DNA from: Thermoplasmata archaeon
GTDB taxonomy: Archaea > Thermoplasmatota > Thermoplasmata > Lutacidiplasmatales > UBA184
Assembly: GCA_027314165.1 (NCBI GenBank)
Contig: DAHVCH010000009.1
Span: 32,681-96,680 of the forward strand
Reading direction: 5' to 3'
Length of the DNA stretch: 64,000 bases
Part shown: piece after piece, positions 1-64,000 of the stretch
Position numbering within the stretch: position 1 is the first letter of the stretch
Layout of the letters: every line of letters starts with the position of its first letter
Program-made: the position numbers and the translations under genes
Notes under the pieces: model-generated
What the model was told of the DNA's origin: nothing
Database searches by the model: none
What the model saw: the letters and a program-made list of their open reading frames with translations, nothing else

Positions 1-744
1 GTTGCCCGCCGTGAGCACGCCCTTCGGGGCGAAGGCCGGCTTGAGCTTCGCGAGCTTCTCGAGCGTCGTGTCGCCCCGCGGGCCCTCGTCCCGCTCCACG
101 GGCGCTCCTCCCGTGACCTCGGCGGGGACCGGGACGACCTCGGTGGTGAAGATCCCCGCCTCCCAGGCGGCGACGGCCTTCTGGTGGCTCCTCAGGGAGA
201 AGGCGTCCGCCTGCTCCCGGGTGATCGAGAAGCGCTTCGCGACGTCCTCCCCGGTCAGGCCCATGTGCTCGTGGTCGTAGGCGTCCAGGAGCGAATCGGT
301 CAGCATCGCGTCGAGGACCTTCGACTCCCCGTACTTCAGTCCGAAGCGGACCTTGGGCAGGAGGTAGGGCGCCTGGTCCATGCTCTCCATCCCTCCCACG
401 ACGGCGATCCCGAGGTCTCCCGCGCGGATCTCGCTCGCGCCGAGCATGAGGCTCTTCATGCCGGACCCGCAGACCTTGTTGATCGTGACCGAGCCCACCT
501 CGACGGGGATGTCGGACCCGAGCTGGACCTGACGCGCGGGGTTCTGGCCCAGACCCGCCTGGAGCGCGCAGCCGAAGAGGAGCTCCTCCACCTGGGTGGG
601 TCGGACCTGGGCCCGGAGGAGGGCCTCCTTGACCGCCACCTGTCCCAGGCGGACGGAGGGGACCTTTGACAAGGCTCCTCCGAACTTGCCGATCGGAGTT
701 CGGGCTGCGCCGACGATGGCCACCCGCGGGCGCTCTGCGGACAC
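1..744 (-). CDS. Acetyl-CoA acetyltransferase (thiolase), partial; C-terminus lies beyond the window start
   Basis: Minus-strand translation from GTG at 744: VSAERPRVAIVGAARTPIGKFGGALSKVPSVRLGQVAVKEALLRAQ...QAGLGQNPARQVQLGSDIPVEVGSVTINKVCGSGMKSLMLGASEIRAGDLGIAVVGGMESM. Thiolase signatures ARTPIGKFGG, NKVCGSG (catalytic Cys) and GGMESM. Absent from the ORF track because no stop codon is in the window. Confidence 0.93.
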   Translation of the reverse strand, partial: MSAERPRVAIVGAARTPIGKFGGALSKVPSVRLGQVAVKEALLRAQVRPTQVEELLFGCALQAGLGQNPARQVQLGSDIPVEVGSVTINKVCGSGMKSLMLGASEIRAGDLGIAVVGGMESMDQAPYLLPKVRFGLKYGESKVLDAMLTDSLLDAYDHEHMGLTGEDVAKRFSITREQADAFSLRSHQKAVAAWEAGIFTTEVVPVPAEVTGGAPVERDEGPRGDTTLEKLAKLKPAFAPKGVLTAGN

Positions 745-957
745 GCCCTCCCGGACCAAGCTCGGTGAATATAACGCATCAAGGACGCGGGTTAGGGGCC
801 GCGCGTTCGCGCCTGGCTCGTTGTGCGCTTCGAGGGACGTGGGGGGGACGAGGTGGTCGGTCCGCACGTATATCGACACGAACCCTGTAGAGGCCAGTAG
901 GACCGCCGACGGCCCCTCAGGCGTCCCTAGCCGGGTCGATCGGAGCGAGGACCAACG

Positions 958-1566
958 ATGGACGAGCAGCCTTGGGAGATCATCTCGCCCACGTCAGGCA
1001 CCGCTCGCCGAGAGGCGTCCACCTCGTCCCCACCCTCCTCCGGAGGGTCCACCCGATCCCGCGTGCCGGGCATCACGCGGGCGTTGGCCGACCGCCTGTC
1101 CGCCTTCGGACATGGTGTGAATCTCACCCCCAAGGAGCAGGCGGAGTACCCTGGGCCGAAGTTGCTCGAGTGGAGGCATGCCAGCATGGAGGAGCTGCGG
1201 GCGCTTCTGACGGAGTCCCGGTCGAGGTACCGGGTGCGAACGATCGTCGACGCCACCCCCTTCGGCGCCGTGCTCCTGCTCTACGACGTGCTGCGCAAGA
1301 ACGCCCAGCCGGATGTGCTGGAGCGCGGCCGGAGCAGCCATGGCGACCTGTACCCTGACGGCGTGCTCCAGGCCGAGTGGTGGACCAAAGCGGCCTACGG
1401 CCAAAGGGTGCCGACCATCCCCTCTTACCGACATGCGATCGCCCGCTCGCTCTCCGAGGGCCTCATGAAACAGGCCGAGGGGGAGCTCCCCGGGCCGCAC
1501 ACCGTAGAGGGGGCCAAGCGATGGTCGCTCCAGCAGGTCATCGCGCTCGCCGAGACGCTGCTCTGA
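958..1566 (+). CDS. Hypothetical protein, 202 aa
   Basis: Open frame between the thiolase and PCNA with a plausible soluble globular composition; family not recognised. Confidence 0.55.
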   Translation: MDEQPWEIISPTSGTARREASTSSPPSSGGSTRSRVPGITRALADRLSAFGHGVNLTPKEQAEYPGPKLLEWRHASMEELRALLTESRSRYRVRTIVDATPFGAVLLLYDVLRKNAQPDVLERGRSSHGDLYPDGVLQAEWWTKAAYGQRVPTIPSYRHAIARSLSEGLMKQAEGELPGPHTVEGAKRWSLQQVIALAETLL

Positions 1567-1611
1567 GCTCGAGGGCCTCGCCCTCCCCGCAGGCGGCCCA
1601 CGGGGGTCGCT

Positions 1612-2358
1612 TCAGTCCGTGTCCTCGACACGCGGGGCGAGCAGGAACTGGGCGTCCCCACGTCCACCGGCGAGGGTGAAGTCGAGCTTCAGGGGGTACT
1701 GCGTCCCCAGCGCCATCGTGACCTCCTCCGCGCTGGTGATCGACTTCACCATGTTGGAGAAGAAGTCGAGGGGGTACATGCTCTTCACCGGCTCCTTCGC
1801 GTCCAGCAAGGTCAGGGACTCCTTGCCGATCTTGAGGTTCACCTGGTCGTTCTCGCCCTCGGAGTGGAGGGTGAACGTGTCCTGGTCGAGCGAGAGCGTC
1901 ACGTGGTCGCTGATGGACTCGGACCCGCGGATCCCCTGGCGAAGCTCGTCGATCTTGAGGACGACCTTCGCCGTGGGGTTGACCGAGGGGACCTTCGGCT
2001 GGCTGATCCCCGCAGGGTCGACGACGGACATGACGCGCGAAAGCTTGCCGACCGAGACCACGAGCTTGCCCTTCCCCGCGTCGTAGGTGAGGTCGAGCAC
2101 GTCGCCGGGACGGGCGAGCGCGAGGACCTCGCGGACCTTCTCCAGGTCGAGCCCGATCTCCGTCGCGTCCCCCTGGAACTCCTCGAAGGCGTCCTTCTTG
2201 AGCTTCGCGACGAGCATGGCCACGTGGGATGGGTCGACGGCCTTCACCTCGACCCCTTCCTTCGAGACGATGAGCTTCATCTCAGGGACCAGGGTCGAAA
2301 CGACCCCGACGAGCTCGCGCAGGATCTCCATACGAACCCGGGCCCGGAACATCGGCAT
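1612..2358 (-). CDS. pcn: DNA polymerase sliding clamp (PCNA)
   Basis: 248 aa; MFRARVRMEILRELVGVVSTLVPEMKLIVSKEGVEVKAVDPSHVAMLVAKL...GISQPKVPSVNPTAKVVLK... and C-terminal YPLKLDFTLAGGRGDAQFLLAPRVE are typical of archaeal PCNA. TATA-like tatatc just upstream. Confidence 0.96.
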   Translation of the reverse strand: MPMFRARVRMEILRELVGVVSTLVPEMKLIVSKEGVEVKAVDPSHVAMLVAKLKKDAFEEFQGDATEIGLDLEKVREVLALARPGDVLDLTYDAGKGKLVVSVGKLSRVMSVVDPAGISQPKVPSVNPTAKVVLKIDELRQGIRGSESISDHVTLSLDQDTFTLHSEGENDQVNLKIGKESLTLLDAKEPVKSMYPLDFFSNMVKSITSAEEVTMALGTQYPLKLDFTLAGGRGDAQFLLAPRVEDTD

Positions 2359-2502
2359 AGGACGAGGTCCGGCACACTCCGAGGTTGATATAGGCGTTTC
2401 CCAGCCCCTGAGGGACGCGCACGCCCGTCGGAAGGGCTAGGCGAGGGGGGGGCTGGGAGCCGTGTGACGTCCCACCCCCCACCTTCCCGGCGGGTACGTT
2501 CC

Positions 2503-2826
2503 CTATCCTGAGGGGGGCGGTGGGGCGGAGGGAGAGGGCGAGGCTTGCCGAGGCCCTTCGACAAACCCCGGGGGGAACGTCGCCACCTCGGAGGTGAGCG
2601 GGAGGAGGGCCTGCGGGCGGGCCTGCGAGAGCTGCGCAGCGCCCGAGGAGGCGACGGCCCCGACGGGGTCCCCTGGGGTAGGCATCGCCGAGGGCGATGT
2701 CGCCGAGGATCGAAGGGGTCCTCCCCCGGACGGGAGCCCGACGACGACCGTCAGGAGCAGGGCCATGGCGAGAGAGGGCGCAAGGGTCCGAAGGGTCCGG
2801 GACCGGGGGGCTCGAAGACCAAGCAT
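2503..2826 (-). CDS. Small predicted membrane/secreted protein, 107 aa
   Basis: N-terminal hydrophobic segment SLAMALLLTVVVGLPSGGG. Competing overlapping frames make it uncertain. Confidence 0.3.
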   Translation of the reverse strand: MLGLRAPRSRTLRTLAPSLAMALLLTVVVGLPSGGGPLRSSATSPSAMPTPGDPVGAVASSGAAQLSQARPQALLPLTSEVATFPPGFVEGPRQASPSPSAPPPPSG

Positions 2827-2973
2827 GGCGATGCAAGCCTGGATGCACTATTTTTCATCCAGGAGAAGCCGGATTGACGGGGCCGAATCCCTCGACCGAG
2901 CGGATGAGGGAGTCGGTCGCCCCGAGAGGACCTTGGGCAAGCCGCAGAAGGGGGGCCCCAGGGCGAGGTCGCT

Positions 2974-3558
2974 TCAGAGGTCCATCAGGATCCTCAGCTC
3001 CCGCCAGCCGTAGGCGAGCTCGGGGAGCTTGGTCCCGGCCGTCGGGCGCAGCTCCCGCCGGATGATCTCGCCCCCCAACTTCTCATAGAAGCGGCGGAAC
3101 GGATTGCCTTCCAGGACCCAGACCAGCATGGCCGCGTGACCCGTGGACCGGAGGTGGCGGGCCACGCTCCCCACAAGGCGGCGCCCGACGCCTTGCCCCT
3201 GCCAGCCCTGGAGCACGTAGATGGCTCCCAGCTCGCCGGTGAAGACCGGGTCGTGGCCGACCTCGGGGTGGGCGACGGCGAAACCCACGACGCCCAGCTC
3301 GTCGGCCTCGCCCACGAAGGCCCGGTGGCCCGGCGGAGGCTCGGTGAGCCAGCGACCGAACCCGCCCTCGAGGTCCCGATCGACGGTCATCTGGTCCAGA
3401 CGCGCGTCGGGCACGAGCCCGCGGTAGGTCGTCTTCCAGGTCTCCACATGGACGCGGGCCATCCCGACGCGGTCGGACGGGAGCGCGGGGCGAACTCGGA
3501 CCCTCTCCTCCGTCCGGGGCGGCGACGGGTCGCGAGGTGAGGGACTGGGTCCGGTCAT
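2974..3558 (-). CDS. GNAT-family N-acetyltransferase
   Basis: VRPALPSDRVGMARVHVETWKTTYRGLVPDARLDQMTV...GELGAIYVLQGWQGQGVGRRLVGSVARHLRSTGHAAMLVWVLEGNPFRRFYEKLGGE; GNAT motif A QGQGVGRRL. ATG at 3558 preferred over 3630. Confidence 0.88.
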   Translation of the reverse strand: MTGPSPSPRDPSPPRTEERVRVRPALPSDRVGMARVHVETWKTTYRGLVPDARLDQMTVDRDLEGGFGRWLTEPPPGHRAFVGEADELGVVGFAVAHPEVGHDPVFTGELGAIYVLQGWQGQGVGRRLVGSVARHLRSTGHAAMLVWVLEGNPFRRFYEKLGGEIIRRELRPTAGTKLPELAYGWRELRILMDL

Positions 3559-3666
3559 GGCCGCGTAGTTGCTTCGATGAGCGTCAGGACCCAGGCCGTG
3601 GCCCGGGTGTGCTAGAGTACGTCGTGCCATGCTATATTCCCCACCCCTCTACCCTCGCCCGAGCGG

Positions 3667-4977
3667 ATGACAGACCCATCTCCTCCCTCCTCGCTCGTCG
3701 AGAACTACCACGATCGAACGGCCTCCGAGCGCCATCTCCCAGAGAAGATCGTCTTCTGGGACGAGACACTGCGCGACGGCGAACAGATGCCCGGGGTCCA
3801 CTTCTCCACCGAGGAGAAGATGCGGATCGCGGAGGTCCTCTCCGAGATCGGGGTCTCCGTCATCAACGCGGGCATTCCCGTCGTGAGCCCCGAGGAGGCG
3901 AAGAGCGTCCGCACGCTCGCGCACGCCGGGTTCAAGGCGAAGATCCTGGCCGCGGGAAGGACCGTGCCCGGGGATGTCGAGGCGGTCATCAACAGCGGCG
4001 CGACGCACATCGCGATCTTCGTCGCGGCCTCCAACGTTCACCTCCAGTACAAGCTGCGCATGACCCAGGAGGAGGTCCTCCAGGCCTCGGTCGCCTCGGT
4101 GAAGCGCGCCCACGAGGCCGGGCTCCACGTGGCGTTCGTGACGGAGGACACCGTCCGGGCCCCTCTCGATTACGTCGAGAGGCTGTACAAGGCCACCGTC
4201 GACGCGGGCGCCGACCGGCTGGTCGTGAGCGACACGGTGGGGATCATGACGCCCCTCACCTTCCGCTGGTTCCTCCGAGAGTTCCACCGCCGGGTCCGTC
4301 CGAAGGACTGGTCGGTCCACTGCCACAACGACCTCGGGCTCGCGGTCGCGAACACCCTGACCGCGCTCGAGGAAGGGGTGAACGCACCGCACACCTGCGT
4401 CAACGGGCTGGGCGAGCGCGCCGGGAACACCGCCTTCGAGGAGCTCGTGATGGACCTCGAGACCCTCTACGGCGTCCATACGGGGATCCGCACCGAGCGT
4501 CTCTTCGAGCTCTCGCAGCTGGTCGAGGAGCTGGCGGGGGTCCCGCTCCCGCCGAACAAGGCGCTCGTCGGCTACAACTCCTTCGCCCACGAGGCGGGGA
4601 TACATTCCCACGGGGTCCTCCGTCACACCCTCACCTACGAGCCTCTGCAGCCGGAGGTCATCGGGAGGAAGCGGCTCTTCGTCCTCGGGAAGCACACGGG
4701 CAAGGCCGCGCTCATCGACAAGCTGAAGGAGCGCGGGGTCGTCGCGACCGACGAGCAGGTCAAGGCCCTCCTGGACCGAATCAAGAGCGAGACCGAAGGG
4801 CGAGGGAAGGGCGACCTGCACGTCCTCGTGCAGAACCACCGCGACCACTTCGTGAACCCCGGCATCAAGGACGAAGAGTTCTGGGCCATGGTACGGGCAT
4901 CGGGGATCGAGGTCCCCCACGAGCCCGCGGCCAGCAAGGCCCCCGTCGCCGCCGCCCCCCGCGAGGCGGGCCACTAG
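3667..4977 (+). CDS. 2-isopropylmalate synthase / homocitrate synthase family protein
   Basis: DETLRDGEQMPGVHFS, VHCHNDLGLAVANTLTALEEGVNAPHTCVNGLGERAGNTAFEE, HEAGIHSHG; DRE-TIM metallolyase family. Leu versus homocitrate specificity is not resolvable by eye. TATA-like gctatattcc upstream. Confidence 0.93.
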   Translation: MTDPSPPSSLVENYHDRTASERHLPEKIVFWDETLRDGEQMPGVHFSTEEKMRIAEVLSEIGVSVINAGIPVVSPEEAKSVRTLAHAGFKAKILAAGRTVPGDVEAVINSGATHIAIFVAASNVHLQYKLRMTQEEVLQASVASVKRAHEAGLHVAFVTEDTVRAPLDYVERLYKATVDAGADRLVVSDTVGIMTPLTFRWFLREFHRRVRPKDWSVHCHNDLGLAVANTLTALEEGVNAPHTCVNGLGERAGNTAFEELVMDLETLYGVHTGIRTERLFELSQLVEELAGVPLPPNKALVGYNSFAHEAGIHSHGVLRHTLTYEPLQPEVIGRKRLFVLGKHTGKAALIDKLKERGVVATDEQVKALLDRIKSETEGRGKGDLHVLVQNHRDHFVNPGIKDEEFWAMVRASGIEVPHEPAASKAPVAAAPREAGH

Positions 4978-4995
4978 GGGTGGGGGTCGGACCGT

Positions 4996-6321
4996 ATGGG
5001 CGCGAAGACCTCCTCTGCCCCCGCCTCTCGCGGCGAGCACGCCCCGGAACCCTCCGGAGCGCAGACGCTCGCCCAGAAGATCCTCTCCCGGGCCTCCGGG
5101 CTCTCCCACGTAGTTCCCGGACAGATCGTCGACGGCCAGGTGGACCTGGCCATGTGCCACGAGCAGGGGGCCCAGGCGGTGCTCCCGTTCCACCAGATGG
5201 AGGCGAAGAAGGTCTGGGACGTCGACCGGGTGGTCGTCGCGATCGACCACTGGGTCCCCGCCTCCACCGAGGGGGCGGCCCAGCTCCACCAGATCCTCCG
5301 GCACTTCGCCCAAGAGCAGGGGCTGAAGCACTTCTACGACGTGGGGAACCACGGCATCTGCCATCAGATCCTGGCCGAGGACGGCTGGGTCGTGCCGGGC
5401 GACCTCGCCGTGGGCACCGACTCCCACACCAACATGCTGGGGGCGATGGGCGCCTTCGCCGTGGGGATCGGCCCCACGGAGTACGCGGCGGTGCTCGCGC
5501 TCGGGAAGATCTGGCTGAAGGTCCCGACCACGATCCAGATCGACGTGAAGGGGACCCTCGGGAAGGGGGTCTACGCCAAGGACCTCGTCCTGAGGACCAT
5601 CAAGGAGGTCCGGTGCGACGGCGCGAGGTACAAGGCGGTGGAGTTCGCCGGCCCCACGATCTCGCGCCTGACGATGTCCGAGCGGTTCACGGTCTGCAAC
5701 ATGACCACCGAGATGGGGGCGAAGGCCGGCATGGTGCCCCCCGATGAGCGGACCTTCGAGTTCCTCCGCTCGATCGCGAAGCACCCGATGCACCCGCTCT
5801 ACCCCGACAAGGACGCCACCTACGAGCGTAAGGTGCAGCTCGACGTGGACGGGATGGAGCCGCAGGTCGCCTGCCCGGCCTCCCCCGACAACGTCCGGCC
5901 GATCAGCGAGCTCGTACGGGAGCACGTGAAGGTCGGCCAGGTCTTCCTGGGATCCTGCACGAACGCCCGGATGGACGACCTCCGCGAGGCGGCCAGGATC
6001 TTCAAGGGAGAGAAGGTGGCGCCCCACGTCCGGTTCATCGTCTCCCCCGCTTCGACCTCGATCTACAAGCAGTGCCTCAAAGAAGGGCTGATCGAGCTCT
6101 TCACCGATGGGGGAGCGGTCTTCACGAACTCCTCGTGCTCCGCCTGCTTCGGAGGGAACATGGGCATCCTCGCGCCCGACGAGGCGTGCGCGTCCACCTC
6201 GAACCGGAACTTCCCCGGTCGGATGGGAGCGAAGGAGGCCCGGATCTACCTCATGTCACCGGCCGCGGTGGCGCTGACCGCGATACGCGGGGAGATCTCC
6301 GACCCTCGGGAGGTGCTCTGA
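4996..6321 (+). CDS. 3-isopropylmalate dehydratase / homoaconitase large subunit
   Basis: AVGTDSHTNMLGAMGAFAVGIGPTEYA, GSCTNARMDDLREAA, SSCSACFGGNMGILAPDEACASTSNRNFPGRMG; aconitase Fe-S cysteines and signatures. Confidence 0.95.
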   Translation: MGAKTSSAPASRGEHAPEPSGAQTLAQKILSRASGLSHVVPGQIVDGQVDLAMCHEQGAQAVLPFHQMEAKKVWDVDRVVVAIDHWVPASTEGAAQLHQILRHFAQEQGLKHFYDVGNHGICHQILAEDGWVVPGDLAVGTDSHTNMLGAMGAFAVGIGPTEYAAVLALGKIWLKVPTTIQIDVKGTLGKGVYAKDLVLRTIKEVRCDGARYKAVEFAGPTISRLTMSERFTVCNMTTEMGAKAGMVPPDERTFEFLRSIAKHPMHPLYPDKDATYERKVQLDVDGMEPQVACPASPDNVRPISELVREHVKVGQVFLGSCTNARMDDLREAARIFKGEKVAPHVRFIVSPASTSIYKQCLKEGLIELFTDGGAVFTNSSCSACFGGNMGILAPDEACASTSNRNFPGRMGAKEARIYLMSPAAVALTAIRGEISDPREVL

Positions 6322-6836
6322 TGCGAGAGGTCATCGAAGGCCGGGTGTGGTGCGTGGACGACGAGCTCGACACCGACCAGCTCATCGCCGGGAAGTACCT
6401 GACCATCATCGATCCCGCGGAGCTCCGGAAGCACGTGCTCGAGAACGTCGACCCCAGGTTCTCCAAAGAGGCCAAGGCCGGGGACATCCTGGTCGCCGGG
6501 GAGAACATGGGCTGCGGCTCCTCGCGGGAGCACGCTCCCGCCGCGCTCAAGGCGATCCCCCTGGGGGCGGTCGTCGCGAACTCCTTCGCGCGGATCTTCT
6601 TCCGCAACTCGATCAACCTGGGGATGCCCGCGATCGAGGCCGCGGGCGTGAGGGCGATCTTCCGCCCGGGGGACACCTGCAGGATCCTGATGCGCGAGGG
6701 CCGGGTCGTGAACGTCACCACGGGGAAGGAGGTCTCCTTCCCCCCGCTCCCCGCCCACCTGCTCGACCTGCTCGAGCAGGGAGGGCTCGTCGAGAAGGTC
6801 CGCAAGGAGCTGAAGCGGACGGAGGCGCGCCCATGA
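6321..6836 (+). CDS. 3-isopropylmalate dehydratase / homoaconitase small subunit
   Basis: ATG at 6321 overlaps the large-subunit stop; MREVIEGRVWCVDDELDTDQLIAGKYL...GENMGCGSSREHAPAALKA...FARIFFRNSINLGMP. LeuD swivel-domain motifs. Confidence 0.94.
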   Translation: MREVIEGRVWCVDDELDTDQLIAGKYLTIIDPAELRKHVLENVDPRFSKEAKAGDILVAGENMGCGSSREHAPAALKAIPLGAVVANSFARIFFRNSINLGMPAIEAAGVRAIFRPGDTCRILMREGRVVNVTTGKEVSFPPLPAHLLDLLEQGGLVEKVRKELKRTEARP

Positions 6837-8002
6837 CCAAGGGCGAGTACGACGTGGTCCTCCTGCCGGGGGACGGCACGGGTCCGGAGGTCGTCCGCGA
6901 AGGGCGAAAGGTGTTGGAGGCCCTCCTCGAGAACAGCAGCTCTCGGCTGCACCTGACGGAGGTCCAGGGCGGGGCCCAGTACTACAAGGCGCACGGGAGC
7001 GAGTGGGAGCCCGGTGGGCGCGAACGCGCCGTGAAGGCGGACGCGATCCTCCTCGGGGCCGTGGGATGGCCCGGGGTGAACCTGCCCGACGGGAACATCG
7101 CCGGGCACGGGCTGGTGCTGGGCATGCGCTCCGGCCTCGACCTGTACGCGAACGTCCGCCCCTGCAAGCTCCGCCCCGGGGTCCTGCATCGGATCGGGAA
7201 GGAGTTCAAGCAGGTCTGGCGCCCCCAGGACGTCGACATGACGATGTTCCGGGAGAACACCGAGGGGCTCTACGCCCCGGCGCACGGCGAGCTCACCCGG
7301 GGAGGGACGACCGAGGTCGTCCTCGACACGCGCATCATCACGCTGAAGGGCTGCGAGCGGATCATCCGCCGCGCCTTCGAGAAGGCGCGGGCCACCCCGC
7401 GCGGAGCGCCCGAGGACGGGGCCCGACGGGTGACCTGCGTGGACAAGTCGAACGTCCTGAAGGGCTGCCAGTTCTTCCGCGCCACCTTCGACCGGATCGG
7501 GAAGGGGGAGTTCCCGGAGATCGAGCGCGACTACGCCTACGTCGACGCCTTCACGCAGTGGCTCATCCGGCAGCCCGAGCACTACCATGTCGTCGTCACC
7601 ACGAACATGATGGGCGACATCGTTACCGACCTGGCCTCCTCCCTGCAGGGGGGCATGGGGTTCGCGGCCGGCGGCAACATCGGCGACGAGCACGGGATGT
7701 TCGAGCCGGTGCACGGCTCCGCTCCCAAATACGCCGGGAAGAACCAGGTGAACCCCATCGCCACCTTCGAGGCGGTCGGGATGATGCTCGACTGGCTCGG
7801 GGAGCGGTTCCACGACCGGGAGCTGATCTCTCTCCGCGACCGGCTCGAAGCGTCGGTCAGCCGGGTCCTCGCCGAGGGGACCGCGCGCACCTACGACCAG
7901 GGCGGGACCGCGACGACCTCCGAAGCGGGGGACCGCGTCGCCGCCGCCGTCCGGGAAGACCGCGCGGAGAAGGGTCCGGGGAAGCTGGAGATGGCCGCAT
8001 GA
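6833..8002 (+). CDS. Isocitrate/isopropylmalate/homoisocitrate dehydrogenase family protein
   Basis: ATGA overlap with the previous gene; VVLLPGDGTGPEVVREGRKVLEAL, FRENTEGLYAP, VDAFTQWLIRQPEHYHVVVTTNMMGDIVTDLASSLQGGMGFAAGGNIGDEHGMFEPVHGSAPKYAGKNQVNPIA. Confidence 0.94.
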   Translation: MTKGEYDVVLLPGDGTGPEVVREGRKVLEALLENSSSRLHLTEVQGGAQYYKAHGSEWEPGGRERAVKADAILLGAVGWPGVNLPDGNIAGHGLVLGMRSGLDLYANVRPCKLRPGVLHRIGKEFKQVWRPQDVDMTMFRENTEGLYAPAHGELTRGGTTEVVLDTRIITLKGCERIIRRAFEKARATPRGAPEDGARRVTCVDKSNVLKGCQFFRATFDRIGKGEFPEIERDYAYVDAFTQWLIRQPEHYHVVVTTNMMGDIVTDLASSLQGGMGFAAGGNIGDEHGMFEPVHGSAPKYAGKNQVNPIATFEAVGMMLDWLGERFHDRELISLRDRLEASVSRVLAEGTARTYDQGGTATTSEAGDRVAAAVREDRAEKGPGKLEMAA

Positions 8003-9180
8003 GCGGCGGCCGTCGCGTGGCGGTCGTCGCGGGCGGCCTCTCGAACTTCGGAGTGCGCTCGGCGACGTGGAGCGAACTCGTCCAGGAGGCGGGGCACTCC
8101 GCCTTCGGAGCGATACGGAACTTCTCCCCGCAGGACGTGGACAGCCTCTTCGTCGGGGCGGCCCAACCCGAACGCCTCGCTTTCCAGTCCCACGTGGCGC
8201 CCATGGCCGCGGAGCTGCTGGGCTTTGAGCCGTCGAAGATCATCCAGCGCACCGAGCTCGCCTGCGCCAGCGGCCAGTCGGCCATCCGAAGCGCCTACGC
8301 GGCGATCTCCGCCGGTCTCTCCGACGTCGCCGCCGTCCTCGGGGTGGAGAAGATGAACCTCCCGTCGATGGCCGAGGCGAACACCTCCATGGCGGACGTC
8401 CTCGACCGGAGCTGGGACGGGGTCCACGGGGCGACCGCGCCCCCCTTCTTCGCCATGTGCGCCCAGCGGCACATGCTGGAGTACGGGACGACCGCCGAGC
8501 AGATGGCGATGGTCTCGGAGAAGAACCACCGCTTCGCCAACTCGAACCCGACCGCGCAGTTCTACTCGAAGACGTTCTCCCGGGAGAAGCTGCTGAAGCT
8601 TCCCATGGTCGCTCCGCCGTTGCGGCTGGGGGACTGCTCCTCGATGACCGACGGGGCTGCGGGCCTCCTCCTGGTCTCGGAGGAGCTCGCGCGGAAGTAC
8701 ACCGACACTCCCGTGTGGGTCCGGGGTACCGGGCAGCACAGCCACTTCCACAACCTCTCGGGAGCGGGATCGCTCTCCTCCTGGCCCGGCCTGCGGGCCG
8801 CCGCGCAGGAGGCGTTCCGGAGCGCCCGGATGGAGCCGAAGGACATCGACCTGGCCGAGGTGCACGACTGCTTCACCATCAGCGAGATCCTCGAGTACGA
8901 GGAGATCGGCTTCTGCCCGAAGGGGAAGGGCGGCCAGTTCGTCGCGGACGGGAGGAGCGACCTCGGGGGCGAGGTCGTCGTGAACCCTCGCGGGGGGCTC
9001 CTGGGATGCGGCCACCCTCTCGGGGCGACCGGCGTGGCCCAGGCCGTGGAGGTCCTCCAACAGCTCCAGGCGACCGTCCCTGCCGCCCGGGCCGTCAAGG
9101 GGGCCGAGCGCGCCCTCGTGCACAACCTCTCGGGAAGCGCCAACGTCCACTCGCTCATGATCTACGCTCGCGAGAACTAG
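7999..9180 (+). CDS. Thiolase-family acyl-CoA C-acyltransferase, archaeal DUF35-associated type
   Basis: ATG at 7999 overlaps the dehydrogenase stop; TELACASGQSAIRSAYAAI, AEVHDCFTISEILEYEEIGF, VNPRGGLLGCGHPLGATGVAQAVEVL. Confidence 0.92.
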   Translation: MSGGRRVAVVAGGLSNFGVRSATWSELVQEAGHSAFGAIRNFSPQDVDSLFVGAAQPERLAFQSHVAPMAAELLGFEPSKIIQRTELACASGQSAIRSAYAAISAGLSDVAAVLGVEKMNLPSMAEANTSMADVLDRSWDGVHGATAPPFFAMCAQRHMLEYGTTAEQMAMVSEKNHRFANSNPTAQFYSKTFSREKLLKLPMVAPPLRLGDCSSMTDGAAGLLLVSEELARKYTDTPVWVRGTGQHSHFHNLSGAGSLSSWPGLRAAAQEAFRSARMEPKDIDLAEVHDCFTISEILEYEEIGFCPKGKGGQFVADGRSDLGGEVVVNPRGGLLGCGHPLGATGVAQAVEVLQQLQATVPAARAVKGAERALVHNLSGSANVHSLMIYAREN

Positions 9181-9244
9181 GACGAGAGGCAAGGGTCGGA
9201 GCCGGACAAGGTAGGACAGGGCAGGGCAAGGCAGGGACAGGACC

Positions 9245-9808
9245 ATGAGCACACCGAGCGAAGCCAACACCGCGACCACGACCCCCGGACCTGCCGCTTC
9301 CGGGTCCACGACCCGCCCGAGCTCCGAGGCCCAGTCCGCGGACCGACCGCCCCGGAGGACGGACCCGGTGCCCAACCCTCTGCCCTACCTGCTCGACTTC
9401 TATCCCCAGGAGGACCCGAAGTTCACACGGATCGCCCCGTTCTTCGTCGCGCTCCGCAAGGGATCGTTCACGACGACCCGGTGCGACGAGGATGGGAGCC
9501 TCCACTGGCCTCCACGGGTCGCCTGCCCGAAGTGCCGAGGGGAGAAGCTCTCCTGGGTGGAGCTGCCGAAGCGGGGGACCGTCTACGCCTTCAGCGCCGT
9601 CCTGGGGGGCGCCCCGCTGGGCATGGAAGAGGACGTCCCGTTCGTGGTCGGGCTCATCGACCTCCAGGGCGCGGAGCTTCGTCTCTTCTCCCGGATCGCT
9701 CACACGAAGCACGAGGACTGCAGGATCGGCATGGAGGTCGAGCTGGAGACCTTCGACCTTCCGGATGGCCGGGTGTTCTTCCGGTTCCGGCCCTCGGCCC
9801 CAAGGTGA
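9245..9808 (+). CDS. Zn-ribbon/OB-fold protein (DUF35-like), thiolase partner
   Basis: Directly after the thiolase; RCDEDGSLHWPPRVACPKCRGEKLSWVELPKRGTVYAFSAVLGGAPLGMEEDVPFVVGLIDLQGAELRLFSRIAH; CxxC followed by the OB region typical of DUF35. Confidence 0.88.
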   Translation: MSTPSEANTATTTPGPAASGSTTRPSSEAQSADRPPRRTDPVPNPLPYLLDFYPQEDPKFTRIAPFFVALRKGSFTTTRCDEDGSLHWPPRVACPKCRGEKLSWVELPKRGTVYAFSAVLGGAPLGMEEDVPFVVGLIDLQGAELRLFSRIAHTKHEDCRIGMEVELETFDLPDGRVFFRFRPSAPR

Positions 9809-9901
9809 CCGCAGGGCTGCCGTCCGCGCCGCGGACCTCCCGCCGCCCTCGCGACCCGCGGACGACTGAGAGGTTATGCGCTCGTCCATGTCAAGACGGG
9901 G

Positions 9902-11320
9902 ATGTCTATTCCCCTGGCGGGCGAGGGCGGAGCGGCCCCGGGCCCGAGCCCCGCCCCTCCTAAGGCTCCCGACATACCCGTGGGTAGGTCGGCGGGGGCA
10001 CGTCCCCTCGAGGTGTTGCGGCATCCTCTCGCGGCCTTCGGCGATTTCGACCGGCGGGTGTACCTCATCGGCGTCGCGTCGTTCGTGCGGTCGTCGGGAC
10101 GGAGCGCGAGCTGGCTCTTCCTTCCGCTCCTGCTCTACGCCGGCTACGGGCTCTCCTACTTCGAGATCGGGCTACTCACCGCCGCCATCGTGCCGGTCGC
10201 CATCGCGGCGAACTGGCTCGGCGGCGCCCTCGCCGACCGGTGGGGCCGACGGTGGATCTCCACGGCCCCGTCCTTCTTGGCCGCGGCCACCTTCGTGGTC
10301 CTCTTCCTGGACTGGCACTCCGGACTTCCCGGGCTGATGTTGCTCTGGGGGCTGATCAGTCTCGCGATGAACTTCCAGGGCCCGGCGCAGAACGCCGTGA
10401 TCGGGGACGTGACCCGGCCGGAGCAGGCGGTCCGCGGGTTCAGCTTCCAGCGGGTGCTCTCCAACGCCGGCTTCGCGCTCTCTCCCGCGGTGGGAGGGCT
10501 TCTGGCGGCGGACTACGGCCTCTCGATCATCTTCCTGATGGCCGCGGCCGCCTCGTTGGGGGAGGGCCTCCTGCTCCTCATCTTCCTGCGCGAGAGCCGG
10601 CCGAGCTCGAGCGCGACCCCGGCCGCGTACGGACCCACCCCTCCGAAGACCCGGGGAGAGTGGCGCAAGCGGATGACCGAGCCCTTCGGGGACCGTGCGT
10701 TGGTGCTCTTCGGGTTCATGGGGTTCCTGCTCACCCTCGCAACCCAGCAGTTCGGAACGGGGCTCTCGCTCTTCCTTCGGGGCTCCCAAGGTCTTCCCTA
10801 CTCGGAGATCGGCCTCGTCTACTCGCTGAACGGGGTGCTCGTCGTGCTCCTCCAGCTGCCGATCTCGCTGCTCCTGCGTTCCCGTCCCCTGGGGTGGCTC
10901 GCAGTGGGCTCGCTGTTCTACGGCGCGGCGTTCCTGATATTCGACATCGCTCCCGGATTCATGGTCGACCTTGGGGCGATGACGGTCCTCACGATGGGAG
11001 AGGACGTCGTGAGCCCGCTGCAGAACTCCGTCGTCTCGGGGATGGGAGGGTCCCGCCGACGGGGGGGCTACTTCGGGGTCTACAACGTCTTCACGCAGAG
11101 CGCAAGAGCTGTGGCGCCGCCTGTGGGAACCCTCCTCCTCGCCGCGGGAGGGAACGCCCTCTGGGGCTTCGCCTCGACGATGACGCTCCTCGTCGCCACG
11201 GGGTACCTCTGGCTGGAGCGCTCCTCGATCCTGGGGCGGTCGGGTCCGACCCCGCCTCCCTCCCCGTCCCCCGACGCGTCCTCGCAGAGCGCTCGGGCCG
11301 GCCCGGCGCCCACCGAGTAG
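9902..11320 (+). CDS. MFS transporter
   Basis: About 12 hydrophobic segments; LGGALADRWGRRWIST loop motif; SRRRGGYFGVYNVFTQSARAVAPPVGTLL. Confidence 0.87.
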   Translation: MSIPLAGEGGAAPGPSPAPPKAPDIPVGRSAGARPLEVLRHPLAAFGDFDRRVYLIGVASFVRSSGRSASWLFLPLLLYAGYGLSYFEIGLLTAAIVPVAIAANWLGGALADRWGRRWISTAPSFLAAATFVVLFLDWHSGLPGLMLLWGLISLAMNFQGPAQNAVIGDVTRPEQAVRGFSFQRVLSNAGFALSPAVGGLLAADYGLSIIFLMAAAASLGEGLLLLIFLRESRPSSSATPAAYGPTPPKTRGEWRKRMTEPFGDRALVLFGFMGFLLTLATQQFGTGLSLFLRGSQGLPYSEIGLVYSLNGVLVVLLQLPISLLLRSRPLGWLAVGSLFYGAAFLIFDIAPGFMVDLGAMTVLTMGEDVVSPLQNSVVSGMGGSRRRGGYFGVYNVFTQSARAVAPPVGTLLLAAGGNALWGFASTMTLLVATGYLWLERSSILGRSGPTPPPSPSPDASSQSARAGPAPTE

Positions 11321-11328
11321 CTTCGCCC

Positions 11329-11853
11329 TCAGCGGCGATCGTCCTCGCTCGCCTCTCGGATCTCTTGGGCCTCGAGCGAGGACGCGTCATGGTCCAGCTC
11401 GCCGATCGGCCGGTGGACATTCAGGGGTGCTCCTCCCCTCGTGGGTGTCCCGGGCTTCGGACCGGGTCGTCGGGGCCGCCGTCGGCGCAGGTAGACCAGC
11501 AGCACCAACGTGAGGCAGAGGTAGAGGAGCAAGGCTCCGACGATGAGCAAGGCCTCCGACGTCATGCCGAACGGCGGTGGAGGCGGGCTGGTGTACTGCG
11601 CCGGCGCCGGGAGCGCCGAGGCGGAGGTGGGGGACCCCCCGGCGACGGAGGTGACGATGAGCGCCACCATCCCCGCTCCGAGCAGGGCGGGGATCAAGGT
11701 CGACGCATTTGGCCGGCCTGCCTCTCGGGAACGGACGGCGGGGGGCACACCTCCCCGATGCTCCTCCCCATCAAGGTCTATGGCCCCGGTGTCACGGGGG
11801 GTCTCGCTGTCCTCTTTCGGGGCTCTTTCGGGGCTCTTTCGGAGTTCACTCAA
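11329..11853 (-). CDS. Predicted two-TM membrane protein, 174 aa
   Basis: Hydrophobic segments LIPALLGAGMVALIVTSVAG and ALLIVGALLLYLCLTLVLLVYLRRRRPRR. The N-terminal coding region contains an 11-nt tandem repeat. Confidence 0.5.
   Translation of the reverse strand: MSELRKSPERAPKEDSETPRDTGAIDLDGEEHRGGVPPAVRSREAGRPNASTLIPALLGAGMVALIVTSVAGGSPTSASALPAPAQYTSPPPPPFGMTSEALLIVGALLLYLCLTLVLLVYLRRRRPRRPGPKPGTPTRGGAPLNVHRPIGELDHDASSLEAQEIREASEDDRR
11812..11842. repeat. Tandem repeat, 11-nt unit ctctttcgggg, about 2.8 copies
   Basis: Direct reading: ctctttcgggg ctctttcgggg ctctttcgg. Confidence 0.9.
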
Positions 11854-12032
11854 GCGCCTATCCTTGGGTTCGCGTGGTCCGTTCTACGGTGCCGTGCGGG
11901 CTCCTGCGACGGCATGCTAGGGTCTCACTAGCCGTCCAATTCGACCCCCCCTCATTCGGACAGCCGTTGAAGAGGGGGGTTGGGGGTGGAGGGGTCAACA
12001 GGCCGCGAGAACCGCGGCCAGGGAAAGAACAC

Positions 12033-13550
12033 ATGACAACGAGAGCGAGACTGAACCGCGGAACTTGGTTGGCCATCTTCGGGGTCCTGGCCTTCGGGCT
12101 CATGATGCCCGTCGCCGCCGCCACCCCGGCACCGGCCTTCCACCAGCCGAACCCGAACAATCCTCCCCAGGTGTGGGCGTGGGGCGCCACGTTCGTCAAG
12201 AATGGACAAGGCACGCTCTCCGGTAACGCCTCGGGCCCCGGCGGGGCGTCCTCGTGGAGCCTCACGTACACCATCCACGCCTTCCTGTCGTGGAACGTCA
12301 TCCTCACCCAGACGAACACCTCGACGACCTCCTTCTCCCTCCAGGGTCAGCGCGTCATGGCCGCGAGCTACTTCCTCTCGGCCTCCGGCAGCAACGGCCC
12401 GGAGAGCGCCCAGCTCAACGTGACCGCGCAGGGATGGGAGACCGACAACGGGTTCGCGAACTTCACGACGACCGGCACCGTCCTGCTGAACGGCACCACC
12501 CCGGTGGCGGCGCTCGCGGTCGAGAACTCCAACGGCAACACCGCGGGTAATTTCACCGCGATCTCCACCGCCCAGCTCTCCGGTCCCCAGTCGGGCTCCT
12601 TCAGCGGCTACGCGTCCGCGGCGGCCGAGGCCCAGGCGTCCATCGCCTTCCAGCCTCCGCTCGGGCTCTTCCCGCTGAACGTCACCTCCGGCGCGTGGTG
12701 GACCTCGACGAGCAACTACACCGCCCAGGGCACCTACTCCGTCGCCTGCCACTACGGCTACTCGGCCTCGGGGGCCGGGGGCACGAGCGGCGCGGGCGGC
12801 AACTGCGGGTCGAGCGGCAGCGCTTCGGGCTCGGGCCCCGTCACCGTCTACGGCGCGGACCACGACCTGGACACCGGCTTCCCCGGCCAGATCTTCCACA
12901 AGGTGACCCTCGGGTTCTCGGCGGGCTTCCGGTTCGATCTGCGCGACGGGCTCCTGTTCGTCCCGTCCCAGGCGAACCTCTACGCCTCCGCGACCGGACC
13001 CGCGGGAGGCTCCACCGGGGCCCCGACGGACGGAGCTCAGGTCAGCCTGAACTACCTCGACGTGAGCGCCCACTCGACCCACGCACCCGTCGTCGCGACG
13101 AACGCCCAGTTCTCGCCGCGCGTCGCGGCGACGATGGGCGTCGGGCTGCTCGCCCCCTCCGGGTCGTTCGGCGCGCTCGCGTCCCCCTCGGCGGTCTCCG
13201 CCCCCGCGGGGCTCTCGGCCTACTCGGTCCAGGCCCAGCCGGAGTCGCCCTCCCAGGCCCAGTCGAACAACGCCTGCCTCCTCTCGGGCTGCGCGGTGGC
13301 CGGCAAGAGCGGGATCTTCTCGCCCTTGATGGCCCTCCTCGTGGTCGGGGCTGCGGTGGCGGTCGTGGTCGGCGCGGTCATGGTCGAGCGCTCCCGGCGC
13401 CCGAAGATGCCCCTGGGCAGCTACAGCTCGCGCCCCCCCGCCGCCTTCCTCCTGCACAACGGCCAGGGGACCGGAGCCCCGGCGGGCTCCCCCACGTCGC
13501 CCTCCCCACGCCCTGCCGGTCGGCAGGTCCCGGCAGAGTACCAGTACTGA
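12033..13550 (+). CDS. Secreted, C-terminally membrane-anchored surface protein, 505 aa
   Basis: Signal-like LAIFGVLAFGLMMPVAAATPAPA; Ser/Thr/Gly-rich ectodomain with NxS/T sequons; C-terminal TM FSPLMALLVVGAAVAVVVGAVMVERSRRPK. Confidence 0.8.
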   Translation: MTTRARLNRGTWLAIFGVLAFGLMMPVAAATPAPAFHQPNPNNPPQVWAWGATFVKNGQGTLSGNASGPGGASSWSLTYTIHAFLSWNVILTQTNTSTTSFSLQGQRVMAASYFLSASGSNGPESAQLNVTAQGWETDNGFANFTTTGTVLLNGTTPVAALAVENSNGNTAGNFTAISTAQLSGPQSGSFSGYASAAAEAQASIAFQPPLGLFPLNVTSGAWWTSTSNYTAQGTYSVACHYGYSASGAGGTSGAGGNCGSSGSASGSGPVTVYGADHDLDTGFPGQIFHKVTLGFSAGFRFDLRDGLLFVPSQANLYASATGPAGGSTGAPTDGAQVSLNYLDVSAHSTHAPVVATNAQFSPRVAATMGVGLLAPSGSFGALASPSAVSAPAGLSAYSVQAQPESPSQAQSNNACLLSGCAVAGKSGIFSPLMALLVVGAAVAVVVGAVMVERSRRPKMPLGSYSSRPPAAFLLHNGQGTGAPAGSPTSPSPRPAGRQVPAEYQY

Positions 13551-13586
13551 GAGGTCGGTAGGAGAGCTGCAGCACGCCATCGTCCA

Positions 13587-13620
13587 GCGGGACCCGGGCG
13601 AGAAACCGCCCGGGCCCCGC
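13587..13620. terminator. GC-rich hairpin downstream of the 12033-13550 gene
   Basis: GCGGGACCCGGGCG-AGAAAC-CGCCCGGGCCCCGC; 14-nt arms with a single A/C mismatch, 36 bp after the stop codon. Confidence 0.5.
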
Positions 13621-13655
13621 GAACCTCTTCCCCCCTAGGGGGCCTATTCCTCCCT

Positions 13656-14285
13656 GTGGTCGGACGGGGGGAGAGCTCGGCGTCGGACCTCGCCGGCCTC
13701 TTCGGACCCGAGCTTCGCGTTCGGCGCGCCTCCCCTTTCTCCCACGTGAGCGAGGCGGTGCCCCCGCTCCGCCCGGGAGGCTCCCGGCAGCTGGTCACGA
13801 CGAAAGCGGGGAGACCCCTCCTCGACGTGCAGGTCCCCCCGGAACTGGTCGTCTCCCGCCCTCCGATCGGCTCGCAGGATGACCTCCGGAGGACGCCGAT
13901 CCTCCTCTTCGACATGGATGGCCGCCTTCGGGCGCGCCTCCTGCTCGTCCGGGGGTTCCCCGCGCCGTTCGTCGAGCTCGAGGCGCCCGAGGGGGTTCCT
14001 CTGGGACGGATCGATGGGCAACCGACCTCGCGAGGGACGGAGTACGGGTTCCATTCCGCCGGGCGCCTGCTCCTGGCGACCTTGGTGAGCCCGAGCTGGC
14101 CGTTCGGTGGGGAGCTGCGGCACCCGGAAGGGAAGGCCCTCGCCAGCGTCACCCTGCTGCGCTCGACGCTGCGGATGACCTACCGGGTGGTCCGGAGGGA
14201 GGCGCGGTTCGACCCGATGTTCCCTCTGGGCCTCGCCGTCCTCCTGGGGCTCGAGATGGCCCACGGGAAGGGCCGCTTCATGTAG
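13656..14285 (+). CDS. Hypothetical protein, 209 aa
   Basis: Open frame starting GTG, with FDPMFPLGLAVLLGLEMAHGKGRFM at the C-terminus; no family confidently recognised. Confidence 0.6.
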   Translation: MVGRGESSASDLAGLFGPELRVRRASPFSHVSEAVPPLRPGGSRQLVTTKAGRPLLDVQVPPELVVSRPPIGSQDDLRRTPILLFDMDGRLRARLLLVRGFPAPFVELEAPEGVPLGRIDGQPTSRGTEYGFHSAGRLLLATLVSPSWPFGGELRHPEGKALASVTLLRSTLRMTYRVVRREARFDPMFPLGLAVLLGLEMAHGKGRFM

Positions 14286-14412
14286 GTCGATGAGGGGGGT
14301 GGGTGGTCCCGGGGGGGCTCGGGCTGGGTTTTCTATCGGCGTTCCTCCTCTAAGGCTTAAATAATACCCTGAGGGTCGGCGCGCCCGCTCGCATAGGGGA
14401 CCTCAGGTACAC

Positions 14413-17400
14413 ATGGCCGACGCCGAAGAAACGGTCGTGGGGGGACAGCCAGGGTGGTGGCGCCGCCACGGCCTCGCGGTTGCGATCCTCCTCCTCGCCG
14501 CGTCGATCTCGTTCATCATCCGGGTCATCTACGCCTACCAGCTCATCGACCTCTGCAACATCGCCTACTGTTACGCAGGCGGCTCGGACTCGTTCTACCA
14601 CTCGCGGGTGATGGAGTGGATCATCAGCACGCACACGAACCTCATCCACGACCCCGAGCTCAACTACCCTATCGGGTCGGTCAACCCCCGTGAGCCGCTC
14701 TTCGACTGGATGAACGCCATCCTGGGGATCATCTTCGCCCCGTTCTTCGGCGGGAACCCGGTCCGCGCGGGCATGTGGGTCCTCGAGATGCAGCCCCCGT
14801 TCTGGGCGGCGGTCGGCGTCTTCCCGGTCTACCTCATCGGGAAGGAGGTGAGCTCCCGGCGGATGGGGCTCATGGCGGCGCTCCTCTACCCCCTCGTCGT
14901 CGGCAACATCCAGAGCACGGTCGCGACGTACGCCAACTACCTGCCGTTCTACACCTTCTTCGTCCTGCTTTCGGCCTACTGCTACCTGCACACCGTGCGG
15001 TTGTCCGGCACCCGTCGCTGGGTCGAATCCTACCGCTCGCCCAGGGCCATCTGGGAGGGCGTGAAGCAGTTCGCACGGACCGAGGAGCCATCGGTGAAGT
15101 GGGCCGTGATGGCCGGGGTCTCGCTCGGGGCGACGATGTTCGCCTGGCAGGGGTACACCTACGTCATCACGATCATCATGGTCTTCCTCGTGATCACGCT
15201 CCTGGTCGAGCGCATCCGAAAGCACGACTCCTTCGGCGCCTACCTGGTGACGCTGCTGTCCGGGACCCTGGGGTTCCTGATGGCCATGCCCTACTACTGG
15301 GTCCAGGGGGAGTTCGGTTACTGGTTCACCGTCCCTCTCCTGCTCTTCTTCGGGGGCTTGCTCGCGCTCCTCCCGTTCGTCCTGCTGCGCGATAGCCCGT
15401 GGGTCATCAGCGTCCCCGCGCTCGTGGGGAGCGTTGGCGCGGCGGCCGGGGCGCTCTACCTGTACAATCCCTCGTACTTCGACGCCGTGGTGACGGGCCA
15501 GGGCTACTTCGTCAAGAACCTCATCTTCTCCACCGTCGCCGAGGCCCAGGCGCCGAGCTTCGACGCGCTCATCGTGAGCTACGGGATCGGAACGTTCCTG
15601 CTCACCTTCGTCGGGCTTGCGCTCTTCGTCGCCTACCTCTTCGTCTACCGCTTCCGGCGGGAACACATCTTCATGGTCGTCCTCGGCCTCATCGGGATCT
15701 ACCTCCCGATCTCGGCGGCGAAGTTCTTCCTACTGGGCTCCCCGGTCTTCGTCCTCCTCCCGGCCGAGGCCCTCCTGATCGGGCTCGACCGGATCGGCGC
15801 CTACCCCCAGCTCCGCCACAACCTCTCCTCGCTCTCGGAGCGGGGTGGGGGTCGGTTCCTCGCCCTGCGCCGGTCCATCAAGCTCCGCCACATGGTCCTG
15901 GGCCTCATCGTCGTCCTCGTCGTCATGCCCAACGTCTCCTGGGCGGTGGACGCGGGAATCCCCTACAACGTCCAGGGGCAGTACAGCCAGCAGATCTACG
16001 CCTCCCTCCCCACCGTCCTGCAGACCAGCCCCTCCAACGCCTCGTCGTTCTACCTCGGCATCGCCGGGATCCAGACCGACACCCCCCAGCAGTACGATGA
16101 GAGCGGGTACAGCTGGCTATCCACGCAGGACACGTTCGAAGCGCCCGAACATCGGCCGGCGTTCATCAGTTGGTGGGACTACGGGTTCCAGGCCATCGAC
16201 CAGGGGCAGCACCCCAGCGTCGCCGACAACTTCCAGGAGGGCATCGACCCCGCAGGGAACTTCCTGCTCGCCCAGAACGAGTCGCTCGCCATCGCCTACA
16301 TGGCCGCGGACCTCCTCGAGGCCCAGCACGTCGCACCGGCGAGCGCGATCCTGAACCCGTCCGGCTGCTCGACCGGGACCCTCTACGGGGGGCTGCGGAA
16401 CGACGGCGTCAACACGACCCAGCTCTACAGCTACCTGGTCAACACGTCCCAGGACGTGAAGCTCGTGGAGAACAACCCGGGCTTGTACGGACCGAAGGAC
16501 AACAGCAACCTGGACTCGCTGAACGCGATGTACGACGCGGTGAGCTACCTCATCGCCTCCTCGATGTCGGAGAACAAGGTCGTCCAGGTCTACCAGGACG
16601 TCCAGGCCTGCACCGGCTGGTCCATCCGCTACGCGATGGCCGACACCCGTCTGTTCCCCACGAGCGGTTCGAACACGGGGATCTACTACGCTCCGGTTGA
16701 CCTGACCGACGGGATCATCGGCCCCGGCGGGATCCCTACGTCCTACTTCACCGTCACCGTGACCGGGAGCGACGGCCAGACCTACCCGCTGGGCCAGGTC
16801 CCCCAGGGCGTGCAGACGGTCTCTTCGAACATCAACTATCTCCCGGCCTTCTACAACTCGATGATCTACAAGATCGAGGCGGGGTACAACGGCAGCCAGG
16901 TGGGCGCCGGCAACGGTATCCCCGGCCTCACGCTCTCCAACAGCAACCCCGAGCCCGGCTGGATGATGCAGCACTTCGTGATGGGGTACCGGACGGCCTA
17001 CTACTGTCCCTACACGAACTACCAGGCCCACCCCAACTGCTTCTCCGCGGTGAACCTGAACGTCGCGCAGACCCACCAGACGCAGAGCCAGGGGACCTCG
17101 GACCTCTCGCCGTCGACGTACTTCTCCAACGGCGGGGAGACGATCATGGAGTACTACGCCGGGGCGAGCATCCAGGGCAAGGTCACCATGCCCAACGGGG
17201 CCCCCGTCCCGGGGATCCGCATGACGGTCGACGACTCCTGGGGCTACCCGCACATGACGACGGTGACGAACAGCCATGGGGACTTCACGCTCCTGGCGCC
17301 TCCCGGCAACGACTCGATCTACGCGAGCTACGGGACGGTGACCCCGCTCACCCAGGTCGGGGTGACCCAGGTCGACCAGTACAACCTCACGGTCCGGCCC

Positions 17401-20400
17401 GACCAGGGCTTCGGGTACAACCCTGCCCCGATCACCCCGCACATCATCCTGAAGCCGGGGACGATCACCGGGCAGGTCTACTGGAACCGCGCGAATCAGA
17501 CCACCTTCCAGGCCAGCGACATCGCGATCCCTGGCGCCACGGTGACCGTGGACAACGGGGTCGGATCCTCCGCCACGACCACGAGCGACGCGAGCGGGAC
17601 CTACTCCCTTTCCGGTCTCGCCCCCGGGGCCTACAACGTTTCGGTGACGGTGGGGACGTTCACCTCGGGAGAGGCGCCCGTCTCGCTGGTGAGCGGCGCG
17701 ACGGCCACGAACAACATCGCCCTCCACCTCACCGACGTTCACGGCCTGGTGCGGAACCAGACGGGAAGCCCGGTCACGGGCGCGCTGGTCACCATCACCG
17801 GCACGAACGGGTACTACTCGACGGACTCCACCCTCCCCGGAGGCAACTACAGCTTCACGCCCCTCCCGCCGGGGAACTACTCGATCCAGGCCTCGGACGC
17901 CTACGGCCGCTCCTCCGTCCCGGCCCATGTGGGCGTCGCCACGTTCCAGACCAACCTCACGGTCAACTTCACCCTCAGCACGCCCGTCGAGGTCAACCTC
18001 CTCCCGCTGCTCAACGGGAACCCGGTGCCCAACCTCCCGGTGCGCTTCTCGGCGCTCGGCGGCGGGGCCAACGGGAGCTACCTCTTCTTCACGGGGAGGG
18101 GCGGATGGGTCCACGCGACGGTCTCGATCGGCAACTGGTCGGTCTACGCGCTGGGGGTCGTCAACGGCACCTACGTCGCGGGTATCGGCGACTTCCATCT
18201 GACCGCGAGCAACGCCGAGGTGTTCTCCGGCGGCTCCGTGTTGGCCCTCTCGCCGGCGGACGCCCTCTCCGGCCACACGTACGACCCTACCGCGGGCACC
18301 GCCCCGCAGAGCGGCGTCACCGTGACCCTCCAAGACAAGAACGGGGCCCAGCTCACCACCACGACGAACTCGACGGGCTCCTACCGGGTCTGGTTGCCGG
18401 ACGGCACCTACGCGGTCACGGCGAACGTCTCGAGGGCAGGGCAGTCTGGCGCCGCGATGGCCGGGGTGGTCGTGAACGGTCCGACGACCCTCGACCTGAC
18501 GATGGCCACCTCGGTCGCCTACCGTGCCCAGGTGGGCTACTTCTCGCCCCAGCTGGGCACCTTCGAGCCGCTCACCGGTGTCGGGGTGAACCTCACCCTG
18601 GACCAGGCCGCCGCGACGGTCCAGCTGACCTCCGGGCCGGAGGGGAACCTCTCCTTCATCCTCCCCCAGACGACGAGCTCCTTCACGCTCACCACCTCCG
18701 TCTACGGGTTCTCCCCCTACCATCTGGGTCCGGTTCCGGAGTCCACGCTCACCTCGACCTCGAGGGTCGTGCTGAACATCTCTCAGGTCCCCGTCCAGGT
18801 GCTGGTGAGGAACGCCTCGGGCGCGAGCGCCACGCCCCAGGTGAACTTCACCGGGCTCTCGGCCTCCACGCAGTCGGTGAACGTGACCGGGACGAACGTC
18901 ACCCTCGAGCTCTACCCGGGAGAGTACTCGGTGGGCGCGTGGGCCCCCATCGCGGGGGGAGGAGTGCTTCGACCCTTCACGAACTCGACGCTCTCCGTCC
19001 CGATCGGTTCCTCCGGGGTGACCCTTGCCCTCTCGGTCGTCCCGTCGCTCCAGTATCGCGTGAACTCCACCACCTATGCCGTCTCGCTCTCGGGGACGAA
19101 GGCGGAGCTCTCGGGCGCGCTGGGGACCCTCACGTTCAACGGAACGACGCTCTTGAGAGGGTTCGACGCCCCCTCGGGGCAGTACAACCTCTGGCTCACC
19201 GGGCACAACGGTAGCCAGCCCGTCTCGTTCTTCGACCCGGTGTCGCTCTTCGCGAACGGGACGGCCTCTCCCTCGAAGGTGACCCTGCTCCCCGCCGGTG
19301 TGCTGGACTTCTCCATGCGCGCTCCGTTCGGCCGCGTGGTGAACACCTCGCTCGCGGTGGGGATCACCAACGGCAACGGTACCTCCTCCTCGTTCACGAC
19401 CTACGCCTCGGGGAACGCGACGCTCACGCTCCCGCGTGGAGGCTACACGATGTCCGTGAACACCACGGCCCTCCTCGACGTGAACGGGGTCACCCAGTAC
19501 TGGGCCATCTCCACCAACCCGCGCGCCGACACGTGCGCCGTGGCTCCGCTGGGCTCCTCCAGCTGCGTCCTGACGGTGAACGTGACCCAGGCGCTGGACG
19601 TGGTCGCGGCCTCGCTCCAGTTGAACGGGGCGTCGATCTCCGGCGGAACGGGCACCGTCACCGCCATTCCCTTCAACGGGGCGGCGACCGAGGTCTTCCC
19701 GGTCTCCGGGAGCAGCGTGTCGCTCTCCCTCCTCCCCGGACGATACACCCTCTACACGGTGCTCTCCGCGACCTCCGCCCCCATGGTCAACGTGACCACC
19801 CTCACGATCCCCTACTCCGCCTCGCCCATCCCGGTCGTCCTGGAGCTCCAGCCCGGATGGGTGCAGACCCTCGCGATCTCGGGCCCCTCGGGCCTTCCGA
19901 CCCCGAGCTCGTTCAACCTCTCGTTCTCCCACCCCGGAGGCGGGCTCATGGTCAACCTCACGAATGTGAGCTTCGGGTCCTACGCGCTCGCGCTTCCCTC
20001 GGGGAGCTACCATGTCCAGGTCAGCTCCCTCGTCGCGCCCTGGGGGCCCCGGGTCGACCTGCTGGGAACGACCAACCTCACGGTGGCGGCGGCGAACTCG
20101 TACGTGCCCTTCCCGTTGCAGCCTCAGTGGCAGCGGGCGGTCACCATGACGCTCGTGGGCAACCCGAACCCGATCACGGGCAACGGCGGGACGGTCACCT
20201 ACCAGATCGTCGTGAACAACACCGGGAACGCGCCCCTCTCGCTCACCGCGACCGGGGCACCCTCCACCTGGCCGATCCGGTTCTCCCCCGGCAACTTCAC
20301 GCTGGGACCGGCCGCCAACAACCGTTCCCGGGTGATCGAGGTGCAGCTCACGGTTCCGCTCTCCGAGCCTGCGACGATCCCCACGATCGTCTTCCAGCTC

Positions 20401-20994
20401 ACCCAGAGCACCGGCGGGAGCGCGCTCGCGTCCGTGAACGCCCCGTTGACGCTCATCAAGACCTACCAGTTCACGATGGGCGCCACGACCTCCTTCGACC
20501 AGATCCGGGCCGGGGCCATCCTCCTCGGCTTCCACATGACCGCGACCGGGAACTCCGGGGAACAGGTGGCGCTCAGCGTCGGCAACGGGGCAGAGCTCTC
20601 CCAGGACGGATGGTCCTACGTCATCGCGGCCGTCTCGACGGGACAACCGGTCTACGGCACGGAGAGCATCACGCCCGGCGCCCAGCCCTTCCAGGGATCG
20701 GTCGAGCTGTTCCCCCACAGCCCGGCTCCGATCATCCCGGGCAGCGTCCAGGTGCTCGGAGTGGACTCGGCCCACCCCCAGGTCACGGGGATCGCCTACC
20801 TCACCGTCGTCGGGCACGCCACGATCGCGCTCAACGCGACCCCGGTGGTCTCGGGCCCCTCCGTCGGCGGGTCCCCGCCGCCGGACTACCAGACCTGGCT
20901 CTTCCCGCTGCTCACCGTGCTGCCGGCGATCGTCATCGTGGCGGTCGCGGGGTCCTGGCGCTGGTGGAAGACCCGGAGGTGGACCCGGCGATGA
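14413..20994 (+). CDS. aglB: Dolichyl-phosphooligosaccharide-protein glycotransferase (AglB/STT3) with a giant C-terminal ectodomain, 2193 aa
   Basis: Multi-TM N-terminal half with GGSDSFYHSRVMEW and catalytic WWDYG (16171-16185; SWWDYGFQAIDQGQHPSVADN). After about 17150 come repeated carboxypeptidase-regulatory-like/Ig-like beta modules (IQGKVTMPNGAPVPGIRMTV..., ITGQVYWNR...IPGATVTVDNG...) and a final TM WLFPLLTVLPAIVIVAVAGSWRWWKTRR. Confidence 0.93.
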   Translation: MADAEETVVGGQPGWWRRHGLAVAILLLAASISFIIRVIYAYQLIDLCNIAYCYAGGSDSFYHSRVMEWIISTHTNLIHDPELNYPIGSVNPREPLFDWMNAILGIIFAPFFGGNPVRAGMWVLEMQPPFWAAVGVFPVYLIGKEVSSRRMGLMAALLYPLVVGNIQSTVATYANYLPFYTFFVLLSAYCYLHTVRLSGTRRWVESYRSPRAIWEGVKQFARTEEPSVKWAVMAGVSLGATMFAWQGYTYVITIIMVFLVITLLVERIRKHDSFGAYLVTLLSGTLGFLMAMPYYWVQGEFGYWFTVPLLLFFGGLLALLPFVLLRDSPWVISVPALVGSVGAAAGALYLYNPSYFDAVVTGQGYFVKNLIFSTVAEAQAPSFDALIVSYGIGTFLLTFVGLALFVAYLFVYRFRREHIFMVVLGLIGIYLPISAAKFFLLGSPVFVLLPAEALLIGLDRIGAYPQLRHNLSSLSERGGGRFLALRRSIKLRHMVLGLIVVLVVMPNVSWAVDAGIPYNVQGQYSQQIYASLPTVLQTSPSNASSFYLGIAGIQTDTPQQYDESGYSWLSTQDTFEAPEHRPAFISWWDYGFQAIDQGQHPSVADNFQEGIDPAGNFLLAQNESLAIAYMAADLLEAQHVAPASAILNPSGCSTGTLYGGLRNDGVNTTQLYSYLVNTSQDVKLVENNPGLYGPKDNSNLDSLNAMYDAVSYLIASSMSENKVVQVYQDVQACTGWSIRYAMADTRLFPTSGSNTGIYYAPVDLTDGIIGPGGIPTSYFTVTVTGSDGQTYPLGQVPQGVQTVSSNINYLPAFYNSMIYKIEAGYNGSQVGAGNGIPGLTLSNSNPEPGWMMQHFVMGYRTAYYCPYTNYQAHPNCFSAVNLNVAQTHQTQSQGTSDLSPSTYFSNGGETIMEYYAGASIQGKVTMPNGAPVPGIRMTVDDSWGYPHMTTVTNSHGDFTLLAPPGNDSIYASYGTVTPLTQVGVTQVDQYNLTVRPDQGFGYNPAPITPHIILKPGTITGQVYWNRANQTTFQASDIAIPGATVTVDNGVGSSATTTSDASGTYSLSGLAPGAYNVSVTVGTFTSGEAPVSLVSGATATNNIALHLTDVHGLVRNQTGSPVTGALVTITGTNGYYSTDSTLPGGNYSFTPLPPGNYSIQASDAYGRSSVPAHVGVATFQTNLTVNFTLSTPVEVNLLPLLNGNPVPNLPVRFSALGGGANGSYLFFTGRGGWVHATVSIGNWSVYALGVVNGTYVAGIGDFHLTASNAEVFSGGSVLALSPADALSGHTYDPTAGTAPQSGVTVTLQDKNGAQLTTTTNSTGSYRVWLPDGTYAVTANVSRAGQSGAAMAGVVVNGPTTLDLTMATSVAYRAQVGYFSPQLGTFEPLTGVGVNLTLDQAAATVQLTSGPEGNLSFILPQTTSSFTLTTSVYGFSPYHLGPVPESTLTSTSRVVLNISQVPVQVLVRNASGASATPQVNFTGLSASTQSVNVTGTNVTLELYPGEYSVGAWAPIAGGGVLRPFTNSTLSVPIGSSGVTLALSVVPSLQYRVNSTTYAVSLSGTKAELSGALGTLTFNGTTLLRGFDAPSGQYNLWLTGHNGSQPVSFFDPVSLFANGTASPSKVTLLPAGVLDFSMRAPFGRVVNTSLAVGITNGNGTSSSFTTYASGNATLTLPRGGYTMSVNTTALLDVNGVTQYWAISTNPRADTCAVAPLGSSSCVLTVNVTQALDVVAASLQLNGASISGGTGTVTAIPFNGAATEVFPVSGSSVSLSLLPGRYTLYTVLSATSAPMVNVTTLTIPYSASPIPVVLELQPGWVQTLAISGPSGLPTPSSFNLSFSHPGGGLMVNLTNVSFGSYALALPSGSYHVQVSSLVAPWGPRVDLLGTTNLTVAAANSYVPFPLQPQWQRAVTMTLVGNPNPITGNGGTVTYQIVVNNTGNAPLSLTATGAPSTWPIRFSPGNFTLGPAANNRSRVIEVQLTVPLSEPATIPTIVFQLTQSTGGSALASVNAPLTLIKTYQFTMGATTSFDQIRAGAILLGFHMTATGNSGEQVALSVGNGAELSQDGWSYVIAAVSTGQPVYGTESITPGAQPFQGSVELFPHSPAPIIPGSVQVLGVDSAHPQVTGIAYLTVVGHATIALNATPVVSGPSVGGSPPPDYQTWLFPLLTVLPAIVIVAVAGSWRWWKTRRWTRR

Positions 20995-21824
20995 GCCCCT
21001 TCCCGCGGTCCCGCGCTCCCTGGACGCTGCTCGCGGTCCTCGTCCTCTCGGCGAGCGCGATCCTTCTCCCCGCCGGGGCGAACGCCTCGAGCGCGGCCTC
21101 GCCTCCCTTCAACGTGCAGATCACCGGCCCCTCGCTCCTCTCGACGAACGTCTCGGGGCACTTCTTCGCGACGGCCTCCGGCGGCCCGGCGGAGCTGCTG
21201 AACGGGACGGTCACCGGCAACTACACGTTCACGGTCTCGGTGGTCGGGCTGGACACGTCCGGCTCCTTCGTCTCCCCGGTGGGAGGCGCATTCGTCAACC
21301 AAGAGATCAACGTGACCGTCGGGGGGCTCAACCACACGGGGACCTACACCCTCGAGTTCAACGTGACGAGCCACGGGTTCGCGCATGGGCTCGGGAACGA
21401 GACCCAGGTGTTCTCGACCCAGTTCCAGGTGGTGGTCCCGTACATCGTGGCCACGACCGTCCAGAACATCAACACCTTCCAGGTGTCCGGCTCGACCATC
21501 CGGGTCTCCCTTGACGGCGCCGTGGTCGGGAGCATCGGTGTCCCGACCATGCTGCCCGACGCGAGCGTCGCGGTCAAGTACAACTACACCACGCTCGGGC
21601 TGTCGCCGGGCTACCACACGTTCACGCTCACTCTCGTGACCTCGGGCGGGCTGCTGCAGTTCTCGAACGGTCAGCAGACCTACTCGGTCTCCTTCTACGT
21701 GCAGGGCCCGGCCCCGGACTACACGGTGTACTACCTCACCGCAGCCGGCGCCACGGTACTGGCCATCTTTATATCGCTCCTCTTTTTCGGCCCCCGCCGC
21801 CCTCGTAGGAAGAAGAACCCTTGA
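20991..21824 (+). CDS. Secreted, C-terminally membrane-anchored protein encoded directly after aglB
   Basis: ATGA overlap with aglB; signal LLAVLVLSASAILLPAGANA, many N-glycosylation sequons, C-terminal TM YYLTAAGATVLAIFISLLFFGPRRPRRKK. Confidence 0.82.
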   Translation: MSPFPRSRAPWTLLAVLVLSASAILLPAGANASSAASPPFNVQITGPSLLSTNVSGHFFATASGGPAELLNGTVTGNYTFTVSVVGLDTSGSFVSPVGGAFVNQEINVTVGGLNHTGTYTLEFNVTSHGFAHGLGNETQVFSTQFQVVVPYIVATTVQNINTFQVSGSTIRVSLDGAVVGSIGVPTMLPDASVAVKYNYTTLGLSPGYHTFTLTLVTSGGLLQFSNGQQTYSVSFYVQGPAPDYTVYYLTAAGATVLAIFISLLFFGPRRPRRKKNP

Positions 21825-22057
21825 GCGCTCCGGAGACCCAGGCCCCCACTCCCCCCCCGCCCGCGCCCTCGCCCGCCCCACCGGTGACCGGTGAGACGGC
21901 GCGAAGCTGCTCCTCCTGCGGACGGACCCTCATCGGATGGGGCGTGGTCGCCTTCGTCTGTCCGAGCTGCGCGGCCCCGGGCCTAGGGCGGTGCGCCCAG
22001 TGCCGGGACCAGTCGGTCAGCTATCGATGTCACTCCTGCGACTTCCAGGGCCCCTGA
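21821..22057 (+). CDS. Small double zinc-ribbon protein (archaeal RNA-binding Zn-ribbon type)
   Basis: TTG start overlapping the previous stop; CSSCGRTLIGWGVVAFVCPSCAAPGLGRCAQCRDQSVSYRCHSCDFQGP; four CxxC knuckles; directly upstream of aEF-1beta. Confidence 0.85.
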   Translation: MSAPETQAPTPPPPAPSPAPPVTGETARSCSSCGRTLIGWGVVAFVCPSCAAPGLGRCAQCRDQSVSYRCHSCDFQGP

Positions 22058-22079
22058 GGGTCTGGAGGCAGTTCCACCC

Positions 22080-22352
22080 ATGGGAAGTACGGTCGGCCTG
22101 GTCGTGCGGGTCATGCCCACGGGCGTAGACGTCGACATGAAGGGTCTCGCGGAGAAGGCCCGTGCGGCGATGCCGACGGAGGCGAAGATCCGGGGCATGC
22201 AGGTGCGCGACGTCGCCTTCGGGCTCAAGGCCCTCCTCATCTCCGTCCACGTCCCCGACAGCGGCGGGGTCCAGGAGCAGGTCGAGAAGGCCCTCGCTGG
22301 CGTCCAGCACGTGGAGAGCGTCGAGGTCATCGACACTACGCTCGTCCAGTAG
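22080..22352 (+). CDS. Elongation factor 1-beta (aEF-1beta)
   Basis: 90 aa; VGLVVRVMPTGVDVDMKGLAEKARAAMPTEAKIRGMQVRDVAFGLKALLISVHVPDSGGVQEQVEKALAGVQHVESVEVIDTTLVQ. Confidence 0.95.
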   Translation: MGSTVGLVVRVMPTGVDVDMKGLAEKARAAMPTEAKIRGMQVRDVAFGLKALLISVHVPDSGGVQEQVEKALAGVQHVESVEVIDTTLVQ

Positions 22353-22356
22353 ACGC

Positions 22357-22393
22357 ACCTCCCCCCTCCCCCTCCCCCTCCCCCTCCCCCTTC
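22357..22393. repeat. Pyrimidine tract with tandem TCCCCC hexamers after aEF-1beta
   Basis: Direct reading: acctcccccctccccctccccctccccctcccccttcc. Confidence 0.85.
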
Positions 22394-22423
22394 CTCGCGC
22401 TCCATCGCAGGCCCACTTCCCAG

Positions 22424-22445
22424 GGAACGGCGCGCGCGCCGTTCC
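22424..22445. repeat. Perfect 22-nt palindrome ggaacggcgcgcgcgccgttcc
   Basis: The sequence equals its reverse complement; intergenic between aEF-1beta and the membrane hydrolase gene. Confidence 0.9.
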
Positions 22446-22632
22446 GTGGTTCAACTCAAGCGATAGCGTGGGAGGGCGACGCGCAGTTCTCCCCTGGGAG
22501 GGTCCGGCGGACCAACTTAGGGCCCCGGCCTGGATGGGATGATGTCCCCGTCGACGTCGGGGTCAGCCCCCGCGGGGTGTCCCCCTCTTCTTCTTGAGGC
22601 GAAGTGTTTCCGTCGCCCACCGGGGACCTTCC

Positions 22633-23655
22633 GTGGACCTCTTCACCCACGTCATCTTCGCCTACCTCCTATCTTTCGTCCTTTGGGGCCCGGCCTACCC
22701 TTGGTACATCGCGGCGGGGGCGATGGCCGGTGGACTCCCCGACTCGGACGTGCTGTTCTACCCGCTCTCCAAGCGCTTCCCGATCCTCCGGCACCACGGG
22801 ATCACCCACTCCATCCTGGGGACCACCTGCGTCGCGGCGGTCGGGTCGGTCCTCGTCCCCCACATCTTCGCGCCGTTCATTCCCGGTACCCCCACCGCCC
22901 TCGCGCCGGAGTACACGCTCCGGTTCTTCGTCGCCATGGAGATCGGAGGGCTCTCCCACGTGTTCCTGGACGGCTTCACGCACTTCGCCGTCCCTCCGTT
23001 CATTCCCTTCTCCAACCACGAGTTCAAGCTCGAGGCCGACCGGGCCATCAACTTCGGAATGACCATCCTCACGGTCGTGACGATGGCCACGCTCATCTAC
23101 GAGAACCGGAACCCGTCCATCATCCCCGTCTCGCTCTGGGTCGACACCGCGTGGGTCCTCACGGCGATCTACGGAGGCTATCTCCTGGTCAGGGCCCTCG
23201 GTCGCTGGCGGGCGGGCGCCGAGCGGAAGAAGGACGGCTACGCGGCCGTCATCCCGACGGGGAACCCGTTCGTCTGGTTCCTCGTGGACGAGAAGATCAC
23301 GCCGGAGCTCTACCACATCCGCTACCGCAAGTTCGTGCTCGGACGCGGCTTCGCGACCCCGGAGCGCGTCCTGGACGTGAAGAAGAGCCCCCAGGGGACG
23401 GGCCCGGTGCGGACCGCGCAGGAGGCGCTCGACCGGAGCTACTCCTCGATCGTGGAGAAGAACCGGTTCCTGCACGAGAGCTACCACTTCGGCGAGGCCG
23501 AAGCGAAGGGCGACACCTTCGAGGTCGTCTGGTACTCGATCGAGTTCGCGATGTTCGGCCGGGCCCCCGGGGTGACGGCCAAGGTCGATGCCACGACGGG
23601 AAAGGTCGAAGCCCGCTCGAAGTTCCTGCGCCCGCCCACCGCGAGCGGCATCTGA
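22633..23655 (+). CDS. Membrane-bound metal-dependent hydrolase (DUF457/YdjM-like)
   Basis: VDLFTHVIFAYLLSFVLWGPAYPWYIAAGAMAGGLPDSDVLFYPLSKRFPILRHHGITHSILG...GLSHVFLDGFTHF; conserved His/Asp motifs. GTG at 22633 favoured over TTG at 22594. Confidence 0.85.
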   Translation: MDLFTHVIFAYLLSFVLWGPAYPWYIAAGAMAGGLPDSDVLFYPLSKRFPILRHHGITHSILGTTCVAAVGSVLVPHIFAPFIPGTPTALAPEYTLRFFVAMEIGGLSHVFLDGFTHFAVPPFIPFSNHEFKLEADRAINFGMTILTVVTMATLIYENRNPSIIPVSLWVDTAWVLTAIYGGYLLVRALGRWRAGAERKKDGYAAVIPTGNPFVWFLVDEKITPELYHIRYRKFVLGRGFATPERVLDVKKSPQGTGPVRTAQEALDRSYSSIVEKNRFLHESYHFGEAEAKGDTFEVVWYSIEFAMFGRAPGVTAKVDATTGKVEARSKFLRPPTASGI

Positions 23656-23740
23656 GGTGGGCAGGAGCCCCCGCCGGGGGGCGCACCCCCTCTCCCGCTC
23701 CGCGCCGCTTTATAATCGAACATCGTAGCCCGTTCGAAGC

Positions 23741-23848
23741 GGCCGGGATAGGGTAGTCTGGCCTATCCTGGGGGACTGTGGATCCCTCGACCCGGGTTCA
23801 AACGACGCTGGGGACAACCCCCAACGTCTGAGATTCTCGGTCCCGGCC
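23741..23848 (+). tRNA. tRNA-His (GTG) with a probable ~32-nt intron in the T-loop
   Basis: G-1 (23741) plus GCCGGGA pairs 7/7 with TCCCGGC (23841-23847), and C73 at 23848 pairs with G-1. Anticodon arm GGGGA-CTGTGGA-TCCCT with anticodon GTG at 23778-23780. T-stem CCGGG (23792-23796) pairs with CTCGG (23836-23840). Between TTCAAA and T of the T-loop lies cgacgctggggacaacccccaacgtctgagat. TATA box tttataat at about 23709-23716, roughly -28. Confidence 0.88.
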
Positions 23849-23913
23849 CTTCTCCCCTCCCTCGAACGGCGGGGCGCCAGGCGGTCCACCCAGGAGGTGG
23901 GCCCGCATTCCCG

Positions 23914-24951
23914 TCAGCGACGCCGACGCTTCGCGGGAGCCCCGACCGGGGCCGTCCCTTTCCCCGACGGCTCGACCCGTGGCGGGATCGCCGCGGCCCG
24001 GGCCTCCTGCAGGTATTGGGTCCGCTGGACCGCGGAACTCGCCTCCTCCCGGAGGTGCTCATCGCAGAGGAGCAACTGCTTCCATCGCCAGCTCGCACGG
24101 CGGCCGCAGCTCGCCACGGTGCACCCCTTCCGACCCGTGTAGGTGACCGCCCCTCCCGACGGGAGGCTCGGGCCCTTCGCGGTCGAAGTGGGCTGCGGCG
24201 GGGGAGGGACCCGCTTCGCCCTCTCCGACCTCAGGGGGAAGAGCTCGTCGAGCACCTGCGGGAGCTGGTCCAAGGCGTAGTCCGCCCAACTCGCTCCCCA
24301 CCGACGCATGTCCGCCGGGGAGACCTCCCAGTTGTGGAGATGGCAGGCCCGACCCAGCACGGTGACCCCTTCGACGCTCCGGCCGGCCTCCATGTCGAAC
24401 CGGGAGTCCCCGACCAGGACGAGCGGAACGTTCGGCCATCGGTCCTGGAACTGTCGGAGGTGCTGGTCCTTCGTGCCTTGCTGCGCGCCGAGAACCGTCT
24501 CGAAGAAGAACCCGAGACCACCGCGCTCGAGGATCAGCTCGGCCATCTCCCGTTCGGCCCCGGTCGAGAGCACCAGCTTCCAGCCGGCCTGGTCGAGCCT
24601 CTTGAGCAGCTTGGGAACCTCGGGGAAGAAGGAGGCGCGGGGGTAGGCCGTCTTGGCCTTCGCCTCGTGGAACTTGCGGGCCGTGTCGACGAGCTCGAAG
24701 GGGGTGGCCTCGGGGTAGAGCTCCTTCAGCTGGAGCTCGAAGGGCTTGCCCGTCGTTCGGTAGTACATCCTCTCCGCTTCGACGAGCGGGGTCCCGAAGA
24801 CCTGGTTCAAGATGGTCGAGGCCGTCCGCCCGATGAGCGGCATGCTGTCGAGGAGCGTGCCGTCCATGTCGAAGGCCACGATCCCGCGAGGCGAGGCGTC
24901 CCGACCCTTCCCATCCGCTACGCCGCGGGGTTCAGGGCGGTCCTTGGTCAT
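23914..24951 (-). CDS. HAD-superfamily hydrolase with a C-terminal Cys/His motif
   Basis: IVAFDMDGTLLDSMPLIGRTASTIL, VLSTGAEREMAELI, LVLVGDSRFDMEAGRSVEGVTVLG; tail GCTVASCGRRASWRWKQLLLCDEHLREEA. Confidence 0.9.
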   Translation of the reverse strand: MTKDRPEPRGVADGKGRDASPRGIVAFDMDGTLLDSMPLIGRTASTILNQVFGTPLVEAERMYYRTTGKPFELQLKELYPEATPFELVDTARKFHEAKAKTAYPRASFFPEVPKLLKRLDQAGWKLVLSTGAEREMAELILERGGLGFFFETVLGAQQGTKDQHLRQFQDRWPNVPLVLVGDSRFDMEAGRSVEGVTVLGRACHLHNWEVSPADMRRWGASWADYALDQLPQVLDELFPLRSERAKRVPPPPQPTSTAKGPSLPSGGAVTYTGRKGCTVASCGRRASWRWKQLLLCDEHLREEASSAVQRTQYLQEARAAAIPPRVEPSGKGTAPVGAPAKRRRR

Positions 24952-25004
24952 GGGGTGGACCGGGGGCTCTCCGGCTACTTATAATTGCGACAGGTCAGGC
25001 CGAC

Positions 25005-26234
25005 GTGCATCCTTCCGACGCGATACGCGGCCGTCGTTCCCAGCTGCTGGCTGGCCGCCGGGTGGTCATCGGCATCTCGGGCTCCATCGCTGCCATCGAG
25101 ACCCCGCGCATCGTCCGGGAGCTGCTCCGGCACGGCGCCGAGGTGCAGGCGGTGATGACCAAGGACGCGCTCGGGATCATCACTTCCGAAGCCCTTCGCT
25201 TTGCGACGGGACGGGCTCCCATCACGGAGCTCACGGGCGACGTCGAGCACGTCCGCAACCTGGGCCCGGGGCCCGGTCGGGCCGACCTGCTCCTGCTCGC
25301 TCCCGCCACCGCCAACACCCTCTCGAAGGTGGCCCAGGGCATCGACGACACCCCGGTGACCACGTTCGCCTCGATCGCTCTCGGCGGTGGGGTCCCCGTG
25401 CTGGTCGCTCCGGCGATGCACGAGGACATGACCCGGAACCCCGCCGTGGCGCAGAACCTGCGACGGCTGGAGGAGATGGGTGTCGCCTTCATCCCCCCGA
25501 TCGTCGAGGAGGGTGAGGCGAAGCTCGCCACGCCCGAGGTCATCGCCGCCCATGTCCTGCACCGGCTGGCACGAGGGGCCTGGAGCGGGCGTAAGGTCGT
25601 CATCATCGGGGGCTCCACCTCGGAACCTCTGGACGACGTCCGCTCGCTCACCAACGAGGGAAGCGGGCTCCTCGCCGTGAACCTCGCCGCACAGGCGTTC
25701 TTCCGGGGAGCTTCGGTGGAGGCTTGGCTGGGTGCCCTCCGCGTCCCGGTCCCCCTCTTCCTTTCCCCGCGCCGCTTCACGACCCTGGAGGACCTCCGGG
25801 GGTTGGTGAAGAAGGAGGCGAAGACCCTTCGCGAGGCCGATGCGGTCCTCGTCCCGGCCGCGCTGTCGGACTTCACGCTGAAGAAGCAGGAGGGGAAGAT
25901 CCCCTCCCTCCAGGAGAAGCTCGTTCTCGAGCTCGCCAAGGCCGAGAAGCTGCTTCCGGAGCTTCGCCACCTGGCCAAGGCCCCGACGCTCCTCATCGGG
26001 TTCAAGCTCGAGGCCGGGCTCTCGCCAAGGGCCCTTCAGGAGAGGGCCTGGGTCTACCTCCAGTCGACCGGGTGCGATGCTCTCGTGGCGAACGAGAGGA
26101 AGAGCATGGGAGGGCCCGACTCGGAGGTCTATCTTGTGCGCAGGGAGGGCAAGATCCACCCTTACCACGGAACCAAGGACGTGGTCGCGGGCCGGCTCCT
26201 GGACGACGTCGGACAGGACCTCGCCCCGAGATAG
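25005..26234 (+). CDS. coaBC: Bifunctional phosphopantothenoylcysteine decarboxylase/phosphopantothenate-cysteine ligase
   Basis: VVIGISGSIAAIETPRIVRELLRHGAEVQAVMTKDAL, LLLLAPATANTLSKVAQGIDDTPVTTFASIAL, VLVAPAMHEDMTRNPAV, GGSTSEPLDDVRSLTN, LPAALSDFT-type segment, GFKLEAG. Confidence 0.94.
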   Translation: MHPSDAIRGRRSQLLAGRRVVIGISGSIAAIETPRIVRELLRHGAEVQAVMTKDALGIITSEALRFATGRAPITELTGDVEHVRNLGPGPGRADLLLLAPATANTLSKVAQGIDDTPVTTFASIALGGGVPVLVAPAMHEDMTRNPAVAQNLRRLEEMGVAFIPPIVEEGEAKLATPEVIAAHVLHRLARGAWSGRKVVIIGGSTSEPLDDVRSLTNEGSGLLAVNLAAQAFFRGASVEAWLGALRVPVPLFLSPRRFTTLEDLRGLVKKEAKTLREADAVLVPAALSDFTLKKQEGKIPSLQEKLVLELAKAEKLLPELRHLAKAPTLLIGFKLEAGLSPRALQERAWVYLQSTGCDALVANERKSMGGPDSEVYLVRREGKIHPYHGTKDVVAGRLLDDVGQDLAPR

Positions 26235-26382
26235 GCGAGAACGTCGGGGCCGTCCTTCGCCCCCATCCTTCGAGGGAACGGTTGAGCGCGGGACGGGTCT
26301 CTCTCGCCCCTCCCTCGGTTCGAGGTCCCCGTTCGGGCCGGAAGAAACCCCATATGGGTCCCACCCGAGCCCTGCTCTACCC

Positions 26383-29361
26383 GTGAGCGCCCTCCCTACC
26401 CATCGGCGCAGCGTCTGGCCGTTCCGCTGCGCCACGCTCCTTCTGGTGCTCTTGGCGTCCTCAGCCTTCCCCGCGTCCTCGCCGCACGGAAGTCCTCAGC
26501 CCTTCTCGTCCGTGCCCAACGACGGGGCTGGAGCCCCGGCATGGCCGTCCCTCGGGACACCCACCAACCTGACCATCGCCTCGCAGCCGCTCCTGCTCTC
26601 CTCCCAGTTCTGGGGCACGACCATCTCGGCCGAGGCCCATCTGCTGCCGGACGAGCCCGCGCTGCTCAACGCCACGCGGTCCCACGTTCTGGTCTGGCCC
26701 GGGGCGAACGCCGGCGACCGGCTGAACATGCTGAACGGATCGATGCTCACGGTGAACGGCACCACCCTCACCTGGGCGCCACCCGCCACGAACGAGACCC
26801 AGTTCATCCACCTCTGTCGGGAGCTCTCGTGCGAGGCGATCTTGCAGGTTCCCGGGGAGATCGACAACCCCTCGCTTGCGGCGCAGTTCGTCAACTACAC
26901 CGAGCGCACCTTGGGGTTCACGCCTGCCTACTGGGAGATCGGGAACGAGCCGGAGCTCTGGGTGCAGTGGCAGCGACCCTGGTCGCAGTGGAACCTCCCT
27001 CCCGAGACCGGGAGCCAGCGGATCGCTCCGCCTCAGTACGCCTGGGAGGTGCACAATTATACCACGGTCCTTCGGACCGCGGACCCGAACATCCGGATCC
27101 TCGGGCTCGCGGGCACGGGGCGGTCTCAGAACAGGTTCCCGCTGTCAGATTGGGTGAACGACACCGTGGCGGTGAACGCCGCGACCCTTGGCGGGATCGC
27201 CTTCCACGTCTATACCGCGGGCGTGTGGGGGAACGGGACGCTCGCCCAGTTCTACGCGTTCGACACGGGCCCCTACAGCGTGCCCGGCCGGGTCTCGGAC
27301 ACACGTTCGGCGATCTCGGCGGAGGTGAACGCCACGTGCACAGGCTGCCCGGACCCTCCCGTCATCCTCACCGAGCTCGGTTCCGCGCTCTCGCACTACC
27401 AGTTCGGCAACCTCAGCGAGGGGTTCGCCGGGGGGCTCTCCTTGGCCGCCAGCGAGATCGAGGGCATGGACCTGAACGTCTCGAACCTCGACGTGTTCGC
27501 TTCGGTCCTGAACACCTCGAACTCGTGGTTCGCGCTGGACGGCACGAGGAGGCCGGATGCTACGGTCTACACCGATCTTCTCTCCCACCTCGGGAGCCAG
27601 GTCTTCCCCGCCTCCCTACAGGCCGCGAACACCCCGACGAACTCCGGGTCGAACACGAGCCTCAACGCCAACCTCTACGCGGTCGCGACCGTGGAACCGA
27701 CCGACCAGGGGCGAGCGGACCTGCTCCTGGTCAACCAGAACATCTCCACCAACGTTTCGTTCGCTCCGAGCCTGCCCGGGATCGGACCCGGGATCCCTGC
27801 GGAGCTCTGGACGTGGTCCGGCGCCCCGCACTTCTCCTCGTCCAACAGTTCCTGGTGGGTCCGCGCGACGACCCCCGCTCCTGCCGCGACGTTCTTCCCG
27901 AACGGTCTCCCGGCCTCGTGGACGCTTCCCCCTCAGACCATCGCCCTCCTCGAATCCTACCCGACGGCCGCCACCCAGGTGACTTTCAACTCCACCGGGG
28001 TCCCCGCATCCACTGCCTGGTTCGTCACCGTAGATGGACGGAGCCTGAGCTCCACGGTACCGACCCTGTCGGCGCTGCTTCCGCAGGGGACCTATTCCGT
28101 TGGCGCGCCGCCGCTGAGCCTGCCCGTAGGGACCCTCTACCCGAACCCGCACGAGCGGCTCGAACCCTTCCCTCCCGAGCCTCTGGTCGTGGGGTCGACC
28201 CCCGTGCTCGCGACCGTGCCCTACGTGGACCAATGGTCGGTCGCCTGGGCCGCCTTCCCCTCGGGAATGGGCGCCGTGGTGCCCAACGTCGCTTGGGCGA
28301 ACGCGAGCGCCCCCACCACGCTGACCGCCGTGCCGATCCAAGGGTGGGTCCCCTCCTCGTGGGTGGGGAAGGGCGCCGGGAGCTACACGGGGAGCGGGCC
28401 GCAGGCGACCATCACGCCCAGGAGCTCGATCCACGAGAACGTGACCTTCGTGCCCGGGTTCAACGCCAACTTTGCGGAGACCGGCCTCCCCCCTGGGACC
28501 AACTGGAGCGTTCGCGTGGACCTCGTGAGCCAGTGGAGCACGACCTCGACCATCTCCTTCGTCGAACCCAACGGCTCCTACATCTTCCAGGTGAACTCCG
28601 TGGCCGGGTACACCGCCTCCCCCTCGAGCTCGAGCTTTGCGGTCTCGGGGGCCGCCCTTCAGGTGGACGTCCAGTTCACCCCGAACCCCACGACGTACGC
28701 CGTCAGCTGGCAGGAGACCGGCCTTCCCGGGAACACCGCATGGTCCGTGCTCGTGGACGGGACGGCGTCGTCCTCGGCGGGCCCCACACTCACCGTCGCG
28801 CTGGCGAACGGGACCCACTCGTTCACGGTCCCCTCCCTGCCGGGTTACCAACCCACGCCGAGAGGAGGGGCCCTCGTCGTCGCGGGGACACCGTTGCAGC
28901 TCGCCGTGAGCTTCTCCCCCTTCGCGCTCCCGGTCTCCTTCAACGCGAGCGGCCTCCCGGCTGGGCAGACGTGGACGATCGTGCTCGGAGGCACGTCGGT
29001 ATTGACGAGCGACACGCAGTTCCTTGTTACGGAGCCGAACGGCACGTACGCCTGGAGCGTCGTCGCTCCGACCGGTTACACCGCCAATCCTTCGTCGGGC
29101 ACACTGTGGGTGCACGGCGGCGCCGTGTTCGTCACCGTCACGTTCGTATCGGGGGGCTCCTCGTCGGCGCCCGGTGGGTTCGGGAGCGCTCTGTTCTGGA
29201 CGCTCCTGGTCGTGGGCCTGGTCGCGGCCGTGGCGATCGTGCTGGTCCTCGTGCTCAGCCACCGCCGAGGGTCGGGCCCCGGGCGCAGGGGGGAGGAAGA
29301 GTGGCGGACGCCGCCTCGCGAGACTTCCCCCGGCCCACCCCCGCCGCGCGGGCCCACGTGA
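26383..29361 (+). CDS. Secreted clan GH-A-like glycoside hydrolase with three GLPxGTxWSV repeats and a C-terminal TM anchor
   Basis: GTG at 26383; signal CATLLLVLLASSAFPASS. Candidate acid/base Glu in AYWEIGNEPELW (codon 26947-26949) and nucleophile Glu in PPVILTELGSALS (27373-27375). Repeats FAETGLPPGTNWSVRVDL, WQETGLPGNTAWSVLVDG, FNASGLPAGQTWTIVLGG. TM LFWTLLVVGLVAAVAIVLVLVLSHRR. Confidence 0.75.
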   Translation: MSALPTHRRSVWPFRCATLLLVLLASSAFPASSPHGSPQPFSSVPNDGAGAPAWPSLGTPTNLTIASQPLLLSSQFWGTTISAEAHLLPDEPALLNATRSHVLVWPGANAGDRLNMLNGSMLTVNGTTLTWAPPATNETQFIHLCRELSCEAILQVPGEIDNPSLAAQFVNYTERTLGFTPAYWEIGNEPELWVQWQRPWSQWNLPPETGSQRIAPPQYAWEVHNYTTVLRTADPNIRILGLAGTGRSQNRFPLSDWVNDTVAVNAATLGGIAFHVYTAGVWGNGTLAQFYAFDTGPYSVPGRVSDTRSAISAEVNATCTGCPDPPVILTELGSALSHYQFGNLSEGFAGGLSLAASEIEGMDLNVSNLDVFASVLNTSNSWFALDGTRRPDATVYTDLLSHLGSQVFPASLQAANTPTNSGSNTSLNANLYAVATVEPTDQGRADLLLVNQNISTNVSFAPSLPGIGPGIPAELWTWSGAPHFSSSNSSWWVRATTPAPAATFFPNGLPASWTLPPQTIALLESYPTAATQVTFNSTGVPASTAWFVTVDGRSLSSTVPTLSALLPQGTYSVGAPPLSLPVGTLYPNPHERLEPFPPEPLVVGSTPVLATVPYVDQWSVAWAAFPSGMGAVVPNVAWANASAPTTLTAVPIQGWVPSSWVGKGAGSYTGSGPQATITPRSSIHENVTFVPGFNANFAETGLPPGTNWSVRVDLVSQWSTTSTISFVEPNGSYIFQVNSVAGYTASPSSSSFAVSGAALQVDVQFTPNPTTYAVSWQETGLPGNTAWSVLVDGTASSSAGPTLTVALANGTHSFTVPSLPGYQPTPRGGALVVAGTPLQLAVSFSPFALPVSFNASGLPAGQTWTIVLGGTSVLTSDTQFLVTEPNGTYAWSVVAPTGYTANPSSGTLWVHGGAVFVTVTFVSGGSSSAPGGFGSALFWTLLVVGLVAAVAIVLVLVLSHRRGSGPGRRGEEEWRTPPRETSPGPPPPRGPT

Positions 29362-29362
29362 C

Positions 29363-30001
29363 CTACGGGTGGACGACGCCCAGGATCCCGTTGATGATGA
29401 ACTGGACCGCGACCGCTCCCAGGAGCAGCCCCATGACCCGGATGATCGCGGTGATGCCCACTCGGCCAAGGTAGCGGAAGATCCCCCGCCCGAAGTGGAG
29501 GATCAGGAAGGACGCCACGGTCACCGCGATGACCGCCAGGAAGAGCCCGAAGACCTCGAAGAGGTTGTCCTTGGCGTTGCCCACGTAGACCATCACCGTG
29601 GCGATGGCGCCCGGGCCGGCGAGCAGCGGGATGCCGAGCGGAGCGATGGCCAGTTCGTCGCGCTTGCGGATCGCCTCCTCCCGGTCGGCGGGAGCGATCT
29701 TCTTTCCCACGTCACCGTGGAGCATGTCGTAGGCGATCAGGAAGAGTAGGATCCCACCGGAGATCTCCATCGCGTAGAGGGTGAATCCGAAGGCGGTGAA
29801 CAGGTACTTCCCCGCGACCAAGAAGACGACCAGCGTCACCCCGGTGGTTGCGACCGCCCGGCGCAGGATGACCCGCTTGTCCGCCTCTTCGAACCCCTCG
29901 GTGAGGGCGACAAAGAACGGCAGCGTCCCGATGGGGTCCACGGTCGCGAACAGGCTCGCCGTGGCCGCGAGGACGAAGGCCAGCTCTTCGATCACGTTCA
30001 A
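29363..30001 (-). CDS. MarC-family integral membrane protein
   Basis: LNVIEELAFVLAATASLFATVDPIGTLPFFVALTEGF...GILLFLIAYDMLHG...LAIAPLGIPLLAGPGAIATVMVY...IIRVMGLLLGAVAVQFIINGI. TTG start at 30001 overlaps the upstream stop (GTG at 29995 is the alternative). Confidence 0.92.
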   Translation of the reverse strand: MNVIEELAFVLAATASLFATVDPIGTLPFFVALTEGFEEADKRVILRRAVATTGVTLVVFLVAGKYLFTAFGFTLYAMEISGGILLFLIAYDMLHGDVGKKIAPADREEAIRKRDELAIAPLGIPLLAGPGAIATVMVYVGNAKDNLFEVFGLFLAVIAVTVASFLILHFGRGIFRYLGRVGITAIIRVMGLLLGAVAVQFIINGILGVVHP

Positions 30002-30993
30002 CCGGAAATCGGGGGGGCCGAGGGGTTGGGGTCGCCCCACTGGATGCCGCAGTTCGCGCACACGCGGCTGGAGGGGAGCGGGTTGCCGCACATCGGGCAC
30101 TCCCGGACCGACTGGAGCGAGACGGACCCGAAGGCGGAGATCTTCATCGGAGAGCTCGAACGTGTCGGGGATCCGGAAGGGGTCCCGCTCCCACGGCCCG
30201 ACGGCGGTGGCGGGGGAGGGATCGCCATCGGCGGAGAGCTCACGGAGGGAGCGGAGTTCGTAGGCGACGGCGGTGGAGGAGCGGGGATCGAGAAGAGGTC
30301 CGGTCCGCGGCTCGAGCTCGAGGACCCCGTCGTCAAAGCCGAGGGCGGGGGTGGAGGTGGTGGAGGGGGCGGCGGCGGGGCGGCGGGAGGTGGCGCGGCC
30401 ACGGGGGACGGGGGAGGGGCGGGCTGGACGGGAGCCGTCGCGGACGCGGACGTGGACGTGGACCTCGCGCTCTTGGTCTCGAATGGAGCGGACACGGCCG
30501 GGGCAGGAGGAGCGGTCGCGGGAGGAACGGGTGCCGCCGAAGAGGCTCCTGTGTCGGCGGCGGCCACTTCCGAAGACGGCGGTGTCGGCGTTGCCCTGGA
30601 GGCCCTCAGTCCCTCCGAGGGAGACATAGGCTCGGCGGTCGCGCTCAGCCGGGCATACTTTTCATCGTCAATGGTCAGCGCCGGGAGCAGACCCAGGGGC
30701 AGCAGGTTCCGGGTCGGCCGCCCCGAGTCGGACGGCCCCGGCGACGGGGGAGCCGGCGGAGCCGCGGGGGGAGAGGGTGCGGGCTCGGGCGGTGGTGCCG
30801 TCGGCGTCTCTCCTCCCTGGCTTCCCCTTCTCTTCCTGGGGGCGCGCGGCTCCCGACCGGGGATGAGCGTCGTGGGGACGGGCCCGTTCCAAGTGACGAG
30901 ACAGGTCCGGCAGACCCGGTCCCGCTTGAGCTCCCCGCCACACCAGGGGCAGTAGGTGTAGATGTCGGCGAGCCTCGAGTCGGTGGAGACCAC
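29998..30993 (-). CDS. Proline-rich soluble protein with N- and C-terminal zinc ribbons
   Basis: YTYCPWCGGELKRDRVCRTCLVTWNGP near the N-terminus and RECPMCGNPLPSSRVCANCGIQWGDPNPSAPP at the C-terminus, separated by long Pro/Ala/Ser linkers. Confidence 0.82.
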   Translation of the reverse strand: MVSTDSRLADIYTYCPWCGGELKRDRVCRTCLVTWNGPVPTTLIPGREPRAPRKRRGSQGGETPTAPPPEPAPSPPAAPPAPPSPGPSDSGRPTRNLLPLGLLPALTIDDEKYARLSATAEPMSPSEGLRASRATPTPPSSEVAAADTGASSAAPVPPATAPPAPAVSAPFETKSARSTSTSASATAPVQPAPPPSPVAAPPPAAPPPPPPPPPPPPSALTTGSSSSSRGPDLFSIPAPPPPSPTNSAPSVSSPPMAIPPPPPPSGRGSGTPSGSPTRSSSPMKISAFGSVSLQSVRECPMCGNPLPSSRVCANCGIQWGDPNPSAPPISG

Positions 30994-31059
30994 GTACCGC
31001 CCTAGGGGCCGAACGGATAAAGCACATCGGGACGGGAACGGACGTGCGTTCCCGCGGGC

Positions 31060-34000
31060 CTAGCCGCCTTCGTCCGCCCAGCTCATGTTGCACCGCGGGC
31101 AGAACCCGTTCTCGAGGGGGCCGCTGCAAATGAAGCACCGTCCAGGGCCGCTCGTGAGCGGCTCCGCGGCGGAGGGGGCGGGGGGCGGGCTCGGGGCGGG
31201 AGCGGCGGAGGCCGTCGACTCGGCGGGCGCGGCCTGCGGGAGCACCTCCTTCGGCGCGGGCGGAGGCGAGGGCTCGGGCGGCGGGACGGGCGGGGCTTCG
31301 GCGCGTTCTACGACCGAGGGAGATGGCGGAGCGGGAGTCCTGGGGACCTCGTGAACCATGGGTGGCTCGGAGACCGGCGCAGGCGCCGGCACCTGCTCGG
31401 GAGGCGGAGCCTGAGGGGCCTGAGCGAACGAGGAGGTCGGGGGAAGGGGTTCCGCTCCCTGGTCTCGGTCCACGAACGTGGCGGGCTCGGAGGAAGCGGG
31501 CTCCCAGGAGACCTGGCAGTTCGGGCACACCCTCCCCGGGGCGAGGAGCGTGCCGCACTGCGGACAGTGCGTGAGCTCCGTAGGGGCCGCGAGAGGGGCG
31601 GTCGGCGGTGGTGGGGCTGCGCCGCTCATTCCCGGGCGCCCGATGGTCGTGTTCAGCTCCGGATGGGAGGGTTCCCAGCGGACCTGGCAGACGGGGCACT
31701 CGCTCTCGGGCGTGAGCGGACCGGAGCACTGGGGGCAGTGGGTCAGCGCTTCCAGCTGCGAGGGCGCCGGTCCGACGATAGGTGAGGGGGCAGGGGCTGG
31801 GGAGGGTACCGCCTCGGCCACCGCCGACGGGAGCACGGTTTCGAGAGGAGCCTCTGGCGACACGTACTGGCAGGTGGGGCAGGGGATCCCTCCTCCGAGG
31901 AGACCCGAGCCGCAACGAGGACAGAGATCGGGGCCCATCTCCTGAGCGCTGACCGGGGGAACGGTGGGCTCGACGCTTGGGGTAAGCGGGGCGCCGGCGC
32001 CCGACACGCGTGTCCCGGGCGGGAGCGCCGCCGGGGCGTCGGGAAGCACTCCCCCCAGGTCGTCGGGTGACTGGTCGGAGGCCCCCGCGGGCACGGGCGG
32101 GGCCATCAGGTCGGGGTTGACCGACGCTCCCGTGGCCAGGAGGACCGGCGCGGGGGCGAAGGCCTCCATGTCGGGTTGGGGCTCGCCCAGGGGTCGGCGC
32201 CGACGCATGGCCAAGAGTGCGATGACGGCGGCCACGACGACGGCGACCAACACCAGGAGCAGCCACCAGGGGATCCCCACGATGCTGGTGGAGAACAGGG
32301 AGCCGTTGGGGGAGGCCGTCGCGACCGTGGCGTTGTAGAACCCGGTTCCCTTGCCGCCGGAGGAGTCGGTCACGATGACCTGCACCTCGTAGCCTCCGGC
32401 CGCGGTGAAGTTGTGGTTGACCGTCGCTGAGGAACCCGATGCGGAGGTCGTGACCGAGGGCGAGCCGTCGCCGAACGTCCAGAGCAGTTTGTAGGTGCCG
32501 TCGCCGCCGCTCAACGAGGCGGTCAGCGCCATGTTCACGGGGGCTGGAGAGTCGAAGTTGTTGCCGGTGACGACCACCGCGATCGCGGGGAACACCGTGA
32601 GGTTGAGGGAACCGGTACCGTACCCCCCCACCGTGTCGTTGGCGGTGGCCCGGACGTCAAAGGTCCCCGCGACCGCGAACGCATGCAGGAGCTGGTTCGC
32701 CCCGGCCTGCGGAGACGTCCCGCTGCCGAAGGTCCACCAGATGGTGGGGAAGTAGCTCTGGGACCCTCCGCTCACGGTGGCGGAGAAGATGACGTTCGTG
32801 TTCACGTCGACACCGTTCGCCACGTTGATCCCCGAGGCCGTGGCCGTCAGGGCCACAGTGATCGGAGGATAGACGAGGACGCTCGTCGGGGCGGAGGCGG
32901 CCTTCGCCCCCGTGCTGTCGGTCACCGTCAGGACGACCGAGTAGGTCCCGGAGGAGGAGAACGTGTGCGTGGCCACCGCCGGGCTCGTCGTCACCACCAC
33001 GGCCGGCGTGCCATCTCCGAAGCTGAAGGAGAAGGAGGTGTAGGTTCCCGAACCTCCGATCGCGGAGCCGTCGAAGCTGACGATCTCCCCCACGTCCGTG
33101 GTGGAGGGGGTCGCGGTCACCGAGGAGGTGAAGATCCCCGCGAAGGGTGAGACCGACACGCTGACCTGCGCCGTGCCCGAGCGGCCGGAGCCGGAGGTGA
33201 CCGTGACGGCGGCAGAGTAGGTCCCCGCCGTGGTGTAGGTATGTTGATCGGACCCTGTCGCCGTGTTGGCATTCGTCCCATCGCCGAAGGTCCAGGCGTA
33301 GGCGTATCCCCCGGTGCCTCCGGTCGCCGATGCACTGAAGGAGACGGGCAGACCCGCAACGGGTGAGGAGGGGCTGAAGGTGAGCGTGACCACGAGCTGG
33401 CAGGAAGATCCGCACCCGGTGGGAGGGTTCACCACCTCGGTGAACGTCTTCGAGGCCGCGTGCCCGGCGGCGTCCGTCACCGTGAGGCTCACGGAATAGC
33501 TGCTGGCCGACGTGTAGTTGTGGTGCGCCCAGGCCGTGGTCCCCGATCCGCCGTCCCCGAACTTCCAGGCGTAGGCGTACGGGGTGACGCCTCCCGCCGC
33601 CGCCGAGGAGAAGGTCACCATCGTCGTGGTGTTGGAGGGATTGGGCGAGCCGGTGGCGCTCAGAATGGAGAGCGCGGCGACCACCGTCACGGGAACCGTC
33701 GTGGTGACCGAGAATCCTAGACTGTCGTTGACCCACACCTGGGCCGTGTACGTCCCGACCGAGGCGTAGACGTGGGTCGCGGAGGCCCCGTTGATCGTGG
33801 CACTTCCGTCGCCCGCGATCCACTGGTAGGTGTAGCTCGGGGTGCCCCCGGTGGCCGAGGCGTTGAGGAAGACGGTCTGGCCCACCTCGGGGCTGGAGGG
33901 GAACTTGGTCGCGGTCACCGTCATCGCGGTGTCGACCGTGACGTTCGTGAACGCGGACCGGACCACCGCAGGGCTCGCCGAGTCGGTCACGCTCACCATC

Positions 34001-36303
34001 ATCATGTACGTCCCGGCCGCGGTCGGCGTGCAGACGTCGGTCGCTCCCGTGGGGGCGGCACATCCGAAGGTCCCCGACGGGGTGGGCGTCCAGCCGTAGA
34101 CGTACGGGGTCGTGCCTCCGGTCGGGGTCGCCGTGAAGGTCACGGAATTGCCGGGCAGGATGGAAGAGCTGGACGACGTGAGCCCGACCTTCAAGGGGAG
34201 CGCGACCGAGATCGTGGCGCCCGCCCACGGAGAGGTCACGCCCAGCGAGTCGGTCACGTCCACCGCGACGACGATCGAGCCTGAGGTCGCGAAGGTGTAG
34301 GTGAACGACGACCCCGTGATCGACTGGGCCGCCCCGTTGACGGTCCACGCGTAGGCGCTGTAGCTCCCCGAACCTCCGGACGGGGTCGCGGTGAAGGTCA
34401 TGCTCTGGTTGACGTCGAGGCTTCCCGAGGTCGGGGAGACGGCGACCAGGAGACGGGGGTTCACCGTGACCGTGCCCGCGGCCGCGGTGACGATCTCGCC
34501 GATCGTGTCGGTGATCTGGACCGAGGCGCTGTACGTCCCCGGATTCGTGTAGTTCACCAGGGGGCTCTGGGTGGTCGTCGGGCAGGACGGGCTGCAAGCC
34601 CCTCCGAAGTTCCAGCTGTACGTGTAGGGCGACGCGCCGGCCCCCGGCGTCGCGGTGAACTGGACGCCTTGCCAAAGGTCCACCGTCGCGGGCGAGGCGG
34701 CCGCGGTCCCGTAGAGCGCGTAGAAGGCCGCGTAGTAGATCTGCGAGGCGGGGTTCCCGGCGTCCACGTAGGCCACGTCGACCCGGAACGGCGAGGGGGC
34801 GGAGGAGGTCGACATGGCGACCGAAGTGGCGGAGAGGGCCCCACCCGCCGCCACCAGCTGCGGGGCCAGGAACGTGCCCGTGGGCGAGGTGGTCCAGGTG
34901 GCTTGGACGTTCGAGTTCCCATCTACGTAGCTCACGAAGGGGGCCCCGGTGGTGGGGTTCAGGGCGATGTAGGCGCTGTGCAGCCCGGTGGTCGTCGAGG
35001 CCCCGCTCGGCCAGGCCCCGCGGACGTAGGTGGTCGCGGTGTTGTAGTAGTACGCGACATCGTAGGTGGGGGAGGTCGTGCTCCCGGTGTTCACGAGGAA
35101 GTCGATCGCGCTGTCGTTGCCGAGCGCGCCGCCGTAGGCCGTCTCCCCCTGCTGGACGATGACGGTCGCGTACGGCGTCGTGGAGGACATGGCGGCGCTG
35201 GTCACCTGGACCGCGTCGTAGGGGAGCGTGAGGAACGCGGTGAAGGAGTACCACACCCGGACGAAGTCCGTGGTGACGGCGGAGTTGGTCACCGAGTACG
35301 TGAACGAGCAGTTCTCGTTGATGTTGCTGCAGGCGAAGGAGATGGCGGGCCAGTAGAGCGCCGTCGTGCTCCGGGGCCCTTCAAAGACCGCGCCGGGGCA
35401 ACCCGTCCCGGAACAGATGGTCGTGCCGCCGGTGTAGGCGTCCACCGTGCTGACGGTCCCCGTCGGCCAGGTCGTGTAGGTGGCATAGTTCACGAAATAT
35501 CCCCAGTAGGCCACCTCGGCATACCCGCTCGTGGTCCACGCCACGGTCGGGCTCTCGATGGTGTCCATGGCGCCGTAGTTCGCCTGCCCCCACCAGTTGG
35601 CGTTCGTGCCCGACTGGGTCCAGGTGCTCCCGCCGTTGGCGGAGACCTTGAGGACGTAGCCGTCGCTGGACGCGGGGTTGACGGTGTCCGCGACACGGGT
35701 CTCCCAGACGACGGCGATCTCCGCGGTCGCCCCGCTGCCATGGACCGCTAGGCTCGGCCCCGTGTCCTGGGTGGTCGCGCCGGAGTCCAGCTGGACCGGA
35801 CTGGAGAAGCTCGCGCCGTCGCTCGAGCTGAAGGCGAAGAAGATGCTCCAGCGTCCGGAGACGTTGGCGGCCCAGGCCGTCCAGACGTAGCCCGAGGCAT
35901 CGGAGACGGTCGAGGGGTTGGTGGACCAGGCGAAGACGGGGCCCCCGTTCTGGTCCGTGGTGGTGGTCGTCGAGACCTGGATCGGGGTAGAGAAGATCCC
36001 CGCGGGGACCGATCCGAGCGCCGGACGGGTCGGCGGTGCACGGAGAACGTGCGCGGCGACACCGGGGGCGTTCGTGAGGCTCGATGCGTGGGCGTGCTGG
36101 GCTACCTGGGCCACCGTGGAGGGGCTGAGCGCCGAGATGGCGCTGGACCCCGGGGCCTGGCCGGCCGAGGGGACGTTCGCACCTACGGCCGGGCCAAGCA
36201 CCGCCGCTTGGGCTCCGGTCGAAGCCATCAGGGCGAGCGTCAGCAGAAGGAGGCCGGTTCCGGCCCGCGCCGCGAAGCGCCTCACCGAGGCGTGGTACGC
36301 CAT
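31060..36303 (-). CDS. Giant surface protein: sialidase/BNR-like N-terminus, about 9 PKD-like domains, one TM helix, cytosolic tail with four zinc ribbons
   Basis: Start MAYHASVRRFAARAGTGLLLLTLALMASTGAQA at 36303; repeated PKD motifs (YAWKFGDGG, YAWTFGDGT, FSFSFGDGT, LLWTFGDGS; GTYSxxVTVTD); TM GIPWWLLLVLVAVVVAAVIALLAMRRRR (~32200-32280); ribbons LCPRCGSGLLGGGIPCPTC, HCPQCSGPLTPESECPVCQVRW, HCPQCGTLLAPGRVCPNCQVSW, RCFICSGPLENGFCPRCNMSW. Confidence 0.88.
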   Translation of the reverse strand: MAYHASVRRFAARAGTGLLLLTLALMASTGAQAAVLGPAVGANVPSAGQAPGSSAISALSPSTVAQVAQHAHASSLTNAPGVAAHVLRAPPTRPALGSVPAGIFSTPIQVSTTTTTDQNGGPVFAWSTNPSTVSDASGYVWTAWAANVSGRWSIFFAFSSSDGASFSSPVQLDSGATTQDTGPSLAVHGSGATAEIAVVWETRVADTVNPASSDGYVLKVSANGGSTWTQSGTNANWWGQANYGAMDTIESPTVAWTTSGYAEVAYWGYFVNYATYTTWPTGTVSTVDAYTGGTTICSGTGCPGAVFEGPRSTTALYWPAISFACSNINENCSFTYSVTNSAVTTDFVRVWYSFTAFLTLPYDAVQVTSAAMSSTTPYATVIVQQGETAYGGALGNDSAIDFLVNTGSTTSPTYDVAYYYNTATTYVRGAWPSGASTTTGLHSAYIALNPTTGAPFVSYVDGNSNVQATWTTSPTGTFLAPQLVAAGGALSATSVAMSTSSAPSPFRVDVAYVDAGNPASQIYYAAFYALYGTAAASPATVDLWQGVQFTATPGAGASPYTYSWNFGGACSPSCPTTTQSPLVNYTNPGTYSASVQITDTIGEIVTAAAGTVTVNPRLLVAVSPTSGSLDVNQSMTFTATPSGGSGSYSAYAWTVNGAAQSITGSSFTYTFATSGSIVVAVDVTDSLGVTSPWAGATISVALPLKVGLTSSSSSILPGNSVTFTATPTGGTTPYVYGWTPTPSGTFGCAAPTGATDVCTPTAAGTYMMMVSVTDSASPAVVRSAFTNVTVDTAMTVTATKFPSSPEVGQTVFLNASATGGTPSYTYQWIAGDGSATINGASATHVYASVGTYTAQVWVNDSLGFSVTTTVPVTVVAALSILSATGSPNPSNTTTMVTFSSAAAGGVTPYAYAWKFGDGGSGTTAWAHHNYTSASSYSVSLTVTDAAGHAASKTFTEVVNPPTGCGSSCQLVVTLTFSPSSPVAGLPVSFSASATGGTGGYAYAWTFGDGTNANTATGSDQHTYTTAGTYSAAVTVTSGSGRSGTAQVSVSVSPFAGIFTSSVTATPSTTDVGEIVSFDGSAIGGSGTYTSFSFSFGDGTPAVVVTTSPAVATHTFSSSGTYSVVLTVTDSTGAKAASAPTSVLVYPPITVALTATASGINVANGVDVNTNVIFSATVSGGSQSYFPTIWWTFGSGTSPQAGANQLLHAFAVAGTFDVRATANDTVGGYGTGSLNLTVFPAIAVVVTGNNFDSPAPVNMALTASLSGGDGTYKLLWTFGDGSPSVTTSASGSSATVNHNFTAAGGYEVQVIVTDSSGGKGTGFYNATVATASPNGSLFSTSIVGIPWWLLLVLVAVVVAAVIALLAMRRRRPLGEPQPDMEAFAPAPVLLATGASVNPDLMAPPVPAGASDQSPDDLGGVLPDAPAALPPGTRVSGAGAPLTPSVEPTVPPVSAQEMGPDLCPRCGSGLLGGGIPCPTCQYVSPEAPLETVLPSAVAEAVPSPAPAPSPIVGPAPSQLEALTHCPQCSGPLTPESECPVCQVRWEPSHPELNTTIGRPGMSGAAPPPPTAPLAAPTELTHCPQCGTLLAPGRVCPNCQVSWEPASSEPATFVDRDQGAEPLPPTSSFAQAPQAPPPEQVPAPAPVSEPPMVHEVPRTPAPPSPSVVERAEAPPVPPPEPSPPPAPKEVLPQAAPAESTASAAPAPSPPPAPSAAEPLTSGPGRCFICSGPLENGFCPRCNMSWADEGG

Positions 36304-36462
36304 AGGATGCGTCGGCTTCGCAAGCGGCTCGAGGTATAAGTACGTGTCCCACAAGCGTCGAGGTACAGGTGTCCGTTCACCTCGCCGGTCCGCAGTTTCC
36401 CGCGCGGACGCGCAACGCCGGCCTTATACCTCCCTCCGAACTGCGGCGCGCCGGGTCCGACG

Positions 36463-37635
36463 ATGGTGCTGCTCCGCGAATATCGAGGCAAGGAGATCCT
36501 GAGGAAGTTCGGCGTTCCGGTCCCTCCCGGCAAGGTCGTTCGTAGCGGCGAAGAGGCCGCGAAGGCCCTCGCCGCAGGCGAGGTTCCCGTGCCCTGTGTC
36601 GTGAAGGCCCAGGTGCTGGCCGGAGGACGAGGCAAGGCCGGTTTCGTGAAGCTCGTGAACACGGCCCCGGAGGCCGTCCAGGCCGTCGAGGGCATGGTGG
36701 GCAAGGAGTTCAAGGGCGAGACCGTCCGCGAGGTGCTGCTCACCACCAAGGCCGACATCGCCCGGGAGCTCTACCTCTCCATCACGCTCGACCGCTCCTC
36801 CCGCAAGCCGCTGCTCATGGCCTCCGCCCAGGGAGGGATGGAGATCGAAGCGCTGCCGGCAGAGAAGCTCCTGAAGCTCCCCATCCACCCGCTCACCGGG
36901 CTCGTGGCCTACGAGAAGCGGGCCGTGAGCAAGGCGTTCGACCTTCCCCCGGCCGCGGCGAAGGACCTGGACCGGATCATGGACTCGTTGTGGGCGATCT
37001 TCGAGAAGGAGGACGCCGAGCTCGTGGAGATCAATCCGCTCGCCCTGGTGGGGGACCGGCTCCTTGCCCTGGACGCGAAGGTGATCCTGGAGGACGATGC
37101 GATGTTCCGCCACACGGACTTCCAGCAGGAGCACGGAGAGCTCTCCCCGCTCGAGCAGAAGGCCCACGACAAGGGGATCGCGTTCGTGGAGATCGGAGGC
37201 GACATCGGCGTGCTCGCGAACGGCGCCGGTCTCACGATGGCCACGCTGGACGTCCTTTACCAGGAGGGCGGGCGTCCCGGGATCTTCCTCGACCTGGGAG
37301 GCACCGACGACCCCAAGAAGGTCGTCGAGGCGTTCCTCATGATGACCGAGGCGAAGCCCAAGGTCGTGTTCATCAACATCTTCGGGGGCGTCACCCGATG
37401 CGACACGGTCGCGACCGGGCTGGTCGAGGCCCTTAAGCAGGCGAAGCCCGACTTCCCGCTCGTGGCCCGGATCCGCGGGAACAACGAGAAGGAAGGGGTC
37501 CAGATCCTCCGGGCCGCGGGGATCGGCTCCTACACGGACCTCGCCGAGGCGGCCCGCAACGTCGTCGCCCTCGAGCAGGGGAAGTCCATCGCGCCGCCTC
37601 CGGCGGCCGGCGTCGTGGCTGGGGGTGCGCCATGA
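36463..37635 (+). CDS. sucC: Succinyl-CoA ligase (ADP/GDP-forming) beta subunit
   Basis: LREYRGKEILRKFGVPVPPGKVV, VVKAQVLAGGRGKAGFVKLV, VEINPLALVGDRLLALDAKVILEDDAMFRH, GIFLDLGGTDDPKKVVEAFLMM, NIFGGVTRCDTVATG. Confidence 0.96.
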   Translation: MVLLREYRGKEILRKFGVPVPPGKVVRSGEEAAKALAAGEVPVPCVVKAQVLAGGRGKAGFVKLVNTAPEAVQAVEGMVGKEFKGETVREVLLTTKADIARELYLSITLDRSSRKPLLMASAQGGMEIEALPAEKLLKLPIHPLTGLVAYEKRAVSKAFDLPPAAAKDLDRIMDSLWAIFEKEDAELVEINPLALVGDRLLALDAKVILEDDAMFRHTDFQQEHGELSPLEQKAHDKGIAFVEIGGDIGVLANGAGLTMATLDVLYQEGGRPGIFLDLGGTDDPKKVVEAFLMMTEAKPKVVFINIFGGVTRCDTVATGLVEALKQAKPDFPLVARIRGNNEKEGVQILRAAGIGSYTDLAEAARNVVALEQGKSIAPPPAAGVVAGGAP

Positions 37636-38510
37636 GCATCCTCGTTGACGGCAAGACCCGGGTCCTCGTCCAGGGGATCACCGGTCACCAGGGAACGAAC
37701 CACACCCGCGGCATGAAGGCGTTCGGCTCGAACGTCGTCGCCGGCGTCACCCCCGGGAAGGGCGGGACGCAGGTCGAAGGCGTCCCGGTCTTCGACACGG
37801 TCCGCGAGGCCGTGCAGGAGACGCACCCCACCGCCACCTGCATCTTCGTTCCCGCGCCCTACACGCGCGACGCGTTCTACGAGGCGGTCGACGCGGGGCT
37901 CCCGCTCGCGGTGATCATCACCGAGCACGTCCCGTTCCACGACATGCTGAAGATGCTCTACTACGGGAAGCTCCACGGCACCCGGATCATCGGGCCCAAC
38001 TGCCCGGGCCTCGCGACCCCCGGAGGGGCGAAGGTGGGCATCATCCCGAACGTCGTGTTCAAGCCGGGTCGGGTCGGTGTCGTCAGCCGGAGCGGCACCC
38101 TCACCTACGAGATGGTGGCCGGGCTCACCGCGGCGGGCTTTGGACAGTCCACTTGCGTCGGTCTCGGCGGGGACCCGGTCAACGGGACCACCTTCATCGA
38201 CACGCTGAAGCTCTTCCACGAGGACCCGGCCACCGACATGGTGGTCATGGTCGGGGAGATCGGCGGGGTCGCCGAGGAGGAGGCCGCCGAGTACATCGGC
38301 TCGAGCTTCGGCAAGCCCGTGGTGAGCTACATCGCCGGCCGGTCCGCCCCACCGGGGAAGAGGATGGGTCACGCCGGAGCGATCATCGACCGGGGCCGTG
38401 GGACCGCTGAGAGCAAGGTGAAGGCCCTCGAGAAGGCCGGGGCGAAGGTCGCGAAGTTCCCGTACGATGTTCCGCGCCTGGTCGAGAGCTCGCTCAAGGA
38501 GCTTCGTTAG
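37632..38510 (+). CDS. sucD: Succinyl-CoA ligase alpha subunit
   Basis: ATGA overlap with sucC; VLVQGITGHQGTNHTRGMKAFGSNVVAGVTPGKGG, GPNCPGLATPGGAKVGIIPN, GVVSRSGTLTYEMV, GRSAPPGKRMGHAGAII. Confidence 0.96.
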   Translation: MSILVDGKTRVLVQGITGHQGTNHTRGMKAFGSNVVAGVTPGKGGTQVEGVPVFDTVREAVQETHPTATCIFVPAPYTRDAFYEAVDAGLPLAVIITEHVPFHDMLKMLYYGKLHGTRIIGPNCPGLATPGGAKVGIIPNVVFKPGRVGVVSRSGTLTYEMVAGLTAAGFGQSTCVGLGGDPVNGTTFIDTLKLFHEDPATDMVVMVGEIGGVAEEEAAEYIGSSFGKPVVSYIAGRSAPPGKRMGHAGAIIDRGRGTAESKVKALEKAGAKVAKFPYDVPRLVESSLKELR

Positions 38511-38512
38511 TG

Positions 38513-38752
38513 ATGGCCGCTCCGGAGGGGTCGGTGGCCCGTCGGAGCCCTCGCGCCCGGGAGGGCCCTCAGAACTGCTCCGTTCCCGACTGCAGCGCGG
38601 AGGCCGTCCGTTCGCTCGCGCTCGCCGAGGCGAAGAAGGCCTTCTCCTCGCTGCCCGACACCGAGCGCCGCGCCCACCTCTGCCGCGAGCACTATCGGGC
38701 CTGGAAGAAGGCCACGAAGAAGGACCGGGACCTCAAGCGGTTGGGCTGGTAG
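38513..38752 (+). CDS. Small CxxxxC...CxxH zinc-finger-like protein, 79 aa
   Basis: QNCSVPDCSAEAVRSLALAEAKKAFSSLPDTERRAHLCREHYRAWKKATKKDRDLKRLGW; starts within 3 nt of the sucD stop. Confidence 0.75.
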   Translation: MAAPEGSVARRSPRAREGPQNCSVPDCSAEAVRSLALAEAKKAFSSLPDTERRAHLCREHYRAWKKATKKDRDLKRLGW

Positions 38753-38769
38753 TCCAGCTCCAGGGGCGC

Positions 38770-39489
38770 TCAGCCCGGTACACGGTGGGCACGAGAGACC
38801 AGAAGGTCCCTCGCACCGTGGCGGAGCATCACGCGGACCAGGTCCTCGTGGCCGGACCGCCGGGCCATGTCGACCGGGGTCTGTCCCAGGTCGTTCGGGA
38901 CCCCGACCTCGGCCCCCGCCTCGAGCAGAAGCCCGACCACCTCGGTCTCGCCCAGCTCCGCGGCAAGGTGCAGGGGGGTCAATCCTCCCTGACACCGATG
39001 GGAGACGACGTCGGCGTGGCGAGAGAGCAGGAGGCGGACGACCGGGGCCTGTCCTCCCGCGACCGCGGCGTGCAGCGGCTGGTTCGCGAGCGGGTTGCGC
39101 GAGACGGCGGAGATGTCCGCCCCGTGGTCCAGAAGGGACTCGCAAGCCTCCGCGCTCCCGAAGAAGGCCGCAAGGTGGAGGGGGGTCCAGCCGTCGGGGG
39201 CGTACGTCTCGGTAGGCACGGTCGCCTTCGACAGGAGCTCGCGGATCCGAGGGAGGTCTCCCAGCGCCGCGGCCTCGTGAAGGTCCTCCGGCGCTCCCCG
39301 CCGGATCAGGTCCCACGCAAGCGCGATCTGACCGGTATAGACCGCGACCAGCGAGAGGCTCCGCCCGACCTCGTCGCGCTCGGTGAACAACTTCCGGTCG
39401 GAGGCCAGGAGCTCCTCGAGACCCTCGACGTCACCCTCCTGGAGCGCGCGGAAGAGCCGCGCGACCTCAGGACGAAGGTGAGCCGGCAC
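38770..39489 (-). CDS. Ankyrin-repeat protein, 239 aa
   Basis: Repeats such as DGWTPLHLAAFFGSAEACESLLDHGADISAVS, NQPLHAAVAGGQAPVVRLLLSRHADVVS, GLTPLHLAAELGETEVVGLLLEAGAEVGVP. Confidence 0.92.
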   Translation of the reverse strand: MPAHLRPEVARLFRALQEGDVEGLEELLASDRKLFTERDEVGRSLSLVAVYTGQIALAWDLIRRGAPEDLHEAAALGDLPRIRELLSKATVPTETYAPDGWTPLHLAAFFGSAEACESLLDHGADISAVSRNPLANQPLHAAVAGGQAPVVRLLLSRHADVVSHRCQGGLTPLHLAAELGETEVVGLLLEAGAEVGVPNDLGQTPVDMARRSGHEDLVRVMLRHGARDLLVSRAHRVPG

Positions 39490-39597
39490 GTGATGCGCAT
39501 GGCTGCACGGGTTGGTAAGGGTTCGCAGGTCCTAGCGACAGTGGACCAAGGTTGGAGGAAGCGCAGCCCTGGCGCTGCAAGCTCTCACGGCGAGGGA

Positions 39598-39682
39598 CGA
39601 AGAGCCGCGGGAACCGCCAACAGACTTGGGCCCTCGAAAACCGACCCGCCCGGCTTGCGGACGTTTGGTCCGCGGCTCTTCG
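39598..39682. repeat. Perfect 13-bp inverted repeat enclosing 59 nt; candidate structured RNA
   Basis: CGAAGAGCCGCGG (39598-39610) and CCGCGGCTCTTCG (39670-39682), between eL41 and the ankyrin gene. Confidence 0.8.
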
Positions 39683-39729
39683 AGCATGGATCGTAGGCAA
39701 GAGACCCGGCAGATCGCCGGTCAGCTTCC

Positions 39730-39837
39730 CTACTGTCCACGCATCCGGTGCTCGCGCATGCGCCTTCTCATGCGCTTTTTTCGCCACTTCCAGCGCATGT
39801 GGCCGCGCTTCTTCCAGACACGTGAGCTTCGTTTCAT
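39730..39837 (-). CDS. rpl41e: Ribosomal protein eL41 (35 aa)
   Basis: Minus strand ATG at 39837: MKRSSRVWKKRGHMRWKWRKKRMRRRMREHRMRGQ*. The core MRWKWRKKRMRR is the eL41 signature (archaeal pattern MKRRxRKWKKxGxMRWKW). Below the ORF-track cutoff. TATA-like ttataac about 50 nt upstream. Confidence 0.9.
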   Translation of the reverse strand: MKRSSRVWKKRGHMRWKWRKKRMRRRMREHRMRGQ

Positions 39838-39957
39838 CCCGGGATACCCTCGAGAGCGCGCCGCCCTATCTTGAGGGTGTTATAAGGCTCACGGAGCGAG
39901 TGGGCGACCCCACGCAACGCCCTCCCGACCACTTCACGCGCTCCCGGAGGGGGCCCC

Positions 39958-41169
39958 TCAACGCACGGGAGCGGTGGCCAGACGAGAGAGGACCTGCTCC
40001 ATGCTCTCGTAAGGGGCGGTCACGGCCCAGCGAACGTAGGCGGCCCCGGCGGGGCCGAAGGCGGAGCCAGGGGTCACCAGGATGCCGTGCTCGGAGAGGA
40101 GCCGGTCGGCGAAGGCGGCTCCGTCATCCGAGGGCGCCCTCTGCCAAAGGTAGAGCGATCCCTCCGGGGCGCGGACCTCGTACCCGAGGTCGTGCAGGCC
40201 CTCGGCGAGACGCCGCAGGCGCCTCCCGTACTCCTGGACGGTGGCCTCGACCGGGGGAGGACGTTGGGCCCCCGTGTACAGGCCCAGCGCGGCCGCAGCG
40301 GCCATCTGGATGGGACGGCTGGCGCCCGAATCCACCTGGCTCTTCAGCTTCACGAGCGAGGCCAGGACCTCCGCGTTCCCCACGGCGAAGCCGATCCTCC
40401 AGCCGGCCATGCCGAACGTCTTGGAGAACGAGTGGAACTCCACCGCGTGCTCGATCGCCCCTGGGGCCTGGAGGATCGAGGGAGCTCGGTGCTCCCCGAA
40501 GGTGACCTCGCTGTAGGCGTTGTCGTAGGCCAGCCACAGCCCCCGGTCGCGGGCCAGGTCGACCGCCGGGCGCACGTCCTCCAGCGTCGCCGTGCCCCCG
40601 GTCGGATTGTTCGGATAGTTCAGGAACATGAGCCGTCCATCGGAGGGGATCGCGTCCCAGGAAGGGAGCCACCGGTGTTCCTCGGAGAGGGGGAACGTGT
40701 GGACCTTGGCATAGGCGAGGTGGGTGCCCCGGGTGTACGGCGGGTAGCCCGGGTCGGGGACGAGAACGATCTCTCCGGGGTCGACCAGGGCGTGAGGAAG
40801 CGCCCCGATCCCTTCCTTGGAGCCAAGGAGGACCGCCACCTCCTTGTCGGCGTCGACCGTCACACCGAATCGCAAGCGCATCCACTTCGCGATCGCGGCT
40901 CGGAGCTCAGCTTCCCCTCGCGAGGAAGGATACCGGTGGGCCCCGGGGGCCCCCACCGCGGCGCGGGCGGCCTCGAGGACCGACGCGGGTGGGGGTAGGT
41001 CCGGGTCGCCGATCGACAGGTTCACGGCGCGCTGCTCGCCCCGCTTCCACTTGGCGGCCTTCCTCTCGAGCTCCGCGAAGGGGTACGGAGGCACCTCGGC
41101 GACGACTCGCGAGCTCGCACGACGGGGGGGTGAGGGCACGACGTTCGTGGGCATGGTCGTTGTCGGCAC
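39958..41169 (-). CDS. Class I/II PLP-dependent aminotransferase
   Basis: VNLSIGDPDLPPPASVLEAARAAVGAPGAHRYPSSRGEAELRAAIAKWMRLRFGV, MFLNYPNNPTGGTATLEDVRPAV, VEFHSFSKTFGMAGWRIGFAVGN. Confidence 0.94.
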   Translation of the reverse strand: MPTTTMPTNVVPSPPRRASSRVVAEVPPYPFAELERKAAKWKRGEQRAVNLSIGDPDLPPPASVLEAARAAVGAPGAHRYPSSRGEAELRAAIAKWMRLRFGVTVDADKEVAVLLGSKEGIGALPHALVDPGEIVLVPDPGYPPYTRGTHLAYAKVHTFPLSEEHRWLPSWDAIPSDGRLMFLNYPNNPTGGTATLEDVRPAVDLARDRGLWLAYDNAYSEVTFGEHRAPSILQAPGAIEHAVEFHSFSKTFGMAGWRIGFAVGNAEVLASLVKLKSQVDSGASRPIQMAAAAALGLYTGAQRPPPVEATVQEYGRRLRRLAEGLHDLGYEVRAPEGSLYLWQRAPSDDGAAFADRLLSEHGILVTPGSAFGPAGAAYVRWAVTAPYESMEQVLSRLATAPVR

Positions 41170-41264
41170 GGTGATGGGCGTATCAACCTCCCCCCTGAGG
41201 GACGGGTGGGGCGCGAGGGTCCCCGTCCTGGAGCGAGGGTTCCCCCAAGGAGAAGCCTCAAGGC

Positions 41265-41726
41265 GTGGACCGGGTCGCCGTGACCGTGATCGAAGAGGAG
41301 GAGCTCGAATCCACGGTCCTCAACTTCTTCGGCGCGAGCTTTGGTTACGAACGGATCGTGTCGATCGACGGCACCTCGTTCCTTCTCTTCACCCGGCGAG
41401 AGACGGAGAGCGAGACGAAGTTCCGTCCGAAGACCGTCCGCCGATGGCTGCTCCTCCCCCACGCGTGGGTGTTCACGGACAGGAACCAGGAGGTGCTTGT
41501 CATCGGACGGGACGGGAAGAAGCCGTTGAAGGGCGGAAGCCTGCTCTCCGCCCCGAGCTCGGACGGCGCTCGGCCCCCGAAGGAGTTCGAAGAGCAAGGG
41601 ATTGACTTCATCACCCGGAAGTTCCCGGGCGACCTGGAGCTCTACGTTGTCAAGGCGTTCCTATCCACGGTCCTCTCCGAGACGGGCCTGGGCTCGCTCG
41701 GACTCCCTGCGCCGCTTGCCGACTGA
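41265..41726 (+). CDS. Hypothetical protein, 153 aa
   Basis: Globular composition (VTVIEEEELESTVLNFFGASFGYERIVSIDGTSFLLFTRRETESETKFRPKTVRRW); no family recognised. Confidence 0.65.
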   Translation: MDRVAVTVIEEEELESTVLNFFGASFGYERIVSIDGTSFLLFTRRETESETKFRPKTVRRWLLLPHAWVFTDRNQEVLVIGRDGKKPLKGGSLLSAPSSDGARPPKEFEEQGIDFITRKFPGDLELYVVKAFLSTVLSETGLGSLGLPAPLAD

Positions 41727-41754
41727 CCGTACGGGCGCCGCGCACCCGGACGGG

Positions 41755-42009
41755 TCACTCGGTGGCCCTCTCCTCGCCCGCAGGGCGCGGACCGTCCGGG
41801 GGGGCTGTGAAGGGCCGCCTCGGGGGCCCCAGCGGAAGTCCCGGACCGGGACCGCTCACATCGATGAGCACCCGGTCCGGCTTCTCCTTGAGGCGCGGAA
41901 GATCGCCTCCCGTTCCGGTCGTGGATGGAGATGCCGAGGGACGGCTGCTCGCGCCCTGCTTGCGCCGAAGCCATTCTTCGTAGTCCACGATCTTCACGGC
42001 TGCCATCAT
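41755..42009 (-). CDS. Small hypothetical protein
   Basis: Probable start MMAAVKIVDYEEWLRRKQGASSRP... within the longer ORF 41755-42231; start uncertain. Confidence 0.4.
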   Translation of the reverse strand: MMAAVKIVDYEEWLRRKQGASSRPSASPSTTGTGGDLPRLKEKPDRVLIDVSGPGPGLPLGPPRRPFTAPPDGPRPAGEERATE

Positions 42010-42208
42010 CGTTCTCGACCCCCTGCTCCTCTGGCGCTCCTTGCACGATGAGGGGGCTGGCCCCCGTATGTACTCCGGGACAATCGCCACCCCCGAAAGT
42101 TGGACGCCGCGACACACTGTGACGTGGCCCATCCTCCCCGTCCGAGAAGCGCCCTCCGGTGGGATTCGTGGGAGGGTTGAAAGGCCGGGACGGGTGGGAG
42201 GACGCCTC

Positions 42209-42526
42209 ATGCCTCTGCTCTTTGCCGACACCCAGGTCCCGAAGGAGGAGATGGACGCGATGTTCCGGGAGTTCGTCGGGGAGCTGGAGGGAGAGCTCCG
42301 GGTCTTCCAGGCCCCTCACCCCGAGGCCAGTCCGATGGGTCCGCTGGACCGGGGCAGGGCCCTGCTGGAAGAGACTCTCGCCTGGGTCAGGGGTCAGGAC
42401 CCCTCCACCATCTCGAGAGAGGACCTGAGGCGCTGGATCAACCTGCAGTACGACGTGAGCTTGGTGGCGGTCGAGTATCTGAAGACCTACACCCCTATGC
42501 CGATGGTCCCGTCGCGGCGGAAGTGA
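42209..42526 (+). CDS. Hypothetical protein, 105 aa
   Basis: MPLLFADTQVPKEEMDAMFREFVGELEGELRVFQAPHPEASPMGPLDRGRALLEETLAWVRGQD...; helical composition. Confidence 0.6.
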   Translation: MPLLFADTQVPKEEMDAMFREFVGELEGELRVFQAPHPEASPMGPLDRGRALLEETLAWVRGQDPSTISREDLRRWINLQYDVSLVAVEYLKTYTPMPMVPSRRK

Positions 42527-45500
42527 CCGAAGGGCTCGCGACCACCTCGCCGCGGACCACCCGTCCGAGCTCCTCGGCCCTCTCCTCCATGCGTCGGGCC
42601 TCCCCGGCGGACCCGTGCTCCCTCTCGAAACGCGAGGAGCGCAGCAGGGCCTCCCGCTCCAAGTGCGCAATCCCCTGTCCCCGAACCCCTGCGAGGGCAA
42701 GCTCCAGCTCCCTTCGAACGCCCGGGAGGTCCGCGGTCAGCTCGAGAAGCCCCGCGAGGAGAAGATGGAGGTGGATGCGCCGTTCGAGCTCCAGATGACC
42801 TTCCTTCTCGCAGGCCTTCCGCAGCCCTCGGATCCCTTCCTCCGGCGAACCCAGGTGGCCGCGGCAGGCGGAGAGGTAGATCTCCGACACCAGGGTCCGG
42901 TCCTTGAAGCCCAGCCGTTCGTTCATCTCTTCCGCGCGCTCGAGGAACGGAAGGGCGTCCTCCCATCGGCCGGCGTTCGCCCGCAGCTCTCCGGAGAGCA
43001 GGAGGCTCAACGCCAGCAGACGCGGCAGGTCGAACCTCCTGGAGAGCTCCAGCGCCTCGGAGGCCTGGGCCATGGCGGCCTCCCGGTCCCCCTGGTTCTC
43101 GAGGGCCCTGGCGTAGTTGGCCATGGCGATCGCCAGCCACTGGGCTCCCCCGTTGCGCCGGTAGATCTCCACGCAGCGTGCGGAGTTGGAGAGGCAGTTC
43201 CGGTAGTCCCCGAGCTGGGGCTCCGCCCAAGCGAGCAGGGACAGGAAGTCCGCCTCGTAGAGCGGAAGGCCGGCCCTCCGAGCGAGGTCCAGGCCCCGTC
43301 GGAGCGGCTCCATCGCCTCGACCGTGCGCCGCCCCTCGATCCGCTGGTAGCAGATGTTGTAGTACGCCCGACATCGCTCGCTCGCCGGGCCGTCCTCGCC
43401 GAAGAGCCGGAGCGCCTGCTCCGAGTCCTGGTCCGCCCCGGCCCCAGCCTCGCCACCCGACCCGAGCTTCACCCGCGCCCGCGTGAGGAGCCATCGCGCC
43501 CGCAGCTCGGGAACGAGCTGCTCCGGCGCGTGGTCCATCTCCGCCCACGTCTGTCGCAGAAGTCCTTGGGCTTCGTTGACGTTCTGCTGGAGGAGGATGT
43601 CGACCCTCGCGCGGGCGATCGCCCAGCGCGAGCCGAGGTCCGGGCCTAGCCCGTCGAGAGACGTCAGCAGTGCCGAGGCGGGCGAGAACGATCCCTGCAT
43701 CCAAAGCTCGTCCACGAGCCCCAGCCCCTCCTCCACCCTCTGAGCGGTCGGAACGTGGGCGTTCCGCAGGAGGTCCTGGAGCCAGACATGGTAGCGCACG
43801 ATCGTCTCCCCCGCCTGCTGCCCCAGCGCGTCCCGGAGGGCACGCCGGACGACGGGAAGTCCGTGCTCGGGGTCCCCCACCTCATGCCACAGCCGTGCCA
43901 GGACGGCGGTCTCCTGCGGGCGGTGCGTCGCATACCAGCCACCCAGCGCCTTGCAGATCGCCCCGGTCTCCTCGCTCGGGATCTCCGCCAGTACGGCCTC
44001 CCACGTCATGGGGTGGGCGAACGACCACTTGCTTGCGCCTTCACCGACCGGGTGGACGAGGCGGAGCCGCCGCTCGAGCCTCCGGCAGATGTCGGTCACC
44101 TCCGCCTCGCTCCGCCCCAGCACCTCCGTTAGCGGCGCCACGTCGAACTCGCTTCCCAGCACGGAGGCGACGTGCACGAGGCGTCGCTCGGTTCCGTCGA
44201 GCGACGCGAGCCGGTGCACGACCATCCGACGGATGGTGTCCGGCAGCGCCCCCGGGTCTCCGGGAGCGAGATGACCATGGAGTCGGACCCCTCCGTCTTG
44301 GGCGCGCACGACCGCGCCCTCCGAGACCAGGCCCCGGGCGGTCTCCAGGACGAAGTACGGGTTGCCGCCCGCCCGTTGGAGGAAGTCCAGGAAGGCCCGG
44401 TCCGCCCCTCCCCCGGCGAGCTTCCCTCCCAGGGCGCTTTCGGCCAGAGCGCGGGAGCCTTGCTCGTCCAGACCCCGGAGCGGGAGGCGATGGAGGAATC
44501 CTTCCCGCTCGAGCCTTTCAAAGAGGTCGAGAAGGCTCACGCCGGTATCGGCCTCGGGGTCCTCCTCTTCTCGGACCGAGGCCACGAGAAGCACGCGCTG
44601 GCCCCGAAGGTTCCTCGCCAGGAACTGGAAGGCCAGTCGGGACTGCGGATCGGCCCACTGGAGATCGTCGAGGAGCAAGAGGCAGGGGGTCTCCGAACTG
44701 GCGACGGTCAAGGTCTCGGTGTAGTCCAGCAGCCGCTGGGATGGGCTTCGCGCGGCCTGGACGACCCGTGCGGGCCGGGGCTCCGAACGCGCCGGCAGAG
44801 CTCGATACACCTCTCCCTCGGCCTCGAGCAGGGAGAGCTGGCGGACCTCGAGGGCGACCGGATGGAACCCGAGGAGGAGGTGCCCGCCGGTCTCCTCGGC
44901 GACGTCGCGAAGGTACTGCACGAGCCGGAGACAGGCGGCGAACCCCGCCTGGCTCACGAGATAGTCCACCCCCGCGACGACGACCAGGGCGCCCGGATGC
45001 CCGCGAAGATGGGCCTCCAGCCGGTCGCCCAAGGCGTCCAGCGACCGGACGTCCAACGCGTCCTCCGAGGCGGCTCGGGCGAGCCAGAGGAGCCCGTTCG
45101 CCCTCTCCAGGTCTGGGAACCGCTGGCGCAGCACCGCCCCGCGGTCGCGCGACAGGACGAGCGTGGGGAGGGTCCGGCAGAGACGAGCGGCGGTCGTGTA
45201 GACCACGCTGGGCCGCTCCTCCTCGACCAACAGGACGGACGAGGAGCCCTCGCCGCCGAACGACGCGGAGGGGTCAGGGCCGGCGCGACCGGAGCTGCCC
45301 AGGCCCACGAAGAGCTGCTCGATCGGGAAGTACGGCTCGAGAGATTCCTTGAGACAGTAGCCCCAGCCCACTTGGAACCCCCGCTCGCGCGCTTCGCCCT
45401 CAAGCCACCGGAGGAGGCGGGTCTTCCCTATGCCCCCTGGACCTGAGAGTGTCGCGGCGCATCCCCGACCTTCCTGGGCGGCCCGGAGCGCTTCCTGGAG

Positions 45501-45707
45501 GAACGCCCGCTCGCGCTCCCGCCCTACGATCGGGCTCTCGGAGAGAGCGAGCGGTGAGACCGCACCGGCCACGGGTGGGTCAAGAGGAGGGGCAGAAAGC
45601 CCTGCCTCCTTCCCGGGACCGCCCGTCCCAGGGGGGCCCGACTCTCGACCCCCGGCGGCCGGAGCGAGGGAAGGGTCCGAGGGTGGTACCTGGGGCGGCG
45701 GAACCAT
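42495..45707 (-). CDS. STAND/AAA_16-type NTPase with an embedded DUF835-like segment and C-terminal TPR repeats
   Basis: Walker A ATLSGPGGIGKTRLLRWL; Walker B PCLLLLDDLQWADPQSRLAFQFLARNL; between them VLLVEEERPSVVYTTAARLCRTLPTLVLSRDRGAVLRQRFPDLERANGLLWLARAAS...LVVVAGVDYLVSQAGFAACLRLVQYLRDVAEETGGHLLLGFHPVALEVRQLSLLEAEGEVY. C-terminal half is TPR-like. Confidence 0.88.
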   Translation of the reverse strand: MVPPPQVPPSDPSLAPAAGGRESGPPGTGGPGKEAGLSAPPLDPPVAGAVSPLALSESPIVGRERERAFLQEALRAAQEGRGCAATLSGPGGIGKTRLLRWLEGEARERGFQVGWGYCLKESLEPYFPIEQLFVGLGSSGRAGPDPSASFGGEGSSSVLLVEEERPSVVYTTAARLCRTLPTLVLSRDRGAVLRQRFPDLERANGLLWLARAASEDALDVRSLDALGDRLEAHLRGHPGALVVVAGVDYLVSQAGFAACLRLVQYLRDVAEETGGHLLLGFHPVALEVRQLSLLEAEGEVYRALPARSEPRPARVVQAARSPSQRLLDYTETLTVASSETPCLLLLDDLQWADPQSRLAFQFLARNLRGQRVLLVASVREEEDPEADTGVSLLDLFERLEREGFLHRLPLRGLDEQGSRALAESALGGKLAGGGADRAFLDFLQRAGGNPYFVLETARGLVSEGAVVRAQDGGVRLHGHLAPGDPGALPDTIRRMVVHRLASLDGTERRLVHVASVLGSEFDVAPLTEVLGRSEAEVTDICRRLERRLRLVHPVGEGASKWSFAHPMTWEAVLAEIPSEETGAICKALGGWYATHRPQETAVLARLWHEVGDPEHGLPVVRRALRDALGQQAGETIVRYHVWLQDLLRNAHVPTAQRVEEGLGLVDELWMQGSFSPASALLTSLDGLGPDLGSRWAIARARVDILLQQNVNEAQGLLRQTWAEMDHAPEQLVPELRARWLLTRARVKLGSGGEAGAGADQDSEQALRLFGEDGPASERCRAYYNICYQRIEGRRTVEAMEPLRRGLDLARRAGLPLYEADFLSLLAWAEPQLGDYRNCLSNSARCVEIYRRNGGAQWLAIAMANYARALENQGDREAAMAQASEALELSRRFDLPRLLALSLLLSGELRANAGRWEDALPFLERAEEMNERLGFKDRTLVSEIYLSACRGHLGSPEEGIRGLRKACEKEGHLELERRIHLHLLLAGLLELTADLPGVRRELELALAGVRGQGIAHLEREALLRSSRFEREHGSAGEARRMEERAEELGRVVRGEVVASPSVTSAATGPSA

Positions 45708-45787
45708 GGAGGGGAGGCGCAGGGAGGGCGAGGGACGGCAGATGGGCCAATGCGCGCGGACCCCTTCCCCCCCAAATGGTAAGATGC

Positions 45788-45803
45788 CGTAGCAGATGCT
45801 ACG
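45788..45803. promoter_or_regulatory. Inverted repeat CGTAGCA-GA-TGCTACG next to a TATA box; candidate MarR operator
   Basis: Perfect 7+2+7 palindrome directly upstream of ataatatac (45809-45817), with the MarR-like ATG at 45843. Confidence 0.6.
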
Positions 45804-45842
45804 CTGCCATAATATACGACCAACCCCTCGCAACGCGCGACC

Positions 45843-46382
45843 ATGCCCGCGCGCGGTCCCGCAAGGAGAACGCCGGTCGGCCCCGTCCGCGGGGATACGC
45901 GGATTTCTCGGGCGGACCTCAACCTGGAAGAGGACCTCCTTCGGTGTTACCAGCTACTTCGGCGTGACCTAAGTTCGCGGCTCGAAAAGCACCGCATGTT
46001 GCTGTCCGAGTACCGCGCGCTGAAGGTGCTCGAGCGCGGCCCCGTCCCCCTCGGGCAGGTGGCCCTCCATCTCGGGCTCACGGCCGCGACCTTGACGAGC
46101 CTGGCTCGCGGCCTCCAAGCTCACCGCTGGGCCAAGGTCGAGCGCGACCCCAGGGACCGTCGGGCCTGGCTCCTTCTCGCCACCCCCGTGGGACTTCGGG
46201 AGCTCCGCTCCGCGCAGAAGGACATGCGCGCGCGGATGCGGGCGCTTGACCATCGGTTGTCTGCCGCAGCCCGGGGGGAGCTCTCCCGGGGCCTGCGAAA
46301 GTTCCTGGCCGTGCTTCTGCTCTCGGTCCCGGCGACCGCGACCCCCCCGCCGAAGCGGGCCCGGAAGGTGCGTGGGAGGTGA
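45843..46382 (+). CDS. MarR-family transcriptional regulator
   Basis: LNLEEDLLRCYQLLRRDLSSRLEKHRMLLSEYRALKVLERGPVPLGQVALHLGLTAATLTSLARGLQAHRWAKVERDPRDRRAWLLLATPVGLRELR; winged-helix with the DPRDRRAWLL wing. Confidence 0.9.
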   Translation: MPARGPARRTPVGPVRGDTRISRADLNLEEDLLRCYQLLRRDLSSRLEKHRMLLSEYRALKVLERGPVPLGQVALHLGLTAATLTSLARGLQAHRWAKVERDPRDRRAWLLLATPVGLRELRSAQKDMRARMRALDHRLSAAARGELSRGLRKFLAVLLLSVPATATPPPKRARKVRGR

Positions 46383-46386
46383 GCGT

Positions 46387-48315
46387 TTGACGGCCTACAA
46401 GTGGGTGGTGCTCTCGAACACCACGCTCGGGGCGTTGATGGCCTCGATCAACGGCACGATCATCCTGATCTCCCTGCCTGTCATCTTCACCGGTCTCGGG
46501 ATCAACCCCTTCGTCGGTTCGAACTTCACCCTGCTCATCTGGATCCTCCTCGGCTACGGGGTCCTGACGGCGACCCTCCTCGTGACCGTAGGGCGCCTCT
46601 CCGACATGTACGGACGTACCCGCCTCTACAACCTGGGCTTCGCCATCTTCTCGGTGGGTTCGGTGCTGCTCTTCCTTACGCCGAGCACGGGGGCCATCGG
46701 GGGGTGGGAGATGGTCTCGTTCCGGATGGTCCAGGCGGTGGGAGCCGCCTTCCTGTTCGCGAACTCGCCCGCGCTGCTCACGGACGCCTTCTCGCCGAGC
46801 GAACGCGGGCTCGCCCTGGGGATCAACCAGGTCGCGGCCATCGGCGGGTCGGTCATCGGGCTGGTGCTCGGCGGACTGCTCGCAGGCGTCCCCACGTTCC
46901 ATTTGGACGGGTTCGCGGTCCCAGCGTGGCGCACCATCTTCCTGGTGAGCGTGCCCTTCGGGGTCTTCGGTACGGTCTGGGCCTACCTGAGGCTCAAAGA
47001 GATCGCGACGATCCGAAAGGGCCAGAAGCTCGACCTGGCCGGGAACCTCACTTTCGGGGCGGGCTTGACCGTCCTCCTGGTGGCGGTCACCTACGGTCTC
47101 CTCCCGTACGGCAACCAGGCGATGGGGTGGTCCGATCCCTGGGTCTGGGGCGGGGTGGTCGGGGGCCTGGCGCTTCTCGGGGTCTTTCTCTTCATCGAGA
47201 CGCACGTCTCGGACCCGATGTTCCATCTCGGGTTGTTCCGGATCCGGGCGTTCGCGGCGGCGAACATCGCCGCGCTGCTCGGGTCGATCGCGCGTGGCGG
47301 GATGATGTTCATGATGATCATGTGGTTCCAGGGCATTTGGCTGCCCCTCCACGGATTCACGTTCGCGGAGACCCCCTTCTGGGCGGGCATCTACATGCTC
47401 CCGATGATGGGAGGGTTCCTGCTCATGGGTCCGATGAGCGGCTGGCTCTCGGACCGATACGGGGCCAAGCATCTCGCGAGCGGAGGGATGGCCCTGGGAG
47501 CGGCGACGTTCTTCGCGATGATGACGCTCCCCTACAACTTCCCGTACTGGGAGATGGGCCTGCTGCTCTTCCTGCAAGGGTGTGGCATGGGCCTGTTCGC
47601 CTCCCCGAACCGTGCGGCGATCATGAACGCGGTTCCCGCCGAGCAGCGGGGAGCGGCCTCGGGCATGGCCACGACGCTTCAGAACAGCGGGATGCAGCTC
47701 TCTCTCGCGATGTTCTTCACGATCGTGATCCTGGGCATCTCCCACGGGCTCTCGGCCTCTGTGGGATCGGCCCTCGCCGGGGCGGGAGTGCCGGGACCGG
47801 ACCAGCCCGTGCTGGCTACGGTGCTCTCGGGGAACCCCACCGGGGCCATCTTCGGGGCCTTCCTGGGGATCAACCCGATGGGCGTGCTTCTGCAGCAGAT
47901 GGGGCCCATGCTCCCCGTGCCGATCCCGGGGAGCGTCGCCGCGACCTTGACGTCGAAAGGGTTCTTCCCGACGGCCATCGCCCCCGCGTTCCTGGAGGGA
48001 GTTAGGGAATCGCTCGCGGTGGCCGGGACACTGACGGCGGCGGGGGCCCTGGTCTCCCTCATGAGAGGCGAGCGCTTCGTCCACGGCGAGGAGGACGGCC
48101 CCAAGGCCGGACCACGCGGGTCTCGCTCCCGTAGCTCCACGCAGCACGGGGGACGGAAGGGCTCTGTCGACGGGAACGAGGAGACGCCGGAGGAGGCCGC
48201 TCGCGAAGAGGACGGGTCGACCCCGTCCCGCGTCGACGCCGATGCGGGGTCGGACCCCCCCGCTTCCGACGTTGACGCTCCCGAGTCGGCGACGCGGTCC
48301 AGGAGCAACCGTTGA
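46387..48315 (+). CDS. MFS drug transporter, DHA2/EmrB-QacA type
   Basis: TTG start; LGALMASINGTIILISLPVIFTGLGINPFVGSNFTLLIWILLGYGVLTATLLVTVGRLSDMYGRTRLYNLGF; about 14 TM; follows marR. Confidence 0.91.
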   Translation: MTAYKWVVLSNTTLGALMASINGTIILISLPVIFTGLGINPFVGSNFTLLIWILLGYGVLTATLLVTVGRLSDMYGRTRLYNLGFAIFSVGSVLLFLTPSTGAIGGWEMVSFRMVQAVGAAFLFANSPALLTDAFSPSERGLALGINQVAAIGGSVIGLVLGGLLAGVPTFHLDGFAVPAWRTIFLVSVPFGVFGTVWAYLRLKEIATIRKGQKLDLAGNLTFGAGLTVLLVAVTYGLLPYGNQAMGWSDPWVWGGVVGGLALLGVFLFIETHVSDPMFHLGLFRIRAFAAANIAALLGSIARGGMMFMMIMWFQGIWLPLHGFTFAETPFWAGIYMLPMMGGFLLMGPMSGWLSDRYGAKHLASGGMALGAATFFAMMTLPYNFPYWEMGLLLFLQGCGMGLFASPNRAAIMNAVPAEQRGAASGMATTLQNSGMQLSLAMFFTIVILGISHGLSASVGSALAGAGVPGPDQPVLATVLSGNPTGAIFGAFLGINPMGVLLQQMGPMLPVPIPGSVAATLTSKGFFPTAIAPAFLEGVRESLAVAGTLTAAGALVSLMRGERFVHGEEDGPKAGPRGSRSRSSTQHGGRKGSVDGNEETPEEAAREEDGSTPSRVDADAGSDPPASDVDAPESATRSRSNR

Positions 48316-48764
48316 CCGGCCGCTTCCACGACCTCGTGATCGCCTACGACGGCTCCCCCTTGTCCAACGAGGCCCTGGACACCGCGATCGACCTTGCACG
48401 GGACTGGGGGGCCGCCCTCACGGTCCTCAGCGTGTACCAGCCTCCCACGGTGGTCTCCTACGGACCGGCTCCGCCGGTGTTCATCGGTGACGAGGTCAAG
48501 CAGGCGCTGCTCGAGCAGTACCAGAAGGCCTTGGTCCGGGCGAGGGAGCACGGTGTCCCAGAGGTGCGGGGCATGTTCCTCGAGGGCCACCCCGCCGACG
48601 AGATTCTGCGGTTCGTCGAGGAGGAGCACGCCGACCTCGTCGTGATGGGGTCGCGGGGGATCTCCTCGACCCGGCGGCTGCTCCTGGGCAGCGTCTCGGA
48701 CGCGGTCGTGCACCACAGCCGGACCGCCGTTCTGGTGGTGCGCCCCACGACGGGCCCGAAGTGA
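48312..48764 (+). CDS. Universal stress protein (UspA family)
   Basis: HDLVIAYDGSPLSNEALDTAIDLARDWGAALTVLSVY...GHPADEILRFVEEEHADLVVMGSRGISSTRRLLLGSVSDAVVHHSRTAVLVVRP. Confidence 0.94.
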   Translation: MTGRFHDLVIAYDGSPLSNEALDTAIDLARDWGAALTVLSVYQPPTVVSYGPAPPVFIGDEVKQALLEQYQKALVRAREHGVPEVRGMFLEGHPADEILRFVEEEHADLVVMGSRGISSTRRLLLGSVSDAVVHHSRTAVLVVRPTTGPK

Positions 48765-48854
48765 ACGTCTCAGGGCCCTGCGAAGCCCCTCCGTCTGGAC
48801 GAAAGCGCCGCGCGCCCAGGTGAGGGGGGGCCGGGGTGGTCGCGGGCAGCGCCC

Positions 48855-49997
48855 CTAGAGGACGCCCATCTCGGTGAGCTTCTCCGGGAGGTACTTCTCG
48901 GTCACGTAGTTGAGACCGTACTTCGCGAGCGACTGCTGCTCCGCTTTCTTCCCGTTCTGGAGCATGAGCTCGATCTCGCTCTTCCACATCTCCGTGTTGA
49001 ACCGGGGGTCCGAGAGCTCCGCCTTCAGCGCCTGGATGTCACGGTCCGAGAGCTTGTCGCTGGGCAACTGGTAGTTCTCGATGTCGGAGGCGGTGACGCC
49101 GAGGAACTCGGCCCCGGGCGTGGCGAGATAGTGCGAGATGTGGGCGGTCTTGATGGCGCCGTACGCGACGGAGGCGAAGATCCGGAACGACCAGGGGTCG
49201 CCATCGGTGAAGACCACCACGGGCAGCTTGAGCTCCTCGTTCAGGCGCTTGAGGAAACGCCGCGTGGACCGGGCCGGCTGGCCTTTGAGGTGGACCAGGA
49301 GGGCGTTCTGGTCCTCGTCGAACCCGTTCTCGGCCAAGCGGTCGACCATGCCTCCGCACTCGATCGCCAGGACGAACTTCGCCCCGTGGGAGACAAAGGA
49401 GATCTTCTCCTTCTCGACGTTCGCGGGGAGCTGGTACCCGCCGTCCCCCACGTCATCGCGGCAGTTGATCTTCTTCTTCTGCCCCTTCCGATTGATCTCC
49501 GTGATCGTGAGGTCGCCGATGACCGAGGCGCCGTTCTCCTCGGGGCGGAGCCGGAAGTCCTCCCGCATCCGCTCGCACATGACCTCCAGGTCCTCGACCA
49601 GAAGGTTCGATTCGTTCTCGCTGTGGAACTTGGCCTCTTCCCACTGCTCGCTGATGTAGTAGAGCTCCCGAAGCGTCGAGTGCTTGTTGTCCCGGGCCAT
49701 CTCCTCGATGAAGTCGACGAGCCAGAACGTCCGCAGGAGCATGAGCGCCCCGTCCAGCTTGCGGGCGGAGCGCACGCCGCACTGATTGCCCAGGCGCCAG
49801 ACCCCGTCGCGAGGACTGAACGCGATGTTCTGCTTCGTTCGGAGCGGGAGCTTCATCCGGGGGATGTCCCCCTTGTCGAGCTGGGTGTAGATCTGCTGGG
49901 CCAGGTCCAGCGTGGGCTGGAGGACGCGCTTGTCCGTGTCCGGCAGCTTCTCGGGCCTACTCTTCGTCGACGAAGGACTCTTTCTTTTCGGCGGCAT
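48855..49997 (-). CDS. top6A: DNA topoisomerase VI subunit A
   Basis: [16 protein letters not shown] (catalytic Tyr), [62 protein letters not shown]. Confidence 0.96.
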
Positions 49998-51993
49998 CGT
50001 AATCCACCTCCTCATCCCCTTCGGCGGTCGCGGCGGGTCGCGCGGCGGCGATCTGGGCGTCCTCGGCGGCCTCCACGAGCGCGGCGGGGAGCCGTACGTC
50101 CCAGTCTCCGGGCAGCGGGTCCGCCCCGAGCAGATGGGCCTCGTCGACCCCGGCGACGAAGACGTCCACGTCGTCCGGCTCGAGCTTCTCCGGCTTCGGC
50201 CAGGTGAGCGTGTAGGTCACCTTGGCGTTCGGCGAGAGCCTCTGGAGAGGGAAGGTGACGCGGCCGAGCTCCGTGCTGAGGGTCTCGGGCTTGGGGTCCG
50301 CCGAGAAGCCCTCCTTGACGGCCTCCAGGGGGACCTCGAGGAAGAGCTCGATCGGACGGTTACGGGACGTGTAGTTGGTCAGGGTGAGGAGGGTCTTCTC
50401 CGAGGGCTTGGTCGGGTCCTCCCCGCTGCCGCGAGCCTCGACCGCCACGACGTCCATGATCCGGGTGATCACCCGGGTGAGGTCGGGCACGGGCTTGTCG
50501 ACGATCCCGCTGGCCTTCTCCGCCATCTTCGGGAGGATCTTCTGGATGATGGTGAACTTCTCCATCGCCTGGTCGCGGCGGGTCCGCCGCGAGAGGTGGA
50601 GCTTCATGTTGCGGGCCGCCGCCTGGACCGCGAGCTCGATCTCGCGCGTGATGTCCTCCGTCTGGGCGACGGCCTCCTTCGCCTCGGAGGTGAACGGGAC
50701 CTTGGTGGAGGCGACGTGGACGAGGAGGATCACCGGTCCCACCGGTACGGCTCCGCTCTTCTGCTCCAGGCCGTAGCGGTGCCAGTCCATCTCTGCCACC
50801 GTCTGGGTGATGGCGCAGGCGCCCTGCTGGAAGAGCAGCGGGACCCGGTTCGCGAAGCGGAGGAGCTGGATGGACTGGTCCGACGGCAGGTCGCCGCCGT
50901 AGACCAGCCCGACCTCCACCACGAAGGGACATCCTGCGTGGACCTTCGGGGGACGGCTTACGGGCGGGGAGTAGAACTCCGGTCGCAGCGTCCCCAGGAC
51001 GTTCTTCAGCCCGCGCTTGATCAGCATCGGGCCGATGGGCGAGAGGCATTCGGCCGAGGGTGTCGCCATCGGGGTGTCCTTGAGCGCGGCCAGGAGCTGC
51101 TCGACACGCTCTCCGGCGAAGCCGTCGGGGCGTTCCCGACCGGTGAACCCTCCTTTCTGGAGGACGTCCTGGATCCCCCGCCGGCTGATCCCGGAGAGGT
51201 CCGCGGTAAGGAACTGAAGCAGGGTCTTCGAGGAGCTCCGGCGGAGCATCGAGTCGAGCTCCCCCAGTTCCAGTCCGTGCGGATGCGGCGGGATCTCCTT
51301 GGCGAGCGGAGGAAGGTCGGGAGAGGCGCGCTCCCAGGTGGTCCGGGTCCCGTCGGGCTCCACCAGGACGATCCGCGCGTGGGGATTGACGATCGCCGTC
51401 CCCTTCAGGTAGTCGTAGGGGGACTGGCGGCCCCTCTGGTAGCGGGCCTTGAGCGTCAGTTCGACGCGCGTGCCGTGCGGGCGGTCCCAGGCCAGGACGT
51501 CCTCCTTGACCAGCCGTGCTTGGTTCTTCTGCGTGTCCAGGAACAGGTCGACCACGTTGGCCGCGGGGTCCTCCTCGACCTTGGAGACGATGTGCACGGG
51601 AGTGGCCGTCGTGAGCCCCGCGTAGAGCACGGCGGCCGAGACCCCGATGCCCTGTTGCCCGCGGGCCTGGCGGTTGGAGTGGAAGCGTGAGCCGTAGAGC
51701 AGCCGCCCGAAGACGTTCGGGAGCTGACGGCGGACGATGCCGGGGCCGTTGTCCTCCACGACGACCTTGAGCCGCTCCTCGGAGACCTTGGTGATCTCCA
51801 CCAGGAGGTCCGGGAGGATCCCCGCCTCCTCGCAGGCGTCGGCGGAGTTGTCCACGCACTCCTTCACCGTGGTGAGGAGCGCCCGGGAGGGGTTGTCGAA
51901 CCCCAGGATCTGGCGGTTCCTTTCGAAGAACTCCCCGATGGAGATGGCCTTCTGCTTGGAGGCGAGCTCCTCGGCCAAGCTCTTCGATGGCAC
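49957..51993 (-). CDS. top6B: DNA topoisomerase VI subunit B
   Basis: [86 protein letters not shown] ATPase. Its 3' end overlaps the top6A start. Confidence 0.96.
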
Positions 51994-52144
51994 GTACTGC
52001 GCGACCTAGCGAGAGGTAAAAAGCGCTCCCCTTTATCGGAACCGCTGGTGAAGGCCTACCCGGAGCGCCGGCGGTCCCTTCCGGGGACGCCCCCATCCCT
52101 CCCCGGCCGGCCCGTCCTGGCCCAACCACGGGGGGAGTGAACCG

Positions 52145-52960
52145 ATGCCCGGGATCCCACCCGCGCTGGGCGAGGCGGACCGGCGCCGCCTCGAGGGGGA
52201 GAAGGCGCGACTTCGGAGAGAGGCCTGGGACCGGCTGCAGTCGGAGGGGGTCGCCCGCTTCCCCTTCCCGCCCCACGACAGGATCCCCAATTTCGAAGGT
52301 GCGAAGGAGGCGGCGGAGCTCCTGTCGGAGACCCCGGAGTTCCGCGCGGCCAAGGTCGTGAAGGCGAACCCGGACGCACCCCAGCTGCCGCTCCGTGCGC
52401 TCGCGCTCCGTCAGGGGAAGGCCCTGGTCATGGCGGTGCCTCGGCTGAAGGAGCCGGCCTGCTTCCGGCTCTTCCCGGAAGGTAGCCACGCGGTGCCGAC
52501 GATCCAGGAGGCCCTGAGCCGCGGGCGCCCCCTCACGCCCGAGGACGTCCCCCCGATCGACCTGGTCCTCGCGGGGAGCGTCGTCGTGGGATCCCGCGGG
52601 GAGCGTATCGGGAAAGGGGGCGGGTTCTCCGACCTCGAGTGGGGGCTCCTATCGGAGGCCGAGAAGGTCACCCCCGCCACACGCATCGTGACCACCGTTC
52701 ACGACCTGCAGACGAAGACCTCCCTCCTGCCGGTCCTCCCCCACGACGTCCCTCTGGACCTCGCCGCGACCCCCACCCGGCTCTTGCGCTTCCCGACCAC
52801 GCTAGGACGACCTCGAGGCATCATGCCCGAGGAGCTCACGGAAGCGACCCGGTCGGAGGTCTCGTGGCTCTCCAAATGGATGTCGGCCCGGGAGCGGGCG
52901 CGCCGCACGGCCCTATACGGCGGCGGCGGGTCGAGCGGTCCGCCACCGTCGAGCTTCTGA
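52145..52960 (+). CDS. 5-formyltetrahydrofolate cyclo-ligase family protein
   Basis: RRLEGEKARLRREAWDRLQSEGVARFPFPPHDRIPNFEGAKEAAELL...DLVLAGSVVVGSRGERIGKGGGFSDLEWGLLSE. Confidence 0.85.
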   Translation: MPGIPPALGEADRRRLEGEKARLRREAWDRLQSEGVARFPFPPHDRIPNFEGAKEAAELLSETPEFRAAKVVKANPDAPQLPLRALALRQGKALVMAVPRLKEPACFRLFPEGSHAVPTIQEALSRGRPLTPEDVPPIDLVLAGSVVVGSRGERIGKGGGFSDLEWGLLSEAEKVTPATRIVTTVHDLQTKTSLLPVLPHDVPLDLAATPTRLLRFPTTLGRPRGIMPEELTEATRSEVSWLSKWMSARERARRTALYGGGGSSGPPPSSF

Positions 52961-53012
52961 GCGCCTGCGGGCGGTCGAGAGGTATATCGCACCCCGCGGG
53001 CTCGGAGGGGAC

Positions 53013-56000
53013 GTGGCTCCTCGTGCCACCAGCGCCGGTAAGGCCGATCAACGCGGTGGACGCGCACCGAGCCTCGCGCTGGGACGCCATGCCGAGCTGA
53101 AGTTCCTCTCCGACACCTTCGCCCAAGCGAAGGACGGCCTCGGCGCGCTGGTCCTCCTCCTGGGACCGAGCGGCATCGGCAAGTCCCACCTCCTAGCGGA
53201 GGGTGCACGCATCGCCTCCGAACTGGGGTTCGAGGTCCACCGGGGGTACGCGATCGAAGGTTGGACGGCCCCCTTCTTCCTCCTCGAGCAGCTCCTACCG
53301 GGGTCCGACAGGGCGACGGGCCCCGGCCCGAGCGGAACGGGCGAGACCGGTCGGAGCGAAGCTCGGGAGGGGGCGCCGGATCCCTCGGGGGGCCCCGAGG
53401 TCCCACGGTCCGCTTCGCTGATGGCAATGGCCGCGGCCGCCGTCCCCTTTGACGAGGAGGACCCCACAGGGACGCACGGGTCCGCCGGGTCCGAGACCAA
53501 CCCCGACCTCGAGCCCGAAGGCCCCTCGTCCCTCAGGGACGCACTGCCGATCGGTCTCACGCTGTCCCGAAGGGGGCCACCCGCCGTGCCGGAGGCGACG
53601 GCCCTCCTCTCCTACCTTCGTCGTCTCGAGTCAGGGTCCCGTCGCGCGCCTCAGCTGCTCATCCTGGACGATCTGCAGTGGGCGGACCTGGCCTCCCTCC
53701 AAGGGGCGCGCTTCCTCTGCCGGAACGCTCGGCACCTGCCCGTGGTCGTGCTCGCCGCCGCGCGGTATGAGGGTCCGGGGAGCACGGGAGCCGAGGAACG
53801 ATGGCTCGGCATCGAGGACCTCATCGACGAGGCGAAGCGCTCGGACTCTCGATCGGTCCTTCGCCTCGCCTCGCTCCCTTCCCGGGCCGCGTTCCGGTTC
53901 ACGGAGGCGGTCCTCGGCGGTCCGGTCGCAACCCCGGCGGAGTCCCGCCCGTTCAAGCTGCTCCTGGAGCGGAGCGGCGGGAACCCCCTGCTCCTCTCCG
54001 AGATGCTGCGGGAGATGCAGAGGGAGGGGTTCGCGCGTCGCGAGCGAGGTCGTTGGACCCTCATCGTCCCTCCTGGCTGGGGGGGGGCCGTCGCCGCCGG
54101 CCCCCGTGCCACGGACCGGGTGCCTCCCGCCTTGGCGCGGGTCCTGCTCTCGCGGCTCGTCGGTCTTCCTCCCACGGTGCGGGAGGCGCTGCGGACCGCC
54201 GCCCTGCTCGGATCCCGCTTCGACCCTTCCGAGGTCGCGGGGGCCCTCTCACGCCCGACCTCCGAGGTCGAGAGCGACCTCTCCCACCTCTCGGGGGAGG
54301 GGGGATTGCTCGTCCGGCTGGGCGGGAGCGGAAGCGGAAGCGGATTCGCCTTCGCGCACGCCCTCCTCTGGCAGACGGTGGTCGAGGAGATGCCCGCTCC
54401 CGAGCGGGCCGAGGGCGCCCGCCGGCTCGCCGGGTGGCTCACCAAGCAACGACCTGGTGACGCGCCGCTCCTCGCGAGGCTCTGGAAGGAGGCGGGGGTC
54501 GCCGAGGAAGCGCTCCGCTGGACCCGTCAGGCGATGGAACTCGCCCTCACCATGCAGGACGCGGAGGCGCTCGAGCGTTGGAACAACGCCTGGGTCGAAG
54601 TGGACACGGCCCAAGGGGTCCCCGCCACCTCCTCGGTCGCCGAGCGGTTCGCCCTCGTGCAGCGGATGGTCCGCTCCATCGGCGTCCACCCGGTCGTGCG
54701 GCGGCTCCTCGCCCGTCTTCTCGAGGAGGCCGCCCACGGCCCGCTCCGCTGGGAGATCGCCGAACGCCTGGCGTGGATGGACGTGGTGCGCGCCCCGAAG
54801 GAGGGACGGGCCGAGCTCGAACGTCTTTCGCGGGAGCTGGGGAGCGTTTCCAAGGGGCCCTCCCCCGAGGTCTCCCAGGCCCTGCGGGGGCGCCTCGCGC
54901 TCACCTGGACGAACCTGCTGATCCGAGAAGGGAACGTTCCCAAGGCGCTCGAGAAGGCGCAGGAGGCGCAACGTCTCCTCGAGGGGACCTCCGAGCGGTG
55001 GGAGCTCGGCCGCGCCTCGTACTGCGCCGGCTGGTGTCTCGCCTTCCAGGAGCGCCAGAGGGAGGCCCAGCAGGACCTCGCCCGGGCCCTTGAGGTGGCG
55101 CGGGAGCTTGACGACGCCCGGCTCCTGGGCCTCGCGCTGGAGCTCCAAGGGATGCTGGCGAGCCTTCGGGGGGCCGTCCAGGAATCGAGGGCCGTGACGC
55201 TGGAGGCCCTCGAGCAGTACCGCCGTTCCGGCTCGGTGAACAACATCGTGATCACGCTGGGCAACGTGGCGAACGTCGAGGCCGATCTGGGAGAGATGGA
55301 CCTCGCCTGGGGCCGGTCCGAGGAGATGCTGGCCCTCGCTCGCCGTTTCGACCTCAAGAGGGGCATCGCCCTCGCGGCCCAGCGCCAGGGCGACATCCTC
55401 GCCCTGGCCCGCCGCCCGGGAGAGGCGCGCGACCGTTTCTCCCAGGCCCTCGAGATCTACCTCGAGCTCGGGGACCGGGAGTCCACCCCTCCCTTGCAGT
55501 TGCGACTGGCTCGCGCCGAGGCCGAGACGGGAGCGGCGGAGAACGCCCTGCGTCGGATCGCAGAGGTCGAGAGGGGACTGCACGGCTCGCTCTCCCCTTC
55601 CGAACGCTACCTCGCGGGATGGGCCCGCAGCCTCGCCAAGGCGGTCAAGGAACCGGCGACCGCCGTCCAGGCGAGCTTCGAGGAGACGCGGGAGGAGGCG
55701 CACGCGGCCCGCAACCCGTTCGCCGAGGCGGAGGTCGTCTGGGCCCAGTCGGAGTGGGCGGAGAGGACGGGAGCTCCCGCGGGGGCCGTCCGGGCTCTAC
55801 GGGCCGCGGCCGAGCAGCTCTGGAGGTCGAGCGGGGTCGATCCCCGACGCCGGGAGGCCGCGCGCCGGTGGAACGGCCCGGCGCCGGTCGTCCGGGGCGC
55901 GGTCATTCCGCCTCCGCATGGCGGGAGCACCCCTTCGGGGGCCCGGGCGCAAAGCAAGGCCCCCCTGGCCCAGAAGATCCTGGAGCATCTCGCCCGGCAC

Positions 56001-56243
56001 CAGGGCCCCGGGTCCGAAGAGCTGAGAACGGCCGCTCCGGCGCTGACCCAGGGGGGGATCTCCCGGGCGCTGGGTCTGCCACAGGCCCGGTTCGCGAAGA
56101 CCCTTTCCCGCCTTCAGGAGCGCGGCCTGGTCGTCGCCGAGGTCCGACCCATCGAAGGTCACGGTCGGAGGCTCAAGGCCTACCGAGCCACGCCTGCGGG
56201 GCTTTCCATCGTCGCGGAAGGCTCGCGCACGGCCTCCGGATGA
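53013..56243 (+). CDS. STAND/AAA_16-type NTPase with TPR repeats and a C-terminal winged-helix domain
   Basis: ALVLLLGPSGIGKSHLLAEG (Walker A), APQLLILDDLQWADLASLQGARFLCRNA (Walker B), TPR region, and C-terminal AQKILEHLARHQGPGSEELRTAAPALTQGGISRALGLPQARFAKTLSRLQERGLVVAEVRPIEGHGRRLKAYRATPAG. Confidence 0.88.
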   Translation: MAPRATSAGKADQRGGRAPSLALGRHAELKFLSDTFAQAKDGLGALVLLLGPSGIGKSHLLAEGARIASELGFEVHRGYAIEGWTAPFFLLEQLLPGSDRATGPGPSGTGETGRSEAREGAPDPSGGPEVPRSASLMAMAAAAVPFDEEDPTGTHGSAGSETNPDLEPEGPSSLRDALPIGLTLSRRGPPAVPEATALLSYLRRLESGSRRAPQLLILDDLQWADLASLQGARFLCRNARHLPVVVLAAARYEGPGSTGAEERWLGIEDLIDEAKRSDSRSVLRLASLPSRAAFRFTEAVLGGPVATPAESRPFKLLLERSGGNPLLLSEMLREMQREGFARRERGRWTLIVPPGWGGAVAAGPRATDRVPPALARVLLSRLVGLPPTVREALRTAALLGSRFDPSEVAGALSRPTSEVESDLSHLSGEGGLLVRLGGSGSGSGFAFAHALLWQTVVEEMPAPERAEGARRLAGWLTKQRPGDAPLLARLWKEAGVAEEALRWTRQAMELALTMQDAEALERWNNAWVEVDTAQGVPATSSVAERFALVQRMVRSIGVHPVVRRLLARLLEEAAHGPLRWEIAERLAWMDVVRAPKEGRAELERLSRELGSVSKGPSPEVSQALRGRLALTWTNLLIREGNVPKALEKAQEAQRLLEGTSERWELGRASYCAGWCLAFQERQREAQQDLARALEVARELDDARLLGLALELQGMLASLRGAVQESRAVTLEALEQYRRSGSVNNIVITLGNVANVEADLGEMDLAWGRSEEMLALARRFDLKRGIALAAQRQGDILALARRPGEARDRFSQALEIYLELGDRESTPPLQLRLARAEAETGAAENALRRIAEVERGLHGSLSPSERYLAGWARSLAKAVKEPATAVQASFEETREEAHAARNPFAEAEVVWAQSEWAERTGAPAGAVRALRAAAEQLWRSSGVDPRRREAARRWNGPAPVVRGAVIPPPHGGSTPSGARAQSKAPLAQKILEHLARHQGPGSEELRTAAPALTQGGISRALGLPQARFAKTLSRLQERGLVVAEVRPIEGHGRRLKAYRATPAGLSIVAEGSRTASG

Positions 56244-56349
56244 GGCTCCCGGGGAGATGGGCACGGGGGTCCTGAGACCCTCGAGACCGCATCGCTCCGA
56301 CATACATGCGGGACCTCCTCAAGAGGGGGGTCCACCCCTACCTCAGCCC

Positions 56350-59300
56350 ATGAGCGCTCCCGTGCAGGAACCCCCTGCGCCCCCGACGGCGACACTTGAC
56401 GACGGGCTCCCCTCTCCCACGTGGTCCCGGAAGGCCCTCGCGTGCTCCGCTCCGGAACCGGAGCTCGAGCCCGCGGCCTCCCCCGGTGCCCCTCCCGCAC
56501 CCGATGGGTCCGAAGGGTACGAGACCCTCGACGCCCCTTCCGGCGGTCCGTCCGAGGAGACCGAAGGGCGCGGAAGCGAAGTGCGGCGCGCGAAGGCGCA
56601 CCGGACCGCACGGCGGGCCGTCCCCGCGGTCCTGGGCCTCCTGCTCCTGTTCTCGCTCCTCGGAGCGGCCGGGTTGGGGTCCTTCGCCTCCTCGCTGCCT
56701 GGAGACTCGCACGTTCTTGGCGGAGGCTCCCTCCCGCTCCTCCCCGGCTCGCCCGCCCCCTCGGGCCCCGGGGGCCCTTCCTCCCCTTCGCCCTCCCCCT
56801 CTCCCGCTCCCGGGACGACCCCGGTGAGCTCCCATGCGGCAGCGGTGGCCGGTTGCCCTAATTCGAACTTCTACAACGCGCCTACGACCCTGACGCTTCA
56901 GGCGGTGGTGGACTGCGCGCTGGCCGCCGGGTTCACCGGGCCGGTCGCGGTCACCTTCGTTTCGATGGCCTACCAGGAGAGCGGGTTCAACCCCGCCGCC
57001 ATCGAGCCGGGCCCCCACGCGGAAGGGGTCCTCCAGGAGGGCACCGGTGGTCAGACCCCGCCCCAGGGTGGGCCGTTCCCTCTCTCAGACTACTCCCCCT
57101 CCTCCTGCCCTGCGTGGTCCGGCAGTTCGTCGGACTGGGGCGGGATCTACTTCGACCCCACCTGCGCGTTCCAATGGGCGATCGCCTACTACCAGGTGAA
57201 CGGCTACAACTTCTGGGGCAGCTACCTCTCGGGCGCCTACTGCACCTGGGCCCCCGCGGGCTTCGCCGGCACGGGGCCCGTCGCTTGCAGCGGCCTCAAC
57301 CAGAACCAGGCCGGCCTACCCTGGAGCTCGGTATGCCCCAACGGCTCCTGCGGCGCGGGGACGAGCGCCTCGGGCTACAACGGTGGCGCGGCCGCCGCTT
57401 ACGCCACCCAGTACATGGGTGTCGTGGGCTCCGACGGCTACTACTGGGTGAGCTCCTCCGGCGATGCCTGGTTCCCGCAGGGGACCTCCACCCCCGCGGT
57501 GGTGGCCCAGTACGGGAGCATCGGGGAGGACTGCACCCACTTCGCCTCGCTCGCGCTGGAGGCCGGCGGGCTCTCGATCCCCACGGTCGTCCCTCCCGCG
57601 TACGGGAACCCGAGCGTGACGGGCCTGAGGACCTACCTCCTCTCGAACAACCTGGCGACGGACGCGACGGGCACCTCGCTCCCCTCGTGGCTCGTTCCCG
57701 GTGACCTGATCCTCTACCAGTGGGCCGGGACGGGGACCTGGGACCACACGGCGGTCTACCTGGGGAACGGGCTCGTCGCGGAGCACTCCTACGGGAACGG
57801 CGCCGGAAGCGTGGTCACCACTCCGCAGGCCTGGGACAACCCCGGCGGAGGAGCGGTGCTCTTCGACTTCATCCACATCACCGGAAACTCCGGCGGCGGC
57901 GGAGCTCCCGCGCCTCCCTGCCCGAACCTCGCCGGGGCCGGAGGTACGAGCGCGATCGCTCCGGCGCTCGCCTCGGCCTTCCGCCCGTCCCTCTCGTCCC
58001 TCTCGGGATCCGGCTACTGGTTGGTCGGGGCCGACGGCGGGGTCTTCTCCTACGGGAACGCGGGCTTCTACGGCAGCGCCTCGAGCCTGACGCTGGGCGG
58101 ATGCATCGTCGGCATGGCCGCCACTCCGGACGGGCATGGGTACTGGCTCGTCGGAAGCGACGGTGGGGTCCTCAGCTACGGGGACGCGGGCTTCTTCGGC
58201 TCGATGGGAGGCAGGTCCCTCAACGCCCCGGTGGTGGGGATCGCTCCGACGCCCAACGGCCAGGGGTATTGGCTCGTGGCCGCGGACGGCGGAGTGTTCA
58301 GCTTCGGCAACGCCGGGTTCTTCGGGTCCATGGGCGGCAAGACGCTCAACGCCCCCGTGGTCGGGATGGCCGCCACCCCCAACGGCCAGGGGTACTGGCT
58401 GGTCGCGGCGGACGGGGGCGTGTTCGCCTTCGGCAACGCGGGCTTCTTCGGCTCGATGGGGGGCAAGTCCCTCAACGCCCCGGTGGTCGGGATCGCTCCG
58501 ACGCCCAACGGCCAGGGGTACTGGCTCGCCGCGTCGGACGGTGGGGTGTTCTCCTTCGGCAGCGCGCAGTTCTACGGGTCGATGGGAGGAAAGACGCTGA
58601 ACGCCCCGGTGCAGGGGATCACCGCGGCGCCTGACGGTCAGGGCTACTGGCTGGTGGCCAAGGACGGCGGGGTGTTCTCCTTCGGGAGCGCGGCCTTCCT
58701 GGGCTCGATGGGGGGCCAGAGCCTGAACGCCGGGATGGTGGGCATGGCCGTCGTGCCGCCCCCGCCCGCGTGGTCGCTATCGGTCGCGGCCACCCCCCCT
58801 AGCGGATACGCCCCGCTGGCGGTGGCATTCACGGCCCAGGTGTCCGGCGGTTCCGGGAGCTACCAGTACCTCTGGGACCTCGGGAACGGTGCGACGAGCT
58901 CGCAGACGAACCCCTCCGCCACGTATTCCGCCGGTGTCTACACGGTCACCCTCACCGTCACCAGCACGCTGACGGGGCTCTCCAAGAAGGCCACGGTGCA
59001 GGTCGACTCGATCGCGACGAGCGGCTACTGGATGGTCGGGGCCGACGGAGGCGTCTTCAGCTTCGGCAACGCGAGCTTCGCGGGCTCTGCGGCAGGGACC
59101 TCTCTGAACGCTCCTATCGTGGGAATGGCCGTCGCTCCCCACGGGAGCGGCTACTGGCTCGTGGGGAGCGACGGGGGCGTCTTCAGCTTCGGCAGCGCGG
59201 GATTCTTCGGGTCGATGGGCGGCAAGACGCTCAACGCCCCGGTCGTGGGGATCGCCGCCACCCCCAACGGCCAGGGGTACTGGCTCGCGGCCGCGGACGG

Positions 59301-59778
59301 GGGCATCTTCTCCTTCGGGAACGCCCCCTATCTGGGCTCACTCCCCGGGGACGGCGTGAGCGTGCACGACATCGTCGGGATCGTGGCGACCCCTTCGGGA
59401 GGCGGGTACTGGCTCGTGGGCGCGGACGGAGGCGTTTTCGCCTTCGGCAACGCCCCGTACCTGGGCTCGCTCCCGGGGAGCCACGTCAGCGTGTCGGACG
59501 TCGTGGCGATGGCGACCACGCCGAGCGGCCAGGGGTACTGGCTCGTCGGAGCCGACGGGAGCGTCTGGACGTTCGGCGGCGCCACCAACTTCGGCAGCAT
59601 GGCGGGCCACACGCTGAACAAGCCGATCGTGGGGCTCGCGGTGGTTCCCGGGGGCACCGGCTACGAGCTGTTCGGAGCGGACGGCGGGGTGTTCACCTTC
59701 GGCTCCGCGGTCTTCTACGGAGGGCTGGCGGGCACGACCCTGAACGCGCCCATCGTCGGGGGCGCGGCGGTGCCCTAG
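56350..59778 (+). CDS. Type II membrane-anchored surface protein: lysozyme-like region, amidase-like (Cys/His) domain, 12 propeller-like repeats interrupted by a PKD domain
   Basis: TM AVPAVLGLLLLFSLLGAAGLGSF; FVSMAYQESGFNPAAIEPGPHAEGVLQEGTGG (Glu codon 56977-56979); SIGEDCTHFASLALEAGGL (Cys 57532-57534) and PGDLILYQWAGTGTWDHTAVYLGNGLVAEHS (His 57745-57747); repeats GYWLVAADGGVFSFGNAGFFGSMGGKTLNAPVVGMAATPNGQ x12. Confidence 0.87.
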   Translation: MSAPVQEPPAPPTATLDDGLPSPTWSRKALACSAPEPELEPAASPGAPPAPDGSEGYETLDAPSGGPSEETEGRGSEVRRAKAHRTARRAVPAVLGLLLLFSLLGAAGLGSFASSLPGDSHVLGGGSLPLLPGSPAPSGPGGPSSPSPSPSPAPGTTPVSSHAAAVAGCPNSNFYNAPTTLTLQAVVDCALAAGFTGPVAVTFVSMAYQESGFNPAAIEPGPHAEGVLQEGTGGQTPPQGGPFPLSDYSPSSCPAWSGSSSDWGGIYFDPTCAFQWAIAYYQVNGYNFWGSYLSGAYCTWAPAGFAGTGPVACSGLNQNQAGLPWSSVCPNGSCGAGTSASGYNGGAAAAYATQYMGVVGSDGYYWVSSSGDAWFPQGTSTPAVVAQYGSIGEDCTHFASLALEAGGLSIPTVVPPAYGNPSVTGLRTYLLSNNLATDATGTSLPSWLVPGDLILYQWAGTGTWDHTAVYLGNGLVAEHSYGNGAGSVVTTPQAWDNPGGGAVLFDFIHITGNSGGGGAPAPPCPNLAGAGGTSAIAPALASAFRPSLSSLSGSGYWLVGADGGVFSYGNAGFYGSASSLTLGGCIVGMAATPDGHGYWLVGSDGGVLSYGDAGFFGSMGGRSLNAPVVGIAPTPNGQGYWLVAADGGVFSFGNAGFFGSMGGKTLNAPVVGMAATPNGQGYWLVAADGGVFAFGNAGFFGSMGGKSLNAPVVGIAPTPNGQGYWLAASDGGVFSFGSAQFYGSMGGKTLNAPVQGITAAPDGQGYWLVAKDGGVFSFGSAAFLGSMGGQSLNAGMVGMAVVPPPPAWSLSVAATPPSGYAPLAVAFTAQVSGGSGSYQYLWDLGNGATSSQTNPSATYSAGVYTVTLTVTSTLTGLSKKATVQVDSIATSGYWMVGADGGVFSFGNASFAGSAAGTSLNAPIVGMAVAPHGSGYWLVGSDGGVFSFGSAGFFGSMGGKTLNAPVVGIAATPNGQGYWLAAADGGIFSFGNAPYLGSLPGDGVSVHDIVGIVATPSGGGYWLVGADGGVFAFGNAPYLGSLPGSHVSVSDVVAMATTPSGQGYWLVGADGSVWTFGGATNFGSMAGHTLNKPIVGLAVVPGGTGYELFGADGGVFTFGSAVFYGGLAGTTLNAPIVGGAAVP
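58009..58745 (+). repeat. First block of six ~42-aa (~126-bp) GYWLV...DGGVFSFG repeats
   Basis: Near-identical DNA blocks such as aacggccaggggtactggct...gcggacgg...gtgttc. Confidence 0.9.
59026..59775 (+). repeat. Second block of six ~42-aa GYWLV...DGGVFSFG repeats after the PKD insertion
   Basis: SGYWMVGADGGVFSFGNASFAGS... through TGYELFGADGGVFTFGSAVFYGGLAGTTLNAPIVGGAAVP. Confidence 0.9.
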
Positions 59779-59913
59779 CGGCCCCGCTCGGCGCGGGCGG
59801 GAGCGAGGGACCCCCTTCGGTCCCCCGTCCTCGCCCGCGCGCCGGATTCCGTCACTCCCCTCGAGGACGGTGGGGACGGAACGTTCTTCAGGGAACGGGG
59901 GCGTAGTACTTTC

Positions 59914-60624
59914 GTGCCCCTCGTCCTCGCCTGGCAGAACCTCTGGTACGTGGCCCTGCCGTTCTTCATCTCGATCTCGGCGGCCACGATCTTCACCGTC
60001 ATGCTCTGGCGGGTCGCCTGGAAGAGCGGTCTTCCCCATAGACGGGAACCCTGCGCGACCTGCGTCTTCGAGAAGGACCTGGTCCGGAGCGGGACGTGCC
60101 GCAAGGTCTGCGCGGTGAACGTGATCCCGACGCTCCCGCTCATGCTCTTCCTTTTCACCTGCTCCTTCGCGCTGTTCTTCCTCCTGTTCCCGGAGATCGT
60201 GCTGACCTACCTCTTCCCGGGGGGGATGGACCCCATCTGGTCCAACGCCGTGATCACCGCGGTCGCCGCCTCGAACGGCGGGTCCGCCATCCTGCTCGTC
60301 GGCTTCTTCGTCCAGGACAAGGCCTGGCACCGGGAGCTGTTCTTCCGGATCGCGGCCGCCGGGACCACGACCGGGATCGTCGTGGGGCTCCTCTTCCCCG
60401 GCCCGGTCGCCGGGTTGGACATCGGAAGCTTCGCGTTCAACGCGACACCGTTCGGTCTCGTGGCGGTGATCCTGACCTCAGGTCTCGAGCACCGGGCACG
60501 GTGGGGGCGACCGGTGCTCGGCCTCCGCGCCCTCGGCGTCACCACACTGCCTCTCTTCCTGGTGGCCCTCGTCGCGTTGGCCCGGATCATGTTCATTCTG
60601 AACGCCGCCTACGGGATCGGGTAG
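59914..60624 (+). CDS. Polytopic membrane protein with a Cys-rich cytosolic/extracytosolic loop
   Basis: About six hydrophobic segments; loop CATCVFEKDLVRSGTCRKVC; family not recognised. Confidence 0.7.
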   Translation: MPLVLAWQNLWYVALPFFISISAATIFTVMLWRVAWKSGLPHRREPCATCVFEKDLVRSGTCRKVCAVNVIPTLPLMLFLFTCSFALFFLLFPEIVLTYLFPGGMDPIWSNAVITAVAASNGGSAILLVGFFVQDKAWHRELFFRIAAAGTTTGIVVGLLFPGPVAGLDIGSFAFNATPFGLVAVILTSGLEHRARWGRPVLGLRALGVTTLPLFLVALVALARIMFILNAAYGIG

Positions 60625-60919
60625 ACGGGCTCGCAGGTTCGCCGCCCTCGTCCGTGGGAGGATCGCGTCTCCACGGCCGCATCTTCGGGGGAGCGGGCTG
60701 GGGGCGTGGCGTCCTCGCAGGGTTGAGAGGCACGGGCAGCAACCACTCGCCGACGCCGTAGAGGATCACCGCGAGGAGGATCGCACCCAGGATCTCGGGC
60801 GTGTCCACGGTCCCCGTGGACCTCTGGAGCAGGTAGGTCAGCGCGGCCACGCCAAGCGTGACGAACGCAACGACGGTAACGACCCCGCGGAAGAGGCGGA
60901 CTTCCCTGTCGGTGTAGAT
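60593..60919 (-). CDS. Small two-TM membrane protein
   Basis: MIYTDREVRLFRGVVTVVAFVTLGVAALTYLLQRS...EILGAILLAVILYGVGEWLLPVPL; convergent overlap with the 59914-60624 gene. Confidence 0.6.
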   Translation of the reverse strand: MYTDREVRLFRGVVTVVAFVTLGVAALTYLLQRSTGTVDTPEILGAILLAVILYGVGEWLLPVPLNPARTPRPQPAPPKMRPWRRDPPTDEGGEPASPSTRSRRRRSE

Positions 60920-60988
60920 CATCCTCGAAGGAGCGCAGGGCACGATGGGCGGATGGAGCTTGCCCCGCGAGGCGTCCTCCCGCCGGGA

Positions 60989-62629
60989 CTACTTCCTCGG
61001 CTTCTTCTCACGCCCGGTGTGCCGGTCCTGGGTCATCCTCGCGGCGGACTGCACCTCTTCCAGGACCCTCTGCAGATCCTCCTCCGTCGATTGGGTCGTA
61101 GGGGGTTGCGCCGCGGGTCTCACCGCGATCAAGGACGGGTCGGGAACGACCGCACGTTCCGCGCTGGCGGTTGGACTGCCGCTCCCTGATGGCGGAAGGG
61201 GCTGAGCGGGATCCCGCGCAAGGACGGAGCGCATCGTCGCCAACTGGCGCTCCAGCTCGTCGATGTTCGGGTCCGGTTCGAAGTCCTCGGAGAAGATCTC
61301 GGGTGTGACCGGTGCCTCCGCCGGGCGGGGAGCTTCTGGAGGGGACGCGGGGGGTGCTGGGGTCGCAACCTCTGGACGTTCAGACTCGACCTCATGGAGG
61401 GCGGAGACCATGCCATCGAGTGCCCTGGTCATCTCCTCGAGTTGGCTCTCCGGAACGTTCATGGCCTGTTCGGCGGAGAGCGGTGCATTCGCGGCCGGGG
61501 AGACCTCGGCGGGCGCGTCGGCGGGACTGTCCTCCTCTGGAGATCGGCTCGCAGAAGCTCCGGTACCCAGCTCCGGCGCGGGTTCAGGCGTGTCCTGCGG
61601 AACAGGGGGGGTGCTCGCCTGGGGAGGGATGGCCAGGGTCACGCCACCCTCCTCCGGGGGCGAAGCGAGGAGCTCGACCGGCCGCGCGGCCCGCATTTCG
61701 TCCACCCGGGGCATGCCTTGGAGGTCTCGTTCCAGGTGGTCGACCTCGCCAATCGCCTCCTCGGGAACGGTGGACAGGCTGGTCGGTCCGGCGGCCTCTC
61801 GGGCAGGTGCCCCAGCTCCGGTCACGTCACCGAAAGGCGGGGATTGGCGGAGCACCTCTTCCAGGATCGACAGCGTGGTCTCCGGAGGCTTTCCATTGAC
61901 GAGGATGAGCGGGTGCGCTCCGTTCGTCCCTCCCCCGGCCGCCCCTGCGAGGTCCTCGAGGGCCCTCTTGAACTGCGGCTCGAGCTCCGGGACCGTGGAG
62001 GGGACAGGTTCGGTCTCCTCGAGGTAGTCGGCTGGAGGGGGCTCGCTCGGCAGGTACGGCGGCAAGAGAAGGGGCTCCCCGACGGGGCCCCCCGGCTGGG
62101 CGGTCGGGCTGGCTGGTGCACCGACCCCCAAGGCATCCAGATCGGCTAGGGTGTTAGCCACGTCTTCGGAGCGCGCAAGACGAACGGGACGCGGACGGGC
62201 CGGGGATAGGGGCGCTGCGGGGGAGGCCTCGATCGCGACCGCGGGGGCGGGGCGTGACGCAACGCCCGAAGGCCGCCGGGTGCGGTTCGGGAGCATCGGC
62301 AGCTCTTCCTCCACCTCGGGGATCGGGACCGGGGTCTCGTCTTCCCCCTCCTCGACCGGAATGGGGACGGGGTAGGGAAGGTACGACCGTCGGGCCATCC
62401 GAACGCCAGGGGCGGGGAGACCGAGTTGACGGGGAGCCATGTAGGGCCATATGAACAGCGAGCCCACCGTGATCATCGACATCCCGAGGAAGGCGTCGAA
62501 CATCGACGCGGGGCCAAAGTTGTGGAGGACGAACATGTTGAACAGTCCGACCGCCACAGCAATGCCTCCCAGCAGGAGGTTGATGGCGAGGTATCCGCGG
62601 TCGCGGATGTCTCGGGCTTCTTCGACCAC
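60989..62629 (-). CDS. Two-TM membrane protein with a long acidic/proline-rich cytosolic tail, 546 aa
   Basis: YLAINLLLGGIAVAVGLFNMFVLHNFG and AFLGMSMITVGSLFIWPYMA, followed by ~470 aa low-complexity Pro/Ala/Glu sequence with short conserved-looking helices (EDFEPDPNIDELERQLATMRSVLARDP). Confidence 0.65.
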   Translation of the reverse strand: MVEEARDIRDRGYLAINLLLGGIAVAVGLFNMFVLHNFGPASMFDAFLGMSMITVGSLFIWPYMAPRQLGLPAPGVRMARRSYLPYPVPIPVEEGEDETPVPIPEVEEELPMLPNRTRRPSGVASRPAPAVAIEASPAAPLSPARPRPVRLARSEDVANTLADLDALGVGAPASPTAQPGGPVGEPLLLPPYLPSEPPPADYLEETEPVPSTVPELEPQFKRALEDLAGAAGGGTNGAHPLILVNGKPPETTLSILEEVLRQSPPFGDVTGAGAPAREAAGPTSLSTVPEEAIGEVDHLERDLQGMPRVDEMRAARPVELLASPPEEGGVTLAIPPQASTPPVPQDTPEPAPELGTGASASRSPEEDSPADAPAEVSPAANAPLSAEQAMNVPESQLEEMTRALDGMVSALHEVESERPEVATPAPPASPPEAPRPAEAPVTPEIFSEDFEPDPNIDELERQLATMRSVLARDPAQPLPPSGSGSPTASAERAVVPDPSLIAVRPAAQPPTTQSTEEDLQRVLEEVQSAARMTQDRHTGREKKPRK

Positions 62630-62707
62630 GGTAAGTCCTGCGATTGCGGACTGTTCCCCTCTCTCCTGATGTAGACCTCAGCGCATAGCTTTTCGGGGAA
62701 GGTGTTG

Positions 62708-62735
62708 GCTCCCCCCGATTATGCTCGGGGGGAGC
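62708..62735. terminator. Hairpin GCTCCCCCCGA-TTATGC-TCGGGGGGAGC
   Basis: Perfect 11-bp stem with a 6-nt loop, 23 bp past the 3' end of the 62758-63507 minus-strand gene. Confidence 0.7.
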
Positions 62736-62757
62736 GGCGCTGGCCGATCACTGGTCC

Positions 62758-63507
62758 TTACGTCACTTGAACGTTGATAGGTGCAAGTCCGAGTGGACCA
62801 CCGGTGATGCTGCCGGACAAGATGAACGCGTAGCTCACGTAGAGGATCACTCCAGTTGGCTGCGTAACTCCGGAAAATCCACAAGAGATGACCGTACCGC
62901 TGGTCGTCCCCGCGAGGAGGTTTACAGTCTCAACCCCTGCAGTATTGGCCCCGTTGCAAACCGAATTCGGCGTCGCAGCCGTGGGGGAGTTGGCCGTACA
63001 CACCGATCCCGAGAGCGATGTCGGGGGTGTGGGCAGTCCCAAGGAGACGAATGCCACGGCACAGGTGATCGGCGCACCCGAAGCGTAGGTCCCTGCGGTC
63101 GAACTGATGGTGACCGTGCCCGCAGCGGTGGTCGCCGTTGACATGGCGAACTCCGTGACGTCGTACATGTTGACCGACACGAATGGAATGCCGACGAGCG
63201 TGGTCGTGATCTGGAGACCACCGGTCCCTGGAACCGCCCCGTTGCAGGGAGTAGCCGTCCCCTGGCAAACGTTCGAGACCACTCCCACTCCGTTCGCAGC
63301 AGCGTAGTTGGTGCCGTCCTGGAACTGGAAGTCCCCGTTTGTGGAGTTGATCTGGTTACTGGCGAGGTAGACTAGAATCACATCGGCCATTACGGCCCCG
63401 GAAACGCTCAGGACTGCGACACCCATGAGCAGTGAGAACCACCGAACTGGTCGGTGGCGTCCGTTACGTCCATCACGTCGCACCCTGTTTCTTGAGACAG
63501 TATTCAT
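62758..63507 (-). CDS. Secreted/pilin-like surface protein, 249 aa
   Basis: Basic N-terminus then WFSLLMGVAVLSVSGAVMADVILVYLASNQINSTNGDFQF; Thr/Ser/Gly-rich; tail YVSYAFILSGSITGGPLGLAPINVQVT. TATA-like gttatata near 63600. Confidence 0.65.
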   Translation of the reverse strand: MNTVSRNRVRRDGRNGRHRPVRWFSLLMGVAVLSVSGAVMADVILVYLASNQINSTNGDFQFQDGTNYAAANGVGVVSNVCQGTATPCNGAVPGTGGLQITTTLVGIPFVSVNMYDVTEFAMSTATTAAGTVTISSTAGTYASGAPITCAVAFVSLGLPTPPTSLSGSVCTANSPTAATPNSVCNGANTAGVETVNLLAGTTSGTVISCGFSGVTQPTGVILYVSYAFILSGSITGGPLGLAPINVQVT

Positions 63508-63632
63508 CCCAACACGCTCCCCCTTACGGGTTGCAGAGGAGAATTGCGACCAGGGTCTAATAAACGTGGCGGGACGCTTCTCGAAGCAATGCGCACAGTG
63601 TGGTTATATACGCATGGCAGCGCAGGTCGACC

Positions 63633-64000
63633 TCAGGAGCCCCCTCGGTCCAAGTTCCGTCGCGCTTCGACGATGGCGCGCTTGGTGAGTTCGTCCGCGC
63701 GAGTGTTCCGCTCTCTCGGGATGGCGACGAACCGGAGGTTCGGGAGCTCTGCGGCCAGCGACCGCAGTCTCGCGTGGTAGGGCCTCAGGTGCTCCTTCCG
63801 GACGGCGTATTCCCCGCTCATCTGGCGGATGACCAGCTCGCTGTCGCCCAGGACCGTCACCGTGCCGCGGTACCCTTTCTCCAGGAGGAACTCGAGCGCG
63901 TGGATCGCGCCGGAGTACTCGGCCACGTTGTTCGTCGACTCCGGGGAGAAGGGCGGGGCTGCGAGCCCGGAAGCCTCGTGGTCGAGACCCTCCCCCTCTA
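63633..64000 (-). CDS. Ribonuclease HI-like protein, partial (N-terminus beyond the window end)
   Basis: Frame open to the window edge: EGEGLDHEASGLAAPPFSPESTNNVAEYSGAIHALEFLLEKGYRGTVTVLGDSELVIRQMSGEYAVRKEHLRPYHARLRSL...IPRERNTRADELTKRAI; RNase HI TNNxAEY, GDSxLV and NxxAD motifs. Confidence 0.92.
   Translation of the reverse strand, partial: EGEGLDHEASGLAAPPFSPESTNNVAEYSGAIHALEFLLEKGYRGTVTVLGDSELVIRQMSGEYAVRKEHLRPYHARLRSLAAELPNLRFVAIPRERNTRADELTKRAIVEARRNLDRGGS

Follow-up and report, generated by a model that had tools for sequence, protein, structure and literature searches.

A 1747-residue PKD-domain surface protein of an uncultured Thermoplasmata archaeon with a constrained four-ribbon tail ending in a family-restricted C-terminal ribbon

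The minus strand of the window (the whole 64,000-nucleotide stretch of DNA analyzed) encodes a very large PKD-domain protein of an uncultured Thermoplasmata archaeon, in which one transmembrane (TM) helix is followed by a proline-rich tail with four short two-knuckle cysteine modules (ribbons). The ribbons evolve more slowly than any other part of the protein, and the last of them belongs to a distinct C-terminal class found in a single archaeal family on otherwise unlike proteins. This constraint and this distribution are the strongest points in support of a surface protein whose inner tail would serve as a multivalent docking strip. The reading frame, 1747 aa from the ATG at 36303 to the stop at 31060, is single and uninterrupted, and its main parts outside the tail are as follows.

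31060..36303, minus strand: 1747-aa surface protein with signal peptide, propeller-like domain, PKD array, TM helix, and four-ribbon tail (ORF call, Pfam, orthologs)
36334..36339, minus strand: TATA-like box TTATAC, TACTTATAC, of putative function (sequence and conservation in relatives G001 and G002)
36205..36303, minus strand: signal peptide RRFAARAGTGLLLLTLALMASTGAQA (N-terminal hydrophobic stretch read by eye)
34669..35994, minus strand: N-terminal domain (about 440 residues) with a single clear Asp-box and a probable beta-propeller fold (low-confidence model)
32344..34668, minus strand: PKD array, eight stretches passing Pfam (Pfam)
32206..32277, minus strand: TM helix GIPWWLLLVLVAVVVAAVIALLAM, then RRRR (hydropathy 3.34; PWW conserved in all homologs)

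The ATG at 36303 was preferred over an upstream TTG at 36354 because the TATA-like TACTTATAC, kept in G001 and G002, lies about 35 nt upstream of the ATG. For the N-terminal domain, no match was found in Pfam or in a PDB sequence search. Its AF2 model was of low confidence (pLDDT 41), and the top Foldseek matches of this model were nearly all beta-propellers, e.g., sialidases and PLL lectins. The BNR-like region of the original prediction is hinted at by these matches and by the one clear Asp-box (SANGGSTW, residue 221); the sequence searches and the model confidence did not back it. The PKD array gave highly significant matches over eight stretches (PKD_4, E = 3.5e-65, 216.5 bits against a cut-off of 27; PKD, E = 2.2e-57), and with one additional degenerate copy the predicted "about nine" domains was a fair count. 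Pfam PKD matches above the cut-off, an export signal read by eye, and a TM anchor recognized by hydropathy together characterize a PKD-domain surface protein.

Only one strong TM helix was present (residues 1343 to 1366), and the N-glycosylation sequons were split unevenly around it, with 15 outside and 2 in the tail. Because of the signal peptide, the single TM helix, the positive-inside RRRR, this sequon split, and the restriction of ribbon-type cysteine pairs to the tail, we infer a type I membrane protein with the tail inside the cell, and the layout and topology predicted earlier hold at the level of sequence. The sequons are likely to be meaningful, since a gene for an STT3-like oligosaccharyltransferase (AglB type, 2193 aa) lies in the same window (14413-20994, plus strand). 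After its membrane domain, this enzyme has a very long part that carries four carboxypeptidase-regulatory-like domains and a C-terminal TM helix. An archaeosortase-processed ending of the PGF-CTERM type, i.e., a short C-terminal signal with a few basic residues at its end, was rejected for the 1747-aa protein because 381 conserved residues follow its TM helix. These residues are 24% proline; the window has a GC content of 69%, which by itself favors proline-rich linkers. Pfam and NCBIfam scans found no kinase, cyclase, or HAMP output domain, in agreement with the earlier claim that the protein has no recognized enzymatic output. The four ribbons of the tail were located from sequence and homologs.

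31870..31923, minus strand: ribbon 1, CPRCGSGLLGGGIPCPTC, CPRC..CPTC, without final W, in the genus only
31687..31737, minus strand: ribbon 2, CPQCSGPLTPESECPVC, CPQC..CPVC, then QVRW
31516..31566, minus strand: ribbon 3, CPQCGTLLAPGRVCPNC, CPQC..CPNC, then QVSW
31090..31137, minus strand: ribbon 4, of the C-terminal class, CFICSGPLENGFCPRC, CFIC..CPRC, then NMSW

All 16 cysteines of the tail fall within these four CxxC..CxxC ribbons. Two knuckles at a zinc-ribbon-like spacing (C-x2-C-x8/10-C-x2-C) were present in all four and conserved in the homologs, and two or more ribbon motifs did not arise in any of 200,000 shuffled versions of the tail. All four modules predicted as CPxC...CxxC...W were thus found, the final W being missing from ribbon 1. 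The Pfam model DZR scored 23.5 bits, below its cut-off of 27.3, and a ribbon profile search returned weak matches to unrelated Cys-knuckle proteins, with rubredoxin marginal (E of 0.3 and above). By their sequence, the ribbons probably bind zinc. AF2 modeling of ribbons 2 and 3 gave local order (pLDDT 77 to 83) with a disordered linker between them, and Foldseek found no significant match to this model. The picture drawn from the model is of beads on a flexible string, in which ordered ribbons would alternate with disordered linkers.

All four genus genomes (own, G001, G002, and G003) have the same ORF with its four ribbons, and the three relatives match separate public deposits (JAKAAX, DAHUZP, and JAGWLG, Thermoplasmata archaeon). 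A sister genus in the family (G010, G015, and G020) has homologs with three ribbons, and strong homologs of the N-terminal domain were confined to these two genera among 61 relatives searched. Nonsynonymous divergence (dN) was compared between the window protein and two more distant members of the genus. It reached 0.08 and 0.13 in the ribbons, compared with 0.42 and 0.65 in the N-terminal domain, 0.35 and 0.42 in the PKD array, and 0.41 and 0.44 in the tail linkers; the ribbons are therefore the most constrained part of the protein, by about three to five times. Two kinds of artefact, a tail fused by misassembly from a separate ORF and ribbons lying outside the cell, had been named as what would overturn the original prediction. 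The genome is indeed a 96-contig draft, about 86% complete. Yet the same junction occurs in metagenome-assembled genomes of the three separate deposits and in three sister-genus genomes, and purifying selection runs through the tail, and on these grounds assembly fusion was rejected. An extracellular tail finds no support in the RRRR after the TM helix or in the position of the sequons, and either form of artefact is highly improbable.

Ribbon 4 has the signature of a separate C-terminal class, C[FM][VI]CGxPL..CPxCxMxW. Among own-family proteins, ribbons within 14 residues of the C-terminus (terminal) had F, M, L, or S after the first Cys in 40/45 cases and internal ribbons had P in 48/52, counted over rows that are not independent and include three terminal rows from spurious short ORFs. 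With a profile (A6) of the terminal ribbons, matches at E ≤ 1e-6 were found in 47 of 62 own-family genomes, in all seven genera, and in none of 238 other genomes of the archaeal class. The position of the terminal ribbon is fixed at about 5 to 10 residues from the C-terminus. The original prediction, upheld in its layout and topology and partly supported as a whole, had missed this family-wide class of ribbon on many proteins.

The proteins that carry the terminal ribbon differ widely in their other parts. Besides the window protein, the carriers in its own genome were a giant protein (C37), C16 with a TM helix and two ribbons, C10 with Kelch and PKD domains, and C11 with PKD domains; in C77 (Kelch and PKD), a related ribbon lies 29 residues short of the end of the protein. 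The own-genome giant is interrupted by a contig end at C37, and its counterpart in G001 is a 4675-aa ORF (L029:1229-15253, G001:C52) with two ribbons in its tail and a single C-terminal TM helix. The same ending is thus found on Kelch-plus-PKD, PKD-only, and giant ectodomains. At least about 60 own-genome ORFs with PKD_4 were counted among the matches listed, about three of them with a terminal ribbon ending, so the ribbon marks a subset and is not needed for PKD surface proteins generally. Most genomes of the family belong to genus g4, where only one small protein, adjoining a DUF885 gene, carries the ribbon. At this syntenic locus the protein has a membrane form in g1, g2, and g7 and lacks a TM helix and signal peptide in g4 and g6 (start M..FFRRFRR), with the terminal ribbon kept in all five genera; what stays constant is thus the ribbon, and what varies is the membrane part. 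Taken with the unlike ectodomains, this sequence distribution suggests a shared docking tag inside the cell.

L162, L163, L164, L165, L166, L169, L172, L197, L198, L200, and L201: terminal-ribbon protein directly beside the DUF885 gene, seen throughout the family

Next to the gene of the 1747-aa protein lies a gene for a smaller ribbon protein, followed by a gene for a membrane protein.

29998..30993, minus strand: proline-rich protein of 331 aa bearing a ribbon close to either end, the next gene and a candidate partner (ORF call, relatives)
30901..30951, minus strand: N-terminal ribbon of the 331-aa protein, CPWCGGELKRDRVCRTC (sequence)
30049..30099, minus strand: C-terminal ribbon of the 331-aa protein, CPMCGNPLPSSRVCANC (sequence)
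29363..29995, minus strand: membrane protein of the MarC family, with a GTG start 2 nt downstream of the stop of the two-ribbon gene (Pfam, sequence)

The two-ribbon gene adjoins the gene of the 1747-aa protein in all four genus genomes, as the MarC-family gene adjoins the two-ribbon gene. Elsewhere, a single weak match to the two-ribbon protein was found in 300 genomes of the class (G087, E = 7e-6, over the last 29 model positions only). The gene is absent from the sister genus, whose homolog of the 1747-aa protein still has ribbons, and such a partner is therefore not a general requirement. Across three genomes, near-perfect identity in the two-ribbon protein was confined to blocks (the two ribbons, PTTLIPGR, LLPLGLLPALT, and MKISxFGSVSLQSVREC) split by variable proline-rich stretches. 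In both the window and G001, an inverted repeat and a TATA-like box lie in the gap between the gene of the 1747-aa protein and the two-ribbon gene. Cotranscription of these two genes is possible but uncertain, because the two-ribbon gene may have a TATA-like box of its own. On the plus strand, the window also encodes a 1094-aa protein with one C-terminal TM helix and without a Pfam match or ribbon (26077-29361) and, at 53013-59778, an AAA_16/TPR protein and, after it, a protein of 1173 aa that matches PKD and amidase_6.

A second ribbon system was found in the genus and the sister genus, in which a PKD-TM gene is directly followed by a gene for an NQR2/RnfD-like membrane protein with two N-terminal ribbons and then by a gene for a TPR protein (HEAT-repeat in G005).

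L023:4985-12031 (G000:C5): PKD-TM, NQR2/RnfD-like, and TPR or HEAT gene set

In the genus, the PKD protein upstream of the NQR2/RnfD-like gene has tail repeats with SKEAKIARAKLAAAKAKAARAAK. Cysteines excluded, the first ribbon of the NQR2/RnfD-like protein is 55% identical to ribbons 2 and 3 of the window protein, and its second ribbon shows a weak likeness (31%) to the N-terminal ribbon of the adjacent 331-aa protein. A "Rosetta stone" pairing of receptor-type and partner-type ribbons on one chain is therefore not taken as proof, the receptor half being good and the partner half not. The earlier suggestion that the tail recruits partners with the same ribbons draws circumstantial support from the conserved adjacent two-ribbon gene and from this membrane protein with a closely similar ribbon. 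Ribbons also occur in other settings: a TadA/FlaI-like type II/IV secretion ATPase has an N-terminal zinc ribbon and a proline-rich spacer (L102:2207-4552, G000:C5:24459), and large proteins of other Thermoplasmata (L108, L109, L110, L111, and L114) have six to ten N-terminal ribbons ahead of a TM helix.

About even confidence is given to the reading that the protein acts at the surface as an adhesin or by binding a ligand and is docked to the cytosol by way of its ribbons. The outer part, a probable beta-propeller on a PKD stalk, would bind a ligand or surface in adhesion or matrix contact. In the inner tail, a flexible proline-rich chain, each of the four zinc-ribbon modules would be a docking site of its own, linking the protein to partners in the cytosol or the membrane, with the adjacent two-ribbon proline-rich protein as the first candidate. 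Ribbon 4 would be a family-specific C-terminal docking tag, common to several unlike surface proteins and to the small family-wide protein, for which a common cytosolic binder is predicted. A role in adhesion or anchoring fits no less well than a sensing receptor; the preference for it is a judgement, made because no signaling gene was found among the annotated neighbors and because the ribbon is common to very different outsides. In a signaling receptor, a ligand or a pull on the PKD stalk would rearrange the tail and recruit or release an effector, with no enzyme in the chain. The receptor-like layout, the multivalent and strongly constrained tail modules, and the adjacent possible adaptor would suit this, as would the mechanical strength of the PKD domains of polycystin-1 (PMC2862302). 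The annotated neighbors (MarC, succinyl-CoA ligase) nevertheless include no kinase, HAMP, response regulator, or nucleotide-signaling gene, and terminal-ribbon proteins have very different ectodomains or none, which makes such a receptor unlikely.

The terminal ribbon might instead be a biogenesis or localization tag, for retention, clustering, or quality control of membrane proteins, with no function in ligand response. Its fixed place near the C-terminus, its distinct sequence class, and its presence on unlike proteins are what such a tag would show, but it is also kept on the small TM-less protein of g4 and g6, and the three inner ribbons and the two-ribbon neighbor would be left unexplained; this account is rated quite unlikely. 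The closely similar ribbon on the NQR2/RnfD-like protein, a family linked to electron transfer, brings to mind a role for the ribbons in metal sensing or redox function (rubredoxin-like iron, thiol switches) in place of interaction. The spacing of the cysteines is nevertheless zinc-ribbon-like and the rubredoxin match marginal, and the ribbons are improbable in this role. Beyond the preferred reading of a docked adhesin or ligand-binding protein, a "ribbon code" inside the cells of this one Thermoplasmata family is put forward tentatively, in which the terminal ribbon would mark unlike surface proteins and the small protein for a shared cytosolic binder and the inner ribbons would choose further partners.

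The modules themselves are known, namely PKD stalks, zinc ribbons, and membrane proteins that bear cytosolic ribbons. TcaA/YvbJ-type bacterial membrane proteins have a single N-terminal cytosolic zinc ribbon, one TM helix, and an extracellular part. The window protein has these elements in common with them; its ribbons, in contrast, are C-terminal and number four, and it did not match the TcaA model. A protein from another family of the class (L112, itself a weak match to TcaA) is alike in layout, with an ectodomain of seven CARDB domains, a TM helix, and cytosolic DZR (PF12773) ribbons above the Pfam cut-off, but differs in ectodomain and ribbon class and lacks the terminal C[FM][VI]C ribbon. 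Archaeal PKD-repeat surface proteins, e.g., of Methanosarcina, share the secreted tandem beta-sandwich repeats as a surface stalk (PMC2447325), to which the window protein adds a long cytosolic ribbon tail after the TM helix. The CPxCG micro-proteins HVO_0758 and HVO_2753 of Haloferax are likewise archaeal two-knuckle zinc modules; HVO_0758 was shown to be a genuine zinc finger protein, and swarming and biofilm formation are influenced by both (PMC10716476). They are free-standing and below 70 aa, whereas the ribbons of the window protein are modules on a membrane protein. The combination of a PKD-TM protein, a family-restricted terminal ribbon, and an adjacent two-ribbon gene was not described in the literature searched, in which few subscription papers were covered.

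Little is known of how archaeal surface proteins connect with the inside of the cell. In this very large surface protein, conservation is highest at the cytosolic end, and the last module there is a recognizable tag confined to a single archaeal family. The terminal ribbon offers a short bait of 25 residues for a cytosolic partner and a handle for listing the surface proteins that share the tag. If true, the ribbon code would be an archaeal inside-outside scaffold built of zinc ribbons instead of enzymatic domains.
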